DNA of 50,022 nucleotides from positions 1-50,022 of the forward strand of contig JAQYGS010000035.1 of NCBI GenBank assembly GCA_028722515.1. Reading direction: 5' to 3'. Numbering within the stretch: the stretch's first letter is position 1; each line of letters starts with the position of its first letter. Below are positions 1 through 50,022 of the stretch, one piece after another. The stretch is from Clostridia bacterium. GTDB taxonomy: Bacteria; Bacillota; Clostridia; Lachnospirales; Lachnospiraceae. The position numbers were made by a program, and so were the translations under genes. Under the pieces are notes generated by a model, which ran no database searches, had not been told where the DNA came from, and worked only from the letters and a program-made list of their open reading frames with translations.

Positions 1-614
1 CTGGATTTAATTTTATCAACTGCTTCCTTAACACGGCTGACGAACTCATCTTCATAGTCTGTAGAATCGCTGTCAGCATCCCCTTTCACATATTTAAGGA
101 ATTTTACCAGCGACCGGGGTACTTCATCTTCATTTTCCCCGTAGGTACTGAGAAAGATGGTGTGGCTGCCATCCTGCAGGGCAAGTTCTTTATCCTCTTT
201 GCACATATTATTAAATGTGTAACAATATTTTTTCCTGAAAAAAGGATCAAAGTCACAGACAAAAATAACATAGGAATCAGGAAGAAGGTCATATTCTGTT
301 CCCGATGTGAGAAGATCCATATCGATCTGGCTGTGGTAATACCGGGTTCGTTTACCCAGATTTTTCAAAAATCTGACCTGCATTTCTATGTTATAATGGG
401 TCCGGTTCTCATCCTCTGCAACTACATCCAGCCGGACTCCCTTGTATTCCGGGTGGTAGATAATGCTCTTTTCCTTGCTTACAGTTACGCTGTGGATTTT
501 AAACCCCAGCACCAGCTCCAGAAAATCCCTGCATAAATTTTCGTCAGACATTACTGCCCCAAACATAAAATTATCCTTAATAGTCAGCTCCTGCAATGTT
601 TTTTTGTATTCCAT
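1..614 (-). CDS. Rpn/PD-(D/E)XK nuclease family protein (partial, runs off left edge)
   Basis: Reading the reverse strand from ATG at 614 gives an open frame of about 204 codons with no stop before the window edge, so the C-terminus is missing. It begins MEYKKTLQELTIKDNFMFG and carries the family hallmark GVRLDVVAED followed by YNIEMQ, that is D-x(n)-E-x-Q, the PD-(D/E)XK-like active site of the Rpn recombination-promoting nuclease/'PDDEXK transposase' family (TIGR01784 type). The usual family length is 280-330 residues. An AGGAGG ribosome binding site lies 8 bases upstream. Family members are DNA endonucleases linked to RecA-independent recombination; a role in this genome is inference. A second, broken member lies at 8610-9078. 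Confidence 0.85.
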   Translation of the reverse strand, partial: MEYKKTLQELTIKDNFMFGAVMSDENLCRDFLELVLGFKIHSVTVSKEKSIIYHPEYKGVRLDVVAEDENRTHYNIEMQVRFLKNLGKRTRYYHSQIDMDLLTSGTEYDLLPDSYVIFVCDFDPFFRKKYCYTFNNMCKEDKELALQDGSHTIFLSTYGENEDEVPRSLVKFLKYVKGDADSDSTDYEDEFVSRVKEAVDKIKS

Positions 615-659
615 ATAATTTCCTCCTGTTTTAATACTGCGGAGGAATCCTATAAGATT

Positions 660-688
660 ATTATAAGAAAAACGAAGAGATTATACAA
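660..688 (-). promoter_or_regulatory. Sigma-A promoter for the Rpn-family gene
   Basis: On the reverse strand TTGTAT (683-688) and TATAAT (660-665) are separated by exactly 17 bases, about 45 bases upstream of the Rpn start codon. Confidence 0.55.
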
Positions 689-725
689 CCCCATACAACA
701 AGAAAAAAATAAACGAGGCAATAAT

Positions 726-925
726 AGAACCCGTAGGGAAATATATACCGTTGCAAACACGTGGATGGAAGAAATAATAAGGCCCGGAGGGAAATATATA
801 CCGTTGCAAACACGCTTGCGCTCGGCTTCACTCGCAGCGGTACTAAGTTCATTCAGATAAATCTGAATTCACTAAGTACCGGCGGCTTCGCAAGGTTTGC
901 AGCCGGTATATATTTCCCTGTCCGG
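726..925. repeat. Large imperfect palindrome with a duplicated left arm
   Basis: The left arm AGGGAAATATATACCG-TTGCAAAC occurs twice as a direct repeat (735-760 and 788-813). Its inverted copy, GTTTGCAGCCGGTATATATTTCCCT in two halves, lies at 895-919. Between them sits a second, nearly perfect palindrome (838-880) centred on TTCAGAT-AA-ATCTGAA and flanked by GGTACTAAG/CTAAGTACC. GAACCC (727-732) and GGGTTC (923-928) extend the outer arms. The whole could fold into a hairpin of roughly 135 bases. Confidence 0.7.
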
Positions 926-954
926 GTTCCTATGTATTTCATCCGATAGATCCG

Positions 955-1221
955 CGGTGTATGTTCCACTTCACTGACAAAGGATTACTTCCCTTCAAGC
1001 CGGAAACAGTATCCGGGGTTCCAAATCCGTTACACAGCGACAATCTGCAAACGGCAAAATCAGCCTTCCGGGACGCTTACGAGGCTTCCGTCGTGAAGGC
1101 AGGACAGCTTCCGCCACGAATCAACTGTCTGAGCGAAGCGAGTTTTGTGAGTGGCGGAATAAAAGCTGTCCTGCCGCAACAGGAAACGCAGTGCGACCCG
1201 GAGACTGATTTGCCCTCAGCC
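955..1221. repeat. B-type structured repeat, copy 1
   Basis: A nested inverted repeat. The outer arms GGCAAAATCAG (1053-1063) and CTGATTTGCC (1205-1214) enclose inner arms GGCAGGACAGCTT (1098-1110) and AAGCTGTCCTGCC (1162-1174), and innermost CCGCCAC (1111-1117) and GTGGCGG (1151-1157). It starts with GCGGTGTATGTTC, shared with copy 2. Confidence 0.75.
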
Positions 1222-1257
1222 TATCCGGGTTCGGTTATCTATTTCTTCCGTGGCACA

Positions 1258-1525
1258 GCGGTGTATGTTCTACTTCACTGGTAATAATTTATTTTCCTGC
1301 AGGTTGGAAACAGTGTTCAGGGTTGCAGATTAGTTACACAGCGACAATCTGCAAACGGCAAATTCAGTCTGCCGGGACGCTTACGAGGCTTCCGTCGTGG
1401 AGGCTGGACAGCTTCCGCCACGAATCAACTGTTTGAGCGAAGCGAGTTTTGTGAGTGGCGGAATAAAAGCTGTCCAGCCGGAACAGGAAACGCAGTGCGG
1501 CACGGAGACTGATTTGCCCTCAGCC
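1258..1525. repeat. B-type structured repeat, copy 2
   Basis: A direct repeat of 955-1221 with scattered substitutions. Several changes are paired (for example inner arms GGCTGGACAGCTT and AAGCTGTCCAGCC), so the hairpin is kept although the bases differ from copy 1. The outer 5' arm is at 1357-1369. Confidence 0.75.
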
Positions 1526-1568
1526 GCAACAGGAAACGCAGTGCGCCCCGGAGACTGAATTTGCCCTT
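1525..1568. repeat. B-type repeat, extra 3' arm
   Basis: This repeats only the last part of the B element (GCAACAGGAAACGCAGTGCG then CCCGGAGACTGA). Its end GACTGAATTTGCC (1553-1565) is the exact complement of GGCAAATTCAGTC at 1357-1369, matching better than the nearer arm at 1509-1518. Confidence 0.65.
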
Positions 1569-1844
1569 ATTCTGCTTTGTCTTCAAATTCACCTTGCAGA
1601 TTTTCCCAGATTATATTATACTGAATTCACAGTCTTTGACGACTCCAGGTTCATTATAAAATCCAATGAAAAAAAACAAATCATAATCCGGCGGTTCTGC
1701 CACGATTTTTCCAAAATACAATATAATATAATGATCTCATGGTTGTGGGAGTGCGAAGCACGAAACGACTCATGTGGCATTTTTTGAAATTTAAAGCTTT
1801 TGACCCTGGTGTTACCCTGATTTTACAGGAACAGGAGGAACCTG

Positions 1845-2591
1845 ATGAATTTATTTGATTTTACATACTGCGGCAATTATAACCGGCAGATCCAGAATCT
1901 TGCCCGAATGGTGCCAGAGCGGTGGAGCTTTTCCAAAACTGAAGATAACGGAATCCTGAAAGGATATCTGGAACATACTTTTAAGAGGCTTTATGAAGAA
2001 GGCAAAGTCTGGGAGAGAAAAGAATACGCAATTTTTAATACAGGATTATTTAATTACTATTATCAGCCTATTTATGCATATTTTATTCCAAATCTTGTAC
2101 CGGACAGGCAGCCCTGGTTTCTGGATGGATTTTATACAGAGTATTATTTATTAAAAGAAGGAATTGCAGATCTTCCGGAAAAAGCCAGTTATGTTGACAA
2201 TCCTTCAGATCTGGTGTTTGATACCAAACTTCCCATAATTCCTCAGTACGATCATATTTTCGGAGATGAGGAAAATGCCAGACGTCTTCCTGAAGAAGTA
2301 AGAGACAGCAGTATGCGCGTTCAGCTTTTTGACGGAGCCCTCAGGCAGACAAAAAGGATGCTGGAAGCAGATTATAAAACTGCCATTCCTCAATACTATA
2401 ATCATTCCATTCAGCTTCTGATCCCCATATGCCTTCGCCATCCCGGAAAACCGGATCTGGCTCTGGCCTGTATGAAAACTCCGGATGGGTGCAAGTATCT
2501 GGGCAGAACATGCCTTACACTTAAGATGGCATATCATAATGCCAGACTCCTGGCAAGGCTTGACAACAGCTGGCTTATGCCCCAAAGCTGA
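1845..2591 (+). CDS. DUF3825-type protein
   Basis: A protein of 248 residues with no signal peptide or membrane segment. The pattern of an N-terminal ARMVPERWSF, then GILKGYLEHTFKRL, then AIFNTGLFN and a long acidic/aromatic stretch ending in a HNARLLARLD tail resembles the DUF3825 family, known mainly from accessory regions and of unsettled function. ATG at 1845 has ACAGGAGGAA about 6 bases upstream, so the start is secure. The gene stands alone between the structured-repeat block and the promoter of the ATPase operon. No catalytic motif can be named. The family call is from recognition of the sequence pattern, not a search. Confidence 0.6.
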   Translation: MNLFDFTYCGNYNRQIQNLARMVPERWSFSKTEDNGILKGYLEHTFKRLYEEGKVWERKEYAIFNTGLFNYYYQPIYAYFIPNLVPDRQPWFLDGFYTEYYLLKEGIADLPEKASYVDNPSDLVFDTKLPIIPQYDHIFGDEENARRLPEEVRDSSMRVQLFDGALRQTKRMLEADYKTAIPQYYNHSIQLLIPICLRHPGKPDLALACMKTPDGCKYLGRTCLTLKMAYHNARLLARLDNSWLMPQS

Positions 2592-2613
2592 AGGGATGTT
2601 TTCTATAAATCGG

Positions 2614-2643
2614 TTGTTTAGGAAATGAAAATTATGATATAAT
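2614..2643 (+). promoter_or_regulatory. Extended -10 promoter of the ATPase/nuclease operon
   Basis: TTGTTT (2614-2619), an 18-base spacer and TGA-TATAAT (2635-2643) lie 38 bases before the GTG start, so the downstream gene pair appears to have its own promoter. Confidence 0.6.
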
Positions 2644-2680
2644 CAATTATGTACTAACTTTGTAAGTGGAGGGGATCATA

Positions 2681-4075
2681 GTGAGATTTGAAATAAAAAA
2701 TATTGGTGCAATTGTGCAGGCGGATATTGATGTAGATGGGATTACAATCATTGCAGGAGAAAATAATGTAGGAAAAAGTACAGTGGGAAAGGCACTTTAC
2801 GCTTTTTTACATAATATGAATTCCTGGAAGAGGTTTTATGATGATATTTGCAGCACCAGAATAGAACATTTTTTATATCAAAACAGTAGTCCTCTGGAGG
2901 ATTGGTGTATGAAAACCTCCGGCGCTAAAAGAAGAAGAACAAGCAGGTCAGATCAGTTGCAGAAAAAATATTCAAGAGATGAAAATTTTCTGGTTGCTAT
3001 TGAAGATTATCAGATCAACGAAGGTGATCTGAGTACAGATGAAGCAAAAGAAAATGTTGAAAGATTTTTAAAAAATTATTGTATAGATTATATATCTCTG
3101 TATAGCATTGATCATTCTTTAAGACAAAGCCAAATTATGATAAAATCTTGGATTGAAAAAGTACTTAAAGATATCCGGCTGCTTGAATTAGATGAACTGG
3201 AAATTCAGATGCAACAGTTAAAGCAGTCATTTCGGGAAATATTTAATTCACAATATCGAAGAATAGGCTCATCAGAAAGTCAGCTCACATTTATAGACGA
3301 TAATGGTAGAAAAGTACAATTTAATGTCAGTGATGAAAAAGAAGAATTAGATCAGCCTGTTAGAGTATCAAACCATATTTTTTTTATAGAGTCACCTAAA
3401 ATTTATGATCTTCTTTCAGATACCCGTTATGGTTATATGCAGAAGGAATATTTGCGATATCTAATGTCACCAAATATTTTCAAGAAGAATAATCAAGAAC
3501 CAAAATTTGAGAGGCAAGAGTATGTAGTAGAACAAATTGATAATAATAAAAATTCCAAAGAGATTACTGATCGACTTGAAAGAGTAATGGGAGGGCACGC
3601 TGAATTTTTACAAAAAATTGGTCTGGAATTTAAAGATAAGAACATTTCGGAACCTATTCACTCTGTAAATGTTTCGACAGGATTAAAATCTATGGCATTA
3701 TTAGAATATGCGTTGAGAATTGGAGCAATAGAAGAAGGAGATATCTTAATTTTAGATGAGCCAGAAATAAATCTTCATCCGGAATGGCAGGTAGAATATG
3801 CAAGAACACTTGTTAATTTACAGAAGGAATTTCATTTAAAGATTATTATAACAACTCATAGTCCTTATTTTATGCGTGCAATTGAATGTTTTGCTGATAT
3901 AAATGACACAATGGAAAAATTAAATGTATACAGAGTAAATAAATCAGAGGGAAGAACATTGGTGGAGAATGTATCTTACAGTGAATTTGGTATGACAGAT
4001 TTATATGATGCATTATCGGCACCTCTGGAAGAATTAGAATCATTATTAGATGAAAAATATGGAATGGAAGAATAA
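2681..4075 (+). CDS. OLD/AAA15-like ABC-class ATPase
   Basis: A cytosolic ATPase of 464 residues. The GTG at 2681 is preferred over GTG 2666 because GGAGGGG (2668-2674) is 6 bases before it. It has an RF-E-I-KN-IGA N-terminus typical of SMC/Rad50-like folds, a Walker A GENNVGKST (residues 26-34), a central charged insertion (about 90-230), a signature-like VSTGLKSM (about 333), Walker B ILILDEPEINLHPEW (Asp359/Glu360) and the switch His393 in TTHSPYF. This layout matches AAA15/OLD ATPases of phage-defence pairs (PARIS AriA, Gabija GajA, RloA, Septu PtuA). Unlike GajA there is no fused TOPRIM domain. The stop is followed after 2 bases by the ATG of the partner gene, indicating one operon. The region is AT-rich compared with the flanking genes. 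Confidence 0.8.
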   Translation: MRFEIKNIGAIVQADIDVDGITIIAGENNVGKSTVGKALYAFLHNMNSWKRFYDDICSTRIEHFLYQNSSPLEDWCMKTSGAKRRRTSRSDQLQKKYSRDENFLVAIEDYQINEGDLSTDEAKENVERFLKNYCIDYISLYSIDHSLRQSQIMIKSWIEKVLKDIRLLELDELEIQMQQLKQSFREIFNSQYRRIGSSESQLTFIDDNGRKVQFNVSDEKEELDQPVRVSNHIFFIESPKIYDLLSDTRYGYMQKEYLRYLMSPNIFKKNNQEPKFERQEYVVEQIDNNKNSKEITDRLERVMGGHAEFLQKIGLEFKDKNISEPIHSVNVSTGLKSMALLEYALRIGAIEEGDILILDEPEINLHPEWQVEYARTLVNLQKEFHLKIIITTHSPYFMRAIECFADINDTMEKLNVYRVNKSEGRTLVENVSYSEFGMTDLYDALSAPLEELESLLDEKYGMEE

Positions 4076-4077
4076 TA

Positions 4078-4923
4078 ATGAATGTATTGAATGAAGTAGC
4101 ACAGGAAGATAAACAGATATTTGATTATGCTGATGAAAAAATAGCATCTGACATATATCAGGTATCCCTTTCCTATGCGGAAAGAGCACTTGACGGGATG
4201 GACGAAAGAGAAAGAGTCCTTAATAAAAAAAAGAACAAATGGTTGGAACAGGAAACAGATAAAGTACATCAGGTCTTTGTTTTAAATTTTGATAATATTG
4301 TTAATAAACTAAAAAACGGACGAAGCTCATGTGATGCTTTTTTTTATAATTTTCATCCAAACGGTGATGAGTATCATTATCTTGCAGAAATGAAAAATAC
4401 AAATAAGAAAAAAATTATATCTTTATTAAATGATGAGAGCAAGGATGGAATTTATAATAAAGTCAATGATTCTGTCCAAATGATAAAATCACAGTTGGAG
4501 TTTGGAGGAATACAGGAACATAACGATATTATTATACATACTCATCTTTTTATTGTATATTCAGGGAAAAACGATGTTCCTTCCAGAAAACCTCTCGAAA
4601 TGCCCCAAAAAACAAGAGTTGTTCGAGATGGAAAGGGAAAGCAGAGGCGAGCAGGAAGGATGAGTTTTGATTCTGGAAAAAATGAGCTTGAAGTGTACCA
4701 GCATTTTGGAGATAAAATTCACAACTTGGGACTTGCTTCCTGTGATGAAAAGACATTTCCAGGGGATGCTTTGCCACGTGCAAGGAAGATTTCCAAGGAC
4801 GGATCAAAACAGAGACGTTTTTCCCTGTTTTCGGCACATGATTTTTCTAATATTTTGGATTCGGGCTTCTTTGATGACTGGAACTGGGGAAGCTATCAAC
4901 AGTACTTCTGTAAGAAAAAATGA
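4078..4923 (+). CDS. Putative PD-(D/E)XK nuclease partner of the ATPase
   Basis: A protein of 281 residues that I do not recognise as a named family. It has a charged N-terminal helical part (residues 1-75) and then CDAFFYNF (Asp86), a turn NGDE, and a strand YHYLAEMKNT (Glu104, Lys106). D-x17-E-x-K after alternating hydrophobic strands is the classic PD-(D/E)XK nuclease core. A following helix contains a Q (DSVQMIKSQLEF). The C-terminal third is rich in Lys/Arg (residues 170-260) and could bind nucleic acid. It starts 2 bases after the ATPase stop, and its stop overlaps the next start (ATGA), so all three genes are probably cotranslated. It is not DUF4435 (PARIS), HNH (Septu) or UvrD (Gabija) as far as I can see. 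The nuclease assignment is an inference from the motif. Confidence 0.55.
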   Translation: MNVLNEVAQEDKQIFDYADEKIASDIYQVSLSYAERALDGMDERERVLNKKKNKWLEQETDKVHQVFVLNFDNIVNKLKNGRSSCDAFFYNFHPNGDEYHYLAEMKNTNKKKIISLLNDESKDGIYNKVNDSVQMIKSQLEFGGIQEHNDIIIHTHLFIVYSGKNDVPSRKPLEMPQKTRVVRDGKGKQRRAGRMSFDSGKNELEVYQHFGDKIHNLGLASCDEKTFPGDALPRARKISKDGSKQRRFSLFSAHDFSNILDSGFFDDWNWGSYQQYFCKKK

Positions 4924-5936
4924 GAAACAAAAGTCTTGACGCTGCCAAAGCAATAGCAGCCTTCCTGGTGGTATTTATTCATATTTCTTTTCCCGGTATG
5001 ACTGGCAGGATCATTAAAACGCTGGCCAGATCTGCAGTGCCTTTTTTCTTTATGGTATCCGGCTTTTTCTGTTACTATGGGGAAAAAAGTGCTGCCACAA
5101 AAATACCGGGGAAAATTGTCCATATCCTGAGGATTACCGTATTTTCACTGCTGTTTTACTTACTCTGGGGATGCCTTGTGCAAGTGATGAAAGGGCAGTC
5201 TGGCTTTAAATGGGCAGGGAAAATCTGCTGTGCCAAGAGTGTGAGAGATTTCTTTCTGTTTAATTTTACCTCTCCCATCAAACCTCACCTGTGGTTTCTC
5301 CCTGCGCTGATTTACTGCTATTGTCTGGATTATATGATTGAGAAATTTCACATGAGAAAGGTGGCCTTTATCCTGCTTCCTGTGCTTACCTGTATCCTTG
5401 TGTGGAGGGGACAGATCAGCAGATTTTTCGGAATCATTTATCCCGTAAGAGAGTACAGGAATTTCCTTTTTACAGGAATGACTTTCTATCTGCTGGGAAA
5501 ATTAATACACGTGTGGAAAGAAAAAGGAACATCAAAACTCTCGCCGGCCCTTCTTGTGACGGCAGGAGCAGCGGGAGCGGGAATCAGTATTGGGGAATGT
5601 GTTTTCCTGGGAGACAGAGAAATCTACGTAGGAACTGTATTTTTCACAGTAAGTGTATTTCTTTACTGTATTTTTTATGGACAAAGGATTAAGGTACAAG
5701 AGTGTCTCTCCAAAGCCGGAAAGAAGCTTACACTTCCCTTATATCTGTTTCATCCGGCAGTGATAGACGCTGTCAGAATTGTGGCAGGAGCATGGAAAAT
5801 TGAGGATAATCCTGTCTATCTGTGGAGCAGCCCCATAATTGTGTGTATAGTAACAGTCTGGTTGATTTTTGCTGTGGATAAGGTCTGGTCACTGATGAAA
5901 AAATGTGGTATAGTATTTGGAAACAGTGAAAAGTGA
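4920..5936 (+). CDS. Acyltransferase 3 family integral membrane protein
   Basis: A protein of 338 residues with about ten hydrophobic segments. It opens with the acyltransferase-3 signature SLDAAKAIAAFLVVFIHISF, whose His is the expected catalytic residue, followed by RSAVPFFFMVSGFF. The family transfers acyl groups such as acetyl or succinyl to cell-surface glycans or lipids on the membrane (OafA/WecH type). The ATG at 4920 overlaps the TGA of the putative nuclease gene. The C-terminus ends with a short basic tail after the last membrane helix. The substrate is unknown; given the envelope genes in the window a surface glycan is plausible, but the overlap ties its expression to the ATPase/nuclease pair. 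Confidence 0.85.
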   Translation: MRNKSLDAAKAIAAFLVVFIHISFPGMTGRIIKTLARSAVPFFFMVSGFFCYYGEKSAATKIPGKIVHILRITVFSLLFYLLWGCLVQVMKGQSGFKWAGKICCAKSVRDFFLFNFTSPIKPHLWFLPALIYCYCLDYMIEKFHMRKVAFILLPVLTCILVWRGQISRFFGIIYPVREYRNFLFTGMTFYLLGKLIHVWKEKGTSKLSPALLVTAGAAGAGISIGECVFLGDREIYVGTVFFTVSVFLYCIFYGQRIKVQECLSKAGKKLTLPLYLFHPAVIDAVRIVAGAWKIEDNPVYLWSSPIIVCIVTVWLIFAVDKVWSLMKKCGIVFGNSEK

Positions 5937-5953
5937 TATGCAAAGGAGAATCA

Positions 5954-6688
5954 ATGGCTGAGAATAATCAGGAAAAAGTAATGAAGGAGACAGGAGCCGG
6001 AAGGGCAGATCATGATGAGAGCGTGCTCAACCCGGAGCAGAAAGGGACATCCGATCTGTCAAAGAAGGAAAGACGCCTGATTGAAAAAGAAAAAATCAAA
6101 AATATGGGTATGAAGAAGAAACTGGAATACATATGGATGTATTATAAACCGGTGATCTTTGGCGTTATCGGAGCCATTGCCTTTATCATCGGGGCCTTTA
6201 ACTTTTATGAGCATTCCAAGATAAAGACAGTTCTTTCCATATCCGTGATCAACGCGGTGACATCGGATACAGATGCACTGGCACAGAAGATCAGTGAAAC
6301 TCTGGGCTGCGAGGATGATAAATACAGTGAGGTGGAAATCGGTATGAATCTGACCACCGGTGAAACCGGAGATGAACTGGAATATTATGCTCAGATGGCT
6401 TACGTAACCCAGGTTCAGGCAGGATCTGTGGATGTACTGATCATGCCGGAGGCATTGTATAAAAACCTTAACAAAGATGATATCTTCCTTAATTTGGAAG
6501 ACCTGCTGGGAAAAGATAACTTTGGAGCCTTTGAAGACCAGACAGATAAAACCCATCTGGCTCTTACCAACACTTATCTTTCAGAGAGCCTTGGACTACG
6601 ATATGAGCCTGTCTGTCTTGTAGTTCCCTACAACGCACCGAATAAAGAAAATGCCGCAAAATGGCTCACTTCCCTTGCGATGGATTAA
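5954..6688 (+). CDS. Single-pass membrane protein of unknown function
   Basis: A protein of 244 residues. ATG 5954 is chosen because AAAGGAGA (5942-5949) precedes it, rather than the GTG at 5933. The first 70 residues are charged and cytosolic (SKKERRLIEKEKIKNMGMKKK), one membrane helix follows (about residues 68-88), and the rest is an outer domain of about 150 residues with Asp/Glu-rich and Val/Ile strands, including LVVPYNAPN near the end. I do not recognise a family. It follows the acyltransferase by 17 bases and ends at a bidirectional terminator, so it is probably the last gene of that transcript. Confidence 0.65.
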   Translation: MAENNQEKVMKETGAGRADHDESVLNPEQKGTSDLSKKERRLIEKEKIKNMGMKKKLEYIWMYYKPVIFGVIGAIAFIIGAFNFYEHSKIKTVLSISVINAVTSDTDALAQKISETLGCEDDKYSEVEIGMNLTTGETGDELEYYAQMAYVTQVQAGSVDVLIMPEALYKNLNKDDIFLNLEDLLGKDNFGAFEDQTDKTHLALTNTYLSESLGLRYEPVCLVVPYNAPNKENAAKWLTSLAMD

Positions 6689-6691
6689 CTA

Positions 6692-6734
6692 TTAAAAAAG
6701 CTGTCAGCCTTTTTCAGGCCAACAGCTTTTTTAT
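6692..6734. terminator. Bidirectional rho-independent terminator
   Basis: AAAAAGCTGT and ACAGCTTTTTT form a long stem with a CAGCCTTTTTCAGGCCA loop region, flanked by A and T runs on both sides. It separates the + strand gene ending at 6688 from the - strand gene ending at 6743. Confidence 0.85.
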
Positions 6735-6742
6735 TTGCTTAT

Positions 6743-8323
6743 TTATTCCGCCGCATTTTCTGCGCCGGCTTCGTCCGTCTCTGCCTCAGGGATCTCATCC
6801 TCTTCTCCATTTAAGAGGGAATCAAGAACTTCCTGTGGCATTCCTGCCTGGGTCAGGTTATCCATAATGGCATTGAAATCCATTGTAGACGTATATTCCT
6901 GTAATTTCTGTTCGTTATCTATATCATATGCATCTGTAATAGAGGTCAGATCCGGCATCTGTAATTTCTCTCCCTTGGAAGAGGCAAGGGATAAGGTTCC
7001 AAGAGAGCTTCCGGCACTTGTTACAGAAAGATTAATGGAAGAAGTATCTCCTTCTGAGGCAAGGTTTAAAACCAATGCTAAATTCTCAATAGAGGAAGCC
7101 TGGTCATCTTCTCCGGAAGCAATGGGGGATACGGTATAAGTTCCCGTAATCTTTCCCTTCTTAGCAGAAGAAATATTGTAATCAGACACTTCAATGGCTG
7201 CGTAAGGAGTGGAATCCATAGTCAGCTGGTAATTTCCGCTTAGAAGACCATCTGTTACTTTTCCTGAACCTTCCAGAGAAATACTGGAGTCATCAGAATT
7301 AAGGGAAAGGAGGAGACCCCGATCCTCTTTATTTCCCGTTGTTTTCCAGGTGAAAACAGGAGTGGATTCCTGGCCATTTACAAGGGAAATATCCCGCCCT
7401 GCAACTCTTCCTTTTTCTGTTACCCACAAACTGGATACAAAGTATGAATCACTGTCAGAAGTCTGAGCTTTCTTTAACTGCTCCAGTCCCTTGTCTATAT
7501 CAGACTGGAATTTGTCATAGAATCCTTCGTTTTGTGGAAGCTGTGCTTCCCAGTTCTGAAGAATTTCTTTAATCTGCTCATCGGATCTGGCAGAAGTCAG
7601 GATATCTTCTGCGGCTTTTATCCCGGCTGCAGAGGTAATCTTGCCTTTATATAAAGTACAGTCCTGGCTCACACCACCTGCTGTAAGAATCTCTGGACCC
7701 GCTTCCTCATTGTCAATGTTGTCAAAAAATATATTTCCGTATCTGTCAAGAATTTCTTTCTGTAATGAAGCCTCCGGCATGGAATTTACAGCGGCAGAGG
7801 CAATTGTAAACAGATCGCTTAAATTCCCATCCGTTTCAGGAACTTCCTCTTCTTCAATATCTGACAGACTGGCCTTCATGTATTTATCAGAAAGCTCCGG
7901 TATTTTCGCGTACATTATCTGGTTTACAGGATCAATATAAATCTCCATAGAGCAGATCTGGCTGTCGTTCAGCAGTACCTTCAGGACAGTACCGAAATTA
8001 TCTTCTTCCAAAGCTGCATCCATAGAAACAGCTGCACCCTTAAGCCAGGAAACATCAAAAGGTGCGAGTAAACCAAGAAGAGAACGCCCTGCATCTTCAA
8101 GCTTCAGGGAAAGATTGCCATGTATTTCTGAGAGGAAAGCAGGATCCTTCTTTAAAGAATCTGCAACGCTTTCGGTTAATTTCTTCACCATTTTCCCCCA
8201 GGCTTCTTCCTCGGCCTGTGCATAAGTGTCTGCTGCAAAAGCAGAAGAAGGCACGGCGGTAAGACCTAACAGAGCAGCCATACTAAGAGCAGCTGTTTTT
8301 TTGAACAATGTTTTCTTTCTCAT
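6743..8323 (-). CDS. Secreted protein of unknown function
   Basis: A protein of 526 residues. The start at 8323 (MRKKTLFKK) has AAGGAGG 7-8 bases upstream; the longer frame to 8368 lacks one. A signal peptide is clear: basic n-region, hydrophobic SMAALLGLTAVPS and a signal peptidase I site SAFA-AD. The mature part is rich in Asp, Ser and Leu and has many short beta-prone stretches (for example around residues 330-460, with repeated GSGKVTDG and GKITGTY phrases), with a very acidic C-terminus (EEDEIPEAETDEAGAENAAE). No sortase motif, membrane anchor or catalytic signature is seen. It is similar in style to the large uncharacterised exported proteins of Lachnospiraceae. Confidence 0.75.
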   Translation of the reverse strand: MRKKTLFKKTAALSMAALLGLTAVPSSAFAADTYAQAEEEAWGKMVKKLTESVADSLKKDPAFLSEIHGNLSLKLEDAGRSLLGLLAPFDVSWLKGAAVSMDAALEEDNFGTVLKVLLNDSQICSMEIYIDPVNQIMYAKIPELSDKYMKASLSDIEEEEVPETDGNLSDLFTIASAAVNSMPEASLQKEILDRYGNIFFDNIDNEEAGPEILTAGGVSQDCTLYKGKITSAAGIKAAEDILTSARSDEQIKEILQNWEAQLPQNEGFYDKFQSDIDKGLEQLKKAQTSDSDSYFVSSLWVTEKGRVAGRDISLVNGQESTPVFTWKTTGNKEDRGLLLSLNSDDSSISLEGSGKVTDGLLSGNYQLTMDSTPYAAIEVSDYNISSAKKGKITGTYTVSPIASGEDDQASSIENLALVLNLASEGDTSSINLSVTSAGSSLGTLSLASSKGEKLQMPDLTSITDAYDIDNEQKLQEYTSTMDFNAIMDNLTQAGMPQEVLDSLLNGEEDEIPEAETDEAGAENAAE

Positions 8324-8460
8324 AGGAATCCTCCTTATTCTGTATGATGTAGAATGAATCTTTGTCATTCTATATTCATCTTACCATGTGAAGACAGTTC
8401 CCGCCATAGTTTTTTTTACCATTTTATCGATCATAAACGTTATAAAAGTTCGCCGGAATA

Positions 8461-8489
8461 TTGAGTATTAAAAGAGAAACTATTATAAT
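8461..8489 (+). promoter_or_regulatory. Sigma-A promoter upstream of the broken Rpn gene
   Basis: TTGAGT (8461-8466), a 17-base spacer and TATAAT (8484-8489). It lies about 120 bases before the remnant's start codon, in the 286-base gap between the divergent genes. Confidence 0.55.
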
Positions 8490-8609
8490 AAAGTGTGTAG
8501 AGTGTGTAACCACCTAAGATAAAATATAACATAAAGTACATGCGATAAAACCGGATATGTAAGAGGCATTCCGGGAACTGATAGAATAATATTATTTCAG
8601 GAGGGTTGC

Positions 8610-9078
8610 ATGGCAAAGGAAAACAAAAATTACAAAGACAGTGTATTTACAGATTTGTTTTATTCAGACAGGGATGCAAAGGTTAATCTGCTCAGCCTCT
8701 ATAACGCTTTGTATGGAACTTCCTACACAGATTCCAATCTGATCCGGAAAGTCCGTCTGGAGGATGTCATTTTTAAAAATTTCAAAAACGATATTGCATT
8801 TACAGTAAATCAGACAGAATATTTTAAAGGACTATCTTGAAAGAAAGTCATCGGAGGTAGTGAATATGTTGATGGTGGAATATGATTACGACACAGACAT
8901 TAAGGTACAGAGAAAAGAAGCAATGGAAGAAGGCATTCAGCAGGGCATAGAGAAAAATACTTTGGATTCAATTAAGAAAGTGATGAATTCTTTACATGTT
9001 ACTGCAGAACGTGCTATGGAGATACTGGAAATTCCCCGGAATGATTATCAGAACTACCTGCGTAAACTGCGAAAATAA
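8610..9078 (+). pseudogene. Rpn/PD-(D/E)XK nuclease family remnant
   Basis: Two pieces of one gene. The N-terminal piece (8610-8840, MAKENKNYKDSVFTDLFYSD) keeps the family start up to DVIFKNFKNDIAFTVN. The C-terminal piece, in a different frame (8860-9078), keeps EVVNMLMVEYDYDTDIK and the EGIQQGIEK helix typical of family C-termini. The middle, which should hold the D...ExQ nuclease core, is missing, and a +1 shift at about 8825 separates the parts. The ribosome binding site (AGGAGG) and a promoter survive. Loss of the catalytic core by internal deletion means it cannot cut DNA. Confidence 0.8.
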
Positions 9079-9225
9079 ATTTCAAGTGCACAGTGGAGTC
9101 AGGCAATGCGCCCGACTAAGGATGCGTAATCCGGCAGGGGAGGAACACTGTCAAATAAGCTGCTTGTCGCATCATTTGAAGCTATTATAGCTCTAGGGGG
9201 GTCAGAAAAATGTACGGTTTCCATA
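9079..9225. other. Intergenic stretch without recognisable content
   Basis: There is no gene, RNA or clear hairpin between the Rpn remnant and the transposase remnant. The GC-richer text with several stops looks like decayed coding sequence. Confidence 0.4.
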
Positions 9226-9420
9226 GACTATTTCTACAGGCTTTCAGCGCCTTTTTTACATAAGAACGGCTGAATCATCAGCTGTGCGGACCGCTATCTG
9301 AAACTGCTGTATGGCTGGATAAAAGAGGAATTCCTGAAAAGCCGGTACGTACATCCGCTGTGACGAGACCCGGATACCTTATTGGTGATAAAGAAGACAA
9401 AGAGCCTGTGGATACATATC
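9226..9420 (+). pseudogene. Degenerate IS66-like transposase fragment
   Basis: Reading with frame changes gives ISCADRYLKLLYGWIKEEFL, then KSRYVH, a frameshift, and CDETRIPYW followed by a stop. Then KSLWIH can be read. This matches the start of the IS66 TnpC DDE domain, where a helical region precedes Y-[IV]-H-x-DET and, later, a KSYMW-type strand. Stops and shifts show it is dead. No terminal repeats were found around it. The identification is by motif resemblance only. Confidence 0.55.
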
Positions 9421-9579
9421 AGCATTTTGCATCTTTTTTGATTTACTATGCCGGGCTTAACATTATGGAAACTACATCCAATCATGAAATTTTCCGGATG
9501 TCCATGCGTCTGTCGTGAGAATGCCGAATCAAACAGACCCGCAAATCCGCAGGGGTGATGGCATGTCTTCTTTACATTA

Positions 9580-9609
9580 TAGACAGATAGCAAACAAATA
9601 TGCTATAAT
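9580..9609 (+). promoter_or_regulatory. Sigma-A promoter immediately upstream of the group II intron
   Basis: TAGACA (9580-9585, five of six bases of the consensus), an 18-base spacer and a perfect TATAAT (9604-9609). The expected start site, 7-9 bases further on, falls about 2-4 bases before the intron boundary at 9620. It was probably the lepA promoter before the insertion. Confidence 0.65.
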
Positions 9610-10133
9610 ACAGAATTAGGTGCGAGCTGCGAAATCAGCATAGCTGATTTCCCCTAGCGAGCGGAAGAAATTCTGCAAGCTCTGGTAAGCTGATAACAAT
9701 ACAGTAGGAAAATCCTATCAGGTAAGGTCTAGCCAACCGCCTGTACCGAGTCCTTGGAATCGAAATGGTAACATTAGGTTTAAGCGTAGGACAGGGAGCA
9801 ACAGAGCCGAAACGAAGGTGAAGTGATTGAGCTGGGAAATTATTATGAGGTTGGAAATGGTCGATGTGTTCTTTTTCACAGCAGACAACACTGCTATAAC
9901 CGCTATGGTGAGGTTATTGTGGCATCCCCCAGTCTGAGAGCTTGGCGAGGTTGATGATAAGTATGTTATCGGAACAGCTGAGGTTCTGTCATTTCCTCGT
10001 AAGAGGTATGGAAACCAAAACAAAGAAATGCGTCAGGAATCCAAATGAACGGCAGGAAGTCCGACACAGTCATAGTATCTAAGAAGTCTGTGAAAACAGA
10101 TGGAGAAAAGGGCTGTGCACTTTATAGCTTCAA

Positions 10134-11489
10134 GTGATAAGAAACTATGCAGACGAAAGAGAGCTGATGAACATGGTGAACGAGTTGCTTGGAATACAGT
10201 ACAATATCGCAAAAGCAAACAGAACTGACAGAAAGGTTCAAAATCTTGCGTCATATATCAATGAAGATACCCTAAGAGCAGTCCATAAAACTATGGATAG
10301 AAGAAAAGCGTATGGAATTGATAAGGTGACAAAAGAAGATTATGAACAGAATCTTGAGGAAAATCTTGCGAATCTTGTAAAACGGATGAAAAGTGGAAGT
10401 TACCGTCCGAATCCAACAAGGCGAGTCTATATTCCGAAAGAAACAAAAGGCAAAATGAGACCACTGGGAATCTCCTGTTATGAGGATAAACTGGTGGAAA
10501 ATGCGATTGCACAGATACTGGAGCAGATTTACGAACCGAAGTTTTATAATGAGAGCTTTGGTTTCCGTCCAAACAGGAACTGCCATCAGGCAGTGAGGGA
10601 AATCATAGAGATGGTACAGTATCGGAAGACGAATTATGTGGTGGAAGCAGATATCAGAGGATTCTTTGATAATGTAGACCATGAATGGCTGATGAAGATG
10701 CTGCCACATGACATAGCTGACAAAAGATTTCTTGAGATAATTGAGAAATTTCTGAAAGCGGGAATCATGGAAAATGGCAAATTCCTTGACAGCGAACGGG
10801 GAACCCCACAGGGAAATGGAGCCAGTCCAATACTTGCAAATATTTATCTGCATTATGTACTGGACAACTGGTTTGATGTAATTGTAAAGAGACAATGTAA
10901 AGGCGAATGTTATCTGATTCGCTATTGCGATGATTTTGTCTGTTGTTTTCAGAACCAATATGAAGCACAGGTATTCAGGCGGAGACTGGAAGAGCGCTTT
11001 GGGAAATATGGATTGGAGCTGGCGGAGGAAAAGACGAAGATTTTGGAATTTGGGAGGTTTGCCAGGCAAAACCGAAAAGCAAGAGGAGAAAGAAAACCAG
11101 ATACCTTTGACTTCCTTGGTTTCACGTTTTATTGCGGAATGGACGGAAAGAAGCAGTTTTTCCGTTGTAGGGTAAAGACCAGTAAGAAGAAATTCCGCAG
11201 CAAAATCAAGGCAATGAAAGAATGGATAAAGGTTCACAGAGCAATGCCACTAGAGCAGTTATTCAAAACAGTCAATGCGAAACTTCGTGGGCATTACCAG
11301 TATTATGGAGTGACCGACAATACGATAGAAGTGAAGAACTTTCTGATGCAGACAAAATGGTTATTGTTTAAGTGGCTCAATCGGAGAAGTCAGAGAAGAT
11401 GTTATACGATGGATACTTTCTTTAATGGTCTACTTAGAGCTTTTCCATTACTTGAACCAAGTATCAAAGTGAGTTTGTTTTACAGATAG
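10134..11489 (+). CDS. ltrA: Group II intron reverse transcriptase/maturase
   Basis: A protein of 451 residues from GTG 10134; ATG 10167 (MNMVNELLGIQYNIAKANR) is an equally likely start, and neither has a strong ribosome binding site. RT blocks are clear: KAYGIDKVTKEDYEQN, RRVYIPKETKGKMRPLGI, ADIRGFFDNVDHEWL, GTPQGNGASPILANIYL and the catalytic YCDD (residues 264-267; YADD is more usual). A C-terminal maturase X region follows (FDFLGFTFY onward, ending LLEPSIKVSLFYR). No HNH endonuclease domain is seen after it. It would bind the unspliced intron, help splicing and prime reverse transcription during retrohoming. Confidence 0.9.
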   Translation: MIRNYADERELMNMVNELLGIQYNIAKANRTDRKVQNLASYINEDTLRAVHKTMDRRKAYGIDKVTKEDYEQNLEENLANLVKRMKSGSYRPNPTRRVYIPKETKGKMRPLGISCYEDKLVENAIAQILEQIYEPKFYNESFGFRPNRNCHQAVREIIEMVQYRKTNYVVEADIRGFFDNVDHEWLMKMLPHDIADKRFLEIIEKFLKAGIMENGKFLDSERGTPQGNGASPILANIYLHYVLDNWFDVIVKRQCKGECYLIRYCDDFVCCFQNQYEAQVFRRRLEERFGKYGLELAEEKTKILEFGRFARQNRKARGERKPDTFDFLGFTFYCGMDGKKQFFRCRVKTSKKKFRSKIKAMKEWIKVHRAMPLEQLFKTVNAKLRGHYQYYGVTDNTIEVKNFLMQTKWLLFKWLNRRSQRRCYTMDTFFNGLLRAFPLLEPSIKVSLFYR

Positions 11490-11510
11490 TGTGTGAAAAT
11501 ATAGAGTGAA

Positions 11511-11578
11511 AAGCCGTATGCGTTAATAGCGCACGTACGGTTTTGAGTAGGGGTATGGGGAGTAATCCCCATATCTAC
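11511..11578 (+). ncRNA. Group II intron domains V and VI
   Basis: Domain V: AAGCCGT pairs with ACGGTTT, then ATGCGT pairs with GCGCA-T with a two-base CG bulge. The catalytic AGC triad is at 11512-11514. Domain VI: GTAGGGGTATGGGG pairs with CCCCATATCTAC and ends at the intron 3' end. Confidence 0.75.
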
Positions 11579-11627
11579 TAGAGAACTCATTTAAAATCAG
11601 AAGAAAAATTAGGGAGGGAATTCCTGA

Positions 11628-13436
11628 ATGATAGATCAGAGCAAAATCAGAAATTTCTGTATTATTGCACATATTGACCATGGTAAATCAACACTTGCGG
11701 ACAGAATCATAGAGATGACCGGTACTCTGACGGAAAGGGAAATGCAGTCCCAGGTTCTTGACAATATGGAGCTGGAGAGGGAAAGAGGAATCACTATCAA
11801 ATCCCAGGCTGTCCGCATTGTATATAAGGCCAAAGACGGAGAAGAGTATATTTTTAATCTGATTGATACTCCCGGGCATGTGGACTTTAATTATGAAGTA
11901 TCCAGAAGTCTGGCTGCCTGCGACGGAGCTGTCCTTGTGGTGGATGCTGCCCAGGGAATTGAAGCCCAGACATTGGCTAATGTTTATCTGGCACTGGATC
12001 ATGATCTGGACGTGCTGCCTGTAATTAACAAAATAGACCTGCCGAGTGCAGAACCTGACCGTGTGGTAAATGAGATTGAGGATGTGATCGGGCTGGAAGC
12101 TCAGGATGCTCCAAGGATTTCAGCAAAGACAGGACTGAACGTGGAAGAAGTTCTGGAACAGATCGTGCATAAGCTGCCCGCTCCGAAAGGAGATGTGAAT
12201 GCTCCTTTAAAGGCACTTATTTTTGATTCTCTTTATGATTCCTACAAGGGTGTGATCGTGTTTTGTCGTATTATGGACGGACGTGTGAAAAAAGGAACCC
12301 AGATACGGATGATGGCAACAGGCTTTGTAACCGAAGTAGTAGAAGTAGGATATTTCGGGGCAGGCCAGTTCATTCCATGCGAAGAGCTGACTGCAGGAAT
12401 GGTAGGTTATATAACTGCCAGCATCAAGAGCCTGGGAGATACCCATGTGGGAGATACCGTAACGGACAATCAGAGACCCTGTAAGGAGCCGCTTCCCGGG
12501 TATAAGAAGGTGAATCCAATGGTCTATTGCGGACTTTATCCAGCAGATGGAGCCAAATATGGCGACCTGCGAGATGCACTGGAGAAACTGCAGCTAAATG
12601 ATGCTTCCCTTTTCTATGAACCGGAGACATCCGCAGCTCTTGGTTTTGGATTCCGATGTGGTTTCCTGGGACTTCTCCATCTGGAAATCATTCAGGAACG
12701 ACTGGAGAGAGAATACAATCTGGATCTGGTGACTACAGCGCCGGGAGTTGTTTATAAGGTCCATAAGACCAATGGGGATGTAATAGAGCTTACCAATCCC
12801 AGCAATCTTCCTGATCCTTCAGAGATAGAATATATGGAAGAGCCTATGGTCAGTGCAGAGATCATGGTTACCACGGACTATATCGGTGCCATTATGGATC
12901 TGTGCCAGGAGAGAAGAGGCCAGTATCTTGGAATGGAATATATGGAAGCAACCCGGGCACTTCTTAAATATAAACTTCCTTTAAATGAGATCATTTATGA
13001 TTTCTTTGATGCATTGAAATCTCGTTCCAGAGGATATGCTTCCCTGGATTATGAGCTTTGCGGATATGAAAGAAGCGAGCTTGTGAAACTGGATATTCTG
13101 GTAAATAAGGAAGAAGTGGACGCTCTTTCCTTTATTGTTCATGCAGATACCGCCTATGAAAGAGGCCGTAAAATGTGTGAGAAATTAAAAGAAGAGATTC
13201 CCAGACAGCTGTTTGAGATCCCTATTCAGGCGGCAATTGGAAGCAAGATCATTGCAAGGGAAACTGTGAAAGCCATGCGTAAAGATGTGCTTGCCAAATG
13301 CTATGGAGGAGATATTTCCCGAAAGAAGAAGCTTCTGGAGAAACAGAAGGAAGGCAAGAAGCGTATGAGGCAGATCGGTAATGTGGAGATTCCTCAGAAA
13401 GCATTTATGAGTGTGCTGAAGCTGGATGACAAATAA
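11628..13436 (+). CDS. lepA: Elongation factor 4 (LepA), ribosome back-translocase GTPase
   Basis: A protein of 602 residues, full family length. GTPase motifs are AHIDHGKST (14-22), DTPGHVDF and NKIDLPSA. The later domains read through [14 protein letters not shown] to the LepA-specific C-terminus ending with [22 protein letters not shown]. LepA acts on stalled or mis-translocated ribosomes and in 30S assembly. ATG 11628 follows AGGGAGGG. The natural promoter (9580-9609) is separated from the gene by the group II intron; no other promoter is evident in the 50 bases after the intron, so expression may depend on transcription through it. A small lipoprotein gene and hemW follow closely. Confidence 0.98.
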
Positions 13437-13465
13437 ACCGGATGGATGTGAACAGGAGATTTTTT

Positions 13466-13714
13466 ATGAAAAAGTATAGAATATATTTGACTGTGTTCTG
13501 TGGTCTTCTTGCCTGTCTGCTTGTGTGCGGATGTGGGAAAAAGAAGGAGCAGGATGCTGAATCTTCGCAGGTGATTCCGATCAGCGCAGCACCGGAAGTA
13601 ACCCCCACTCCTGAACTTTCTCAGATCAATCCGGATGCGGTAGTGACAAACGGGAATCTGACAATGGTGAATGAATATCTTGCCAGGGGAGATAGTGATG
13701 ACAGCCAGCAGTAA
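13466..13714 (+). CDS. Small lipoprotein of unknown function
   Basis: A protein of 82 residues. ATG 13466 is preferred because CAGGAG is about 7 bases upstream; ATG 13442 has none. It has a basic start MKKYR, a hydrophobic stretch and a lipobox-like LVCGC, with Cys23 as the likely lipidated residue (Cys at -2 is unusual). The mature part is short, proline/acid-rich and probably disordered (APEVTPTPELSQINPDAVVT). It overlaps hemW by 17 bases. No function can be assigned. Confidence 0.65.
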   Translation: MKKYRIYLTVFCGLLACLLVCGCGKKKEQDAESSQVIPISAAPEVTPTPELSQINPDAVVTNGNLTMVNEYLARGDSDDSQQ

Positions 13715-14840
13715 ACGAAAAGATGACTTGGAAATATATGTGCATATTCCCTTCTGTATCCGCAAATGTGAATACTGTGATTTTCTTTCAGGACCTGCAG
13801 GACCTGATGAGCAGGAGAAATATGTACAGGCACTATTAAGAGAAATTCAATGGACAGAGGAAGGAAAAGGAAGGAGTGTATCCTCCATATTTATTGGAGG
13901 AGGCACTCCTTCTGTACTGGATGAGAAATGGATCGGCAGGATTCTGGAAGAAATAAAAAGTCACTTCCAGGTGGATCCTCAGGCGGAAATATCTATCGAG
14001 GTTAATCCCGGAACAGCTGATTATGGTAAATTCCTTTCCTACAGGCAGTATGGAATCAACCGGGTAAGCATAGGACTTCAGTCTCCGGATGACACAGAAC
14101 TGAAGATACTTGGAAGAATTCATACTTTTTCCCAGTTTCTCAAAAGCTATGAAGCGGCCAGAAAGGCTGGCTTTACCAATATTAATGTGGATCTTATCAG
14201 TGCCATTCCTGACCAGACATATGAAAGATGGGTCAATAATCTGAAAATCACAGCAGAACTGGAGCCTGAGCATATTTCTGCATACAGTCTGATTATTGAA
14301 GAAGGAACGCCTTTTGCCGGGAAAAAACTGAATCTGCCTGACGAGGATACAGAATATGAAATGTATGAGGCCACTGCCAGAATCCTTAAACAATACGGTT
14401 ATGAGCAGTATGAAATTTCAAATTATGCAAAAAAAGGGAAGGCCTGCAGGCACAATATCGGATACTGGACAAGGAAAGACTATCTGGGCCTGGGACTGGG
14501 TGCTTCTTCCCTGTATGGCACTTTCCGCTTTAAAAATACACAAAATATGGAAGAATATATGAAATACAGTGCTGTTTCGGACAAAATACGTATTGCGGAA
14601 CCAGAGCTTACCCTGCAGGATGAAATGGCAGAGTTTATGTTTCTTGGGCTTCGTATGACCAGAGGGATTTCTAAAACAGATTTTCAGCAGGAATTTGGAC
14701 TGCCCGTTGAGAAAGTTTATGGAAAAGTATTGGAAAAATACTTGAATCTCAAACTCCTGGAAGAAAAAGATGACAGGATTTTTCTTACCAGGCCGGGCAT
14801 TCATGTCAGCAATGCGGTGATGGCAGATTTTATTTTATAA
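13698..14840 (+). CDS. hemW: Heme chaperone HemW (radical SAM)
   Basis: A protein of 380 residues. ATG 13698 is chosen because GGGGAGAT precedes it and the MTASSKRKDDLEIYVHIPFC start fits the family. The radical-SAM cluster Cys are C20, C24 and C27 (CIRKCEYC). IFIGGGTPS and the S-adenosylmethionine-binding strands follow, and the heme-binding HNxxYW motif of HemW occurs as HNIGYW. That motif, and the shorter length, separate it from coproporphyrinogen dehydrogenase HemN. It would insert heme into respiratory or other hemoproteins. The lepA-hemW order is common in Firmicutes. Confidence 0.93.
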   Translation: MTASSKRKDDLEIYVHIPFCIRKCEYCDFLSGPAGPDEQEKYVQALLREIQWTEEGKGRSVSSIFIGGGTPSVLDEKWIGRILEEIKSHFQVDPQAEISIEVNPGTADYGKFLSYRQYGINRVSIGLQSPDDTELKILGRIHTFSQFLKSYEAARKAGFTNINVDLISAIPDQTYERWVNNLKITAELEPEHISAYSLIIEEGTPFAGKKLNLPDEDTEYEMYEATARILKQYGYEQYEISNYAKKGKACRHNIGYWTRKDYLGLGLGASSLYGTFRFKNTQNMEEYMKYSAVSDKIRIAEPELTLQDEMAEFMFLGLRMTRGISKTDFQQEFGLPVEKVYGKVLEKYLNLKLLEEKDDRIFLTRPGIHVSNAVMADFIL

Positions 14841-14844
14841 CCCC

Positions 14845-14873
14845 TTGCCAAACGGATGTTCGTGCATTATACT
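14845..14873 (+). promoter_or_regulatory. uvrA promoter
   Basis: TTGCCA (14845-14850), a spacer of exactly 17 bases, and TATACT (14868-14873), 43 bases before the uvrA start. Confidence 0.7.
14849..14862 (+). promoter_or_regulatory. LexA/DinR-like SOS box
   Basis: CAAACGGATGTTCG compares with the Firmicute consensus CGAAC-N4-GTTCG, with one mismatch in the conserved arms. It covers the spacer between the -35 and -10 of the uvrA promoter, the position where LexA blocks RNA polymerase. Confidence 0.65.
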
Positions 14874-14915
14874 GAGAAATATGACGTAAATGACAGGAGG
14901 TAACAGGAGAAACCA

Positions 14916-17759
14916 ATGGCTTTAGATACATCGAAGAAAAATTTCATAAGGATCAGAGGAGCCAATGTAAACAATCTTAAGAACTTAAGTGTAGATATTC
15001 CAAGAGATAAGTTTGTAGTATTTACAGGGCTCAGCGGTTCCGGGAAATCTTCTCTGGCCTTTGATACTATTTATGCAGAGGGACAGAGGCGGTATATGGA
15101 GTCTTTGTCCTCTTACGCCAGACAGTTCCTTGGACAGATGGATAAACCGGATGTGGAGAGTATAGAAGGCCTTCCTCCTGCTATCTCCATTGATCAGAAA
15201 TCAACCAACAGGAATCCACGCTCCACGGTTGGAACAGTTACGGAGATTTATGATTATTTCAGATTACTGTATGCCCGGGTGGGTATCCCCCACTGTCCCA
15301 AATGTGGACGGGAAATTAAGAAACAGACAGTTGATCAGATGGTAGATACGATCATGTCTTTTCCGGAGCGCACCAAGATTCAGCTCCTTGCTCCTGTAGT
15401 CAGAGGACGTAAGGGAACCCATGCCAAAGTTCTGGAACAGGCCAGAAAGAGCGGCTATGTCCGAGTCCAGATAGACGGCATTATGTATGAACTTGCGGAA
15501 GAAATAAGTCTGGACAAGAACCTGAAACATAATATTGAGATCGTGGTGGACCGTCTGATGGTGAAACCGGGGATTGAGAAAAGACTGGCAGATTCCATAG
15601 AGACTGTTCTGGAGCTTGCGGACGGACTTCTCATGGTAGATACCATGGATGGGAATATCCATAATTTCAGCCAGAGTTTTTCTTGCCCGGACTGTGGTAT
15701 AAGCATTGATGAAATTGAACCCAGGAGTTTCTCGTTCAACAATCCCTTTGGAGCCTGCCCGGACTGTCTTGGGCTGGGATATAAGATGGAATTTGACATT
15801 GATCTGATGATTCCGGATAAGTCTTTAAGTATTAATCAGGGAGCTATTGCAGTAACAGGATGGCAGTCATGTACCACCCAGGGAAGTTTCTCCAGGGCAA
15901 TATTGGATGCTCTGGCAAAAGAGTATGAATTCAGCCTTGATACTCCTTTTGAAGATTATCCGGAGAGGATTCAGGATATTCTTATCAATGGAACCGGGGA
16001 ACATTGTGTAAAGGTACATTACAGGAGCCAGAGAGGGGAAAGTGTGTATGATATAGCTTTTCCCGGATTGATCAAGAATGTGGAACAGAGATACAGGGAA
16101 ACCGGTTCAGATTCTATGAAACAGGAATATGAATCTTTTATGAGGATCACCCCCTGCAAGACCTGTAAGGGCCAGCGTCTGAAAAAAGAATCTCTGGCGG
16201 TTACTGTGGCAGATAAGAATATATACGAAGTTACCAGTCTTTCCATAGAGAAACTGAAGAAATTTCTGGAGGAAATGAAGCTGACAGACCAGCAGTTGCT
16301 CATCGGGAAACAGATCTTAAAGGAGATTCGGTCAAGAGTCAGCTTCCTTTCTGATGTGGGATTGGATTATCTTTCTCTTGGACGGGCTACTTCCACACTT
16401 TCGGGAGGAGAAGCCCAGCGTATCCGTCTGGCCACCCAGATTGGGTCCGGCTTGGTGGGAGTGGCTTATATTCTGGATGAGCCAAGCATTGGCCTTCACC
16501 AGAGAGACAATGACAGACTGTTAAATTCTCTGATGAAGCTTCGTGATCTGGGCAACACTCTGATCGTGGTGGAACATGATGAGGATACTATGCGTGCCGC
16601 AGACTGTGTGGTGGATATCGGACCTGGTGCTGGCGAACATGGAGGAGAACTGGTGGCTATAGGTACAGCAGAGGATCTGATGAAAAATGAAAAATCCATT
16701 ACAGGAGCCTATCTGAGCGGAAGACTGAAGATTCCTGTTCCTTCCACGCGAAGGAAGCCAACGGGATTTCTAACAATTAAGGGTGCAGCCGAGAATAATC
16801 TGAAGAACATAGATGTGGAGATTCCGTTAGGAGTTATGACCTGTATTACCGGTGTTTCCGGCTCTGGCAAAAGTTCTCTGATCAATGAGATCCTTTATAA
16901 GGCCCTTGCAAGAGACCTGAATCATGCAAGGATCATACCGGGAAAACACAAAGAAATACTGGGAGAAGAGCAGCTGGACAAGGTGATCAATATTGATCAG
17001 TCACCTATCGGACGCACACCACGTTCCAACCCGGCTACCTATACAGGTGTTTTTGACCAGATCAGAGATCTTTTTGCTTCTACGGCAGATGCCCGGGCAA
17101 AAGGTTATAAGAAAGGACGTTTCAGCTTTAATGTAAAGGGAGGAAGATGTGAGGCCTGCAGCGGAGATGGTATCATTAAGATTGAGATGCAGTTCCTGCC
17201 GGATGTTTATGTTCCCTGTGAGGTATGCAAAGGCAAGCGGTATAATCGTGAGACACTGGATGTGAAATATAAGGGAAAGAGTATATATGATGTATTGAAT
17301 ATGACAGTGGAAGAGGCACTTCCGTTTTTTGAAAATATTCCATCCATCCGAAGAAAAATAGAGACTCTTAATGATGTGGGCCTGTCATACATCCGCCTGG
17401 GGCAGCCCTCCACAGAACTTTCCGGAGGGGAGGCACAGAGAATTAAGCTTGCTACAGAATTAAGTAAAAGAAGTACGGGAAGAACCATATATATTCTGGA
17501 TGAGCCAACAACAGGACTTCATTTTGCAGATGTTCATAAGCTGGTGGAAATTCTGAAGCGTCTGTCCGAAGGCGGAAACAGTGTGGTAGTCATCGAGCAT
17601 AATCTGGATGTGATCAAAACGGCGGACTATATTATAGACATAGGACCTGAAGGCGGAGACAGAGGAGGCAGGGTTATTGCCCGGGGAACTCCTGAAGAAG
17701 TGGCACAGTCTCCCGTTTCCTATACGGGAAAATATATCAAAAAGTACCTGGAAAAATAA
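14916..17759 (+). CDS. uvrA: Excinuclease ABC subunit A
   Basis: A protein of 947 residues, standard length. It has two ABC ATPase modules: Walker [10 protein letters not shown] (38-46) with [19 protein letters not shown] and [13 protein letters not shown], and a second GVSGSGKSS with [15 protein letters not shown] and [13 protein letters not shown]. Zinc-binding Cys pairs are CPKC, CPDC...CPDC and CEAC...CEVC. UvrA2 with UvrB scans DNA for bulky lesions in nucleotide excision repair. ATG 14916 is preceded by AGGAGG and AGGAG. It is transcribed from its own promoter carrying a LexA-like box, so SOS induction is likely. uvrB is not in the window. Confidence 0.98.
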
Positions 17760-17801
17760 AATAAGAAGGATACGGGTCTTTCCTTTTCGCAGGAAGTTGT
17801 A

Positions 17802-17807
17802 TATAAT
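17802..17807 (+). promoter_or_regulatory. Possible -10 element for the mreB homologue
   Basis: A perfect TATAAT with only a weak TTTCCT 17 bases upstream (17779-17784). It lies 85 bases before the chosen start. Confidence 0.35.
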
Positions 17808-17892
17808 AAAAGGCAGTGCAGGTGAAGAATTCCGTCCGGAGTGATTCTTTCCTGTTGTAAAGGAACTATAGATGAGCAGAAAGGGGATTCTC

Positions 17893-18882
17893 ATGCCTGC
17901 AAGTGATATCGGAATCGATCTGGGTACAAGAAACAGTCTGGTATATTCCACAGGGAAGGGACTTGTTTTAAATGAACCCTCCATAGTGGTTTATGATAAA
18001 AATACGGAGAAGATCAGGGCAATCGGTGAAGAAGCCCGACAGATGGAGGGACATCTTACATCAGATATGGAGATCATCCGTCCCATCAGACAGGGAGTGA
18101 TCGTGGATTATTCGGTGTTGGAGAAGATGCTGAAGTATTTCATTTCCAGAGCAATGGGAAGAAGGGCTTTCCGCAAACCAAGGATCAGTATCTGCGTACC
18201 CAGTGGGATTACGGAAGTGGAAAGAAAAGCAGTGGAAGAAGTAACCTATCAGGCAGGCGCCAGAGAGGTATTTATGGTTGAGGAGCCCATTGCTGCCGCT
18301 ATCGGAGCAGGCGTGGATATTACCAAACCTTTTGGGAATCTGATCGTTGATATCGGAGCCGGAACCACAGATGTTGCCGTGATTTCCCTGGCGGGTGTTG
18401 TAGTTTCCAGTTCTGTAAAAATTGCTGGTGATGTGTTTGACCAGGAGATCATTAATTATGTGAGAAAGAATCATGGCCTTTTTATCGGACGTGACCTGGC
18501 TGAGAAGATTAAAATTCAGATAGGAACTGCATGTGAGGAAGCCAATCCCCGGACTATGGAGGTTAAAGGAAGAAATATCATTACCGGTCTGCCCAAAGTT
18601 GCTGCACTGACTTCGGAGGAAATCCGTTCAGCACTTAAGGAAGCCACAGGAAAAATTGTGGAAACGGTTCATGGCGTGCTGGAGAAAACACCGCCTGAGC
18701 TGGCAGCGGATATTGTAGACAGAGGAATCGTTCTCACCGGAGGGGGAGCCATGCTTCATGGGATGGATACATTGATTGAGAAGAGAACAGGAGTAAGCAC
18801 TCTGACTGTCCAGAATGCTATGGGTGTTGTTGCCATAGGCACAGGAAAATATGCAGAAATAATCACAAGATTTAACGGATAA
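17893..18882 (+). CDS. mreB: MreB/Mbl-type bacterial actin
   Basis: A protein of 330 residues. Two starts have good ribosome binding sites (17872 and 17893); 17893 (MPASDIGIDLGT) gives the short N-terminus of Mbl-type proteins. Phosphate-1 DIGIDLGTRNSLVYS, connector PSGITEVERKAVEE, phosphate-2 LIVDIGAGTTDVAVISL and adenosine LTGGGAMLHGMD motifs are all present, so ATP binding is intact. MreB filaments under the membrane guide the elongation peptidoglycan machinery. Neither mreC nor mreD follows, which argues for an Mbl/MreBH-type extra copy rather than the mreBCD gene; the paralogue cannot be settled from sequence alone. Confidence 0.9.
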   Translation: MPASDIGIDLGTRNSLVYSTGKGLVLNEPSIVVYDKNTEKIRAIGEEARQMEGHLTSDMEIIRPIRQGVIVDYSVLEKMLKYFISRAMGRRAFRKPRISICVPSGITEVERKAVEEVTYQAGAREVFMVEEPIAAAIGAGVDITKPFGNLIVDIGAGTTDVAVISLAGVVVSSSVKIAGDVFDQEIINYVRKNHGLFIGRDLAEKIKIQIGTACEEANPRTMEVKGRNIITGLPKVAALTSEEIRSALKEATGKIVETVHGVLEKTPPELAADIVDRGIVLTGGGAMLHGMDTLIEKRTGVSTLTVQNAMGVVAIGTGKYAEIITRFNG

Positions 18883-18888
18883 AGCTGG

Positions 18889-18920
18889 AGGTACTGCTAG
18901 GATGCAGTGCCTTTTTATTG
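18889..18920 (+). terminator. Rho-independent terminator after the mreB homologue
   Basis: AGGTACTGC and GCAGTGCCT pair over nine bases (one G-U) around a TAGGAT loop, followed by TTTTTATT. Confidence 0.8.
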
Positions 18921-18951
18921 TATTTTTGGTTATAAAGACGGGGAGGTACCA

Positions 18952-21204
18952 ATGAGGGAAACTGTTACAGGATATATTGACCATATTATTTTCAGAAATG
19001 AAGACAACGGATATACGGTCATGGTATTAAAAAATGCAAAAAAAGAGCAGGAAATTACATGTGTGGGAAATTTTCCCGTCATCAGTCAGGGCATTACCAT
19101 TGAGGCATCGGGCACATATATCCACCATCCTGTGTATGGAAAACAGTTCCAGATAGACTCTTTTGTGGAAAAAATGCAGGAGGATACAGATGCAATGGAA
19201 CGGTATCTGGGCTCCGGGGCTATCAAGGGGGTTGGCCCGGCTCTCGCCGCAAGAATTGTCCGCCATTTTGGGGAAGATACTCTGCGTATTGTAGAAGATG
19301 AGCCTGAGAGGCTGGCAGAGGTAAAAGGAATCAGTGAAAAGAAGGCAAGAGAGATCGCTGTACAGATAACAGAGAAAGCGGATATGCGTAAGGCTATGAT
19401 TTTTTTGCAGAAATATGGCATCTCTCTGAATCTTGGAGTAAAGATATACCAGAAATACAAAGATTCTGTTTATACAGTTCTGCAGGAAAATCCCTATAAA
19501 CTTGCTGAGGATATTTCCGGTGTGGGTTTTAAGATCGCTGATGAAATTGCTTCACGAATAGGAATACATACAGATTCAGACTACAGAATCCGCAGCGGGA
19601 TGTTGTATACTTTGCAGCAGGCAGCAGGAGAAGGACATACATATCTTCCCAAGGACCAGCTTTTTTTCAGATGCGCACAGCTTCTGGACATTGATGAATC
19701 CTATCTGGAAAAACACCTGATGGATATGGCCATAGAGAGAAAACTGGTTCTGAAGGAAAAAGAAGGAGAAACCATTGTTTATCCCGGCCGGTATTACAAT
19801 CTTGAACTCAATACTGCAAGAATGCTTTGTGAGCTGAATATATTATGTCCTCAGGATGAAAAGCTGGTGGAGAAAAGGATTGCTGTCATTGAAAAGGAAA
19901 CAGGAATCACTCTTGATCCATTGCAGAAAAAAGCAGTAACCCAGGCAGCCGGCCATGGATTATTTATTCTCACCGGAGGCCCAGGCACAGGAAAAACAAC
20001 CATTATAAATGCGATTATTCGCTTTTTTGAGGATGAGGGAGCTGAGCTTATGCTTGCTGCTCCTACCGGCCGTGCTGCCAAACGTATGACAGAGACCACA
20101 GGATATGAGGCACAGACAATCCACAGGATGCTGGAGCTGAACGGAGCGCCTGAAGATGAACAGGAAGGGCAGAATATAAGATTTGAAAGAAATGCACAGA
20201 ACCCTCTGGAGGCAGATGTGATCATAATAGATGAAATGTCTATGGTAGATATTAATCTTATGCATTCCCTGCTTCTTGCCATTACGGCAGGTACACGTCT
20301 GATCCTTGTAGGTGATGAAAATCAGCTTCCCAGTGTAGGGCCGGGGAATGTGCTGAGAGACATTATACATAGCGGATGCTTTCCTGTTGTGGAACTTACC
20401 CATATTTTCCGCCAGGCTTCAGAAAGCGATATTGTTGTGAATGCCCATAAGATCAACCGGGGAGAACAGGTAGAGATTACAAATAAAAGCAGGGATTTCT
20501 TTTTCCTGAAAAGATATGATGCGGATATGATCATCCGTGTGGTCATTGCACTTATTCAGGAAAAGCTTCCACGTTATGTGGGAGCAAAGCCAGGCGAGAT
20601 CCAGGTGCTGACTCCGATGAGAAAAGGCCTGCTTGGAGTGGAGCGTCTCAACAGGATTCTTCAGAGATATTTAAATCCTCCGGATGCCTCAAAAAAAGAG
20701 AAAACTGTGGGAGATCACTTTTTCCGTGAGGGAGACAAGGTAATGCAGGTGAAAAACAATTATCAGCTGGAATGGGAAATCAGAGGCAAATATGGAATAG
20801 TGACAGAGAAGGGCATGGGAGTTTTTAACGGGGATACAGGAATCCTGAAGGAAATCAATGAATTTGCCGAAACCGCTGAAATTGAGTTTGAAGACGGGCG
20901 TTTCGCATTTTATTCTTTTAAACAGCTTGAAGAACTGGAACTTGCATATGCTGTCACGATCCATAAATCACAGGGATCTGAGTATCCTGCAGTTATTCTT
21001 CCCCTTCTTTCCGGACCCAAGATGCTTCTTAACAGGAACCTTCTCTATACAGCTGTGACAAGAGCACGTAAATGTGTTACAGTAGTAGGAAGTGAAGAGA
21101 CATTTGCGGATATGATCCGCAATGACAGACAGCAGAAACGTTACAGCGGGCTGGATGAAAGAATCAGAGAGCTTGCTGAAACTATGAAGAAAGGAGAAAT
21201 TTGA
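18952..21204 (+). CDS. recD2: RecD2-type 5'-3' DNA helicase
   Basis: A protein of 750 residues. ATG 18952 follows GGGGAGG; the longer frame begins inside the upstream terminator. An N-terminal OB-like region (TVTGYIDHIIFRNEDNGYTV) and helix-hairpin-helix repeats (GSGAIKGVGPALAARIV, DISGVGFKIADEIA) mark RecD2 rather than the RecBCD subunit. Helicase motifs follow: Walker A GGPGTGKTT (342-350), DEMSM, GDENQLPSVGPG, and the C-terminal VTIHKSQGSEYP and LLYTAVTRAR. It unwinds DNA 5' to 3' and acts in recombination and repair independently of RecBC. comF starts on its stop codon. Confidence 0.95.
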   Translation: MRETVTGYIDHIIFRNEDNGYTVMVLKNAKKEQEITCVGNFPVISQGITIEASGTYIHHPVYGKQFQIDSFVEKMQEDTDAMERYLGSGAIKGVGPALAARIVRHFGEDTLRIVEDEPERLAEVKGISEKKAREIAVQITEKADMRKAMIFLQKYGISLNLGVKIYQKYKDSVYTVLQENPYKLAEDISGVGFKIADEIASRIGIHTDSDYRIRSGMLYTLQQAAGEGHTYLPKDQLFFRCAQLLDIDESYLEKHLMDMAIERKLVLKEKEGETIVYPGRYYNLELNTARMLCELNILCPQDEKLVEKRIAVIEKETGITLDPLQKKAVTQAAGHGLFILTGGPGTGKTTIINAIIRFFEDEGAELMLAAPTGRAAKRMTETTGYEAQTIHRMLELNGAPEDEQEGQNIRFERNAQNPLEADVIIIDEMSMVDINLMHSLLLAITAGTRLILVGDENQLPSVGPGNVLRDIIHSGCFPVVELTHIFRQASESDIVVNAHKINRGEQVEITNKSRDFFFLKRYDADMIIRVVIALIQEKLPRYVGAKPGEIQVLTPMRKGLLGVERLNRILQRYLNPPDASKKEKTVGDHFFREGDKVMQVKNNYQLEWEIRGKYGIVTEKGMGVFNGDTGILKEINEFAETAEIEFEDGRFAFYSFKQLEELELAYAVTIHKSQGSEYPAVILPLLSGPKMLLNRNLLYTAVTRARKCVTVVGSEETFADMIRNDRQQKRYSGLDERIRELAETMKKGEI

Positions 21205-21905
21205 ACCGGATTCTGAATAATGTTTTAAATATTTTATATCCCAGATGCTGCCCCATCTGCCACAGAATATTGAAGGATCAGAACAGGATGATCTGTCCGG
21301 AATGTGAAAAAAGGATTCATCCTGTGGGCCAGCCAAGATGTTATAAGTGCGGCAAACCGGTACAGAAAGGAGAATATTGTCCGGACTGCCAGCACCATCC
21401 CCACCTGTTTGAACAGGGCCGGGGAATATTTGTTTATAATGATCTGATGCGCCGTTCTCTGATTAGGTATAAATATTATGGATGCAGGGAATATGGGGAT
21501 TTTTATGCAAGATCTATGTATATTTTTGCAAAAAAAGAAATTGAAATATGGAAGCCGGATCTGATCGTTCCCGTGCCTTTGCACAGATCTAAGCTTAGAA
21601 TGCGTGGATTCAACCAGGCTGCTGATCTGGCAGTGAAACTGTCACAATATACCGGAATTCCCGCAGACACTTCACTGGTAGAAAAAATCAGAAAAACAAA
21701 ATCCCAGAAAAAACTGTCCGCCTATGAAAGAAGAAAAAATCTGGAAGAGGCATTTCGGGTAAAAAGATCACTGCCAGGGTTTACTATTCTGGTCATTGAT
21801 GATGTATACACAACAGGAAGTACTATAGATGCCATGGCGGCTTGCCTTAGAAAAAAAGGAGCAGACAAAATCTTTTTTCTTACCGTTTGTATTGGAAGGA
21901 TATAA
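21201..21905 (+). CDS. comF: ComF family phosphoribosyltransferase-like protein
   Basis: A protein of 234 residues starting at TTG 21201, which overlaps the recD2 stop (TTGA); AAAGGAG lies inside the end of recD2. Zinc-ribbon Cys pairs CCPIC...CPEC and CYKC...CPDC occupy the first 65 residues. The type I phosphoribosyltransferase fold has DLIVPVPLHRSKLRMRGFNQA and the PRPP loop VIDDVYTTGST (from residue 198). ComF proteins help internalised single-stranded DNA enter the cytosol during transformation and interact with DNA-processing factors. Coupling to recD2 supports a DNA-uptake/recombination role. Confidence 0.92.
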   Translation: MNRILNNVLNILYPRCCPICHRILKDQNRMICPECEKRIHPVGQPRCYKCGKPVQKGEYCPDCQHHPHLFEQGRGIFVYNDLMRRSLIRYKYYGCREYGDFYARSMYIFAKKEIEIWKPDLIVPVPLHRSKLRMRGFNQAADLAVKLSQYTGIPADTSLVEKIRKTKSQKKLSAYERRKNLEEAFRVKRSLPGFTILVIDDVYTTGSTIDAMAACLRKKGADKIFFLTVCIGRI

Positions 21906-21915
21906 GAAAAAACAC

Positions 21916-21944
21916 TTTTCATCAATAACGATATATGATACAAT
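21916..21944 (+). promoter_or_regulatory. Candidate promoter of the membrane protein/cdaA operon
   Basis: TTTTCA (21916-21921), a 17-base spacer and TACAAT (21939-21944), 52 bases before the next start codon. Confidence 0.45.
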
Positions 21945-21995
21945 TAATCTGTATGATTATATGGAAAACTGTATAGAGAGAATAAGGAGTTATCT

Positions 21996-22430
21996 ATGTT
22001 AAATGAAGAAAAAATAAAAGTCATGAATAAACTCGCCATGTATGAGAAAGGTGAGGGCAGGAAATATCTTCCTGTGAGCAAATATTACAGAAGCGATTAT
22101 ATCGGGCTTGCAATGATCAAGAACTTTTTCCTGGTGACCATAGGATACGTTCTTGCACTGGCGGGTGTGGGGGCATATTTTGGCAATTATCTGATGGAGA
22201 ATATCCATAAAATGGATCTGGTCACGCTTGGAATTGATATTCTGATCGGATATCTGGCAGTCCTTGTTGTTTTTTCTGTTCTGACCTATATACAGTATTC
22301 CATAAAGTACCGCCGTGCGAAGAAGAGTGTGAAGCTATATTATGAAGAACTTACGAAGCTTAACAGAATATATTCACGCGAAGAAAAAAAATCCATGTCC
22401 AGAGGAGTATCAGGAGGGTATAAGAAATGA
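21996..22430 (+). CDS. Two-helix membrane protein of unknown function
   Basis: A protein of 144 residues. The cytosolic N-terminus (KLAMYEKGEGRKYLPVSKYYRSDY) is followed by two membrane helices (about residues 43-66 and 77-100) and a basic C-terminal helix (YRRAKKSVKLYYEELTKLNR). AAGGAG lies 6-7 bases before ATG. It starts the cdaA transcript and overlaps the next gene by 4 bases, so the two proteins may work together. No family is recognised. Confidence 0.75.
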   Translation: MLNEEKIKVMNKLAMYEKGEGRKYLPVSKYYRSDYIGLAMIKNFFLVTIGYVLALAGVGAYFGNYLMENIHKMDLVTLGIDILIGYLAVLVVFSVLTYIQYSIKYRRAKKSVKLYYEELTKLNRIYSREEKKSMSRGVSGGYKK

Positions 22431-23524
22431 CAGCATTACTTGAATTAAAACAGAAAATAAAGAATATATACGGGCAGTATGAGATTTATATCCTTCCTGT
22501 ATTTCGTTTCATTCTGGCATTTGTCTATCTTCAGTGGATCAATATGAATATGGGATATATGTCCCAGCTGAACAGCATTTATCTTGTTCTTATTATTTCA
22601 CTGATCTGCTGCATTTTGCCATCCAATGTACTTATTTTTGCAGGATTTGTCTTTATGGTAGGACATTGTTATGCTCTTGGCATTGAAGTAGCCGGGTTTA
22701 TGCTGGTTCTCATAATTTTTATGATGATTTTATTTTTAAGATTCAGTGCAGGAACCAATGTTGTTCTGGTGTTCACTCCTCTTTCCTTTGGAGTGGGAGC
22801 TCCGGTACTTCTTCCAATCGGCAGCGGGCTTCTTTCCAGTGCGGTTTCTGCTCTTCCTGCAGGCTGTGGTACGATTCTATATTATTTTATCCGGTTTTTA
22901 CGTGTGCAGCGCCAGATTCTTGAGAATCCGGATGTGGCTGTTATGGACAAGCTGAAACTTCTGACTGATGGAATCGTACAGAACTGGGGAATGTGGATCA
23001 ATGTTGTAGCATTCATCGCCGTAATTCTTCTGGTTAATCTGATCCGGACGCGGTCTTTTGATTATGCATGGAGAATAGCTATTGTTGTTGGAGGCGCTGC
23101 CTATATTCTTGTGGTTCTTGCCGGCGGCTTCTGCTTTGATGTTACCATCAGAATGATACCTCTGATCATTTATACAGTAGTTTCTGTCATCATATGCCTG
23201 ATTCTGGAACTCTTCGTTTTCGGCGGAGATTATACACGAACAGAAAGACTGGAATATGAGGATGATGAGTATTACTATTATGTAAAAGCAGTACCCAAGG
23301 CATCAGTTGCCACATCTGAAAGGAGCATTAAGAAGATTAATGCGGAACCTGTACCAGAGGAAAGAAAAACTCAGGATGACGTGGCTCCTTATGCAAACCC
23401 CATTTTTCACGAAAATGCAAAACCTGTCAAACAACAGGAAGAAGCTTCGCAGGCTTTTAAGAAAGCCGATATGAATGATGTTGATTTTGAAAAAAAACTG
23501 GAAGAGTCCTTAAAAGATCTGTAA
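22427..23524 (+). CDS. Polytopic membrane protein with acidic cytosolic tail
   Basis: A protein of 365 residues. ATG 22427 overlaps the upstream stop (ATGA); AGGAGG lies inside the upstream gene. About eight hydrophobic segments span residues 20-265, including a glycine/proline-rich pair (FGVGAPVLLPIGSGLLSSAVSALPAG). A hydrophilic tail of about 100 residues with EYEDDEYYYYVKA and a predicted helix FEKKLEESLKDL follows. I do not recognise a family. It lies just upstream of cdaA, so a link to c-di-AMP or cell-wall homeostasis is possible but only inferred from position. Confidence 0.75.
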   Translation: MTALLELKQKIKNIYGQYEIYILPVFRFILAFVYLQWINMNMGYMSQLNSIYLVLIISLICCILPSNVLIFAGFVFMVGHCYALGIEVAGFMLVLIIFMMILFLRFSAGTNVVLVFTPLSFGVGAPVLLPIGSGLLSSAVSALPAGCGTILYYFIRFLRVQRQILENPDVAVMDKLKLLTDGIVQNWGMWINVVAFIAVILLVNLIRTRSFDYAWRIAIVVGGAAYILVVLAGGFCFDVTIRMIPLIIYTVVSVIICLILELFVFGGDYTRTERLEYEDDEYYYYVKAVPKASVATSERSIKKINAEPVPEERKTQDDVAPYANPIFHENAKPVKQQEEASQAFKKADMNDVDFEKKLEESLKDL

Positions 23525-23554
23525 TCTTTTGGGCTCGGAGGAAAGGAGAACATT

Positions 23555-24445
23555 ATGCAGGATATTACGGGAAGAATGCTGGAACTTTTACCTAATATAT
23601 CATTCCCGAGAATCGGCATTATAGACATTATACAGATTGCACTGATTGCATTTTTTGTATATCAGTTTATGGTGTGGATCAAATATACGCATGCCTATAC
23701 ACTTCTGAAAGGCATACTGGTGGTTCTCCTGTTTATATTTATTGCCTATATCTTTAAGATGAATACCATTTTGTGGATCTTTTCCAATCTGGCAAGTACA
23801 CTGATCGTTGGAGTTATCGTCATATTTCAGCCGGAACTGCGTAAAGTCCTGGAACAGCTTGGACAGAAAAAAATCATGTCTGCCTTGTTTCCTTTTGACG
23901 CAGGCAAGGAGGTAAAGGAGAGATTCACGGATAAGACCATCAGTGAGCTGATAAAGGCCTGTTTTGATATGGGAGAGGTGAAGACAGGAGCCCTTATTGT
24001 GATCGAACAGGATGAGATGCTGAACGATTATATCCGTACGGGAATCAATCTGGATGCAATTCTTACCAGCCAGCTTCTGATCAATATTTTTGAACATAAC
24101 ACACCTCTTCATGATGGGGCAGTTATAGTGAGAGGAAACAGGATCGTAGCAGCAACATGTTATCTTCCCTTATCAGATAATATGGAGCTGAGCAAGCAGC
24201 TGGGAACCCGTCACCGGGCAGGGGTTGGAATCAGTGAACAGACGGATTCTGTAACCATTATTGTTTCGGAGGAAACAGGCCAGGTATCTGTTGCCCAGAG
24301 AGGAAAGCTGATCAGAGGAGTAAACAGTGCCAAACTCCGTGAGATTCTTATCAGGGCGCAGAATAAGCAGGTGGTAGATAACAGCAAACTTCGATATTTA
24401 CTGAAAGGAAGAATGAAGCATGAAGAAGAGAAAACTGACAGATAA
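23555..24445 (+). CDS. cdaA: Membrane diadenylate cyclase CdaA
   Basis: A protein of 296 residues. Three N-terminal membrane helices (about residues 20-95) precede the DAC domain with the two signature motifs DGA (187-189, in HDGAVIVRG) and RHR (219-221, in LGTRHRAGVGISE). It condenses two ATP into cyclic di-AMP, which controls potassium and osmolyte transport and wall homeostasis. AAAGGAGA lies 6 bases before ATG. It overlaps cdaR by 26 bases, the conserved cdaA-cdaR arrangement; glmM, often third in this operon, is absent here. Confidence 0.96.
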   Translation: MQDITGRMLELLPNISFPRIGIIDIIQIALIAFFVYQFMVWIKYTHAYTLLKGILVVLLFIFIAYIFKMNTILWIFSNLASTLIVGVIVIFQPELRKVLEQLGQKKIMSALFPFDAGKEVKERFTDKTISELIKACFDMGEVKTGALIVIEQDEMLNDYIRTGINLDAILTSQLLINIFEHNTPLHDGAVIVRGNRIVAATCYLPLSDNMELSKQLGTRHRAGVGISEQTDSVTIIVSEETGQVSVAQRGKLIRGVNSAKLREILIRAQNKQVVDNSKLRYLLKGRMKHEEEKTDR

Positions 24446-25724
24446 TATTCCTCTTAAGATCATGTCTGTTGCTGTTGCTGTTATGTTATGGCTGATTGTG
24501 GTTAATATTGATAATCCTGTAGATACCAATTACTATACGATTACCAATGTGGAATTAAAGAATAAAGAATATGTAGAATCTTCTGACACCATAGGCAAAA
24601 TGTGTATGCCGGAAGAGAATCAGGATACGGTCCGGGTTGCAATTACCGCAGATAAGAAGACAAGGGATAAGATCAGGGTTACAGATATTACTGCCTTTGC
24701 AGATCTGCAGCAGGCAGTAAGTCTTGATACCAATCCGGTTATGGTTCCGATTACAGTAACCTGTCCGGGAATTGCACCGGGCGATATTAAAGTTACGCCT
24801 CAGAATCTCAGTGTTCATCTTGATGAGAAAGAGACACAGGAGTTTGTAATTAATGTGACAAAAGGAGATACCAAGCCGGGCAAAGATTATGAAGTTGGAA
24901 GCCTGACTGCCAATCCGGAGAAAGTCAGGATTACAGGTCCTAAATCTCTGATCAATAAAATTGATAAGGTAAATGCTGCAGTTGAATTGAGCGGTAATAC
25001 TCAGGACTTTTCTAAAGAGGTTAACCTGACGATTATTGATAAAAATCAGGAAGCTTTGACCGATTCTGAGATGAATTCTCTTAGAATTGAGAATAATGCC
25101 AAAGCGGAAGTAACTGCCAGATTGTGGAAGATACGTAAAGGCATAAAAATATCGGCCGGTTATGTGGGAAATCCTGCCGAAGGATTTCAGGTTGGATCAG
25201 TGAAAACGATACCGGATACCATAAGTCTGGCCGGCAGCACAGAAGCTCTGGATAATCTTGCACAGAATGATAATACTATTATCATTCCATCGGATAGCAT
25301 AGATATTTCAGGAGAGTCAGATGATGTGGAGAAGAAGATCAATATCACCGAACTTCTGCCTGAAAATGTGAAGCTGACCAGTGATTCCAGCGAAGATATC
25401 TGGGTAACTGTCAGTATTCTTCCTCAGGGAAGTGCAGAATTTAATTATCCAACCAAAGAAATTCAGGTGAACAATAAACCTGATGATCTTCAGGTTACTT
25501 TTGAGATGGCTCAGATCGAACTTCGTATCAAATCGAAAAATGATGATATGGACAATCTGAACATATCCAGAGATGTGAAGGTTTCTATTGATCTGAAGGA
25601 TAAGCATGAGGGAAATTATGAAGTGCCTGTCCAGGTTGTTCTTCCAGAGGGCTTTGAGCTGGTAGATGACGTGAATACGGAAGTTGTGATTTCCTCAGGC
25701 ACTCCGGCGAAAGAGAGTAAGTAA
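24420..25724 (+). CDS. cdaR: CdaR/YbbR-domain regulator of the diadenylate cyclase
   Basis: A protein of 434 residues. One N-terminal membrane helix (KIMSVAVAVMLWLIVVNID, residues 14-32) acts as signal anchor, followed by about four YbbR repeats outside the cell, each with a strand pattern like VRITGPKSLINKIDKV or ISLAGSTEALDNL. CdaR binds and modulates CdaA at the membrane. It starts inside the cdaA 3' end. The end of the protein is a short polar tail. Confidence 0.92.
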   Translation: MKKRKLTDNIPLKIMSVAVAVMLWLIVVNIDNPVDTNYYTITNVELKNKEYVESSDTIGKMCMPEENQDTVRVAITADKKTRDKIRVTDITAFADLQQAVSLDTNPVMVPITVTCPGIAPGDIKVTPQNLSVHLDEKETQEFVINVTKGDTKPGKDYEVGSLTANPEKVRITGPKSLINKIDKVNAAVELSGNTQDFSKEVNLTIIDKNQEALTDSEMNSLRIENNAKAEVTARLWKIRKGIKISAGYVGNPAEGFQVGSVKTIPDTISLAGSTEALDNLAQNDNTIIIPSDSIDISGESDDVEKKINITELLPENVKLTSDSSEDIWVTVSILPQGSAEFNYPTKEIQVNNKPDDLQVTFEMAQIELRIKSKNDDMDNLNISRDVKVSIDLKDKHEGNYEVPVQVVLPEGFELVDDVNTEVVISSGTPAKESK

Positions 25725-25739
25725 TAAGGGGTAAATAAA

Positions 25740-26003
25740 ATGGTAAGCAAAAAGGTTATTGTAAATAATCCTTCAGGTCTGCATTTAAGGCCTGCAGGAA
25801 TTCTCTGCAATGAAGCAATGAATTATCAGTCATTGATCACATTTTCATATAAAGGCGGATCAGCAAATGCGAAGAGTGTGTTAAGTGTTCTTGGTGCCTG
25901 CGTAAAGTGTGGGGATGAGATTGAACTTGTATGTGAGGGAATTGATGAGGATAAAGCTCTGAATGCACTTGTAAAAATAATAGAAGATGGTTTAGGAGAA
26001 TAA
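25740..26003 (+). CDS. HPr-family phosphocarrier protein
   Basis: A protein of 87 residues, the usual HPr size. GLHLRPAG places the phospho-accepting His at residue 15 (most HPr have HARPA), and NAKSVLSVLG places a Ser at 46, the HPr-kinase regulatory site. Both sites are therefore kept, unlike Crh, which lacks His15. It could serve the sugar phosphotransferase system or carbon catabolite control, or be a dedicated regulator, because ptsI is not beside it. It follows cdaR by 15 bases and precedes the YkuD gene by 15 bases, so it may be cotranscribed with them. Confidence 0.88.
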   Translation: MVSKKVIVNNPSGLHLRPAGILCNEAMNYQSLITFSYKGGSANAKSVLSVLGACVKCGDEIELVCEGIDEDKALNALVKIIEDGLGE

Positions 26004-26018
26004 GAAGGGGAGATTATT

Positions 26019-28412
26019 ATGAAAAAGAAAATGGTTGCTCTGATGCTGGGGCTTACTCTGTGTTTTGGGCCTGCTGCTGAAGCAGGAGCAGAAACATTTG
26101 GAACACCTGAAGATCCGGATGCAGCAGTTGTTCAGATAGCATCAGATGAGATGGAAGATGCCTTCTCAACAGGTGAACTTCAGACAGGTGAAGAAGAGGC
26201 CGGGGAGGCTCAGATAAATGAACCTGAAGCTCAGAATATAACAGAAGAACAGGGATTTTCTGCAGGAACAGAAAATTCTGTGACAGACGAAGCTGCACAG
26301 GAGCAGAATGCGGACACGGCAGATTCCATACATGTAAAGTCAGAAGACTGGGTGTCTGAGAATAATTCTTATAAGCTTCGCCGGGCTTCTTCTGTTCAGG
26401 GGACAACTCCGGGTACAGGCTCTGTGGATGGATATTATACTTTGGCAGATGGTGTTCTTAAGATTACAACACAGCATCAGGGCAGAGAATACACAGGTTA
26501 TTATCTGTTTGACGAGAACGGTTATATGGTAACAGGACAGGCAATGGTACCTCTTAAGTCGGACAGTACTGATGAAACAGAAGTGCAGGAATATTTCACT
26601 CCGATTGAAAAAGCAGTTCTTTACCCGGAATTTCAGGGAGAGGCAGTCGCTCCATATAATTCAGATCTGGGTAAGCAGAAACGGAATCAGTGGATATGGA
26701 CCGGAACAGTATTTCAGTTTTATGATGCCACCGGAGCCTTCTGCCCCGTTGAACAGCTTCAGCAGCAATATCAGCAGCAGGGCACTTATAAGGGCTATAT
26801 TAAGATTGAAAATGATTATTACTATCTTAAGGAAGACGGCACTCCGTTAACCGGAGATATTGAGATTACTGCAGGTAATGAAACAAATCTGTATTATTTT
26901 CAGCCTGAGCCGGGTAAAGATGGAATCCCGGGAAAAATGTTCCACAAAGGATGGAGATGCATAAAGACAGCTGCAGGAGAGCGATGGCTGTATTATAATC
27001 AGGGAGTTACCAATCCTTCAGATATCGGAAAATATTATAAGAGAGGAATCACGGCAACTGTACTTGATAAGAAAATCAAAGGAAATGATACATATTTAAT
27101 TGATTCTAAGGGTTATATCCTGAAGAATACAATGAAGAAGGCTGCCAATGGTGCATACTACTGTACAGACAAACGAGGTGTAATTTATAAAAATAAACTG
27201 GTGAAGTACTCAGGCGCCAGATATTATTTTGACTCCAAGGGAAAGAGAGCTGCATGGCAGAACAGATGGGCGAAATGTACAGGGGCAGGAAACCATTATT
27301 ATTATTTTGGAAAAACTCCTGGGAAAGTCTCCGAGAAAAAAGGATGGCAGAAGGTTTGCGATCCAAACGGAAAATTTATCGGATGGTATTATTTTGATTC
27401 CAATGGAAACCATTATACAAATAAGCTTACTTCAGAAGGTTATTATTTTACACCTGATGGAAAACTGGCCAGTGGGTTGCAGACGATAAAAGGAAAGAAA
27501 TATATTTTTGAAACATCCACTTCCTCAGAACGTAAAGGAAAAATGTATAAAAATAATATGGTACGTTATAAAAAGAAGTGGTATTTTGCATCAAAAAGCG
27601 GACCTCTTATTAAAAGCGGGTGGAAGAATTATAACGGAAACTGGTATTATATTAAAAATTATGAAGTTCTTACTAACAGCTTCATAAAGAGAAACGGTGT
27701 CAATGGATATGTAGATTCTAAAGGAAAATATACAACCGGATGGGTTGTTGTAAGCAATGCCCAGAATCTTGTCCGTTATATAAATCCAGATGGAAAAGGC
27801 AAAGCTAAAGACGGATACGTAAGAAATGACAGCAAGATCATAGATGGAACCCGGTATTTCTTTGATAAAAATGGTTACAGAATTACAGATCTGACAAGCA
27901 GATTCACAGGTCCATACTTTATACGGGTTGACAAAACAAATGGAGTTGCAACAGTATATACAGACAGCACCATGGTTACACCTGTCAAGACTATTCGTGT
28001 TTCTGTAGGACTTCCAGGTACGCCAACCCCGGATGGATATTATAAACTGAAAAGTGAATACAGATGGCAGCCTCTTATGGGACCTTCCTGGGGACAGTAC
28101 GGAACTCATGTGGAAGGCGCCGGACAGGGAGGAATCTATTTCCATTCTGTAGCATGCTCTCAGCCTAATTCTTATAATCTTCCTTCTGGAGAATATAATA
28201 AACTGGGCAGTCCGGCATCTCATGGATGTATTCGGACCTGTGTGGCTGATGCCAAATGGATTTATGAGCACTGCAATGGAGCAACCGTTTATATAATGAG
28301 CGGCCCATATATCAGTGAAGACGTATTTAAAGGACCTCTTGGGAAGAAGCCGCTGACACCTCTGCGTGGATCTGGAAGATTTGACCCGACAGACCCGGCA
28401 GTAAATCAATAA
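26019..28412 (+). CDS. Secreted L,D-transpeptidase (YkuD) with wall-binding repeats
   Basis: A protein of 797 residues. A signal peptide (MKKKMVALMLGLTLCFG...AGAETF) is followed by an acidic low-complexity linker (35-125). Many choline/glucan-binding-type repeats rich in Trp, Tyr and Gly come next (about 130-620; for example GWYYFDSNGN, GTRYFFDKNGY). The C-terminal YkuD domain (about 625-765) carries HSVA and the catalytic SPASHGCIRT with His735 and Cys737. It would form 3-3 cross-links or attach proteins to peptidoglycan outside the cell, with the repeats holding it to the wall. Start ATG 26019 follows AAGGGGAG. Confidence 0.92.
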   Translation: MKKKMVALMLGLTLCFGPAAEAGAETFGTPEDPDAAVVQIASDEMEDAFSTGELQTGEEEAGEAQINEPEAQNITEEQGFSAGTENSVTDEAAQEQNADTADSIHVKSEDWVSENNSYKLRRASSVQGTTPGTGSVDGYYTLADGVLKITTQHQGREYTGYYLFDENGYMVTGQAMVPLKSDSTDETEVQEYFTPIEKAVLYPEFQGEAVAPYNSDLGKQKRNQWIWTGTVFQFYDATGAFCPVEQLQQQYQQQGTYKGYIKIENDYYYLKEDGTPLTGDIEITAGNETNLYYFQPEPGKDGIPGKMFHKGWRCIKTAAGERWLYYNQGVTNPSDIGKYYKRGITATVLDKKIKGNDTYLIDSKGYILKNTMKKAANGAYYCTDKRGVIYKNKLVKYSGARYYFDSKGKRAAWQNRWAKCTGAGNHYYYFGKTPGKVSEKKGWQKVCDPNGKFIGWYYFDSNGNHYTNKLTSEGYYFTPDGKLASGLQTIKGKKYIFETSTSSERKGKMYKNNMVRYKKKWYFASKSGPLIKSGWKNYNGNWYYIKNYEVLTNSFIKRNGVNGYVDSKGKYTTGWVVVSNAQNLVRYINPDGKGKAKDGYVRNDSKIIDGTRYFFDKNGYRITDLTSRFTGPYFIRVDKTNGVATVYTDSTMVTPVKTIRVSVGLPGTPTPDGYYKLKSEYRWQPLMGPSWGQYGTHVEGAGQGGIYFHSVACSQPNSYNLPSGEYNKLGSPASHGCIRTCVADAKWIYEHCNGATVYIMSGPYISEDVFKGPLGKKPLTPLRGSGRFDPTDPAVNQ

Positions 28413-28422
28413 ACAGATAAGA

Positions 28423-28450
28423 AGCGCTCTGGATTCTTTTTCAGGGCGCT
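28423..28450 (+). terminator. Weak hairpin after the YkuD gene
   Basis: AGCGCTCTG and CAGGGCGCT form a nine-base stem (one G-U) around GATTCTTTTT. No T run follows, so termination is probably partial, or this is an mRNA-end structure. Confidence 0.4.
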
Positions 28451-28476
28451 AATTATTAGTATTATGGGAGAAAAAT

Positions 28477-29895
28477 ATGATGAAAAATAAAAGAAAACCG
28501 ACAGGATGGTCATCTGTTATAAAATTGGTGCTGGGGATATTTATTGGATGCCTGGTTATGTTTTCAGTGCCTGTTTTGGCAAATCAGCATTATGACCGTC
28601 GTCTGACAGTAGCTGAGGAAGAGCAGCAGGCTCCTGCTTTTGCATCGGCTTTTTCATCAGGATCAGAAAGTGAAACCAGTACAGTTAACAAGAATGCATG
28701 GAAAAAGATCAAAGGAGTCTGTTATAACGGAAGCGGTGTAAAAATACCCGGAGCCATTACAAGAGGAATTGATGTTTCCGAATGGCAGGAAAAAATAGAC
28801 TGGAAAAAAGTAAAAAGTGCAGGAATTGATTTTGCATTCGTACGTGTGGCTCATGGCCTGAAACATTTGGATACATATTATGATTATAATATGAAAAAAG
28901 CAGAGGAAGCCGGTGTGCCGGTGGGAACCTATATATACAGTACTGCAACCTCAACAAAGGATGCATTGAAGGAAGCACAGCTTGTGATCAAAAAAATGAA
29001 GGGGTATAAAGTATCATACCCTGTGGTTTATGACCTGGAATATCCAGGCGCACAGAAGCTTTCTTCCACCGCAAGATCAAAAATGGCTCTTACATTCTGT
29101 AATGAAGTACGCAAGGCAGGATATTATCCAATGATCTACTGCAATACATACTGGTATGATAACTATATAGACTGGGAGATTTTGTCCGGTATTGATGTGT
29201 GGATCGCAAGGTACGGAGATACCATACAGGCACCTGTAGTTTCGAAATATGAATATACCATATGGCAGGCTACAGATGGAAACACAGAAAATGGTCTTAA
29301 CAGTACAAGAGGTCTGATACCGGGAATTCCTTCTGGCAATGATGTGGATATTAATTTTGGCTATGTGGATTATACAAAAAAAATAACACCACGCTTTAAT
29401 GCAAAGTCTTCTTATGTCCCCTCATCCAAGCCGGACAGCACTGAAAATAAGGAACCCCAGAATCAGAAATCAGGATGGCAGACAGAAAATGGTAATACAT
29501 ATTATTATGTTAATAACAGAAAAGTGACAGGTCTGCAGAAAATTAAAGAAAAACTGTATTATTTTAATGAAAAAACCGGGATCTTGTATAAAAATGAGAA
29601 GATTATCACTTCAAAAGGAGATATTTATTATGCGAATTCCAAAGGGGTCTGCTATAATAATGGTTTCCAGAAAATAAAAGAAAGTGGAACATCACATACA
29701 TATTACTTCCAGAAAAATGGAAAAGCTTATAAAGGATGGTTGACACTGAATGGTAAAAAGTATTATTTTTATAAAGGTCAGTCAAAAATGTCCGGTATCA
29801 GGGCAGAAAACATTACACTTACAAGTTCCAAAAATGTGGTATCGGTATTTGACAAAAATGGTGTATGCATAAAACAGACAACACTGAAAAAATAA
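28477..29895 (+). CDS. Secreted GH25 muramidase with wall-binding repeats
   Basis: A protein of 472 residues (ATGATG start; the second ATG is possible). A membrane/signal segment at residues 12-32 ends near VLANQ. The GH25 lysozyme domain (about 90-290) has RGIDVSEWQEKIDW with Asp99 and YPVVYDLEY with Asp186 and Glu188, the expected catalytic acids, and WQATDG near its end. The C-terminal part (about 320-460) has wall-binding repeats (GKAYKGWLTLNGKKYYFYKG). It would cleave the N-acetylmuramic acid linkage in peptidoglycan during remodelling. It shares its repeat type with the upstream YkuD protein. Confidence 0.92.
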   Translation: MMKNKRKPTGWSSVIKLVLGIFIGCLVMFSVPVLANQHYDRRLTVAEEEQQAPAFASAFSSGSESETSTVNKNAWKKIKGVCYNGSGVKIPGAITRGIDVSEWQEKIDWKKVKSAGIDFAFVRVAHGLKHLDTYYDYNMKKAEEAGVPVGTYIYSTATSTKDALKEAQLVIKKMKGYKVSYPVVYDLEYPGAQKLSSTARSKMALTFCNEVRKAGYYPMIYCNTYWYDNYIDWEILSGIDVWIARYGDTIQAPVVSKYEYTIWQATDGNTENGLNSTRGLIPGIPSGNDVDINFGYVDYTKKITPRFNAKSSYVPSSKPDSTENKEPQNQKSGWQTENGNTYYYVNNRKVTGLQKIKEKLYYFNEKTGILYKNEKIITSKGDIYYANSKGVCYNNGFQKIKESGTSHTYYFQKNGKAYKGWLTLNGKKYYFYKGQSKMSGIRAENITLTSSKNVVSVFDKNGVCIKQTTLKK

Positions 29896-29919
29896 AAATA
29901 CAGGAAAGAGGAGCAGAAA

Positions 29920-30477
29920 ATGGGAAAAATTAAAGTCACTCAGTGCGGAGATATCAGTGGATTAAAGGTTGTAGAGCCTGCTGTATTTGGAGATGCACGG
30001 GGATATTTTATGGAAACCTATAATTATAATGATTTCAAAGAGGCTGGAATCGATGTGGAATTTGTACAGGATAATCAGTCAAGTTCCCATAAAGGGGTCC
30101 TCAGGGGACTTCATTTTCAGATCAATTATCCCCAGGATAAGCTTGTGCGCGTGGTAAATGGTGAGGTATTTGACGTAGCAGTGGATCTGAGAGAAGGTTC
30201 CGAAACCTTTGGTAAATGGTTTGGAGTTGTCCTTTCAGCAGAGAATAAGAAACAGTTTTTCATCCCAAAGGGATTTGCACATGGTTTTCTGGTCCTCTCT
30301 GAACATGCGGAATTTGTATATAAATGTTCAGATTTTTATCATCCAAATGACGAGGGAGGCCTGATATGGAATGACCCTGACATTGGAATAGAATGGCCGA
30401 TTCCGGAAGGAATGGAGTTAAGCTTTTCTGATAAGGATACTAAGTGGGGAAGCTTCAGAGAATATAAAAATCGATAG
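29920..30477 (+). CDS. rfbC: dTDP-4-dehydrorhamnose 3,5-epimerase
   Basis: A protein of 185 residues, standard RmlC length. It has the cupin motifs GVLRGLHFQ with catalytic His65, KLVRVVNGEVFDVAVDLR, and FFIPKGFAHGFLVLSEHAEFVYKCSDFYHP, including the Tyr region. It converts dTDP-4-keto-6-deoxyglucose to dTDP-4-keto-L-rhamnose, the third step to dTDP-L-rhamnose. rfbA, rfbB and rfbD are not in the window. It heads the glycan locus (GAGGAGC ribosome site; 24 bases after the GH25 gene), so the polysaccharide probably contains rhamnose. Confidence 0.95.
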   Translation: MGKIKVTQCGDISGLKVVEPAVFGDARGYFMETYNYNDFKEAGIDVEFVQDNQSSSHKGVLRGLHFQINYPQDKLVRVVNGEVFDVAVDLREGSETFGKWFGVVLSAENKKQFFIPKGFAHGFLVLSEHAEFVYKCSDFYHPNDEGGLIWNDPDIGIEWPIPEGMELSFSDKDTKWGSFREYKNR

Positions 30478-30488
30478 GAATATACAAT

Positions 30489-31295
30489 ATGAAAAAAATT
30501 TTTTCTTTGCCGGCTGAACTTATTCACAGCAGAAAGCTGATTTTCAGTCTGGCAAAAAATGATTTTAAAACAAAATATGCAGGTTCATATCTGGGTATTG
30601 TGTGGGCTTTTATACAGCCTGTCGTGACAATTCTGGTATATTGGTTTGTATTTTCAGTAGGGCTGAAAGCCGGAAAAGCTTCTGATTATCCTTTTGTAAT
30701 TTATCTTGTGTCAGGAATTGTTCCCTGGTTCTTCTTTCAGGATGCTTTAAATGGTGGAACAAATGCACTTATTGAATACAATTATCTGGTAAAAAAAGTT
30801 GTCTTTAAAATCAGCATTCTTCCAGTTGTAAAAATAATATCTGCGTTATTTGTACATGTTTTTTTTGTATTTTTTGCATTGATTTTATGCGCTTGTTACG
30901 GATATTATCCAAGTCTGTATACCTTTCAGCTGATCTATTACAGCATATGTTCCTTTATTCTGGTTCTCGGACTTGTATATGCAACAAGTGCCATTGTTAT
31001 TTTTTTCCGTGATCTGACACAGATCATCAGCATTTTTCTTCAGGTCGGGGTGTGGATGACCCCAATTATGTGGGATGTGAATATGCTGGCTGATTATCCC
31101 TGGGCGATTACTCTGTTCAAATTGAATCCTGTATATTATATAGTAAATGGATACCGTGATTCAATGCTTGAACATGCAGGATTCTGGACACATCCCGGGT
31201 GGACATTTTATTTCTGGGTAGTAACAATACTTCTTTTCGTGTTTGGTTCCATAATATTTAAACGGCTGAAACCGCATTTTGCGGATGTGCTTTAA
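30489..31295 (+). CDS. Polysaccharide ABC exporter permease (Wzm/TagG type)
   Basis: A protein of 268 residues with six predicted membrane helices. The ABC-2 family N-terminal region LIFSLAKNDFKTKYAGSYLG-IVWAFIQP is typical of Wzm, TagG and RgpC. It would form the membrane channel moving undecaprenyl-linked glycan across the membrane. It follows rfbC by 11 bases and precedes the ATPase by 14 bases. The substrate is inferred to be the rhamnose-containing polysaccharide of this locus. Confidence 0.93.
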   Translation: MKKIFSLPAELIHSRKLIFSLAKNDFKTKYAGSYLGIVWAFIQPVVTILVYWFVFSVGLKAGKASDYPFVIYLVSGIVPWFFFQDALNGGTNALIEYNYLVKKVVFKISILPVVKIISALFVHVFFVFFALILCACYGYYPSLYTFQLIYYSICSFILVLGLVYATSAIVIFFRDLTQIISIFLQVGVWMTPIMWDVNMLADYPWAITLFKLNPVYYIVNGYRDSMLEHAGFWTHPGWTFYFWVVTILLFVFGSIIFKRLKPHFADVL

Positions 31296-31309
31296 CAGAG
31301 AGGTTTGTA

Positions 31310-32128
31310 ATGGCAGATATTGCAATTTCAGTAAATGACGTGACAAAGATGTATAAATTATATGATAATCCAATGGATAGACTGAAAGAGTCCCTGGGTT
31401 TATCAAAAAAGAAAAGATATAAAGAACATTATGCCTTGAATAATGTTTCCTTTCAGGTGGGCAAAGGAGAGACGGTGGGTATAATCGGTACCAATGGTTC
31501 CGGAAAATCAACGATACTTAAAATTATTACAGGTGTATTGAGTCCCACAGAAGGAAATGTTACAGTAAATGGAAGAATCTCTGCACTTCTGGAATTAGGT
31601 GCAGGTTTTAATATGGAATACTCCGGTATTGAGAATGTCTATCTTAATGGTACAATGATCGGCTTCTCAAAAAAGGAAATTGATGCAAAACTTCAGTCTA
31701 TTCTTGATTTCGCTGATATAGGAGAATTTGTTTATCAGCCGGTGAAAACATATTCAAGTGGTATGTTTGTAAGGCTTGCTTTTGCAGTTGCCATAAATAT
31801 AGATCCCGAAATATTGATCGTAGATGAGGCCCTTTCTGTAGGAGATGTTTTTTTTCAGGCCAAATGCTATAAGAAATTTGAAGAATTTAAACAGATGGGT
31901 AAAACAATTCTGTTCGTAAGTCATGACCTGGGCAGTATCAATCAATATTGTGACCGTGTTGTTCTATTGAACAAAGGTGTCGTACTGGCACAGGGACTTC
32001 CGGGAGATATGATCGATCTGTATAAAAAGGTTCTTGTAGATCAGGTATCCGGCAGAGAAAACAGTGAAAATGCCTCTGAGGATAAGAGAAACAAAGAAAA
32101 GAAACACCAGAAAAAAGTGGAAAGTTAA
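31310..32128 (+). CDS. Polysaccharide ABC exporter ATPase (Wzt/TagH type), lacking the fused C-terminal domain
   Basis: A protein of 272 residues. Walker A GTNGSGKST, signature YSSGMFVRLAFAVA and Walker B ILIVDEALSVGD are present, with the typical GRISALLELGAGFNMEYSGIENV stretch of Wzt/TagH. It ends with a Lys/Glu-rich linker (ENASEDKRNKEKKHQKKVES) where full-length Wzt proteins continue into a carbohydrate-recognition domain. Two tandem stops (TAATAA) end it, and the next gene continues in the same reading frame and encodes that domain. It pairs with the permease just upstream. Confidence 0.94.
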   Translation: MADIAISVNDVTKMYKLYDNPMDRLKESLGLSKKKRYKEHYALNNVSFQVGKGETVGIIGTNGSGKSTILKIITGVLSPTEGNVTVNGRISALLELGAGFNMEYSGIENVYLNGTMIGFSKKEIDAKLQSILDFADIGEFVYQPVKTYSSGMFVRLAFAVAINIDPEILIVDEALSVGDVFFQAKCYKKFEEFKQMGKTILFVSHDLGSINQYCDRVVLLNKGVVLAQGLPGDMIDLYKKVLVDQVSGRENSENASEDKRNKEKKHQKKVES

Positions 32129-32134
32129 TAAAAC

Positions 32135-32614
32135 ATGAAAGAAAGTATGCTTATCAGTCCCAATATTCAGAATTACGGAAACAAAAAAGCTGAAATTGTT
32201 GATTTTGGAATTTTTGATTCAGAAAATAATATCAGCAACACCATATATAAAATGCAGGAATTTACGATTGCAATGAAAGTGAAATTTCATGAAGATATTG
32301 TCAATCCTATTTTTGCATTCAGTATTAAAGATATCAAAGGAAACGAGCTTACAGGAACCAATACCTTGATCGAAAAAACGGATACGGGTCTTTTGAAGGC
32401 AGGAGAAGAGAGAGTAGTCAGTTTCCGCCAGGTTATGCGCCTGCAGGGAGGACAGTATCTGCTTCAGCTTGGATGTACCGGTTATGAGGGCGATAACTTT
32501 GTTGTATACAACAGACTATATGACAGCTGTTGTATTCAGGTTATTTCAAGTAAAACAACAGTAGGTTATTTTGATATGGACACGACAGTTAATTTCTCAA
32601 AAGGAGAACAGTAA
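32135..32614 (+). CDS. Stand-alone Wzt C-terminal glycan-recognition domain
   Basis: A protein of 159 residues made of beta strands (KAEIVDFGIFDSENNISN, FTIAMKVKFHEDIVNPIFAFSIKDIKG, GGQYLLQLGCTGY) matching the Wzt C-terminal beta-sandwich that recognises the capped end of an O-antigen in fused exporters. It lies 6 bases after, and in the same frame as, the ATPase gene; the ribosome binding site is weak, so translation may be coupled. Several ATG codons near the start (32135, 32147) are possible. This is either gene fission or a normal two-polypeptide form. Confidence 0.75.
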   Translation: MKESMLISPNIQNYGNKKAEIVDFGIFDSENNISNTIYKMQEFTIAMKVKFHEDIVNPIFAFSIKDIKGNELTGTNTLIEKTDTGLLKAGEERVVSFRQVMRLQGGQYLLQLGCTGYEGDNFVVYNRLYDSCCIQVISSKTTVGYFDMDTTVNFSKGEQ

Positions 32615-32616
32615 GA

Positions 32617-35472
32617 ATGCAGGAAGGTTTAAATAATCCCTTATTTTCTGTGATTATGCCTGTGTATAATGTGGAGGTAAAATGGCTGAAAAGAGCTGTC
32701 CAGACTGTAACAGAGCAGACATATTCCCACTGGCAGTTATGCATTGTTGATGATTGTTCTACAGACAAAAGAGTAAGGGAATTTCTTGAAACTTTGTCAG
32801 ACAACAGGATAAAAACAGAATATCTGGATGAAAACAGAGGCATCTCGGGTGCCACAAACAGAGGAGCAGAGCTGGCTGATGGAGATTATCTTGTTTTAAT
32901 GGATAATGATGATGAACTGGATTTGCATGCTCTGGAAATGTTTGCACGAAGAATCAGGGAAACAGGAGCAGATATTATATACAGCGATCAGGATATTGTG
33001 GATTTGAATGGAAATTACAGAGATCCTTTATATAAAACCGACTGGTCTCCTGAGTTAATCTTAAGCCAGATGTACGTAGGCCACCTGCTTGGATTTAAAA
33101 AAGAACTGTTTCAGGAAACAGGCGGTTTCAGAAGTGAATATAATGGCAGCCAGGATTATGATCTGTTTCTTCGCCTTTCTGAAAAAACAAACTCCATAGA
33201 ACATATTCCCGAAATTCTTTATCATTGGAGGGCAATTCCCAGTTCTACTGCAATGAATCCCGATTCCAAACCATATGCACAATATACAGGTCTGGCAGCT
33301 GTACAGGATCACCTGGACCGCACTCTGGGAAAAGGCAGGGCAAGTGTACAGGAGACAGAATCCTGTTTTGTTTATGATGTTCGTTATAATCTGGATCGTG
33401 AGCCGAAAGTTTCAGTTATTATTCCCACCAAAGATCATGTGGATCTGTTGAAAACTGCAGTGGAAAGTATAGAAGATTTCACAGAATATTCCAACTATGA
33501 AATAATTATCCTGGATAACAATTCAGTGGAACCGGATACTTTTGCTTATTTTAACAAAATAACGGAACAGTACGATAATATAAAGATTTATGCGGCTGTT
33601 TTTCCCTTCAATTGGTCAAGGCTGAATAATTATGGTATTTCCAAAGCAAAGGGAGACGTATTTATTTTTCTCAATAATGATATAAAAATTATTTCCAGAA
33701 ACTGGATGCGTCGTCTGGCGGAGAAGGTTGTACAGGATAATATTGGAGTTGCAGGAGGGTTGCTGCTTTATGAAGATGGTACTATACAACATGCAGGTGT
33801 TGTGGCCGGTATGGGTGGCTGGGCGGAACATGTTTTTAAGGGGATGAAACCTGTTCATTATGGTTCTCCGTTTCTGTCTCCCATGGTCACAAGAAATGTG
33901 ACTGCTGTGACAGGAGCCTGTATGGCTGTAAGCCGTAAGACCATAGAGAAAATCGGTGGTTTTAATGAAGATTTTATAATATGCGGAAGTGATGTGGAAC
34001 TGTGCATCCGGGCTATTCAAAATGGGTTCAGGAATGTATATGACCCTAATGTGAAATTATATCATATGGAATCCAGAACAAGAGATTCCTATATCCCTGA
34101 TGTTGATTTCAGACTGTCAGAAAAAATGTATGCTTCCTATCTGAAAAACGGGGATCCCTATTATAATAAAAATCTGGACTACTTTAGTGTACAGCCCTCT
34201 GTTTTGAAAGATAAACAGAGAACTTCTTTTCATGATTCAATGGAGTTCATAAAACGGGAATATCTGGATCTGAATTGTGCAGGTGGAAATGTGAATACTC
34301 ATATTGATGAGATTAATCCATATGTTTTCCGTAAAAGTCTGAGAAAAAGAAATAGAATTAATATTCTTCTTCCGTCCATTAATCCTGAGCATGTTTTTGG
34401 AGGAATTTCAACAGCACTTAAGTTTTTTGAAAAAATGGCAGATGAGCTTGGGTATGACAGACGGATTATACTTGTGGATGCTGTCCCCTCTGAAGAAGCG
34501 GTGAAACAGTATAAACAAAAGTATGAGTTTGTGTCTCAGGATCAGGACAGCGATGCAGAATATCAGATTGTTTCCTATAGTGAACGGAAGGGAACCCTGC
34601 CTGTGTCAGAAAATGATTATTTTATGTTTACCGGATGGTGGACTGCACACTGTGCACAGGAGGCATATGACGACTTTGAAAAGAAGGAAGGCATAGCTCC
34701 CAACATTTTTATAAACTTTATACAGGATTTTGAACCGGGATTTTATCCATGGTCTTCAAGGTATCTTCTGGCTGATGCAACATACAAAAATAAATATCCG
34801 CAGATTGCTGTATTCAATACAGGATTATTGCAGGATTATTTTCATTTTAATTCTTATCATTTCTATAAGGAATTTGCATTTGAGCCGGTATTAAACGATA
34901 AACTGAAAGTCTGCCTGGATAAGGCTGGGGATGGTTTTAAAAAGAAAAAACAGATTCTTATCTATGGTCGTCCGGGTACAGAAAGAAATGCATTCAAGCT
35001 TATAGTGGCTGCTCTCAGAAAATGGGTATGGTATCAGAATGATATCGATCAATGGACAGTGCTCTCTGCAGGAGAACAGCACGATGACGTTTACCTGGGA
35101 AATGGAAAGATTCTTCACTCAGTTGGAAAACTTTCTATTGAAGAGTATGGAAAGGTGCTTTCAGAATCATTTGCGGGCATTTCGCTGATGGCTTCTCCCC
35201 ATCCAAGCTATCCTCCTCTGGAAATGTCAGTATTTGGCATAAAGGTTATTACCAATACTTTTGCAAATAAAGATCTGAAAGAATTTAACAGTAATATTGT
35301 ATCTCTTCAGGTGGCAAGTCCCAATAATATTGCTTCCAGCCTGAATGAAATATGTAATCATTATGTGTCATACGTGCCACATATTGAGACTAACAGGGAA
35401 TATCTGGAAAACAGGAACGTATTTGGATTTATACCGGAAATTAAAGAGATTTTAGAGAAACAGGAGAGATGA
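32617..35472 (+). CDS. Three-domain glycosyltransferase (GT2-GT2-WsaF-like)
   Basis: A protein of 951 residues. The first GT2 domain (about 1-230) has FSVIMPVYNVEVKWL and DYLVLMDNDDEL. The second (about 265-500) starts VSVIIPTKDHVDLL and has FIFLNNDIKI. The third region (about 581-945; INILLPSINPEHVFGGISTA, IFINFIQDFEPGFYPWSSRY, ISLMASPHPSYPPLEMSVFG) matches the WsaF-type rhamnosyltransferase with a GT-B fold. It is probably a polymerising or chain-building enzyme that makes more than one rhamnosyl linkage, cytosolic or membrane-associated. It starts 2 bases after the preceding stop, with AAAGGAGA inside that gene. The exact linkages are unknown. Confidence 0.85.
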   Translation: MQEGLNNPLFSVIMPVYNVEVKWLKRAVQTVTEQTYSHWQLCIVDDCSTDKRVREFLETLSDNRIKTEYLDENRGISGATNRGAELADGDYLVLMDNDDELDLHALEMFARRIRETGADIIYSDQDIVDLNGNYRDPLYKTDWSPELILSQMYVGHLLGFKKELFQETGGFRSEYNGSQDYDLFLRLSEKTNSIEHIPEILYHWRAIPSSTAMNPDSKPYAQYTGLAAVQDHLDRTLGKGRASVQETESCFVYDVRYNLDREPKVSVIIPTKDHVDLLKTAVESIEDFTEYSNYEIIILDNNSVEPDTFAYFNKITEQYDNIKIYAAVFPFNWSRLNNYGISKAKGDVFIFLNNDIKIISRNWMRRLAEKVVQDNIGVAGGLLLYEDGTIQHAGVVAGMGGWAEHVFKGMKPVHYGSPFLSPMVTRNVTAVTGACMAVSRKTIEKIGGFNEDFIICGSDVELCIRAIQNGFRNVYDPNVKLYHMESRTRDSYIPDVDFRLSEKMYASYLKNGDPYYNKNLDYFSVQPSVLKDKQRTSFHDSMEFIKREYLDLNCAGGNVNTHIDEINPYVFRKSLRKRNRINILLPSINPEHVFGGISTALKFFEKMADELGYDRRIILVDAVPSEEAVKQYKQKYEFVSQDQDSDAEYQIVSYSERKGTLPVSENDYFMFTGWWTAHCAQEAYDDFEKKEGIAPNIFINFIQDFEPGFYPWSSRYLLADATYKNKYPQIAVFNTGLLQDYFHFNSYHFYKEFAFEPVLNDKLKVCLDKAGDGFKKKKQILIYGRPGTERNAFKLIVAALRKWVWYQNDIDQWTVLSAGEQHDDVYLGNGKILHSVGKLSIEEYGKVLSESFAGISLMASPHPSYPPLEMSVFGIKVITNTFANKDLKEFNSNIVSLQVASPNNIASSLNEICNHYVSYVPHIETNREYLENRNVFGFIPEIKEILEKQER

Positions 35473-35473
35473 A

Positions 35474-36385
35474 ATGTATGACAAAATAGGAAATGTTGTT
35501 CTCAACTATGATTTTTATACTGGTGAGGACCAGTACTGTGATGGAACAATTGAAGATGAACTGCTGACAATGGTTACAGAAGAACAGGATGTGATCAGTA
35601 TTTTAAAGAAAGATAATCGCTGGCCGGTTCTTTATCATCTGTCCCCGGTAAGACAGAACATTGTAGAGTGGTATCCTCTGGATAAAAATATGGAGGTACT
35701 TGAAGTTGGCTCAGGCTGTGGCGCAGTCACAGGTGCTCTGTGCAGGAAAGCAGGAAAGGTTACCTGTATAGAATTATCCCAAAAGCGTTCTCTGATCAAT
35801 GCAAACAGAAACAGAGATTTTTCCAATCTGGAAATTATAGTGGGAAATTTCAATGATGTTAAACTGGACAAAAAATTTGACTGCATTACTTTGATAGGTG
35901 TTCTGGAGTATGCAAGGTATTATACCGATACCGGGAATCCTTTTGTTGATTTTCTCAAAAATATCAGAAAGATGCTTAAGCCCCATGGAGTTATCATGGT
36001 TGCAATAGAAAATAAATATGGTCTTAAGTATTTTGCGGGTGCAAGAGAAGATCACACAGGTGTTTATTTCGACGGAATCCAGGGATATAAAGCCACAGAC
36101 AGTAAAGTTTATACTTTCTCTAAGAGCCAGCTGGAAAATGTATTAAAGGAAGCGGGTTATCAGAAACAGAAATTCTATTATCCGTTTCCTGATTATAAAT
36201 TTCCAACCGAGATTTTTTCCGATGAATATCTGCCAAAGCCTGAAGATCTGGCATGTTCAAAAGAAACATATGACAGCAGCCGCCGTTTTCTGTTTGATGA
36301 GACTGCTGCTTTCCAGGAGGTTGTACGCTCAGGGGAGTTTCCGGTATTTTCCAATTCATATTTAGTTGTAGCAGAACAGGAGTAA
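35474..36385 (+). CDS. SAM-dependent class I methyltransferase
   Basis: A protein of 303 residues. Motif I LEVGSGCGAVTGAL (about residue 76), motif II VTCIELSQKRSLINANRN, and FDCITLIGVLEYAR form a Rossmann methyltransferase core. The N-terminal helical part and the later part (YSFS-type KSQLENVLKEAGYQKQKFYYPFPDY) fit glycan-locus methyltransferases. It may cap or methylate the polysaccharide, a signal that Wzt C-terminal domains recognise in characterised systems; that link is inference. It starts 1 base after the glycosyltransferase stop. Confidence 0.82.
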   Translation: MYDKIGNVVLNYDFYTGEDQYCDGTIEDELLTMVTEEQDVISILKKDNRWPVLYHLSPVRQNIVEWYPLDKNMEVLEVGSGCGAVTGALCRKAGKVTCIELSQKRSLINANRNRDFSNLEIIVGNFNDVKLDKKFDCITLIGVLEYARYYTDTGNPFVDFLKNIRKMLKPHGVIMVAIENKYGLKYFAGAREDHTGVYFDGIQGYKATDSKVYTFSKSQLENVLKEAGYQKQKFYYPFPDYKFPTEIFSDEYLPKPEDLACSKETYDSSRRFLFDETAAFQEVVRSGEFPVFSNSYLVVAEQE

Positions 36386-36389
36386 AGCT

Positions 36390-37748
36390 GTGAAAAAAAT
36401 ATATTCTAAATTTACAAGGGAAAGAGATGTAAAATTTCAGATAGAAACATCCGTTTATGAAGATGAAAATAAACAGCTGTTTGTTGGGAAAACACCGCTA
36501 AATGAACAGGGATTATCTCACGTATTACGGATGCATGAAAATTATCAGTATTTTAAGAATAATAATATTAATTTTTTGCTCCCATGTGAAATACGTGATC
36601 AGGCTGTGATCTTTCCGTATGCTTCAGGGAAAAGCGTTTATGAGAAATTACTGGACAGCGCACATGATGGGGACAGGAATCAGGTTCTTAAGATTTTTCA
36701 GGAATACCTTCATATTTTTGAGCAGATGTATCCTGACAGGCATCCTTTCAGACAGTCAGAAGATTTTACCGAAATTTTTGGAAATGCAGAATTTGATAAA
36801 GGGATAATGGCAAGTTCCAAAATTAATATAGATCTTACATTTGATAATATTATTTATACAGAAGAAGGCATCAGAATTCTGGACTATGAATGGATCTTTG
36901 ATTTTGACCTCCCTGTAAAATTTCCGGTCTATCGTGCCATATATGCGCTCTTTATAAAGCACAGACAAATAATATCCAAAGTAATTTCTGATGAGGAATT
37001 ATATGAGATGGCCGACATAAGTAAGGAAGAACGCAATCTGTTTGAATGTATGAACCGAAAATTTATGGAATACGTGGAAGGTTATGACAGATCCTACACC
37101 AGACTGCTGGGTGCATACGTACGGCCAGAAGAAACAAATGAAGCCGGTCCTGACTATGCTCAGATCTTCTGGTCTGACAGAGACCAGTTCTCTGAGAGCA
37201 GAATGAAAAGTCAGGAGATATCTATTCATAACAATGTTAATCTGGAAATAAACCCAGAGGAATTTGAAGAAACCCGATATATTCGTATAGATCCGTCAAA
37301 TAATGCAAGTATAATCAGAATCCTGAGATTTGAAGCAGAAACGGATTCTGAGATCTGGAATCTTTCTGAAGATGAATATGATGTGAATGGAATGAAAATA
37401 CCTGGGAATTATCTTATTTTTACAAAAGAAGACCCACAGATCATAATTCCCGTTCAGAGAGAAAAGAACTGGAAAAAAATCCGGTTTGAATATGTAATTG
37501 AATATTCAGGGTTTGAGGATATCAGGGACTTGTTTGATATGCTTGATTCATACTGTAAAAGCAGAATCGGAAAACTGCAGGATAAAGTACAGGAGCAAAG
37601 TGATCAGTTAAGTCAGTGTGCAGAAATTATTCATCTTCAGCAAGATAAACTGTCTTATATTGAAGGGACAAAGGTATATCGCGCCTTATTAAAAAACAAG
37701 GTTGATTCCATTCATGTTTGGGATCAGTTAAAAGATCTGAACAAGTAG
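36390..37748 (+). CDS. Putative phosphotransferase-fold protein with C-terminal coiled coil
   Basis: A protein of 452 residues starting at GTG 36390. I do not recognise a named family. Residues 20-200 look like an aminoglycoside/choline-kinase-like fold: LPCEIRDQAVIFPYASGKSVYEKL as hinge, NIDLTFDNIIY in place of the HGDxxxxN catalytic loop, and IRILDYEWIF in place of the metal-binding IDxE. The His of the loop is Asn here. Residues 260-390 are a beta-rich region, and 390-430 a heptad-like coiled coil (LQDKVQEQSDQLSQCAEIIH). Between the methyltransferase and glycosyltransferases, a role in glycan modification (phosphorylation or chain-end control) is possible. Confidence 0.6.
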   Translation: MKKIYSKFTRERDVKFQIETSVYEDENKQLFVGKTPLNEQGLSHVLRMHENYQYFKNNNINFLLPCEIRDQAVIFPYASGKSVYEKLLDSAHDGDRNQVLKIFQEYLHIFEQMYPDRHPFRQSEDFTEIFGNAEFDKGIMASSKINIDLTFDNIIYTEEGIRILDYEWIFDFDLPVKFPVYRAIYALFIKHRQIISKVISDEELYEMADISKEERNLFECMNRKFMEYVEGYDRSYTRLLGAYVRPEETNEAGPDYAQIFWSDRDQFSESRMKSQEISIHNNVNLEINPEEFEETRYIRIDPSNNASIIRILRFEAETDSEIWNLSEDEYDVNGMKIPGNYLIFTKEDPQIIIPVQREKNWKKIRFEYVIEYSGFEDIRDLFDMLDSYCKSRIGKLQDKVQEQSDQLSQCAEIIHLQQDKLSYIEGTKVYRALLKNKVDSIHVWDQLKDLNK

Positions 37749-37759
37749 GGTGGACAAAA

Positions 37760-40216
37760 ATGATGATGAAACAGAATTCTCCAATTGTGCAGAGGGATCG
37801 TCTGGATCTGAAAGATCCTTATGTTTACATTCTGCAGGGCAGCATGCCAAAGGAAGCAAAAGTACAGGCATTTCTGGATAAAACACCGGTGAAAGCAGAA
37901 ACAGAAACCTGGATTTATGTCAGTGCACTGGAAAGGTGTACAAATCCGGATTCAGTGAAAGATGATAAAGTAACAGTTCGGATTCATCTTCCATCTAATC
38001 TGAACACTTATAAAAAACTTTCTGTATATTATAAACTCAATGGAAAAAGATCTCTGTGGTTTTCCGTTTCGGTAAAAGATCTGATCAGCCGGCAGAAAAA
38101 ACCTCAGTTATTTATTGAGGAGCTAAAACGTGATACAGAAACAAATATATGCAGTATCAGAGGATGGGCTGTTGGCAAAGAACCGGTAGTTATAACTGTT
38201 ACTGACTGTCAGCATAATAAGCTGAATTATGAGGTTCAATATGTATGCCGTCCGGATGTCCGGTCAATCTATCAGGAATGCAGGATAGAAGAAAAATGCG
38301 GATTCTATCTGGAAATGACAAACATTCCGGTGAAGGATTTTATACTTTGTTTTTCTTCAGGCTCCCTGTATACAGAAAAAAAAGTCAGTATGAGAAAAGA
38401 GAAAATCTTTCAGGAAAAAATCCAGGGATATGCAGATAAAGGAATCAAATATCTGAAATCATATGGATTTCTGAAGCTTGCCCAAAAGACGGTAAGAAAG
38501 CTGACAGGGCAAAATGACAAGCCTGTTGATTATTCCAGCTGGCAGAAAAAACATTTTCCGGATAAAAAGACACTTGAAATACAGAAAAACACAAAATTCC
38601 AGAGAAACCCCAGATTCTCAGTTGTTGTACCTCTTTATAAGACTCCTGAAAAATACCTGAGGGATCTTGTAAAATCTCTTCAGGATCAGACATATCCCAA
38701 CTGGGAATTGTGCCTGTCCGATGGAAGTGGCGCGGATTCGCCTCTGACAGATCTTCTTCAGTCATTACAGAAGGAAGATTCCCGTATCAGAGTCGTCTAT
38801 ACAGGTAAGAAACTGAATATTTCTGACAACACTAATTGTGCAATTTCACAGGCTTCAGGTGATTTCATTGTATTTGCAGATCACGATGATGAACTGACAC
38901 CGGATGCTCTCTTTGAATGCACAAAGGCTGTAAATGAACATCCTAAGATCCAGGTGATCTATTCAGATGAAGATAAAATGACCATGGACGGACGGAATTT
39001 CTTTCAACCGCATTTTAAACCGGATTTTAATATTGATCTTCTGTGTACAGTGAATTACATCTGTCATCTTTTTGTTGCCAGAAAAGATCTGGTGGACCAG
39101 ACAGGACCTCTCCGGGGAGAATTTGACGGAGCTCAGGATTATGATTTTATTTTCCGATGTGTTGAAACAGCAGGAAGAGATAAGATATATCACATTCCCA
39201 GAATACTCTACCATTGGAGATGCCATGAGGATTCAACGGCAGAAAACCCGGAAAGCAAACGATACGCATTTGATGCAGGCAAGAGAGTTGTTCAGGCTCA
39301 TTATGACCGAACAGGAATAAAAGCGAAAGCAGATATGGGAGAATATCTTGGATTATACAGAACCAGGTATATCCGGGATTATGATCCTCTGATTTCAATA
39401 ATAATTCCCAATAAAGATCACATTGACGATCTGAAGAGATGTCTTGATTCCATTAACAAACATTCAACATACAGGAACTATGAATTCATAATTGTTGAAA
39501 ATAACAGTGAAGACCCGGAAACCTTTGAATTTTATAAACAGCTTGAGGCTTCAGATCCCAAAGCACATGTAGTATACTGGAAGGGAATATTTAATTATTC
39601 GTCTATTAATAATTTTGGTGAAAAATATGCAAAAGGAGAGTATCTTCTGCTTTTGAATAACGATACTGAAATGATCAATGAAGACTGCCTGGAAGAACTT
39701 CTGGGATATTGTATGCGCCCTGATGTGGGTGCTGTGGGAGCACGTCTCTATTATGAAGATGATACGATCCAGCATGCTGGTGTAGTTATTGGATTTGGCG
39801 GGATTGCAGGACATTGCTTCGTTTTCCAGCCAAGAGGGACCACCGGGTACTTTAACAGAATTATCTGTGCACAGGATTACAGTGCTGTTACAGCTGCCTG
39901 TATGATGGTAAAGAAAAAAGCCTATGAAGAAGTGGGAGGCTTAAGTGAAGAATTCCAGGTTGCATTTAATGATATTGATTTCTGTCTGCGTCTTGGCCAG
40001 GCAGGGTATCTTATAGTGTATAATCCTTACGCAGAACTTTACCATTATGAATCCAAATCCAGAGGTTTGGAAGATACTCCGGAAAAGGTGGCAAGATTTA
40101 ACGGAGAGATCGAGCTTTTTGAAAAGAAATGGCCGGATATACTTAAGAATGGAGATCCATACTATAATCCCAATCTTACTTTGGAAAGCCAGGATTTTTC
40201 ATTAAAAAGAATATAA
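37760..40216 (+). CDS. Two-domain GT2 glycosyltransferase with N-terminal beta domains
   Basis: A protein of 818 residues. ATG 37760 (MMMKQNSP) has GGTGGA upstream; it is preferred over the longer frame overlapping the preceding gene. Residues 1-230 form two beta-rich units (the second with SIRGWAVGKEPVVITV, RPDVRSIY and CGFYLEM) that resemble carbohydrate-binding or rhamnan-synthesis accessory domains. GT2 domain one (about 290-530) has FSVVVPLYKTPEKYL, DFIVFADHDDEL and FFQPHFKPDFN. GT2 domain two (about 545-780) has ISIIIPNKDHIDDL and YLLLLNNDTEM. It is closely related to the 620-residue enzyme at 41679 and precedes a strong terminator. Confidence 0.85.
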   Translation: MMMKQNSPIVQRDRLDLKDPYVYILQGSMPKEAKVQAFLDKTPVKAETETWIYVSALERCTNPDSVKDDKVTVRIHLPSNLNTYKKLSVYYKLNGKRSLWFSVSVKDLISRQKKPQLFIEELKRDTETNICSIRGWAVGKEPVVITVTDCQHNKLNYEVQYVCRPDVRSIYQECRIEEKCGFYLEMTNIPVKDFILCFSSGSLYTEKKVSMRKEKIFQEKIQGYADKGIKYLKSYGFLKLAQKTVRKLTGQNDKPVDYSSWQKKHFPDKKTLEIQKNTKFQRNPRFSVVVPLYKTPEKYLRDLVKSLQDQTYPNWELCLSDGSGADSPLTDLLQSLQKEDSRIRVVYTGKKLNISDNTNCAISQASGDFIVFADHDDELTPDALFECTKAVNEHPKIQVIYSDEDKMTMDGRNFFQPHFKPDFNIDLLCTVNYICHLFVARKDLVDQTGPLRGEFDGAQDYDFIFRCVETAGRDKIYHIPRILYHWRCHEDSTAENPESKRYAFDAGKRVVQAHYDRTGIKAKADMGEYLGLYRTRYIRDYDPLISIIIPNKDHIDDLKRCLDSINKHSTYRNYEFIIVENNSEDPETFEFYKQLEASDPKAHVVYWKGIFNYSSINNFGEKYAKGEYLLLLNNDTEMINEDCLEELLGYCMRPDVGAVGARLYYEDDTIQHAGVVIGFGGIAGHCFVFQPRGTTGYFNRIICAQDYSAVTAACMMVKKKAYEEVGGLSEEFQVAFNDIDFCLRLGQAGYLIVYNPYAELYHYESKSRGLEDTPEKVARFNGEIELFEKKWPDILKNGDPYYNPNLTLESQDFSLKRI

Positions 40217-40261
40217 AAAAACGGATCCTTTTATGGCTGTCATAATTGGGTCCGTTTTTTT
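40215..40261. terminator. Bidirectional rho-independent terminator
   Basis: AAAAACGGATCC and GGGTCCGTTTTTTT form a long stem with A and T runs, between convergent genes. Confidence 0.85.
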
Positions 40262-40273
40262 GAAATAAATTTT

Positions 40274-41542
40274 TCAGGATTTAATTATTCTGATCATTTT
40301 CCAGATAAGCAACAGAAGAATAATAAAGCCTATTGCACCAATCACGTAGAATGGCTCCTTCGAATGAGACTCGGAAAACTCTTTGGCCTCTTGCATATTG
40401 GAAGCACCTTGTTTTGTTATTTCATCATTATCTTCTGTAATTGAGTCAACCTGAGAGGTTCCTACAGGGGCTCCATTGAAAAAATACTGACGATCCGTAT
40501 AATCCTGTCCCTGGGAATCCTGAAAGGTCAGGGCATCTGCTGTGGTACCGGAAGGAACCATCACCGTTCCACCGGATAGGATATCAAAATCATTCTTGCT
40601 CAGATCAAGCTTCTGAAAATTTCCAAATCCATAATCCAGAAGGGTAACTGCTTCCGGGTCAGTCTGATCTGCTGCACCCTTTAATACTACGCAGATAAGG
40701 GTTGTGCCATTTCTCTGAGCAGCACATACGAGAGTACTGCCTGAATCATTGGTGTAACTTTCCTTACCTCCGATACATCCCTCATAATATACGGGGGATG
40801 TGTTATTTGTCATAGCAAAGGAACTTGTCAGTGAACGTATACCACCGGATACATTTGTGGCCGGAATGGTATAGGTGGAAGCACCGGCTATGGTGCGAAA
40901 TGTTTCGTTACTGATGGCTGCCTTCATGATCAGTGCCATATCGTGTGCGGTGGTATGCTGATTTGTGTCCGGTAATCCTGTGGGATTGGTAAATACAGTG
41001 TTAGTACATCCAAGCTGTGAAGCACGTTCATTCATCTGAGCCACAAAGGCGTCTACAGATCCACTTACGTGTTCAGCTACCTGAAGAGCAATATCATTTG
41101 CAGAGGCGAGCATCATTGCGTAAAGACATTGTTCCATAGTAAATGTTTCGTCCAGCTGTGCAGAAATGCTGGCACCTCCGTCTGTTACACCGGATACGCC
41201 GGTTTCGGTCATAGTAACCTGGTCCGTAAGCTGGCTGTTTTCCAGCGCAAGAAGACAAGTCATTATTTTAACCGTTCCGGCAGGATACTGAATCTGGTCC
41301 ATATCTTTTGCATAAAGAACAGTATCTGTGGATTCCTCCATAACAACAGCAGACTGAGAGGTAATCTCCGGCCCCTGAGGCCATCCGTCTATGGAATTGG
41401 TTGAAATTTGGGCAGGAACTGCTTCCTGACTGGCTGCGGCAGGATCCTCTGTCTGTTCCTCTCCATATGCCGGGATATTAAAAAGTAAACACAGACAAAT
41501 TCCTGCTGCCAGAGCTGCTCCTTTTAATTTTCTTTTTTTCAT
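40274..41542 (-). CDS. DacF-like D,D-carboxypeptidase homologue with substituted active site
   Basis: A protein of 422 residues from ATG 41542. It has a signal peptide (MKKRKLKGAALAAGICLCLLF...AYGEEQ), a peptidase S11/PBP5-type domain and a C-terminal membrane anchor (VIGAIGFIILLLLIWKMI). The fold is clear, with an intact SAN at 147-149 and the long VFTNPTGLPDTNQHTTAHDMA stretch in two halves. However, the SxxK motif reads GTVK (Gly89 instead of Ser, Lys92 kept) and KTG reads KES (260-262). The nucleophile is therefore missing and penicillin or D-Ala-D-Ala cleavage is not expected. It is probably a wall-binding or regulatory pseudoenzyme. The ribosome binding site AGGAGC is about 12 bases upstream. 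It lies antisense within the glycan locus. Confidence 0.85.
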   Translation of the reverse strand: MKKRKLKGAALAAGICLCLLFNIPAYGEEQTEDPAAASQEAVPAQISTNSIDGWPQGPEITSQSAVVMEESTDTVLYAKDMDQIQYPAGTVKIMTCLLALENSQLTDQVTMTETGVSGVTDGGASISAQLDETFTMEQCLYAMMLASANDIALQVAEHVSGSVDAFVAQMNERASQLGCTNTVFTNPTGLPDTNQHTTAHDMALIMKAAISNETFRTIAGASTYTIPATNVSGGIRSLTSSFAMTNNTSPVYYEGCIGGKESYTNDSGSTLVCAAQRNGTTLICVVLKGAADQTDPEAVTLLDYGFGNFQKLDLSKNDFDILSGGTVMVPSGTTADALTFQDSQGQDYTDRQYFFNGAPVGTSQVDSITEDNDEITKQGASNMQEAKEFSESHSKEPFYVIGAIGFIILLLLIWKMIRIIKS

Positions 41543-41588
41543 AGTAAATATATGCTCCTGTTTTGCGTAAAAATATTCATATAAGCAC

Positions 41589-41618
41589 AGTATAACACAT
41601 TTGTACTCTTTCTTGCAA
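41589..41618 (-). promoter_or_regulatory. Promoter of the DacF-like gene
   Basis: On the reverse strand TTGCAA (41613-41618), an 18-base spacer and TATACT (41589-41594), 47 bases before the start codon. Confidence 0.6.
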
Positions 41619-41641
41619 AAAAAATGGTACAATGTTAAAAT
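41613..41641 (+). promoter_or_regulatory. Promoter of the second glycosyltransferase operon
   Basis: TTGCAA (41613-41618), a 17-base spacer and TAAAAT (41636-41641). The same self-complementary TTGCAA also serves the divergent promoter. A further TATAAT lies at 41660-41665 without a good -35. Confidence 0.55.
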
Positions 41642-41678
41642 ATCTTTATTATGATATCATATAATATGGAGAAAAAAC

Positions 41679-43541
41679 ATGAGTAAAGGTGATTCCGCGG
41701 GAAATAAAATACAATGGGGAAGACTTTTGAAAAAACTGTCACCCTATACAATTCAGAAAGGACTGCGTTATCTCAAACATTACGGACCTTCCGAGTTTTG
41801 GGTACGTCTCCATGAACGCTTTGAGCCGGAAGAGATTCCCTATGGACCCTGGTATGAAACGTATGCTCCAACTAAGGAAGTACTTGACAAGCAGAAGAAG
41901 CACAGGTTCAAGAATGGTCCTTTATTCAGTATTGTGGTTCCGGCTTACAGAACACCTGAATTATTTTTAAGACAGATGATGGATTCTCTTATAAACCAGA
42001 CTTATGGAAACTGGGAATTATGCCTGGCCAATGCAAGTCCAGAGGATCTTAAGATGAATAGAATTCTGGAAGATTATAAAAAAAGAGACAGCCGGATCCA
42101 TATCATGAATCTTAAGGAAAATCTTGGTATTGCAGAGAATACAAACTGCGCTCTTTCTATGGCAAAGGGAGATTTTGTGGGTTTTCTGGATCATGACGAT
42201 CTGCTGGCACCTGATGCACTCTATGAGATTGCTCTGGCAGCAGAAGAGAATCCACTGGCTGATGTGATCTATACAGATGAGGATAAGGTAACTACAGATC
42301 TTTCCGAGCATTTTCAACCACATTTTAAACCGGATTTTAATCTGGATCTTCTTCGTTCCAATAATTATATCTGCCACTTTTTTACTGTGCGCCGTAAGAT
42401 TGCAGAGGAAGTGGGAGGTTTCAGGAAAGAATTTGACGGGGCTCAGGATTATGACTTTATATTTCGATGTGTGGAAAAGGCCAGGTCTGTTGCCCATGTA
42501 CCGAAGATCCTCTATCACTGGAGAACTCACAAGTCTTCTACTGCAGATAACCCTGCAAGTAAAATGTATGCTTTTGAAGCAGGAAAGCGGGCTATTGAGG
42601 GAAATCTTAAGAGATCCGGAACAGAAGGAACCGTAGAATGCACAAAAGACCTGGGATTTTACAGGGTGAAATACCCGGTGAAGGGTCAGCCGCTTGTTTC
42701 AGTGATCATACCCAACAGAGAGGAAAAAGATACACTTAAGTCATGTCTGGAATCTGTTCTTGAGAAAACCACATACCAGAATTATGAAATTATCATTGTA
42801 GAAAATAACAGCAGTTCAGAGGAAATATTTAACTATTACAGGGAAATTTCCCAAAATCCCAGGATCCGTCTGGTTCGCTGGAAGAAAGAATTTAATTATT
42901 CTGCCATTAATAATTTCGGAGTAAAAAGTGCAAAAGGAGAGTATCTTCTGTTTCTGAATAATGATGTGACAGTGATTGATCCTGACTGGATGAGTGAACT
43001 TCTTGGGGTATGTCAGAGAGAAGAAGTGGGAGCGGCAGGAGTCAAGCTTCTTTATCCTGATGACACCATTCAACATGCAGGATGTGTGGTGGGAATGGGA
43101 GGCATTGCCGGAAATCTGTTTGTAAATATGCCGTCCAATCGTACCGGATACCTGCATAAGGCATCACTTCTTCAGGATATGAGTGCAGTAACTGCCGCCT
43201 GTATGATGATGAAAAAAAGCGTATTTGAACAGGCAGGCGGTTTTACAGAGGAACTTGCCGTAGCTTTTAACGATGTGGACCTCTGCCTGAAAGTCAGAAG
43301 CCATGGACATCTGATCGTTTATGACCCTTATGCCAGACTATACCATTATGAGTCCAAATCAAGGGGAGCGGAAGACAGCAAAGAAAAGGTCAGGCGTTTT
43401 CAGTCTGAGATTGAATATATGAGGTGCCACTGGCCGGAGATCCTTAAAAACGGAGATCCATACTATAATAAAAATCTTTCCCTCACGAAATGGAATTATT
43501 CTCTGAAGCCTTTGCCGGGAATGGGAAAGAAGAAGGGATAA
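41679..43541 (+). CDS. Two-domain GT2 glycosyltransferase
   Basis: A protein of 620 residues. A short N-terminal part (KYLKHYGPSEFWVRLHERFE-like) leads to GT2 domain one (about 85-330; FSIVVPAYRTPELFL, DFVGFLDHDDLL, HFQPHFKPDFNLDLL) and domain two (about 345-590; VSVIIPNREEKDTL, YLLFLNNDVTV, SAVTAACMMMKK). It shares long stretches with the enzyme at 37760 (DGAQDYDFIFRCVE, LYHYESKSRG), so the two are paralogues that differ by the N-terminal beta domains. It probably adds sugars, perhaps rhamnose, to the growing lipid-linked chain. GGAG lies 7 bases before ATG. Confidence 0.9.
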   Translation: MSKGDSAGNKIQWGRLLKKLSPYTIQKGLRYLKHYGPSEFWVRLHERFEPEEIPYGPWYETYAPTKEVLDKQKKHRFKNGPLFSIVVPAYRTPELFLRQMMDSLINQTYGNWELCLANASPEDLKMNRILEDYKKRDSRIHIMNLKENLGIAENTNCALSMAKGDFVGFLDHDDLLAPDALYEIALAAEENPLADVIYTDEDKVTTDLSEHFQPHFKPDFNLDLLRSNNYICHFFTVRRKIAEEVGGFRKEFDGAQDYDFIFRCVEKARSVAHVPKILYHWRTHKSSTADNPASKMYAFEAGKRAIEGNLKRSGTEGTVECTKDLGFYRVKYPVKGQPLVSVIIPNREEKDTLKSCLESVLEKTTYQNYEIIIVENNSSSEEIFNYYREISQNPRIRLVRWKKEFNYSAINNFGVKSAKGEYLLFLNNDVTVIDPDWMSELLGVCQREEVGAAGVKLLYPDDTIQHAGCVVGMGGIAGNLFVNMPSNRTGYLHKASLLQDMSAVTAACMMMKKSVFEQAGGFTEELAVAFNDVDLCLKVRSHGHLIVYDPYARLYHYESKSRGAEDSKEKVRRFQSEIEYMRCHWPEILKNGDPYYNKNLSLTKWNYSLKPLPGMGKKKG

Positions 43542-43544
43542 AGA

Positions 43545-44501
43545 ATGCAGGAAGTATCAGTCATAATTCCTAATTTTAACGGGAAACCTTACCTGGAAGG
43601 TGTTCTGAGAAGCCTGGAACATCAGAGTACAGATAATTTCGAGGTGATTCTGGTTGACAATGGATCCAGTGACGGAAGCTGTGAATACGTGTCACAGTTT
43701 TTCCCATGGGTTCGCCTGATCAGGCTGTCTGAGAATTTTGGCTTCTGCCGGGCAGTTAATGAGGGAATTAAAGCATCAGGCTCCCCTTATGTCCTTCTTT
43801 TGAATAATGACATTGAGGCTGATGAGTATTTTATTGAAGAAATGACAGCCTCCATTAAACGTCATAAAAAAGCTTTTTCCTGTGCTGCAAAAATGATTCA
43901 GTTTCACGACAGAACCAGGCTGGATGATGCAGGTAATTATTACTGTGCTCTTGGATGGGCTTTTGCAAGAGGAAAGGGTAAAGATATTCATTCTTATAAA
44001 AAAGAAGAAAAAATATTTTCTGCCTGTGCGGGAGCTGCTATATACAGAAGGGAAATTCTTGACAGGATCGGTTATTTTGATGAGGAACATTTTGCTTATC
44101 TGGAAGATATGGACATAGGATACAGGGCAAGAATCTTCGGATATGAGAACTGGTATGCTCCGAAAGCAGTCGTGTATCATATAGGAAGCGGAACAACTGG
44201 TTCCAGATATAACCAGTTTAAGATCCGTTACTCTTCCAGAAATAACATCTATATGCTGTATAAAAATATGCCGTTTCTGCAGCTTATTCTTAATCTTCCT
44301 TTTATTATTGCAGGGTTTGGGATTAAAATATTGTTTTTTGCATCGAAAGGCTTTGGAAGAGAATATCTTGCAGGAATTAAAAATGGCTTTCAGATCAGCC
44401 AAAAAAACAGAAAAGTACCTTTCAGGTTCCGGTACTTATTCAACTATGTAAAGATCCAGCTTGAATTATGGATCAATATATTACGGCGTTTCTTTGGCTG
44501 A
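43545..44501 (+). CDS. GT2 family glycosyltransferase (WbbL-like)
   Basis: A protein of 318 residues. A GT2 fold: VSVIIPNFNGKPYLEGVLRSL, ILVDNGSSDGS, VLLLNNDIEADEYF and AYLEDMDIGYRAR. The C-terminus has a hydrophobic segment (MPFLQLILNLPFIIAGFGIKILFFA) and a basic tail, so it associates with the membrane. It resembles the rhamnosyltransferases that add the first rhamnose to a lipid-linked sugar (WbbL/RfbF type). It begins 3 bases after the preceding gene. Confidence 0.9.
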   Translation: MQEVSVIIPNFNGKPYLEGVLRSLEHQSTDNFEVILVDNGSSDGSCEYVSQFFPWVRLIRLSENFGFCRAVNEGIKASGSPYVLLLNNDIEADEYFIEEMTASIKRHKKAFSCAAKMIQFHDRTRLDDAGNYYCALGWAFARGKGKDIHSYKKEEKIFSACAGAAIYRREILDRIGYFDEEHFAYLEDMDIGYRARIFGYENWYAPKAVVYHIGSGTTGSRYNQFKIRYSSRNNIYMLYKNMPFLQLILNLPFIIAGFGIKILFFASKGFGREYLAGIKNGFQISQKNRKVPFRFRYLFNYVKIQLELWINILRRFFG

Positions 44502-44544
44502 AGGAAGCCATACATAGAAAATTTATAAAATTAATAAGAATATT

Positions 44545-44574
44545 TTGTTGCTTTTGCGTTTCAAGTATTATAAT
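44545..44574 (+). promoter_or_regulatory. Possible promoter before the priming transferase
   Basis: TTGTTG (44545-44550), an 18-base spacer and a perfect TATAAT (44569-44574) in the 106-base gap before the next gene. Confidence 0.45.
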
Positions 44575-44613
44575 ATAAAGGCAATGAAAAAATGAGGTGA
44601 CAAGGGATTGTTA

Positions 44614-46011
44614 ATGGACAATGAGAAAAATTTCGGTCGTCTCCATATGCTTATCGATGCGATCGTGCTTGCATTGTCATATGTTCTTGCATGGATGATC
44701 CGTTTTGTGGGTCCTATGTCTTCGACTGCTGTAAGAACCAGAAGCTTTGAGCAGTATATGATGATGCTGATCTTTATTATACCTCTCTACCTGCTTTTGT
44801 ATCAGGCCTTTACATTGTATACTCCTATGAGGATGCAGGGACGCCGCCTTGTGCTGGCAAATATTGTGAAAGCCAACACGCTTGGGCTTCTTATTCTAAT
44901 GTTTACATTTTATATGGTGGATGAAGGAGACTATTCCAGGTTCACTTATATTATGTTCTATGGAATAAATATCATTCTGCAGTGGGGAACACGGATGCTC
45001 ATATTTGCAATTCTCAAAAATATGAGAGAGCATGGGCTGAATCAGAAGCAGTTAATCTGTGTAGGCTACAGCAGGGCAGCAGAGGAGTATATCGATCGAG
45101 TACTTGCGAATCCCCAATGGGGTTATGTGATCAGAGGAATATTGGATGATAATGTACCGGCTGGTACTGAATATAAGGGAATCAAGGTAATAGGCAGAAT
45201 TGCAAATCTGAACGTGATCCTGCCGGCCAATCGTCTGGATGAGATTGCCATCACGCTTGGGCTCAGTGAATATTACCGTCTGGAGGAAATCGTAGCCTTG
45301 TGTGAAAAGTCCGGAGTACACACGAAATTTATACCGGATTATAATAAGATCATTCCAACGAAACCATATACGGAGGATATCCTGGGACTTCCTGTGATCA
45401 ATATCCGCTATGTTCCTCTGAACAATACGTTTAACGCACTTGTGAAGAGAACTATGGATATTGTGGGATCGATCATAGGTATAATTGTTACATCGCCTTT
45501 GATGCTTCTGATGTGTATTCTCATAAAGCTCACATCACCCGGTCCCCTGATCTATAAGCAGGAAAGAGTGGGACTTCATAATAAAACATTCTGGATGTAT
45601 AAATTCCGTTCTATGGAAGTGCAGCCTGAATCAGAAGAGAAGAAAGCCTGGACAGTTAAGAATGACCCAAGAGTGACAGGAATTGGAAAGTTTATGCGTC
45701 ATACCAGCATAGATGAGCTCCCTCAGCTGTTTAACATTCTGAAAGGTAATATGAGTCTGGTGGGGCCAAGGCCTGAAAGGCCTTTCTTTGTGGAGAAGTT
45801 CAGGGAGGAGATCCCCAGATATATGGTCAAGCATCAGGTACGCCCAGGTCTGACCGGGTGGGCACAGGTGAATGGATACCGTGGAGATACTTCTATCAGA
45901 AAAAGAATAGAATATGATCTGTATTATATAGAAAACTGGAGTATAGGACTGGACATCAAGATCATATTGTTAACGTTCTTCAAGGGATTTATTAATAAAA
46001 ATGCATATTAG
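44614..46011 (+). CDS. Polyprenyl-phosphate sugar phosphotransferase (WbaP/EpsE type)
   Basis: A protein of 465 residues from ATG 44614 (TTG 44608 is also possible; AGGTGA and AAGGGA lie upstream). Four or five N-terminal membrane helices (1-130), a CoA-binding-like Rossmann region (145-260), then a membrane re-entrant helix and the catalytic sugar transferase domain: KRTMDIVGSIIGIIVTSP, YKQERVGLHNKTFWMYKFRSM, HTSIDELPQLFNILKGNMSLVGPRPE and PGLTGWAQVNGYRG. It transfers a sugar-1-phosphate to undecaprenyl phosphate, the committed first step for this polysaccharide. The LCP gene follows after 15 bases. Confidence 0.93.
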   Translation: MDNEKNFGRLHMLIDAIVLALSYVLAWMIRFVGPMSSTAVRTRSFEQYMMMLIFIIPLYLLLYQAFTLYTPMRMQGRRLVLANIVKANTLGLLILMFTFYMVDEGDYSRFTYIMFYGINIILQWGTRMLIFAILKNMREHGLNQKQLICVGYSRAAEEYIDRVLANPQWGYVIRGILDDNVPAGTEYKGIKVIGRIANLNVILPANRLDEIAITLGLSEYYRLEEIVALCEKSGVHTKFIPDYNKIIPTKPYTEDILGLPVINIRYVPLNNTFNALVKRTMDIVGSIIGIIVTSPLMLLMCILIKLTSPGPLIYKQERVGLHNKTFWMYKFRSMEVQPESEEKKAWTVKNDPRVTGIGKFMRHTSIDELPQLFNILKGNMSLVGPRPERPFFVEKFREEIPRYMVKHQVRPGLTGWAQVNGYRGDTSIRKRIEYDLYYIENWSIGLDIKIILLTFFKGFINKNAY

Positions 46012-46026
46012 ATAAGGGGAAAGAGA

Positions 46027-47451
46027 ATGTCTAAACCAGGTAAAAAGAAAAAGAAAGTATTGTTTGTTGTTGAAATTGTAGTGCTTTTACTGTTTATCGG
46101 CGGATTGTATGCGTATGGACAGATTTCATCCAAACTGGACAAGATTGAACAGCCTGAACTGGATGAGCAGAAAATTTATGTTAATGCAGAAGCTCCCTCA
46201 GTGACGGGGTATTCTACCTATGTCCTGTTTGGTATAGACACCAGAGGAGCAGGATCACAGTATTCTGCCAAGAACAGTGATACCATGATTATTGTTAGCG
46301 TTAACAATGATACAAAAGAAGTAAAAATGGCATCTGTTTACAGAGATACTCTTCTTAATGTTGGAAACGATACCTATACCAAAGCTAATGCTGCATATGC
46401 TTACGGTGGTCCTGAGCAGGCTATTTCTATGTTGAATACCAATCTTGACCTGAATATCACAGATTATGCCACTGCGGATTTTTCAGCACTTGTAGAAGTG
46501 GTAGATGAACTTGGCGGTCTTGATATTCCCTTATCTTATGCGGAAATAGAACATATGAATAATTACTGTCAGGAAACTTCCAAGGTAACGGGAAAGGATT
46601 ATACTCCTGTCGAGAAGCCTGATCCTGCACCTGCAGATCAGGAAGCAATTATCGGGACATATCATCTGAATGGTGTACAGGTTACATCCTATTGCCGTAT
46701 CCGTTACACCGCAAGTCTGGATATGGGCCGTACTGAGCGCCAGAGAAAGGTCCTTGGCATGCTTTTTGACAAAGCGAAAAAAGCCGGTTTATCCTCCATT
46801 TTCAATATAATGGATAAAGTATTCCCTATGGTTCAGACTTCACTGTCCAAGCAGGAGATTTTGAAGCTGATTCCAACGATGATAGGATATAAATTTGGAG
46901 ATACAACAGGATTTCCGTCTCAATATAAGTTCTCCAACGTAAAGGGAAGCATAATTGTACCGACTACATTGGAAAGTAACGTTGCAGAGCTCCATAAATT
47001 TCTATACAATGATATGAATTATACGCCTTCTTCCGAGATAACTGCCCGCAGTGAGAAAATTCTGGAAATTGTAGGAGGAGAAGGAAAGCTGGATGATGCA
47101 GCAGCAAATACTTCCCAGAATGACGGAACGGATAACGCTGATGATACCTTTATCTGGTCTGAAAATACAGAATCAGACGCAGGAACGGATGATTATTATT
47201 CAGAAAGCAGTGATACCGGATACACTGGCGGCAATGATAACGATTATGATGATACCGTAGATACTGGAGATACGGGAGATACTGGCTACGATGATACCGG
47301 GGACAGCGGTTATGATGATACCGTAGATACGGGAGATACCGGAGATACAGGGGACATTGGCTATGATGACACCGGGGACACCGGAGATACTGGTTATGAT
47401 GATACTGGAGATACGGGAGAAGATTTTGTCGATAGTGCTGTTGAGGAATAA
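46027..47451 (+). CDS. LytR-CpsA-Psr (LCP) family glycan ligase with Asp/Thr/Gly repeat tail
   Basis: A protein of 474 residues. A basic start and a membrane anchor (VLFVVEIVVLLLFIGGLYAYG, read in parts, residues 10-32) precede the LCP domain (about 60-300): LFGIDTRG, NSDTMIIVSVN, SVYRDTLLNV, NAAYAYGGPEQAISMLN, VDELGGLDIPL, and RIRYTASLDMGRTERQRKVL with the conserved Arg residues. LCP enzymes move undecaprenyl-linked polymers onto peptidoglycan outside the cell; here the likely cargo is the locus polysaccharide. The last 70 residues (about 395-465) are near-perfect repeats of YDDTGDTGDTG, strongly acidic. Confidence 0.92.
   Translation: MSKPGKKKKKVLFVVEIVVLLLFIGGLYAYGQISSKLDKIEQPELDEQKIYVNAEAPSVTGYSTYVLFGIDTRGAGSQYSAKNSDTMIIVSVNNDTKEVKMASVYRDTLLNVGNDTYTKANAAYAYGGPEQAISMLNTNLDLNITDYATADFSALVEVVDELGGLDIPLSYAEIEHMNNYCQETSKVTGKDYTPVEKPDPAPADQEAIIGTYHLNGVQVTSYCRIRYTASLDMGRTERQRKVLGMLFDKAKKAGLSSIFNIMDKVFPMVQTSLSKQEILKLIPTMIGYKFGDTTGFPSQYKFSNVKGSIIVPTTLESNVAELHKFLYNDMNYTPSSEITARSEKILEIVGGEGKLDDAAANTSQNDGTDNADDTFIWSENTESDAGTDDYYSESSDTGYTGGNDNDYDDTVDTGDTGDTGYDDTGDSGYDDTVDTGDTGDTGDIGYDDTGDTGDTGYDDTGDTGEDFVDSAVEE
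47211..47425 (+). repeat. Imperfect tandem repeat encoding DTG/YDD units
   Basis: Repeats of GATACxGGxGAxAC with interspersed TAT/TACGATGAT encode YDDTGDTGDTG-type units. Codons for the same residues vary between units (GAT/GAC, GGA/GGG), so the repeat is older than a recent slippage event. Confidence 0.8.
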
Positions 47452-47467
47452 TTAACAGATTGAAGAA

Positions 47468-47505
47468 GTAAAGGTCATCTGTCTGAAAGGATGGCCTTTT
47501 CTTTA
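47468..47505 (+). terminator. Rho-independent terminator after the LCP gene
   Basis: AAAGGTCATC and GATGGCCTTT pair with one G-U around TGTCTGAAAG, followed by TTTTCTTTA. Confidence 0.75.
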
Positions 47506-47527
47506 TACCAGAGGGAGTATATTGGAT

Positions 47528-48451
47528 ATGGAAAAAACCAGGGTGGATGTAATCATTCCCACATACAGGCCGGGCAAAGAGTTTCCAACTTTGCTGAAAA
47601 GACTGCAGGAGCAGGAATGCAGACCCGACAGGATCATTGTTATGAACACAGAAAAAAAATACTGGAAAAAAGAGTGGGAAGTAATCCCGAATCTGGAAGT
47701 ACATCATCTGGAACGGAAGGAATTTGACCATGGAGGAACCAGAAGAAAAGCTTCCTGTTTATCCGATGCTGATATTATGGTTTTTATGACTCAGGATGCA
47801 CTTCCGGCAGACAGAAGTCTGATCGGTAATCTAATACAGCCATTTGTTGAAAATAAAAATATAGGGGCGTCTTATGCAAGACAGCTTCCTTTACCTGACT
47901 GTGGTTATCTGGAACGTTATACAAGGTCTTTTAATTATCCGGAAAAATCTGTTGTAAAGACATCTGAAGATATGGAAAAACTGGGGATTAAGACATTCTT
48001 TTGCTCAAATGTCTGCGCAGCTTATGATAAAAAAATATATGAAAAAACCGGTGGATTTCCGGAACGTGCAATTTTTAATGAGGATATGATATGTGCAGGA
48101 AGAATGATTAAAGCAGGTTATGCGGTTTCTTATACAGCACAGGCCAGAGTGTATCATTCTCATAATTATACCGGGATACAGCAGTTTCACAGAAATTTTG
48201 ACCTGGGTGTATCACAGGCAGAGAATCCGGAAATATTTGATGGTGTACCCTCTGAAAAGGAAGGAATCCGCCTTGTTAAAAGAAGCATATCATATCTTGC
48301 CAGAACAGGCCATATATGGCTGATTCCCAGACTGATCTGGCAGAGTGCCGCCAAATATGCAGGCTATTTTCTTGGAAAGAGATTTAGAAAACTTCCCCAA
48401 AGAGCTGTCCTTGCCTGTACAATGAATAAAGAATACTGGAACGGTAACTGA
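47528..48451 (+). CDS. GT2 family glycosyltransferase (rhamnosyltransferase-like)
   Basis: A protein of 307 residues. ATG 47528 is favoured, with AGAGGGAG 10 bases upstream; TTG 47522 is possible. GT2 motifs: VDVIIPTYRPGKEFPTLL, RIIVMNTEKKYW, DHGGTRRKAS (the DHGGTR stretch is typical of RfbF/RgpB-type rhamnosyltransferases), MVFMTQDALPAD (in place of DxD) and NEDMICAGRMIKAGY. It is soluble or peripheral with a basic C-terminus. It lies downstream of the LCP terminator, so it may be a separate transcription unit or depend on readthrough, but it belongs functionally to the glycan locus. Confidence 0.88.
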   Translation: MEKTRVDVIIPTYRPGKEFPTLLKRLQEQECRPDRIIVMNTEKKYWKKEWEVIPNLEVHHLERKEFDHGGTRRKASCLSDADIMVFMTQDALPADRSLIGNLIQPFVENKNIGASYARQLPLPDCGYLERYTRSFNYPEKSVVKTSEDMEKLGIKTFFCSNVCAAYDKKIYEKTGGFPERAIFNEDMICAGRMIKAGYAVSYTAQARVYHSHNYTGIQQFHRNFDLGVSQAENPEIFDGVPSEKEGIRLVKRSISYLARTGHIWLIPRLIWQSAAKYAGYFLGKRFRKLPQRAVLACTMNKEYWNGN

Positions 48452-48548
48452 AGCATTCTATTCACTGGTTTTTCCCACATCAGACACATTTTGAACACAA
48501 TTCATTGATATACTAAACCTATAAAAAGGACAGAAGGGATCATCGTAT

Positions 48549-49970
48549 ATGAATGATGAAATAAATAGAAACCAGAATCAGGAAGATCCTGATCCTCACA
48601 TTCCAGAGCAGATTTCACCAAGATACGAGCATTATCAGCTTCGTCAGGAACAGGATTCTTCTTTTCAAAAAATACCGGAGAAAGAAACCCATACCGGTTT
48701 TGGAAAAAAGATAGGAATGACTATACTTCTGGCTGTTATTTTCGGATTTGTGGCTGGCACTGTTTTTCTTGGAATAAATATGATTGCCGGAAGATTTACC
48801 GGTGGTAATGCCCAGATTGGCATTACACAGAGTGTAACAGAAAATAATGCTTCAGAAGGGACGGAAGTTAAATCCATACAGGATACAGTACAGGAGAATG
48901 GAACTGTAGCTGCAGTTGCACAGGCAACCATGCCTTCAGTGGTAGCCATAACATCCGTCAGTATTCAGAAAATTCCCAGTTTCTTTGGCTATGGCACAAG
49001 ACAGTATACCAGCGCTGGCAGTGGTTCCGGAATTATTGTGGGAGAAAATGACAAAGAACTTCTGATTGCCACAAACAATCATGTGGTAGAAGGTTCTTCT
49101 ACTCTAAGCGTATGTTTTATTGGAAATGATGTTGTAAATGCGGAAGAAGAGACCAGGAATCTTGTCAGTCAGGATGGGGATCTTAATATTGAAGATGCTG
49201 TTACTGCACAGATAAAAGGTACAGATCAGGAGAATGATCTGGCTGTAGTTGCAGTTCAGAAATCAGATATTCCACAGGATACTCTGAACCAGATAAAAAT
49301 AGCGAAAATTGGTAATTCAGATGATCTTGCAGTTGGAGAGCAGGTAGTTGCAATCGGTAATGCACTTGGATATGGACAGTCAGTTACTTCCGGCTGGATA
49401 AGTGCATTGAACAGGACTATCACCACAGATGACGGTGCAAGTAGTTCCGACCTTATTCAGACAGATGCAGCCATTAATCCGGGTAACAGTGGAGGAGCAC
49501 TTCTGAACCTGAAAGGAGAGCTCATTGGAATCAATTCTGCTAAATATGCAGATAATGCTGTGGAGGGAATGGGTTATGCCATTCCTATTTCCAAGGCACA
49601 GCCCATACTGGAAGATCTAATGAACCGACAGACAAGGGAAAAAGTGAAAGATGATAAAAAGGGCTATCTGGGAGTAAGTCTTGCCAATCTTACTTCTGAG
49701 GCAATACAGATGTATAATATGCCTTCCGGGGCTTTTATAAGAGGAGTGGATGAAGATACTCCTGCAGAGAAGGCCGGATTGTGCAAAGGAGATATCATTG
49801 TAAAGTTTGACGGACAGAAAGTAAGTGACAGTGATAGTCTTCTTACTCTCCTTCAGTATTATAAAGCCGGAGAATCTGTGAATGTGGAAGTTGCCAGACT
49901 TGATAACGGAGAATATGAAGAAAAAACTTTACAGGTTGTTCTTGGACTCAGACCTGAGACAGGGCAGTAA
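48549..49970 (+). CDS. htrA: HtrA/DegP-like membrane-anchored serine protease
   Basis: A protein of 473 residues. A long polar cytosolic N-terminus (1-55), one membrane helix (IGMTILLAVIFGFVAGTVFL), then a trypsin-like domain with His178 (TNNHVVEG), Asp230 (ENDLAVV) and Ser314 (NPGNSGGALL), and a C-terminal PDZ domain (about 370-465; GYLGVSLANLTSE...GAFIRGVDEDTPAEKAGLCKGDIIVKFDG). It is expected to degrade or refold misfolded proteins at the outer face of the membrane. The ribosome site is GAAGGGA, 9 bases before ATG. A terminator follows. No CssRS-type regulator is in view. Confidence 0.95.
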   Translation: MNDEINRNQNQEDPDPHIPEQISPRYEHYQLRQEQDSSFQKIPEKETHTGFGKKIGMTILLAVIFGFVAGTVFLGINMIAGRFTGGNAQIGITQSVTENNASEGTEVKSIQDTVQENGTVAAVAQATMPSVVAITSVSIQKIPSFFGYGTRQYTSAGSGSGIIVGENDKELLIATNNHVVEGSSTLSVCFIGNDVVNAEEETRNLVSQDGDLNIEDAVTAQIKGTDQENDLAVVAVQKSDIPQDTLNQIKIAKIGNSDDLAVGEQVVAIGNALGYGQSVTSGWISALNRTITTDDGASSSDLIQTDAAINPGNSGGALLNLKGELIGINSAKYADNAVEGMGYAIPISKAQPILEDLMNRQTREKVKDDKKGYLGVSLANLTSEAIQMYNMPSGAFIRGVDEDTPAEKAGLCKGDIIVKFDGQKVSDSDSLLTLLQYYKAGESVNVEVARLDNGEYEEKTLQVVLGLRPETGQ

Positions 49971-49983
49971 AGATGTAATATAC

Positions 49984-50014
49984 AGGGGATGCAAGAAGGC
50001 GTCCCTTTTTTTCA
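49984..50014 (+). terminator. Rho-independent terminator after htrA
   Basis: AGGGGATGC and GCGTCCCTT pair (with G-U) around AAGAAG, followed by TTTTTTT. Confidence 0.8.
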
Positions 50015-50022
50015 ATTTATAA

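Follow-up and report, generated by a model that had tools for sequence, protein, structure and literature searches.

A genus-wide, probably non-catalytic S11 pseudoenzyme of Blautia encoded back-to-back with a glycan operon

What is a D,D-carboxypeptidase-like protein kept for once its catalytic nucleophile has gone? The question is raised by a minus-strand gene of the window, the whole stretch of 50,022 nucleotides that was analysed. The gene and the relevant parts of its product are the following:

40274..41542, minus strand: pseudo-D,D-carboxypeptidase gene, 422 aa, Peptidase_S11 fold (ORF, Pfam, AlphaFold2, Foldseek); ATG at 41542, stop codon at 40274-40276
41462..41542, minus strand: N-terminal signal-peptide-like segment, residues 1 to ~27, MKKRKLKGAALAAGICLCLLFNIPAYGEE; helix 2-20 in the AlphaFold2 model
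41267..41278, minus strand: degenerate SxxK, G89-T-V-K92, nucleophile gone and Lys retained (codon 89 is GGA)
41096..41104, minus strand: SAN motif, residues 147-149, intact (58/58 orthologues)
40757..40765, minus strand: degenerate KTG, K260-E261-S262 (Glu261 in 52/58 orthologues, Thr in 0/58)
40280..40357, minus strand: C-terminal hydrophobic helix, residues 396-421 (AlphaFold2), predicted transmembrane anchor, PFYVIGAIGFIILLLLIWKMIRIIKS

The protein matches Peptidase_S11 (PF00768) with E=6e-45 and 154 bits (cut-off 27.6), and its AlphaFold2 model (mean pLDDT 91.9) has B. subtilis DacB (3mfd, E=1.4e-25) as top Foldseek match, with PBP5, PBP6 and other S11 structures also retrieved. By homology, in both profile and predicted fold, it is a member of the S11 family. 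A strand-rich region (321-366) is present in the model, and no PBP5_C domain (PF07943) was matched by Pfam in the protein at E<=0.001. The protein is predicted to be exported and tethered to the membrane through its C-terminal helix. With the low-molecular-mass S11 PBPs (DacB, E. coli PBP5 and PBP6, M. tuberculosis Rv2911 and Rv3330, Streptomyces K15) it shares the fold, the SxxK lysine, SAN and, as predicted, export and anchoring, whereas it differs from them in lacking the Ser nucleophile, in having KES for KTG, in the missing PBP5_C match and in its single hydrophobic C-terminal helix.

The register of the motifs is unambiguous, as PAGTVKIMT of the window protein aligns with PASxTKIMT of paralogues in the same genome, which encodes five further S11 proteins, every one with Ser and KTG. 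GTVK (Gly89, GGA), SAN and KES are exactly as the sequence-only reading had reported them. Among the motifs that define a functional D,D-carboxypeptidase or PBP, SxN is present as SAN, the Ser-bearing SxxK has become GTVK, and the place of KTG or KSG is taken by KES in the window and by KEG, REG or RES in its clade. Because two defining motifs fail, the protein should not be annotated as a D,D-carboxypeptidase or PBP; annotation pipelines will label it so, probably wrongly. In known enzymes the KTG threonine contacts the substrate carboxylate. Catalytic inactivity is likely by analogy with E. coli PBP5, since there the same Ser-to-Gly change (S44G) leaves a protein that neither binds penicillin nor acts as a carboxypeptidase and that is also dispersed from septa (PMC2909392). 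That engineered mutant retains KTG, whereas the Blautia form is natural, genus-wide and selected, and its KTG is remodelled.

A strong orthologue match was found in 60 of the 64 Blautia genomes, including all 34 of high quality, and the named records holding orthologues 56-67% identical to the window protein are mostly Blautia, which places the window in Blautia or very near it. Fifty-nine Blautia loci were fetched and their proteins aligned; once the tandem KTG copies and two forms with KSG were excluded, 58 proteins remained, referred to here as the degenerate clade. The KTG threonine is absent from every one of them (Glu in 52, Gln in 2, others in 4). At position 89 only Ser (39), Gly (12) and Ala (7) occur, so that the nucleophile is replaced in 19/58, and this limitation to small residues suggests that the volume of the cleft has been kept. 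Lys92, S147, A148 and N149 are invariant (58/58), and V91, T188, Q195 and E261 are new, near-fixed residues of the clade. For comparison, 113 S11 proteins that do not belong to the clade were taken, most of them from other Lachnospiraceae genera: Ser is present in 111 of the 112 that could be scored, and Glu at the KTG threonine position in none of these 112. In the alignment of homologues, proposed earlier as a check on the conservation of G89 and KES, Glu261 is found in 52/58 and Gly89 in 12/58, against 39/58 with Ser.

The gene is under strong purifying selection across Blautia, with dN/dS of 0.02-0.07 in the domain for close pairs (Nei-Gojobori), and pairs without Ser are as low as pairs with it. 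Loss of catalytic residues is thus combined with a fold conserved under purifying selection, which is what distinguishes a pseudoenzyme, and the earlier view that the nucleophile and KTG chemistry were lost while selection kept the fold holds. With the motif columns left out of the tree building, the Ser/non-Ser trait requires 10 changes on the best tree, counted without direction, and six independent contrasts lie on well-supported branches. Most of the changes read as losses, because practically all outgroups have Ser. The window protein groups with four Ser-bearing sequences (SH-aLRT 96), and its own loss of Ser was therefore a separate event. The independent contrasts were too few to show whether Ser loss goes with K260R or with a change at G262.

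Possible intermediates are still found. In two Blautia genomes (L154 and L155) a KTG copy comes immediately after a KSG copy, at 9208-10428 and 7923-9149 respectively in L154; in another locus (L158) a Ser-less copy adjoins a KTG copy. In two loci of sister type from other genera (L054 and L056) the same operon is flanked by an S11 gene on the opposite strand, with Ser retained and KTG or KPG. The KSG forms already carry Thr188 and Gln195, without Val91 or Glu261, which suggests that the outer cleft changed first, then Thr91 and KTG, and finally Ser. The classic PBP5 Ser-to-Gly mutant has apparently been repeated many times by nature in a common gut genus, with the stepwise intermediates extant.

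The genomic setting is also conserved, and its elements in the window are the following:

41589..41594, minus strand: TG-extended -10 box TATACT of the promoter facing the pseudo-D,D-carboxypeptidase gene (sequence pattern)
41613..41618, no strand assigned: palindromic TTGCAA, putative -35 box common to both divergent promoters (sequence pattern, conserved across loci)
41636..41641, plus strand: TG-extended -10 box TAAAAT of the promoter facing the glycosyltransferase operon (sequence pattern)
41679..43541, plus strand: two-domain GT2 glycosyltransferase, divergent neighbour and first gene of the conserved operon (Pfam; adjacency in 51/53 loci)
43545..44501, plus strand: GT2 glycosyltransferase, conserved operon (Pfam, synteny)
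44608..46011, plus strand: undecaprenyl-phosphate sugar-1-phosphate transferase (Bac_transf), conserved operon (Pfam, synteny)
46027..47451, plus strand: LytR-CpsA-Psr (LCP) glycopolymer ligase, conserved operon (Pfam, synteny)
47522..48451, plus strand: GT2-type glycosyltransferase, conserved operon (Pfam, synteny)
48549..49970, plus strand: HtrA-like trypsin-PDZ protease, with which the conserved block usually ends (Pfam, synteny)

Of the 53 loci that could be scored, 51 have the gene head-to-head with the equivalent of the first glycosyltransferase; of the remaining two, one is an artefact of overlapping ORFs and one has an inserted ORF. On its other side the genes vary between species, so the stable link is to the GT/LCP operon only. 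A strict search for back-to-back promoters with a single TTGCAA as -35 box and an extended -10 (TG) on either side recovered 30 of 59 Blautia loci, where dinucleotide shuffles gave 0.07 on average, a comparison that speaks for non-randomness and not for the number of origins, as related loci are not independent; the strict pattern was not found in the other 29. The shared promoter is put forward as a sequence pattern, and if both promoters are real, the polymerase would be able to occupy just one direction at a time. The gene was not lost after the loss of Ser, and members with and without it have the same synteny and promoter. The description of the gene as embedded in a glycan locus is refined accordingly: it sits at the edge of the conserved operon, with a variable far side, and the divergent synteny and shared promoter make the glycan link much stronger than was visible from the window alone.

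We consider it probable that the protein is a genus-wide Blautia pseudoenzyme acting as a non-catalytic partner of the glycan machinery at the outer face of the membrane, a reading favoured because its gene is fixed beside, and promoter-coupled to, the glycan/LCP operon. The proposed ancestor is a catalytically active S11 D,D-carboxypeptidase whose gene lay next to the wall-glycan operon before it was duplicated in tandem. The cleft of one copy would then have been remodelled, with residue 188 becoming Thr, 195 Gln, Thr91 Val and the KTG threonine mostly Glu, and once catalysis had become dispensable, Gly or Ala could have replaced the nucleophile by drift on many occasions. The present protein would be expressed from a back-to-back promoter shared with the glycosyltransferase/LCP operon, exported, tethered by its C-terminal helix, and might, for example, dock or gate ligation by the LCP protein at nascent peptidoglycan. 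The partner role is suggested by synteny and promoter sharing, and contact with the LCP ligase is a guess. An assembly role, which had been proposed before, or a partner-binding one is possible. Residual or altered activity may persist in the Ser-bearing species, as Ser, Lys and SAN occur together in 39/58.

More tentatively, the PBP fold may have been neofunctionalised, its remodelled cleft (Val91, Thr188, Gln195, Glu261, Lys92 and SAN) binding a new ligand, such as a wall glycan or a lipid-linked precursor, and so gating LCP attachment in Blautia. Somewhat less probable is that the enzyme is changed and not dead, the Ser-bearing KEG form being a hydrolase or transferase on a different substrate and only the Ser-less lineages, that of the window included, having since become inactive; the substrate might, for example, lack a free C-terminal carboxylate, or be an ester on the glycan. 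The joint presence of Ser, Lys and SAN in those 39 proteins would fit, as would the strong conservation of Glu261, Thr188 and Gln195, which resembles a retuned pocket. However, dN/dS, synteny and promoter are the same with and without Ser and the gene is kept after its loss, so the selected function seems independent of the nucleophile.

It is rather improbable that the cleft simply holds pentapeptide stems or lipid II without cutting them, as the muropeptide-binding idea of the sequence-only reading would have it. The invariant Lys92 and SAN, and the small residues at position 89 that leave the cleft open, are what such a binder would need, and a place in the pathway is offered by an S. aureus LCP ligase for which lipid II is the acceptor (PMC6441080). 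Yet Glu replaces the threonine that contacts the carboxylate in known enzymes, which makes direct pentapeptide binding by the window protein less likely, and in E. coli PBP5 S44G septal localisation is lost, which the authors of that work interpreted as a failure to interact with the substrate (PMC2909392); the plain form of the idea is weakened by both. Finally, an isolated point mutation, a sequencing error or a decaying pseudogene is very improbable: the window genome is a draft (83.6% complete, 5.0% contamination, 256 contigs) and the closest relatives of the protein bear Ser, but the gene is retained genus-wide with intact frames and dN/dS far below 1, the related Ser codons are AGC or AGT (48/49), two changes away from GGA, and Gly or Ala has arisen independently in other Blautia, including a single-contig genome (G314) and isolate contigs, so that a sequencing error is unlikely. 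Ser-bearing homologues had been named in advance as pointing to a point mutation; they do exist, in 39/58, and they do not rescue that reading, because the KTG threonine is lost in 58/58 and replacements of Ser are numerous.

Three further candidates were rejected. T90 is unlikely to be a substitute nucleophile, as Ser-less orthologues often have Ala there (GAVK, AAVK). A register-shifted Ser88 occurs in only 4 of the 19 Ser-less orthologues, the window protein having Ala88, and a mobile or phage origin of the gene found no relative among viral contigs.

Both wall amidases and LytM peptidases have inactive relatives that are known to act as regulators. Degenerate LytM factors such as Caulobacter DipM are likewise inactive wall-peptidase relatives kept as non-enzymatic factors, whereas they have an unrelated metallo-endopeptidase fold and regulate autolysins, the genomic link in Blautia being to glycan assembly (PMC10336132). 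For the S. aureus capsule, which is attached by an LCP ligase (LcpC) with lipid II as acceptor, glycosyltransferases, sugar-phosphate transferase and LCP ligase are grouped as in Blautia, and glycan attachment and peptidoglycan precursors therefore meet at that step; the abstract on that system mentions no S11 pseudoenzyme, whereas the Blautia one appears to share the promoter of the operon (PMC6441080). A limited literature search found no natural conserved S11 pseudoenzyme described, which is weak evidence of absence. The locus opens a testable question, the coordination of glycan attachment with peptidoglycan in commensal Clostridia.

Some minor observations were made elsewhere. In the window, a minus-strand ORF of 541 aa (6743-8368), for which Pfam gave nothing at E<=1e-4, adjoins an AAA-ATPase and acyltransferase cluster, and a group II intron reverse transcriptase/maturase (10134-11489) lies just upstream of lepA. 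Two adjacent choline-binding-repeat proteins, a YkuD L,D-transpeptidase and a GH25 muramidase, are encoded at 26019-29895, adjacent to RmlC and the Wzm/Wzt glycan export genes. In other Lachnospiraceae, S11 proteins with intact Ser carry KPG or KNG for KTG (L009, L056, L028, L174, L063, L065 and L066). In a different genus, a Ser-less S11 protein with GLTK, SYN and KTT (L166, G026:C36:37916-39508) is found in tandem with an intact copy (L011), and is possibly an independent pseudoenzyme.
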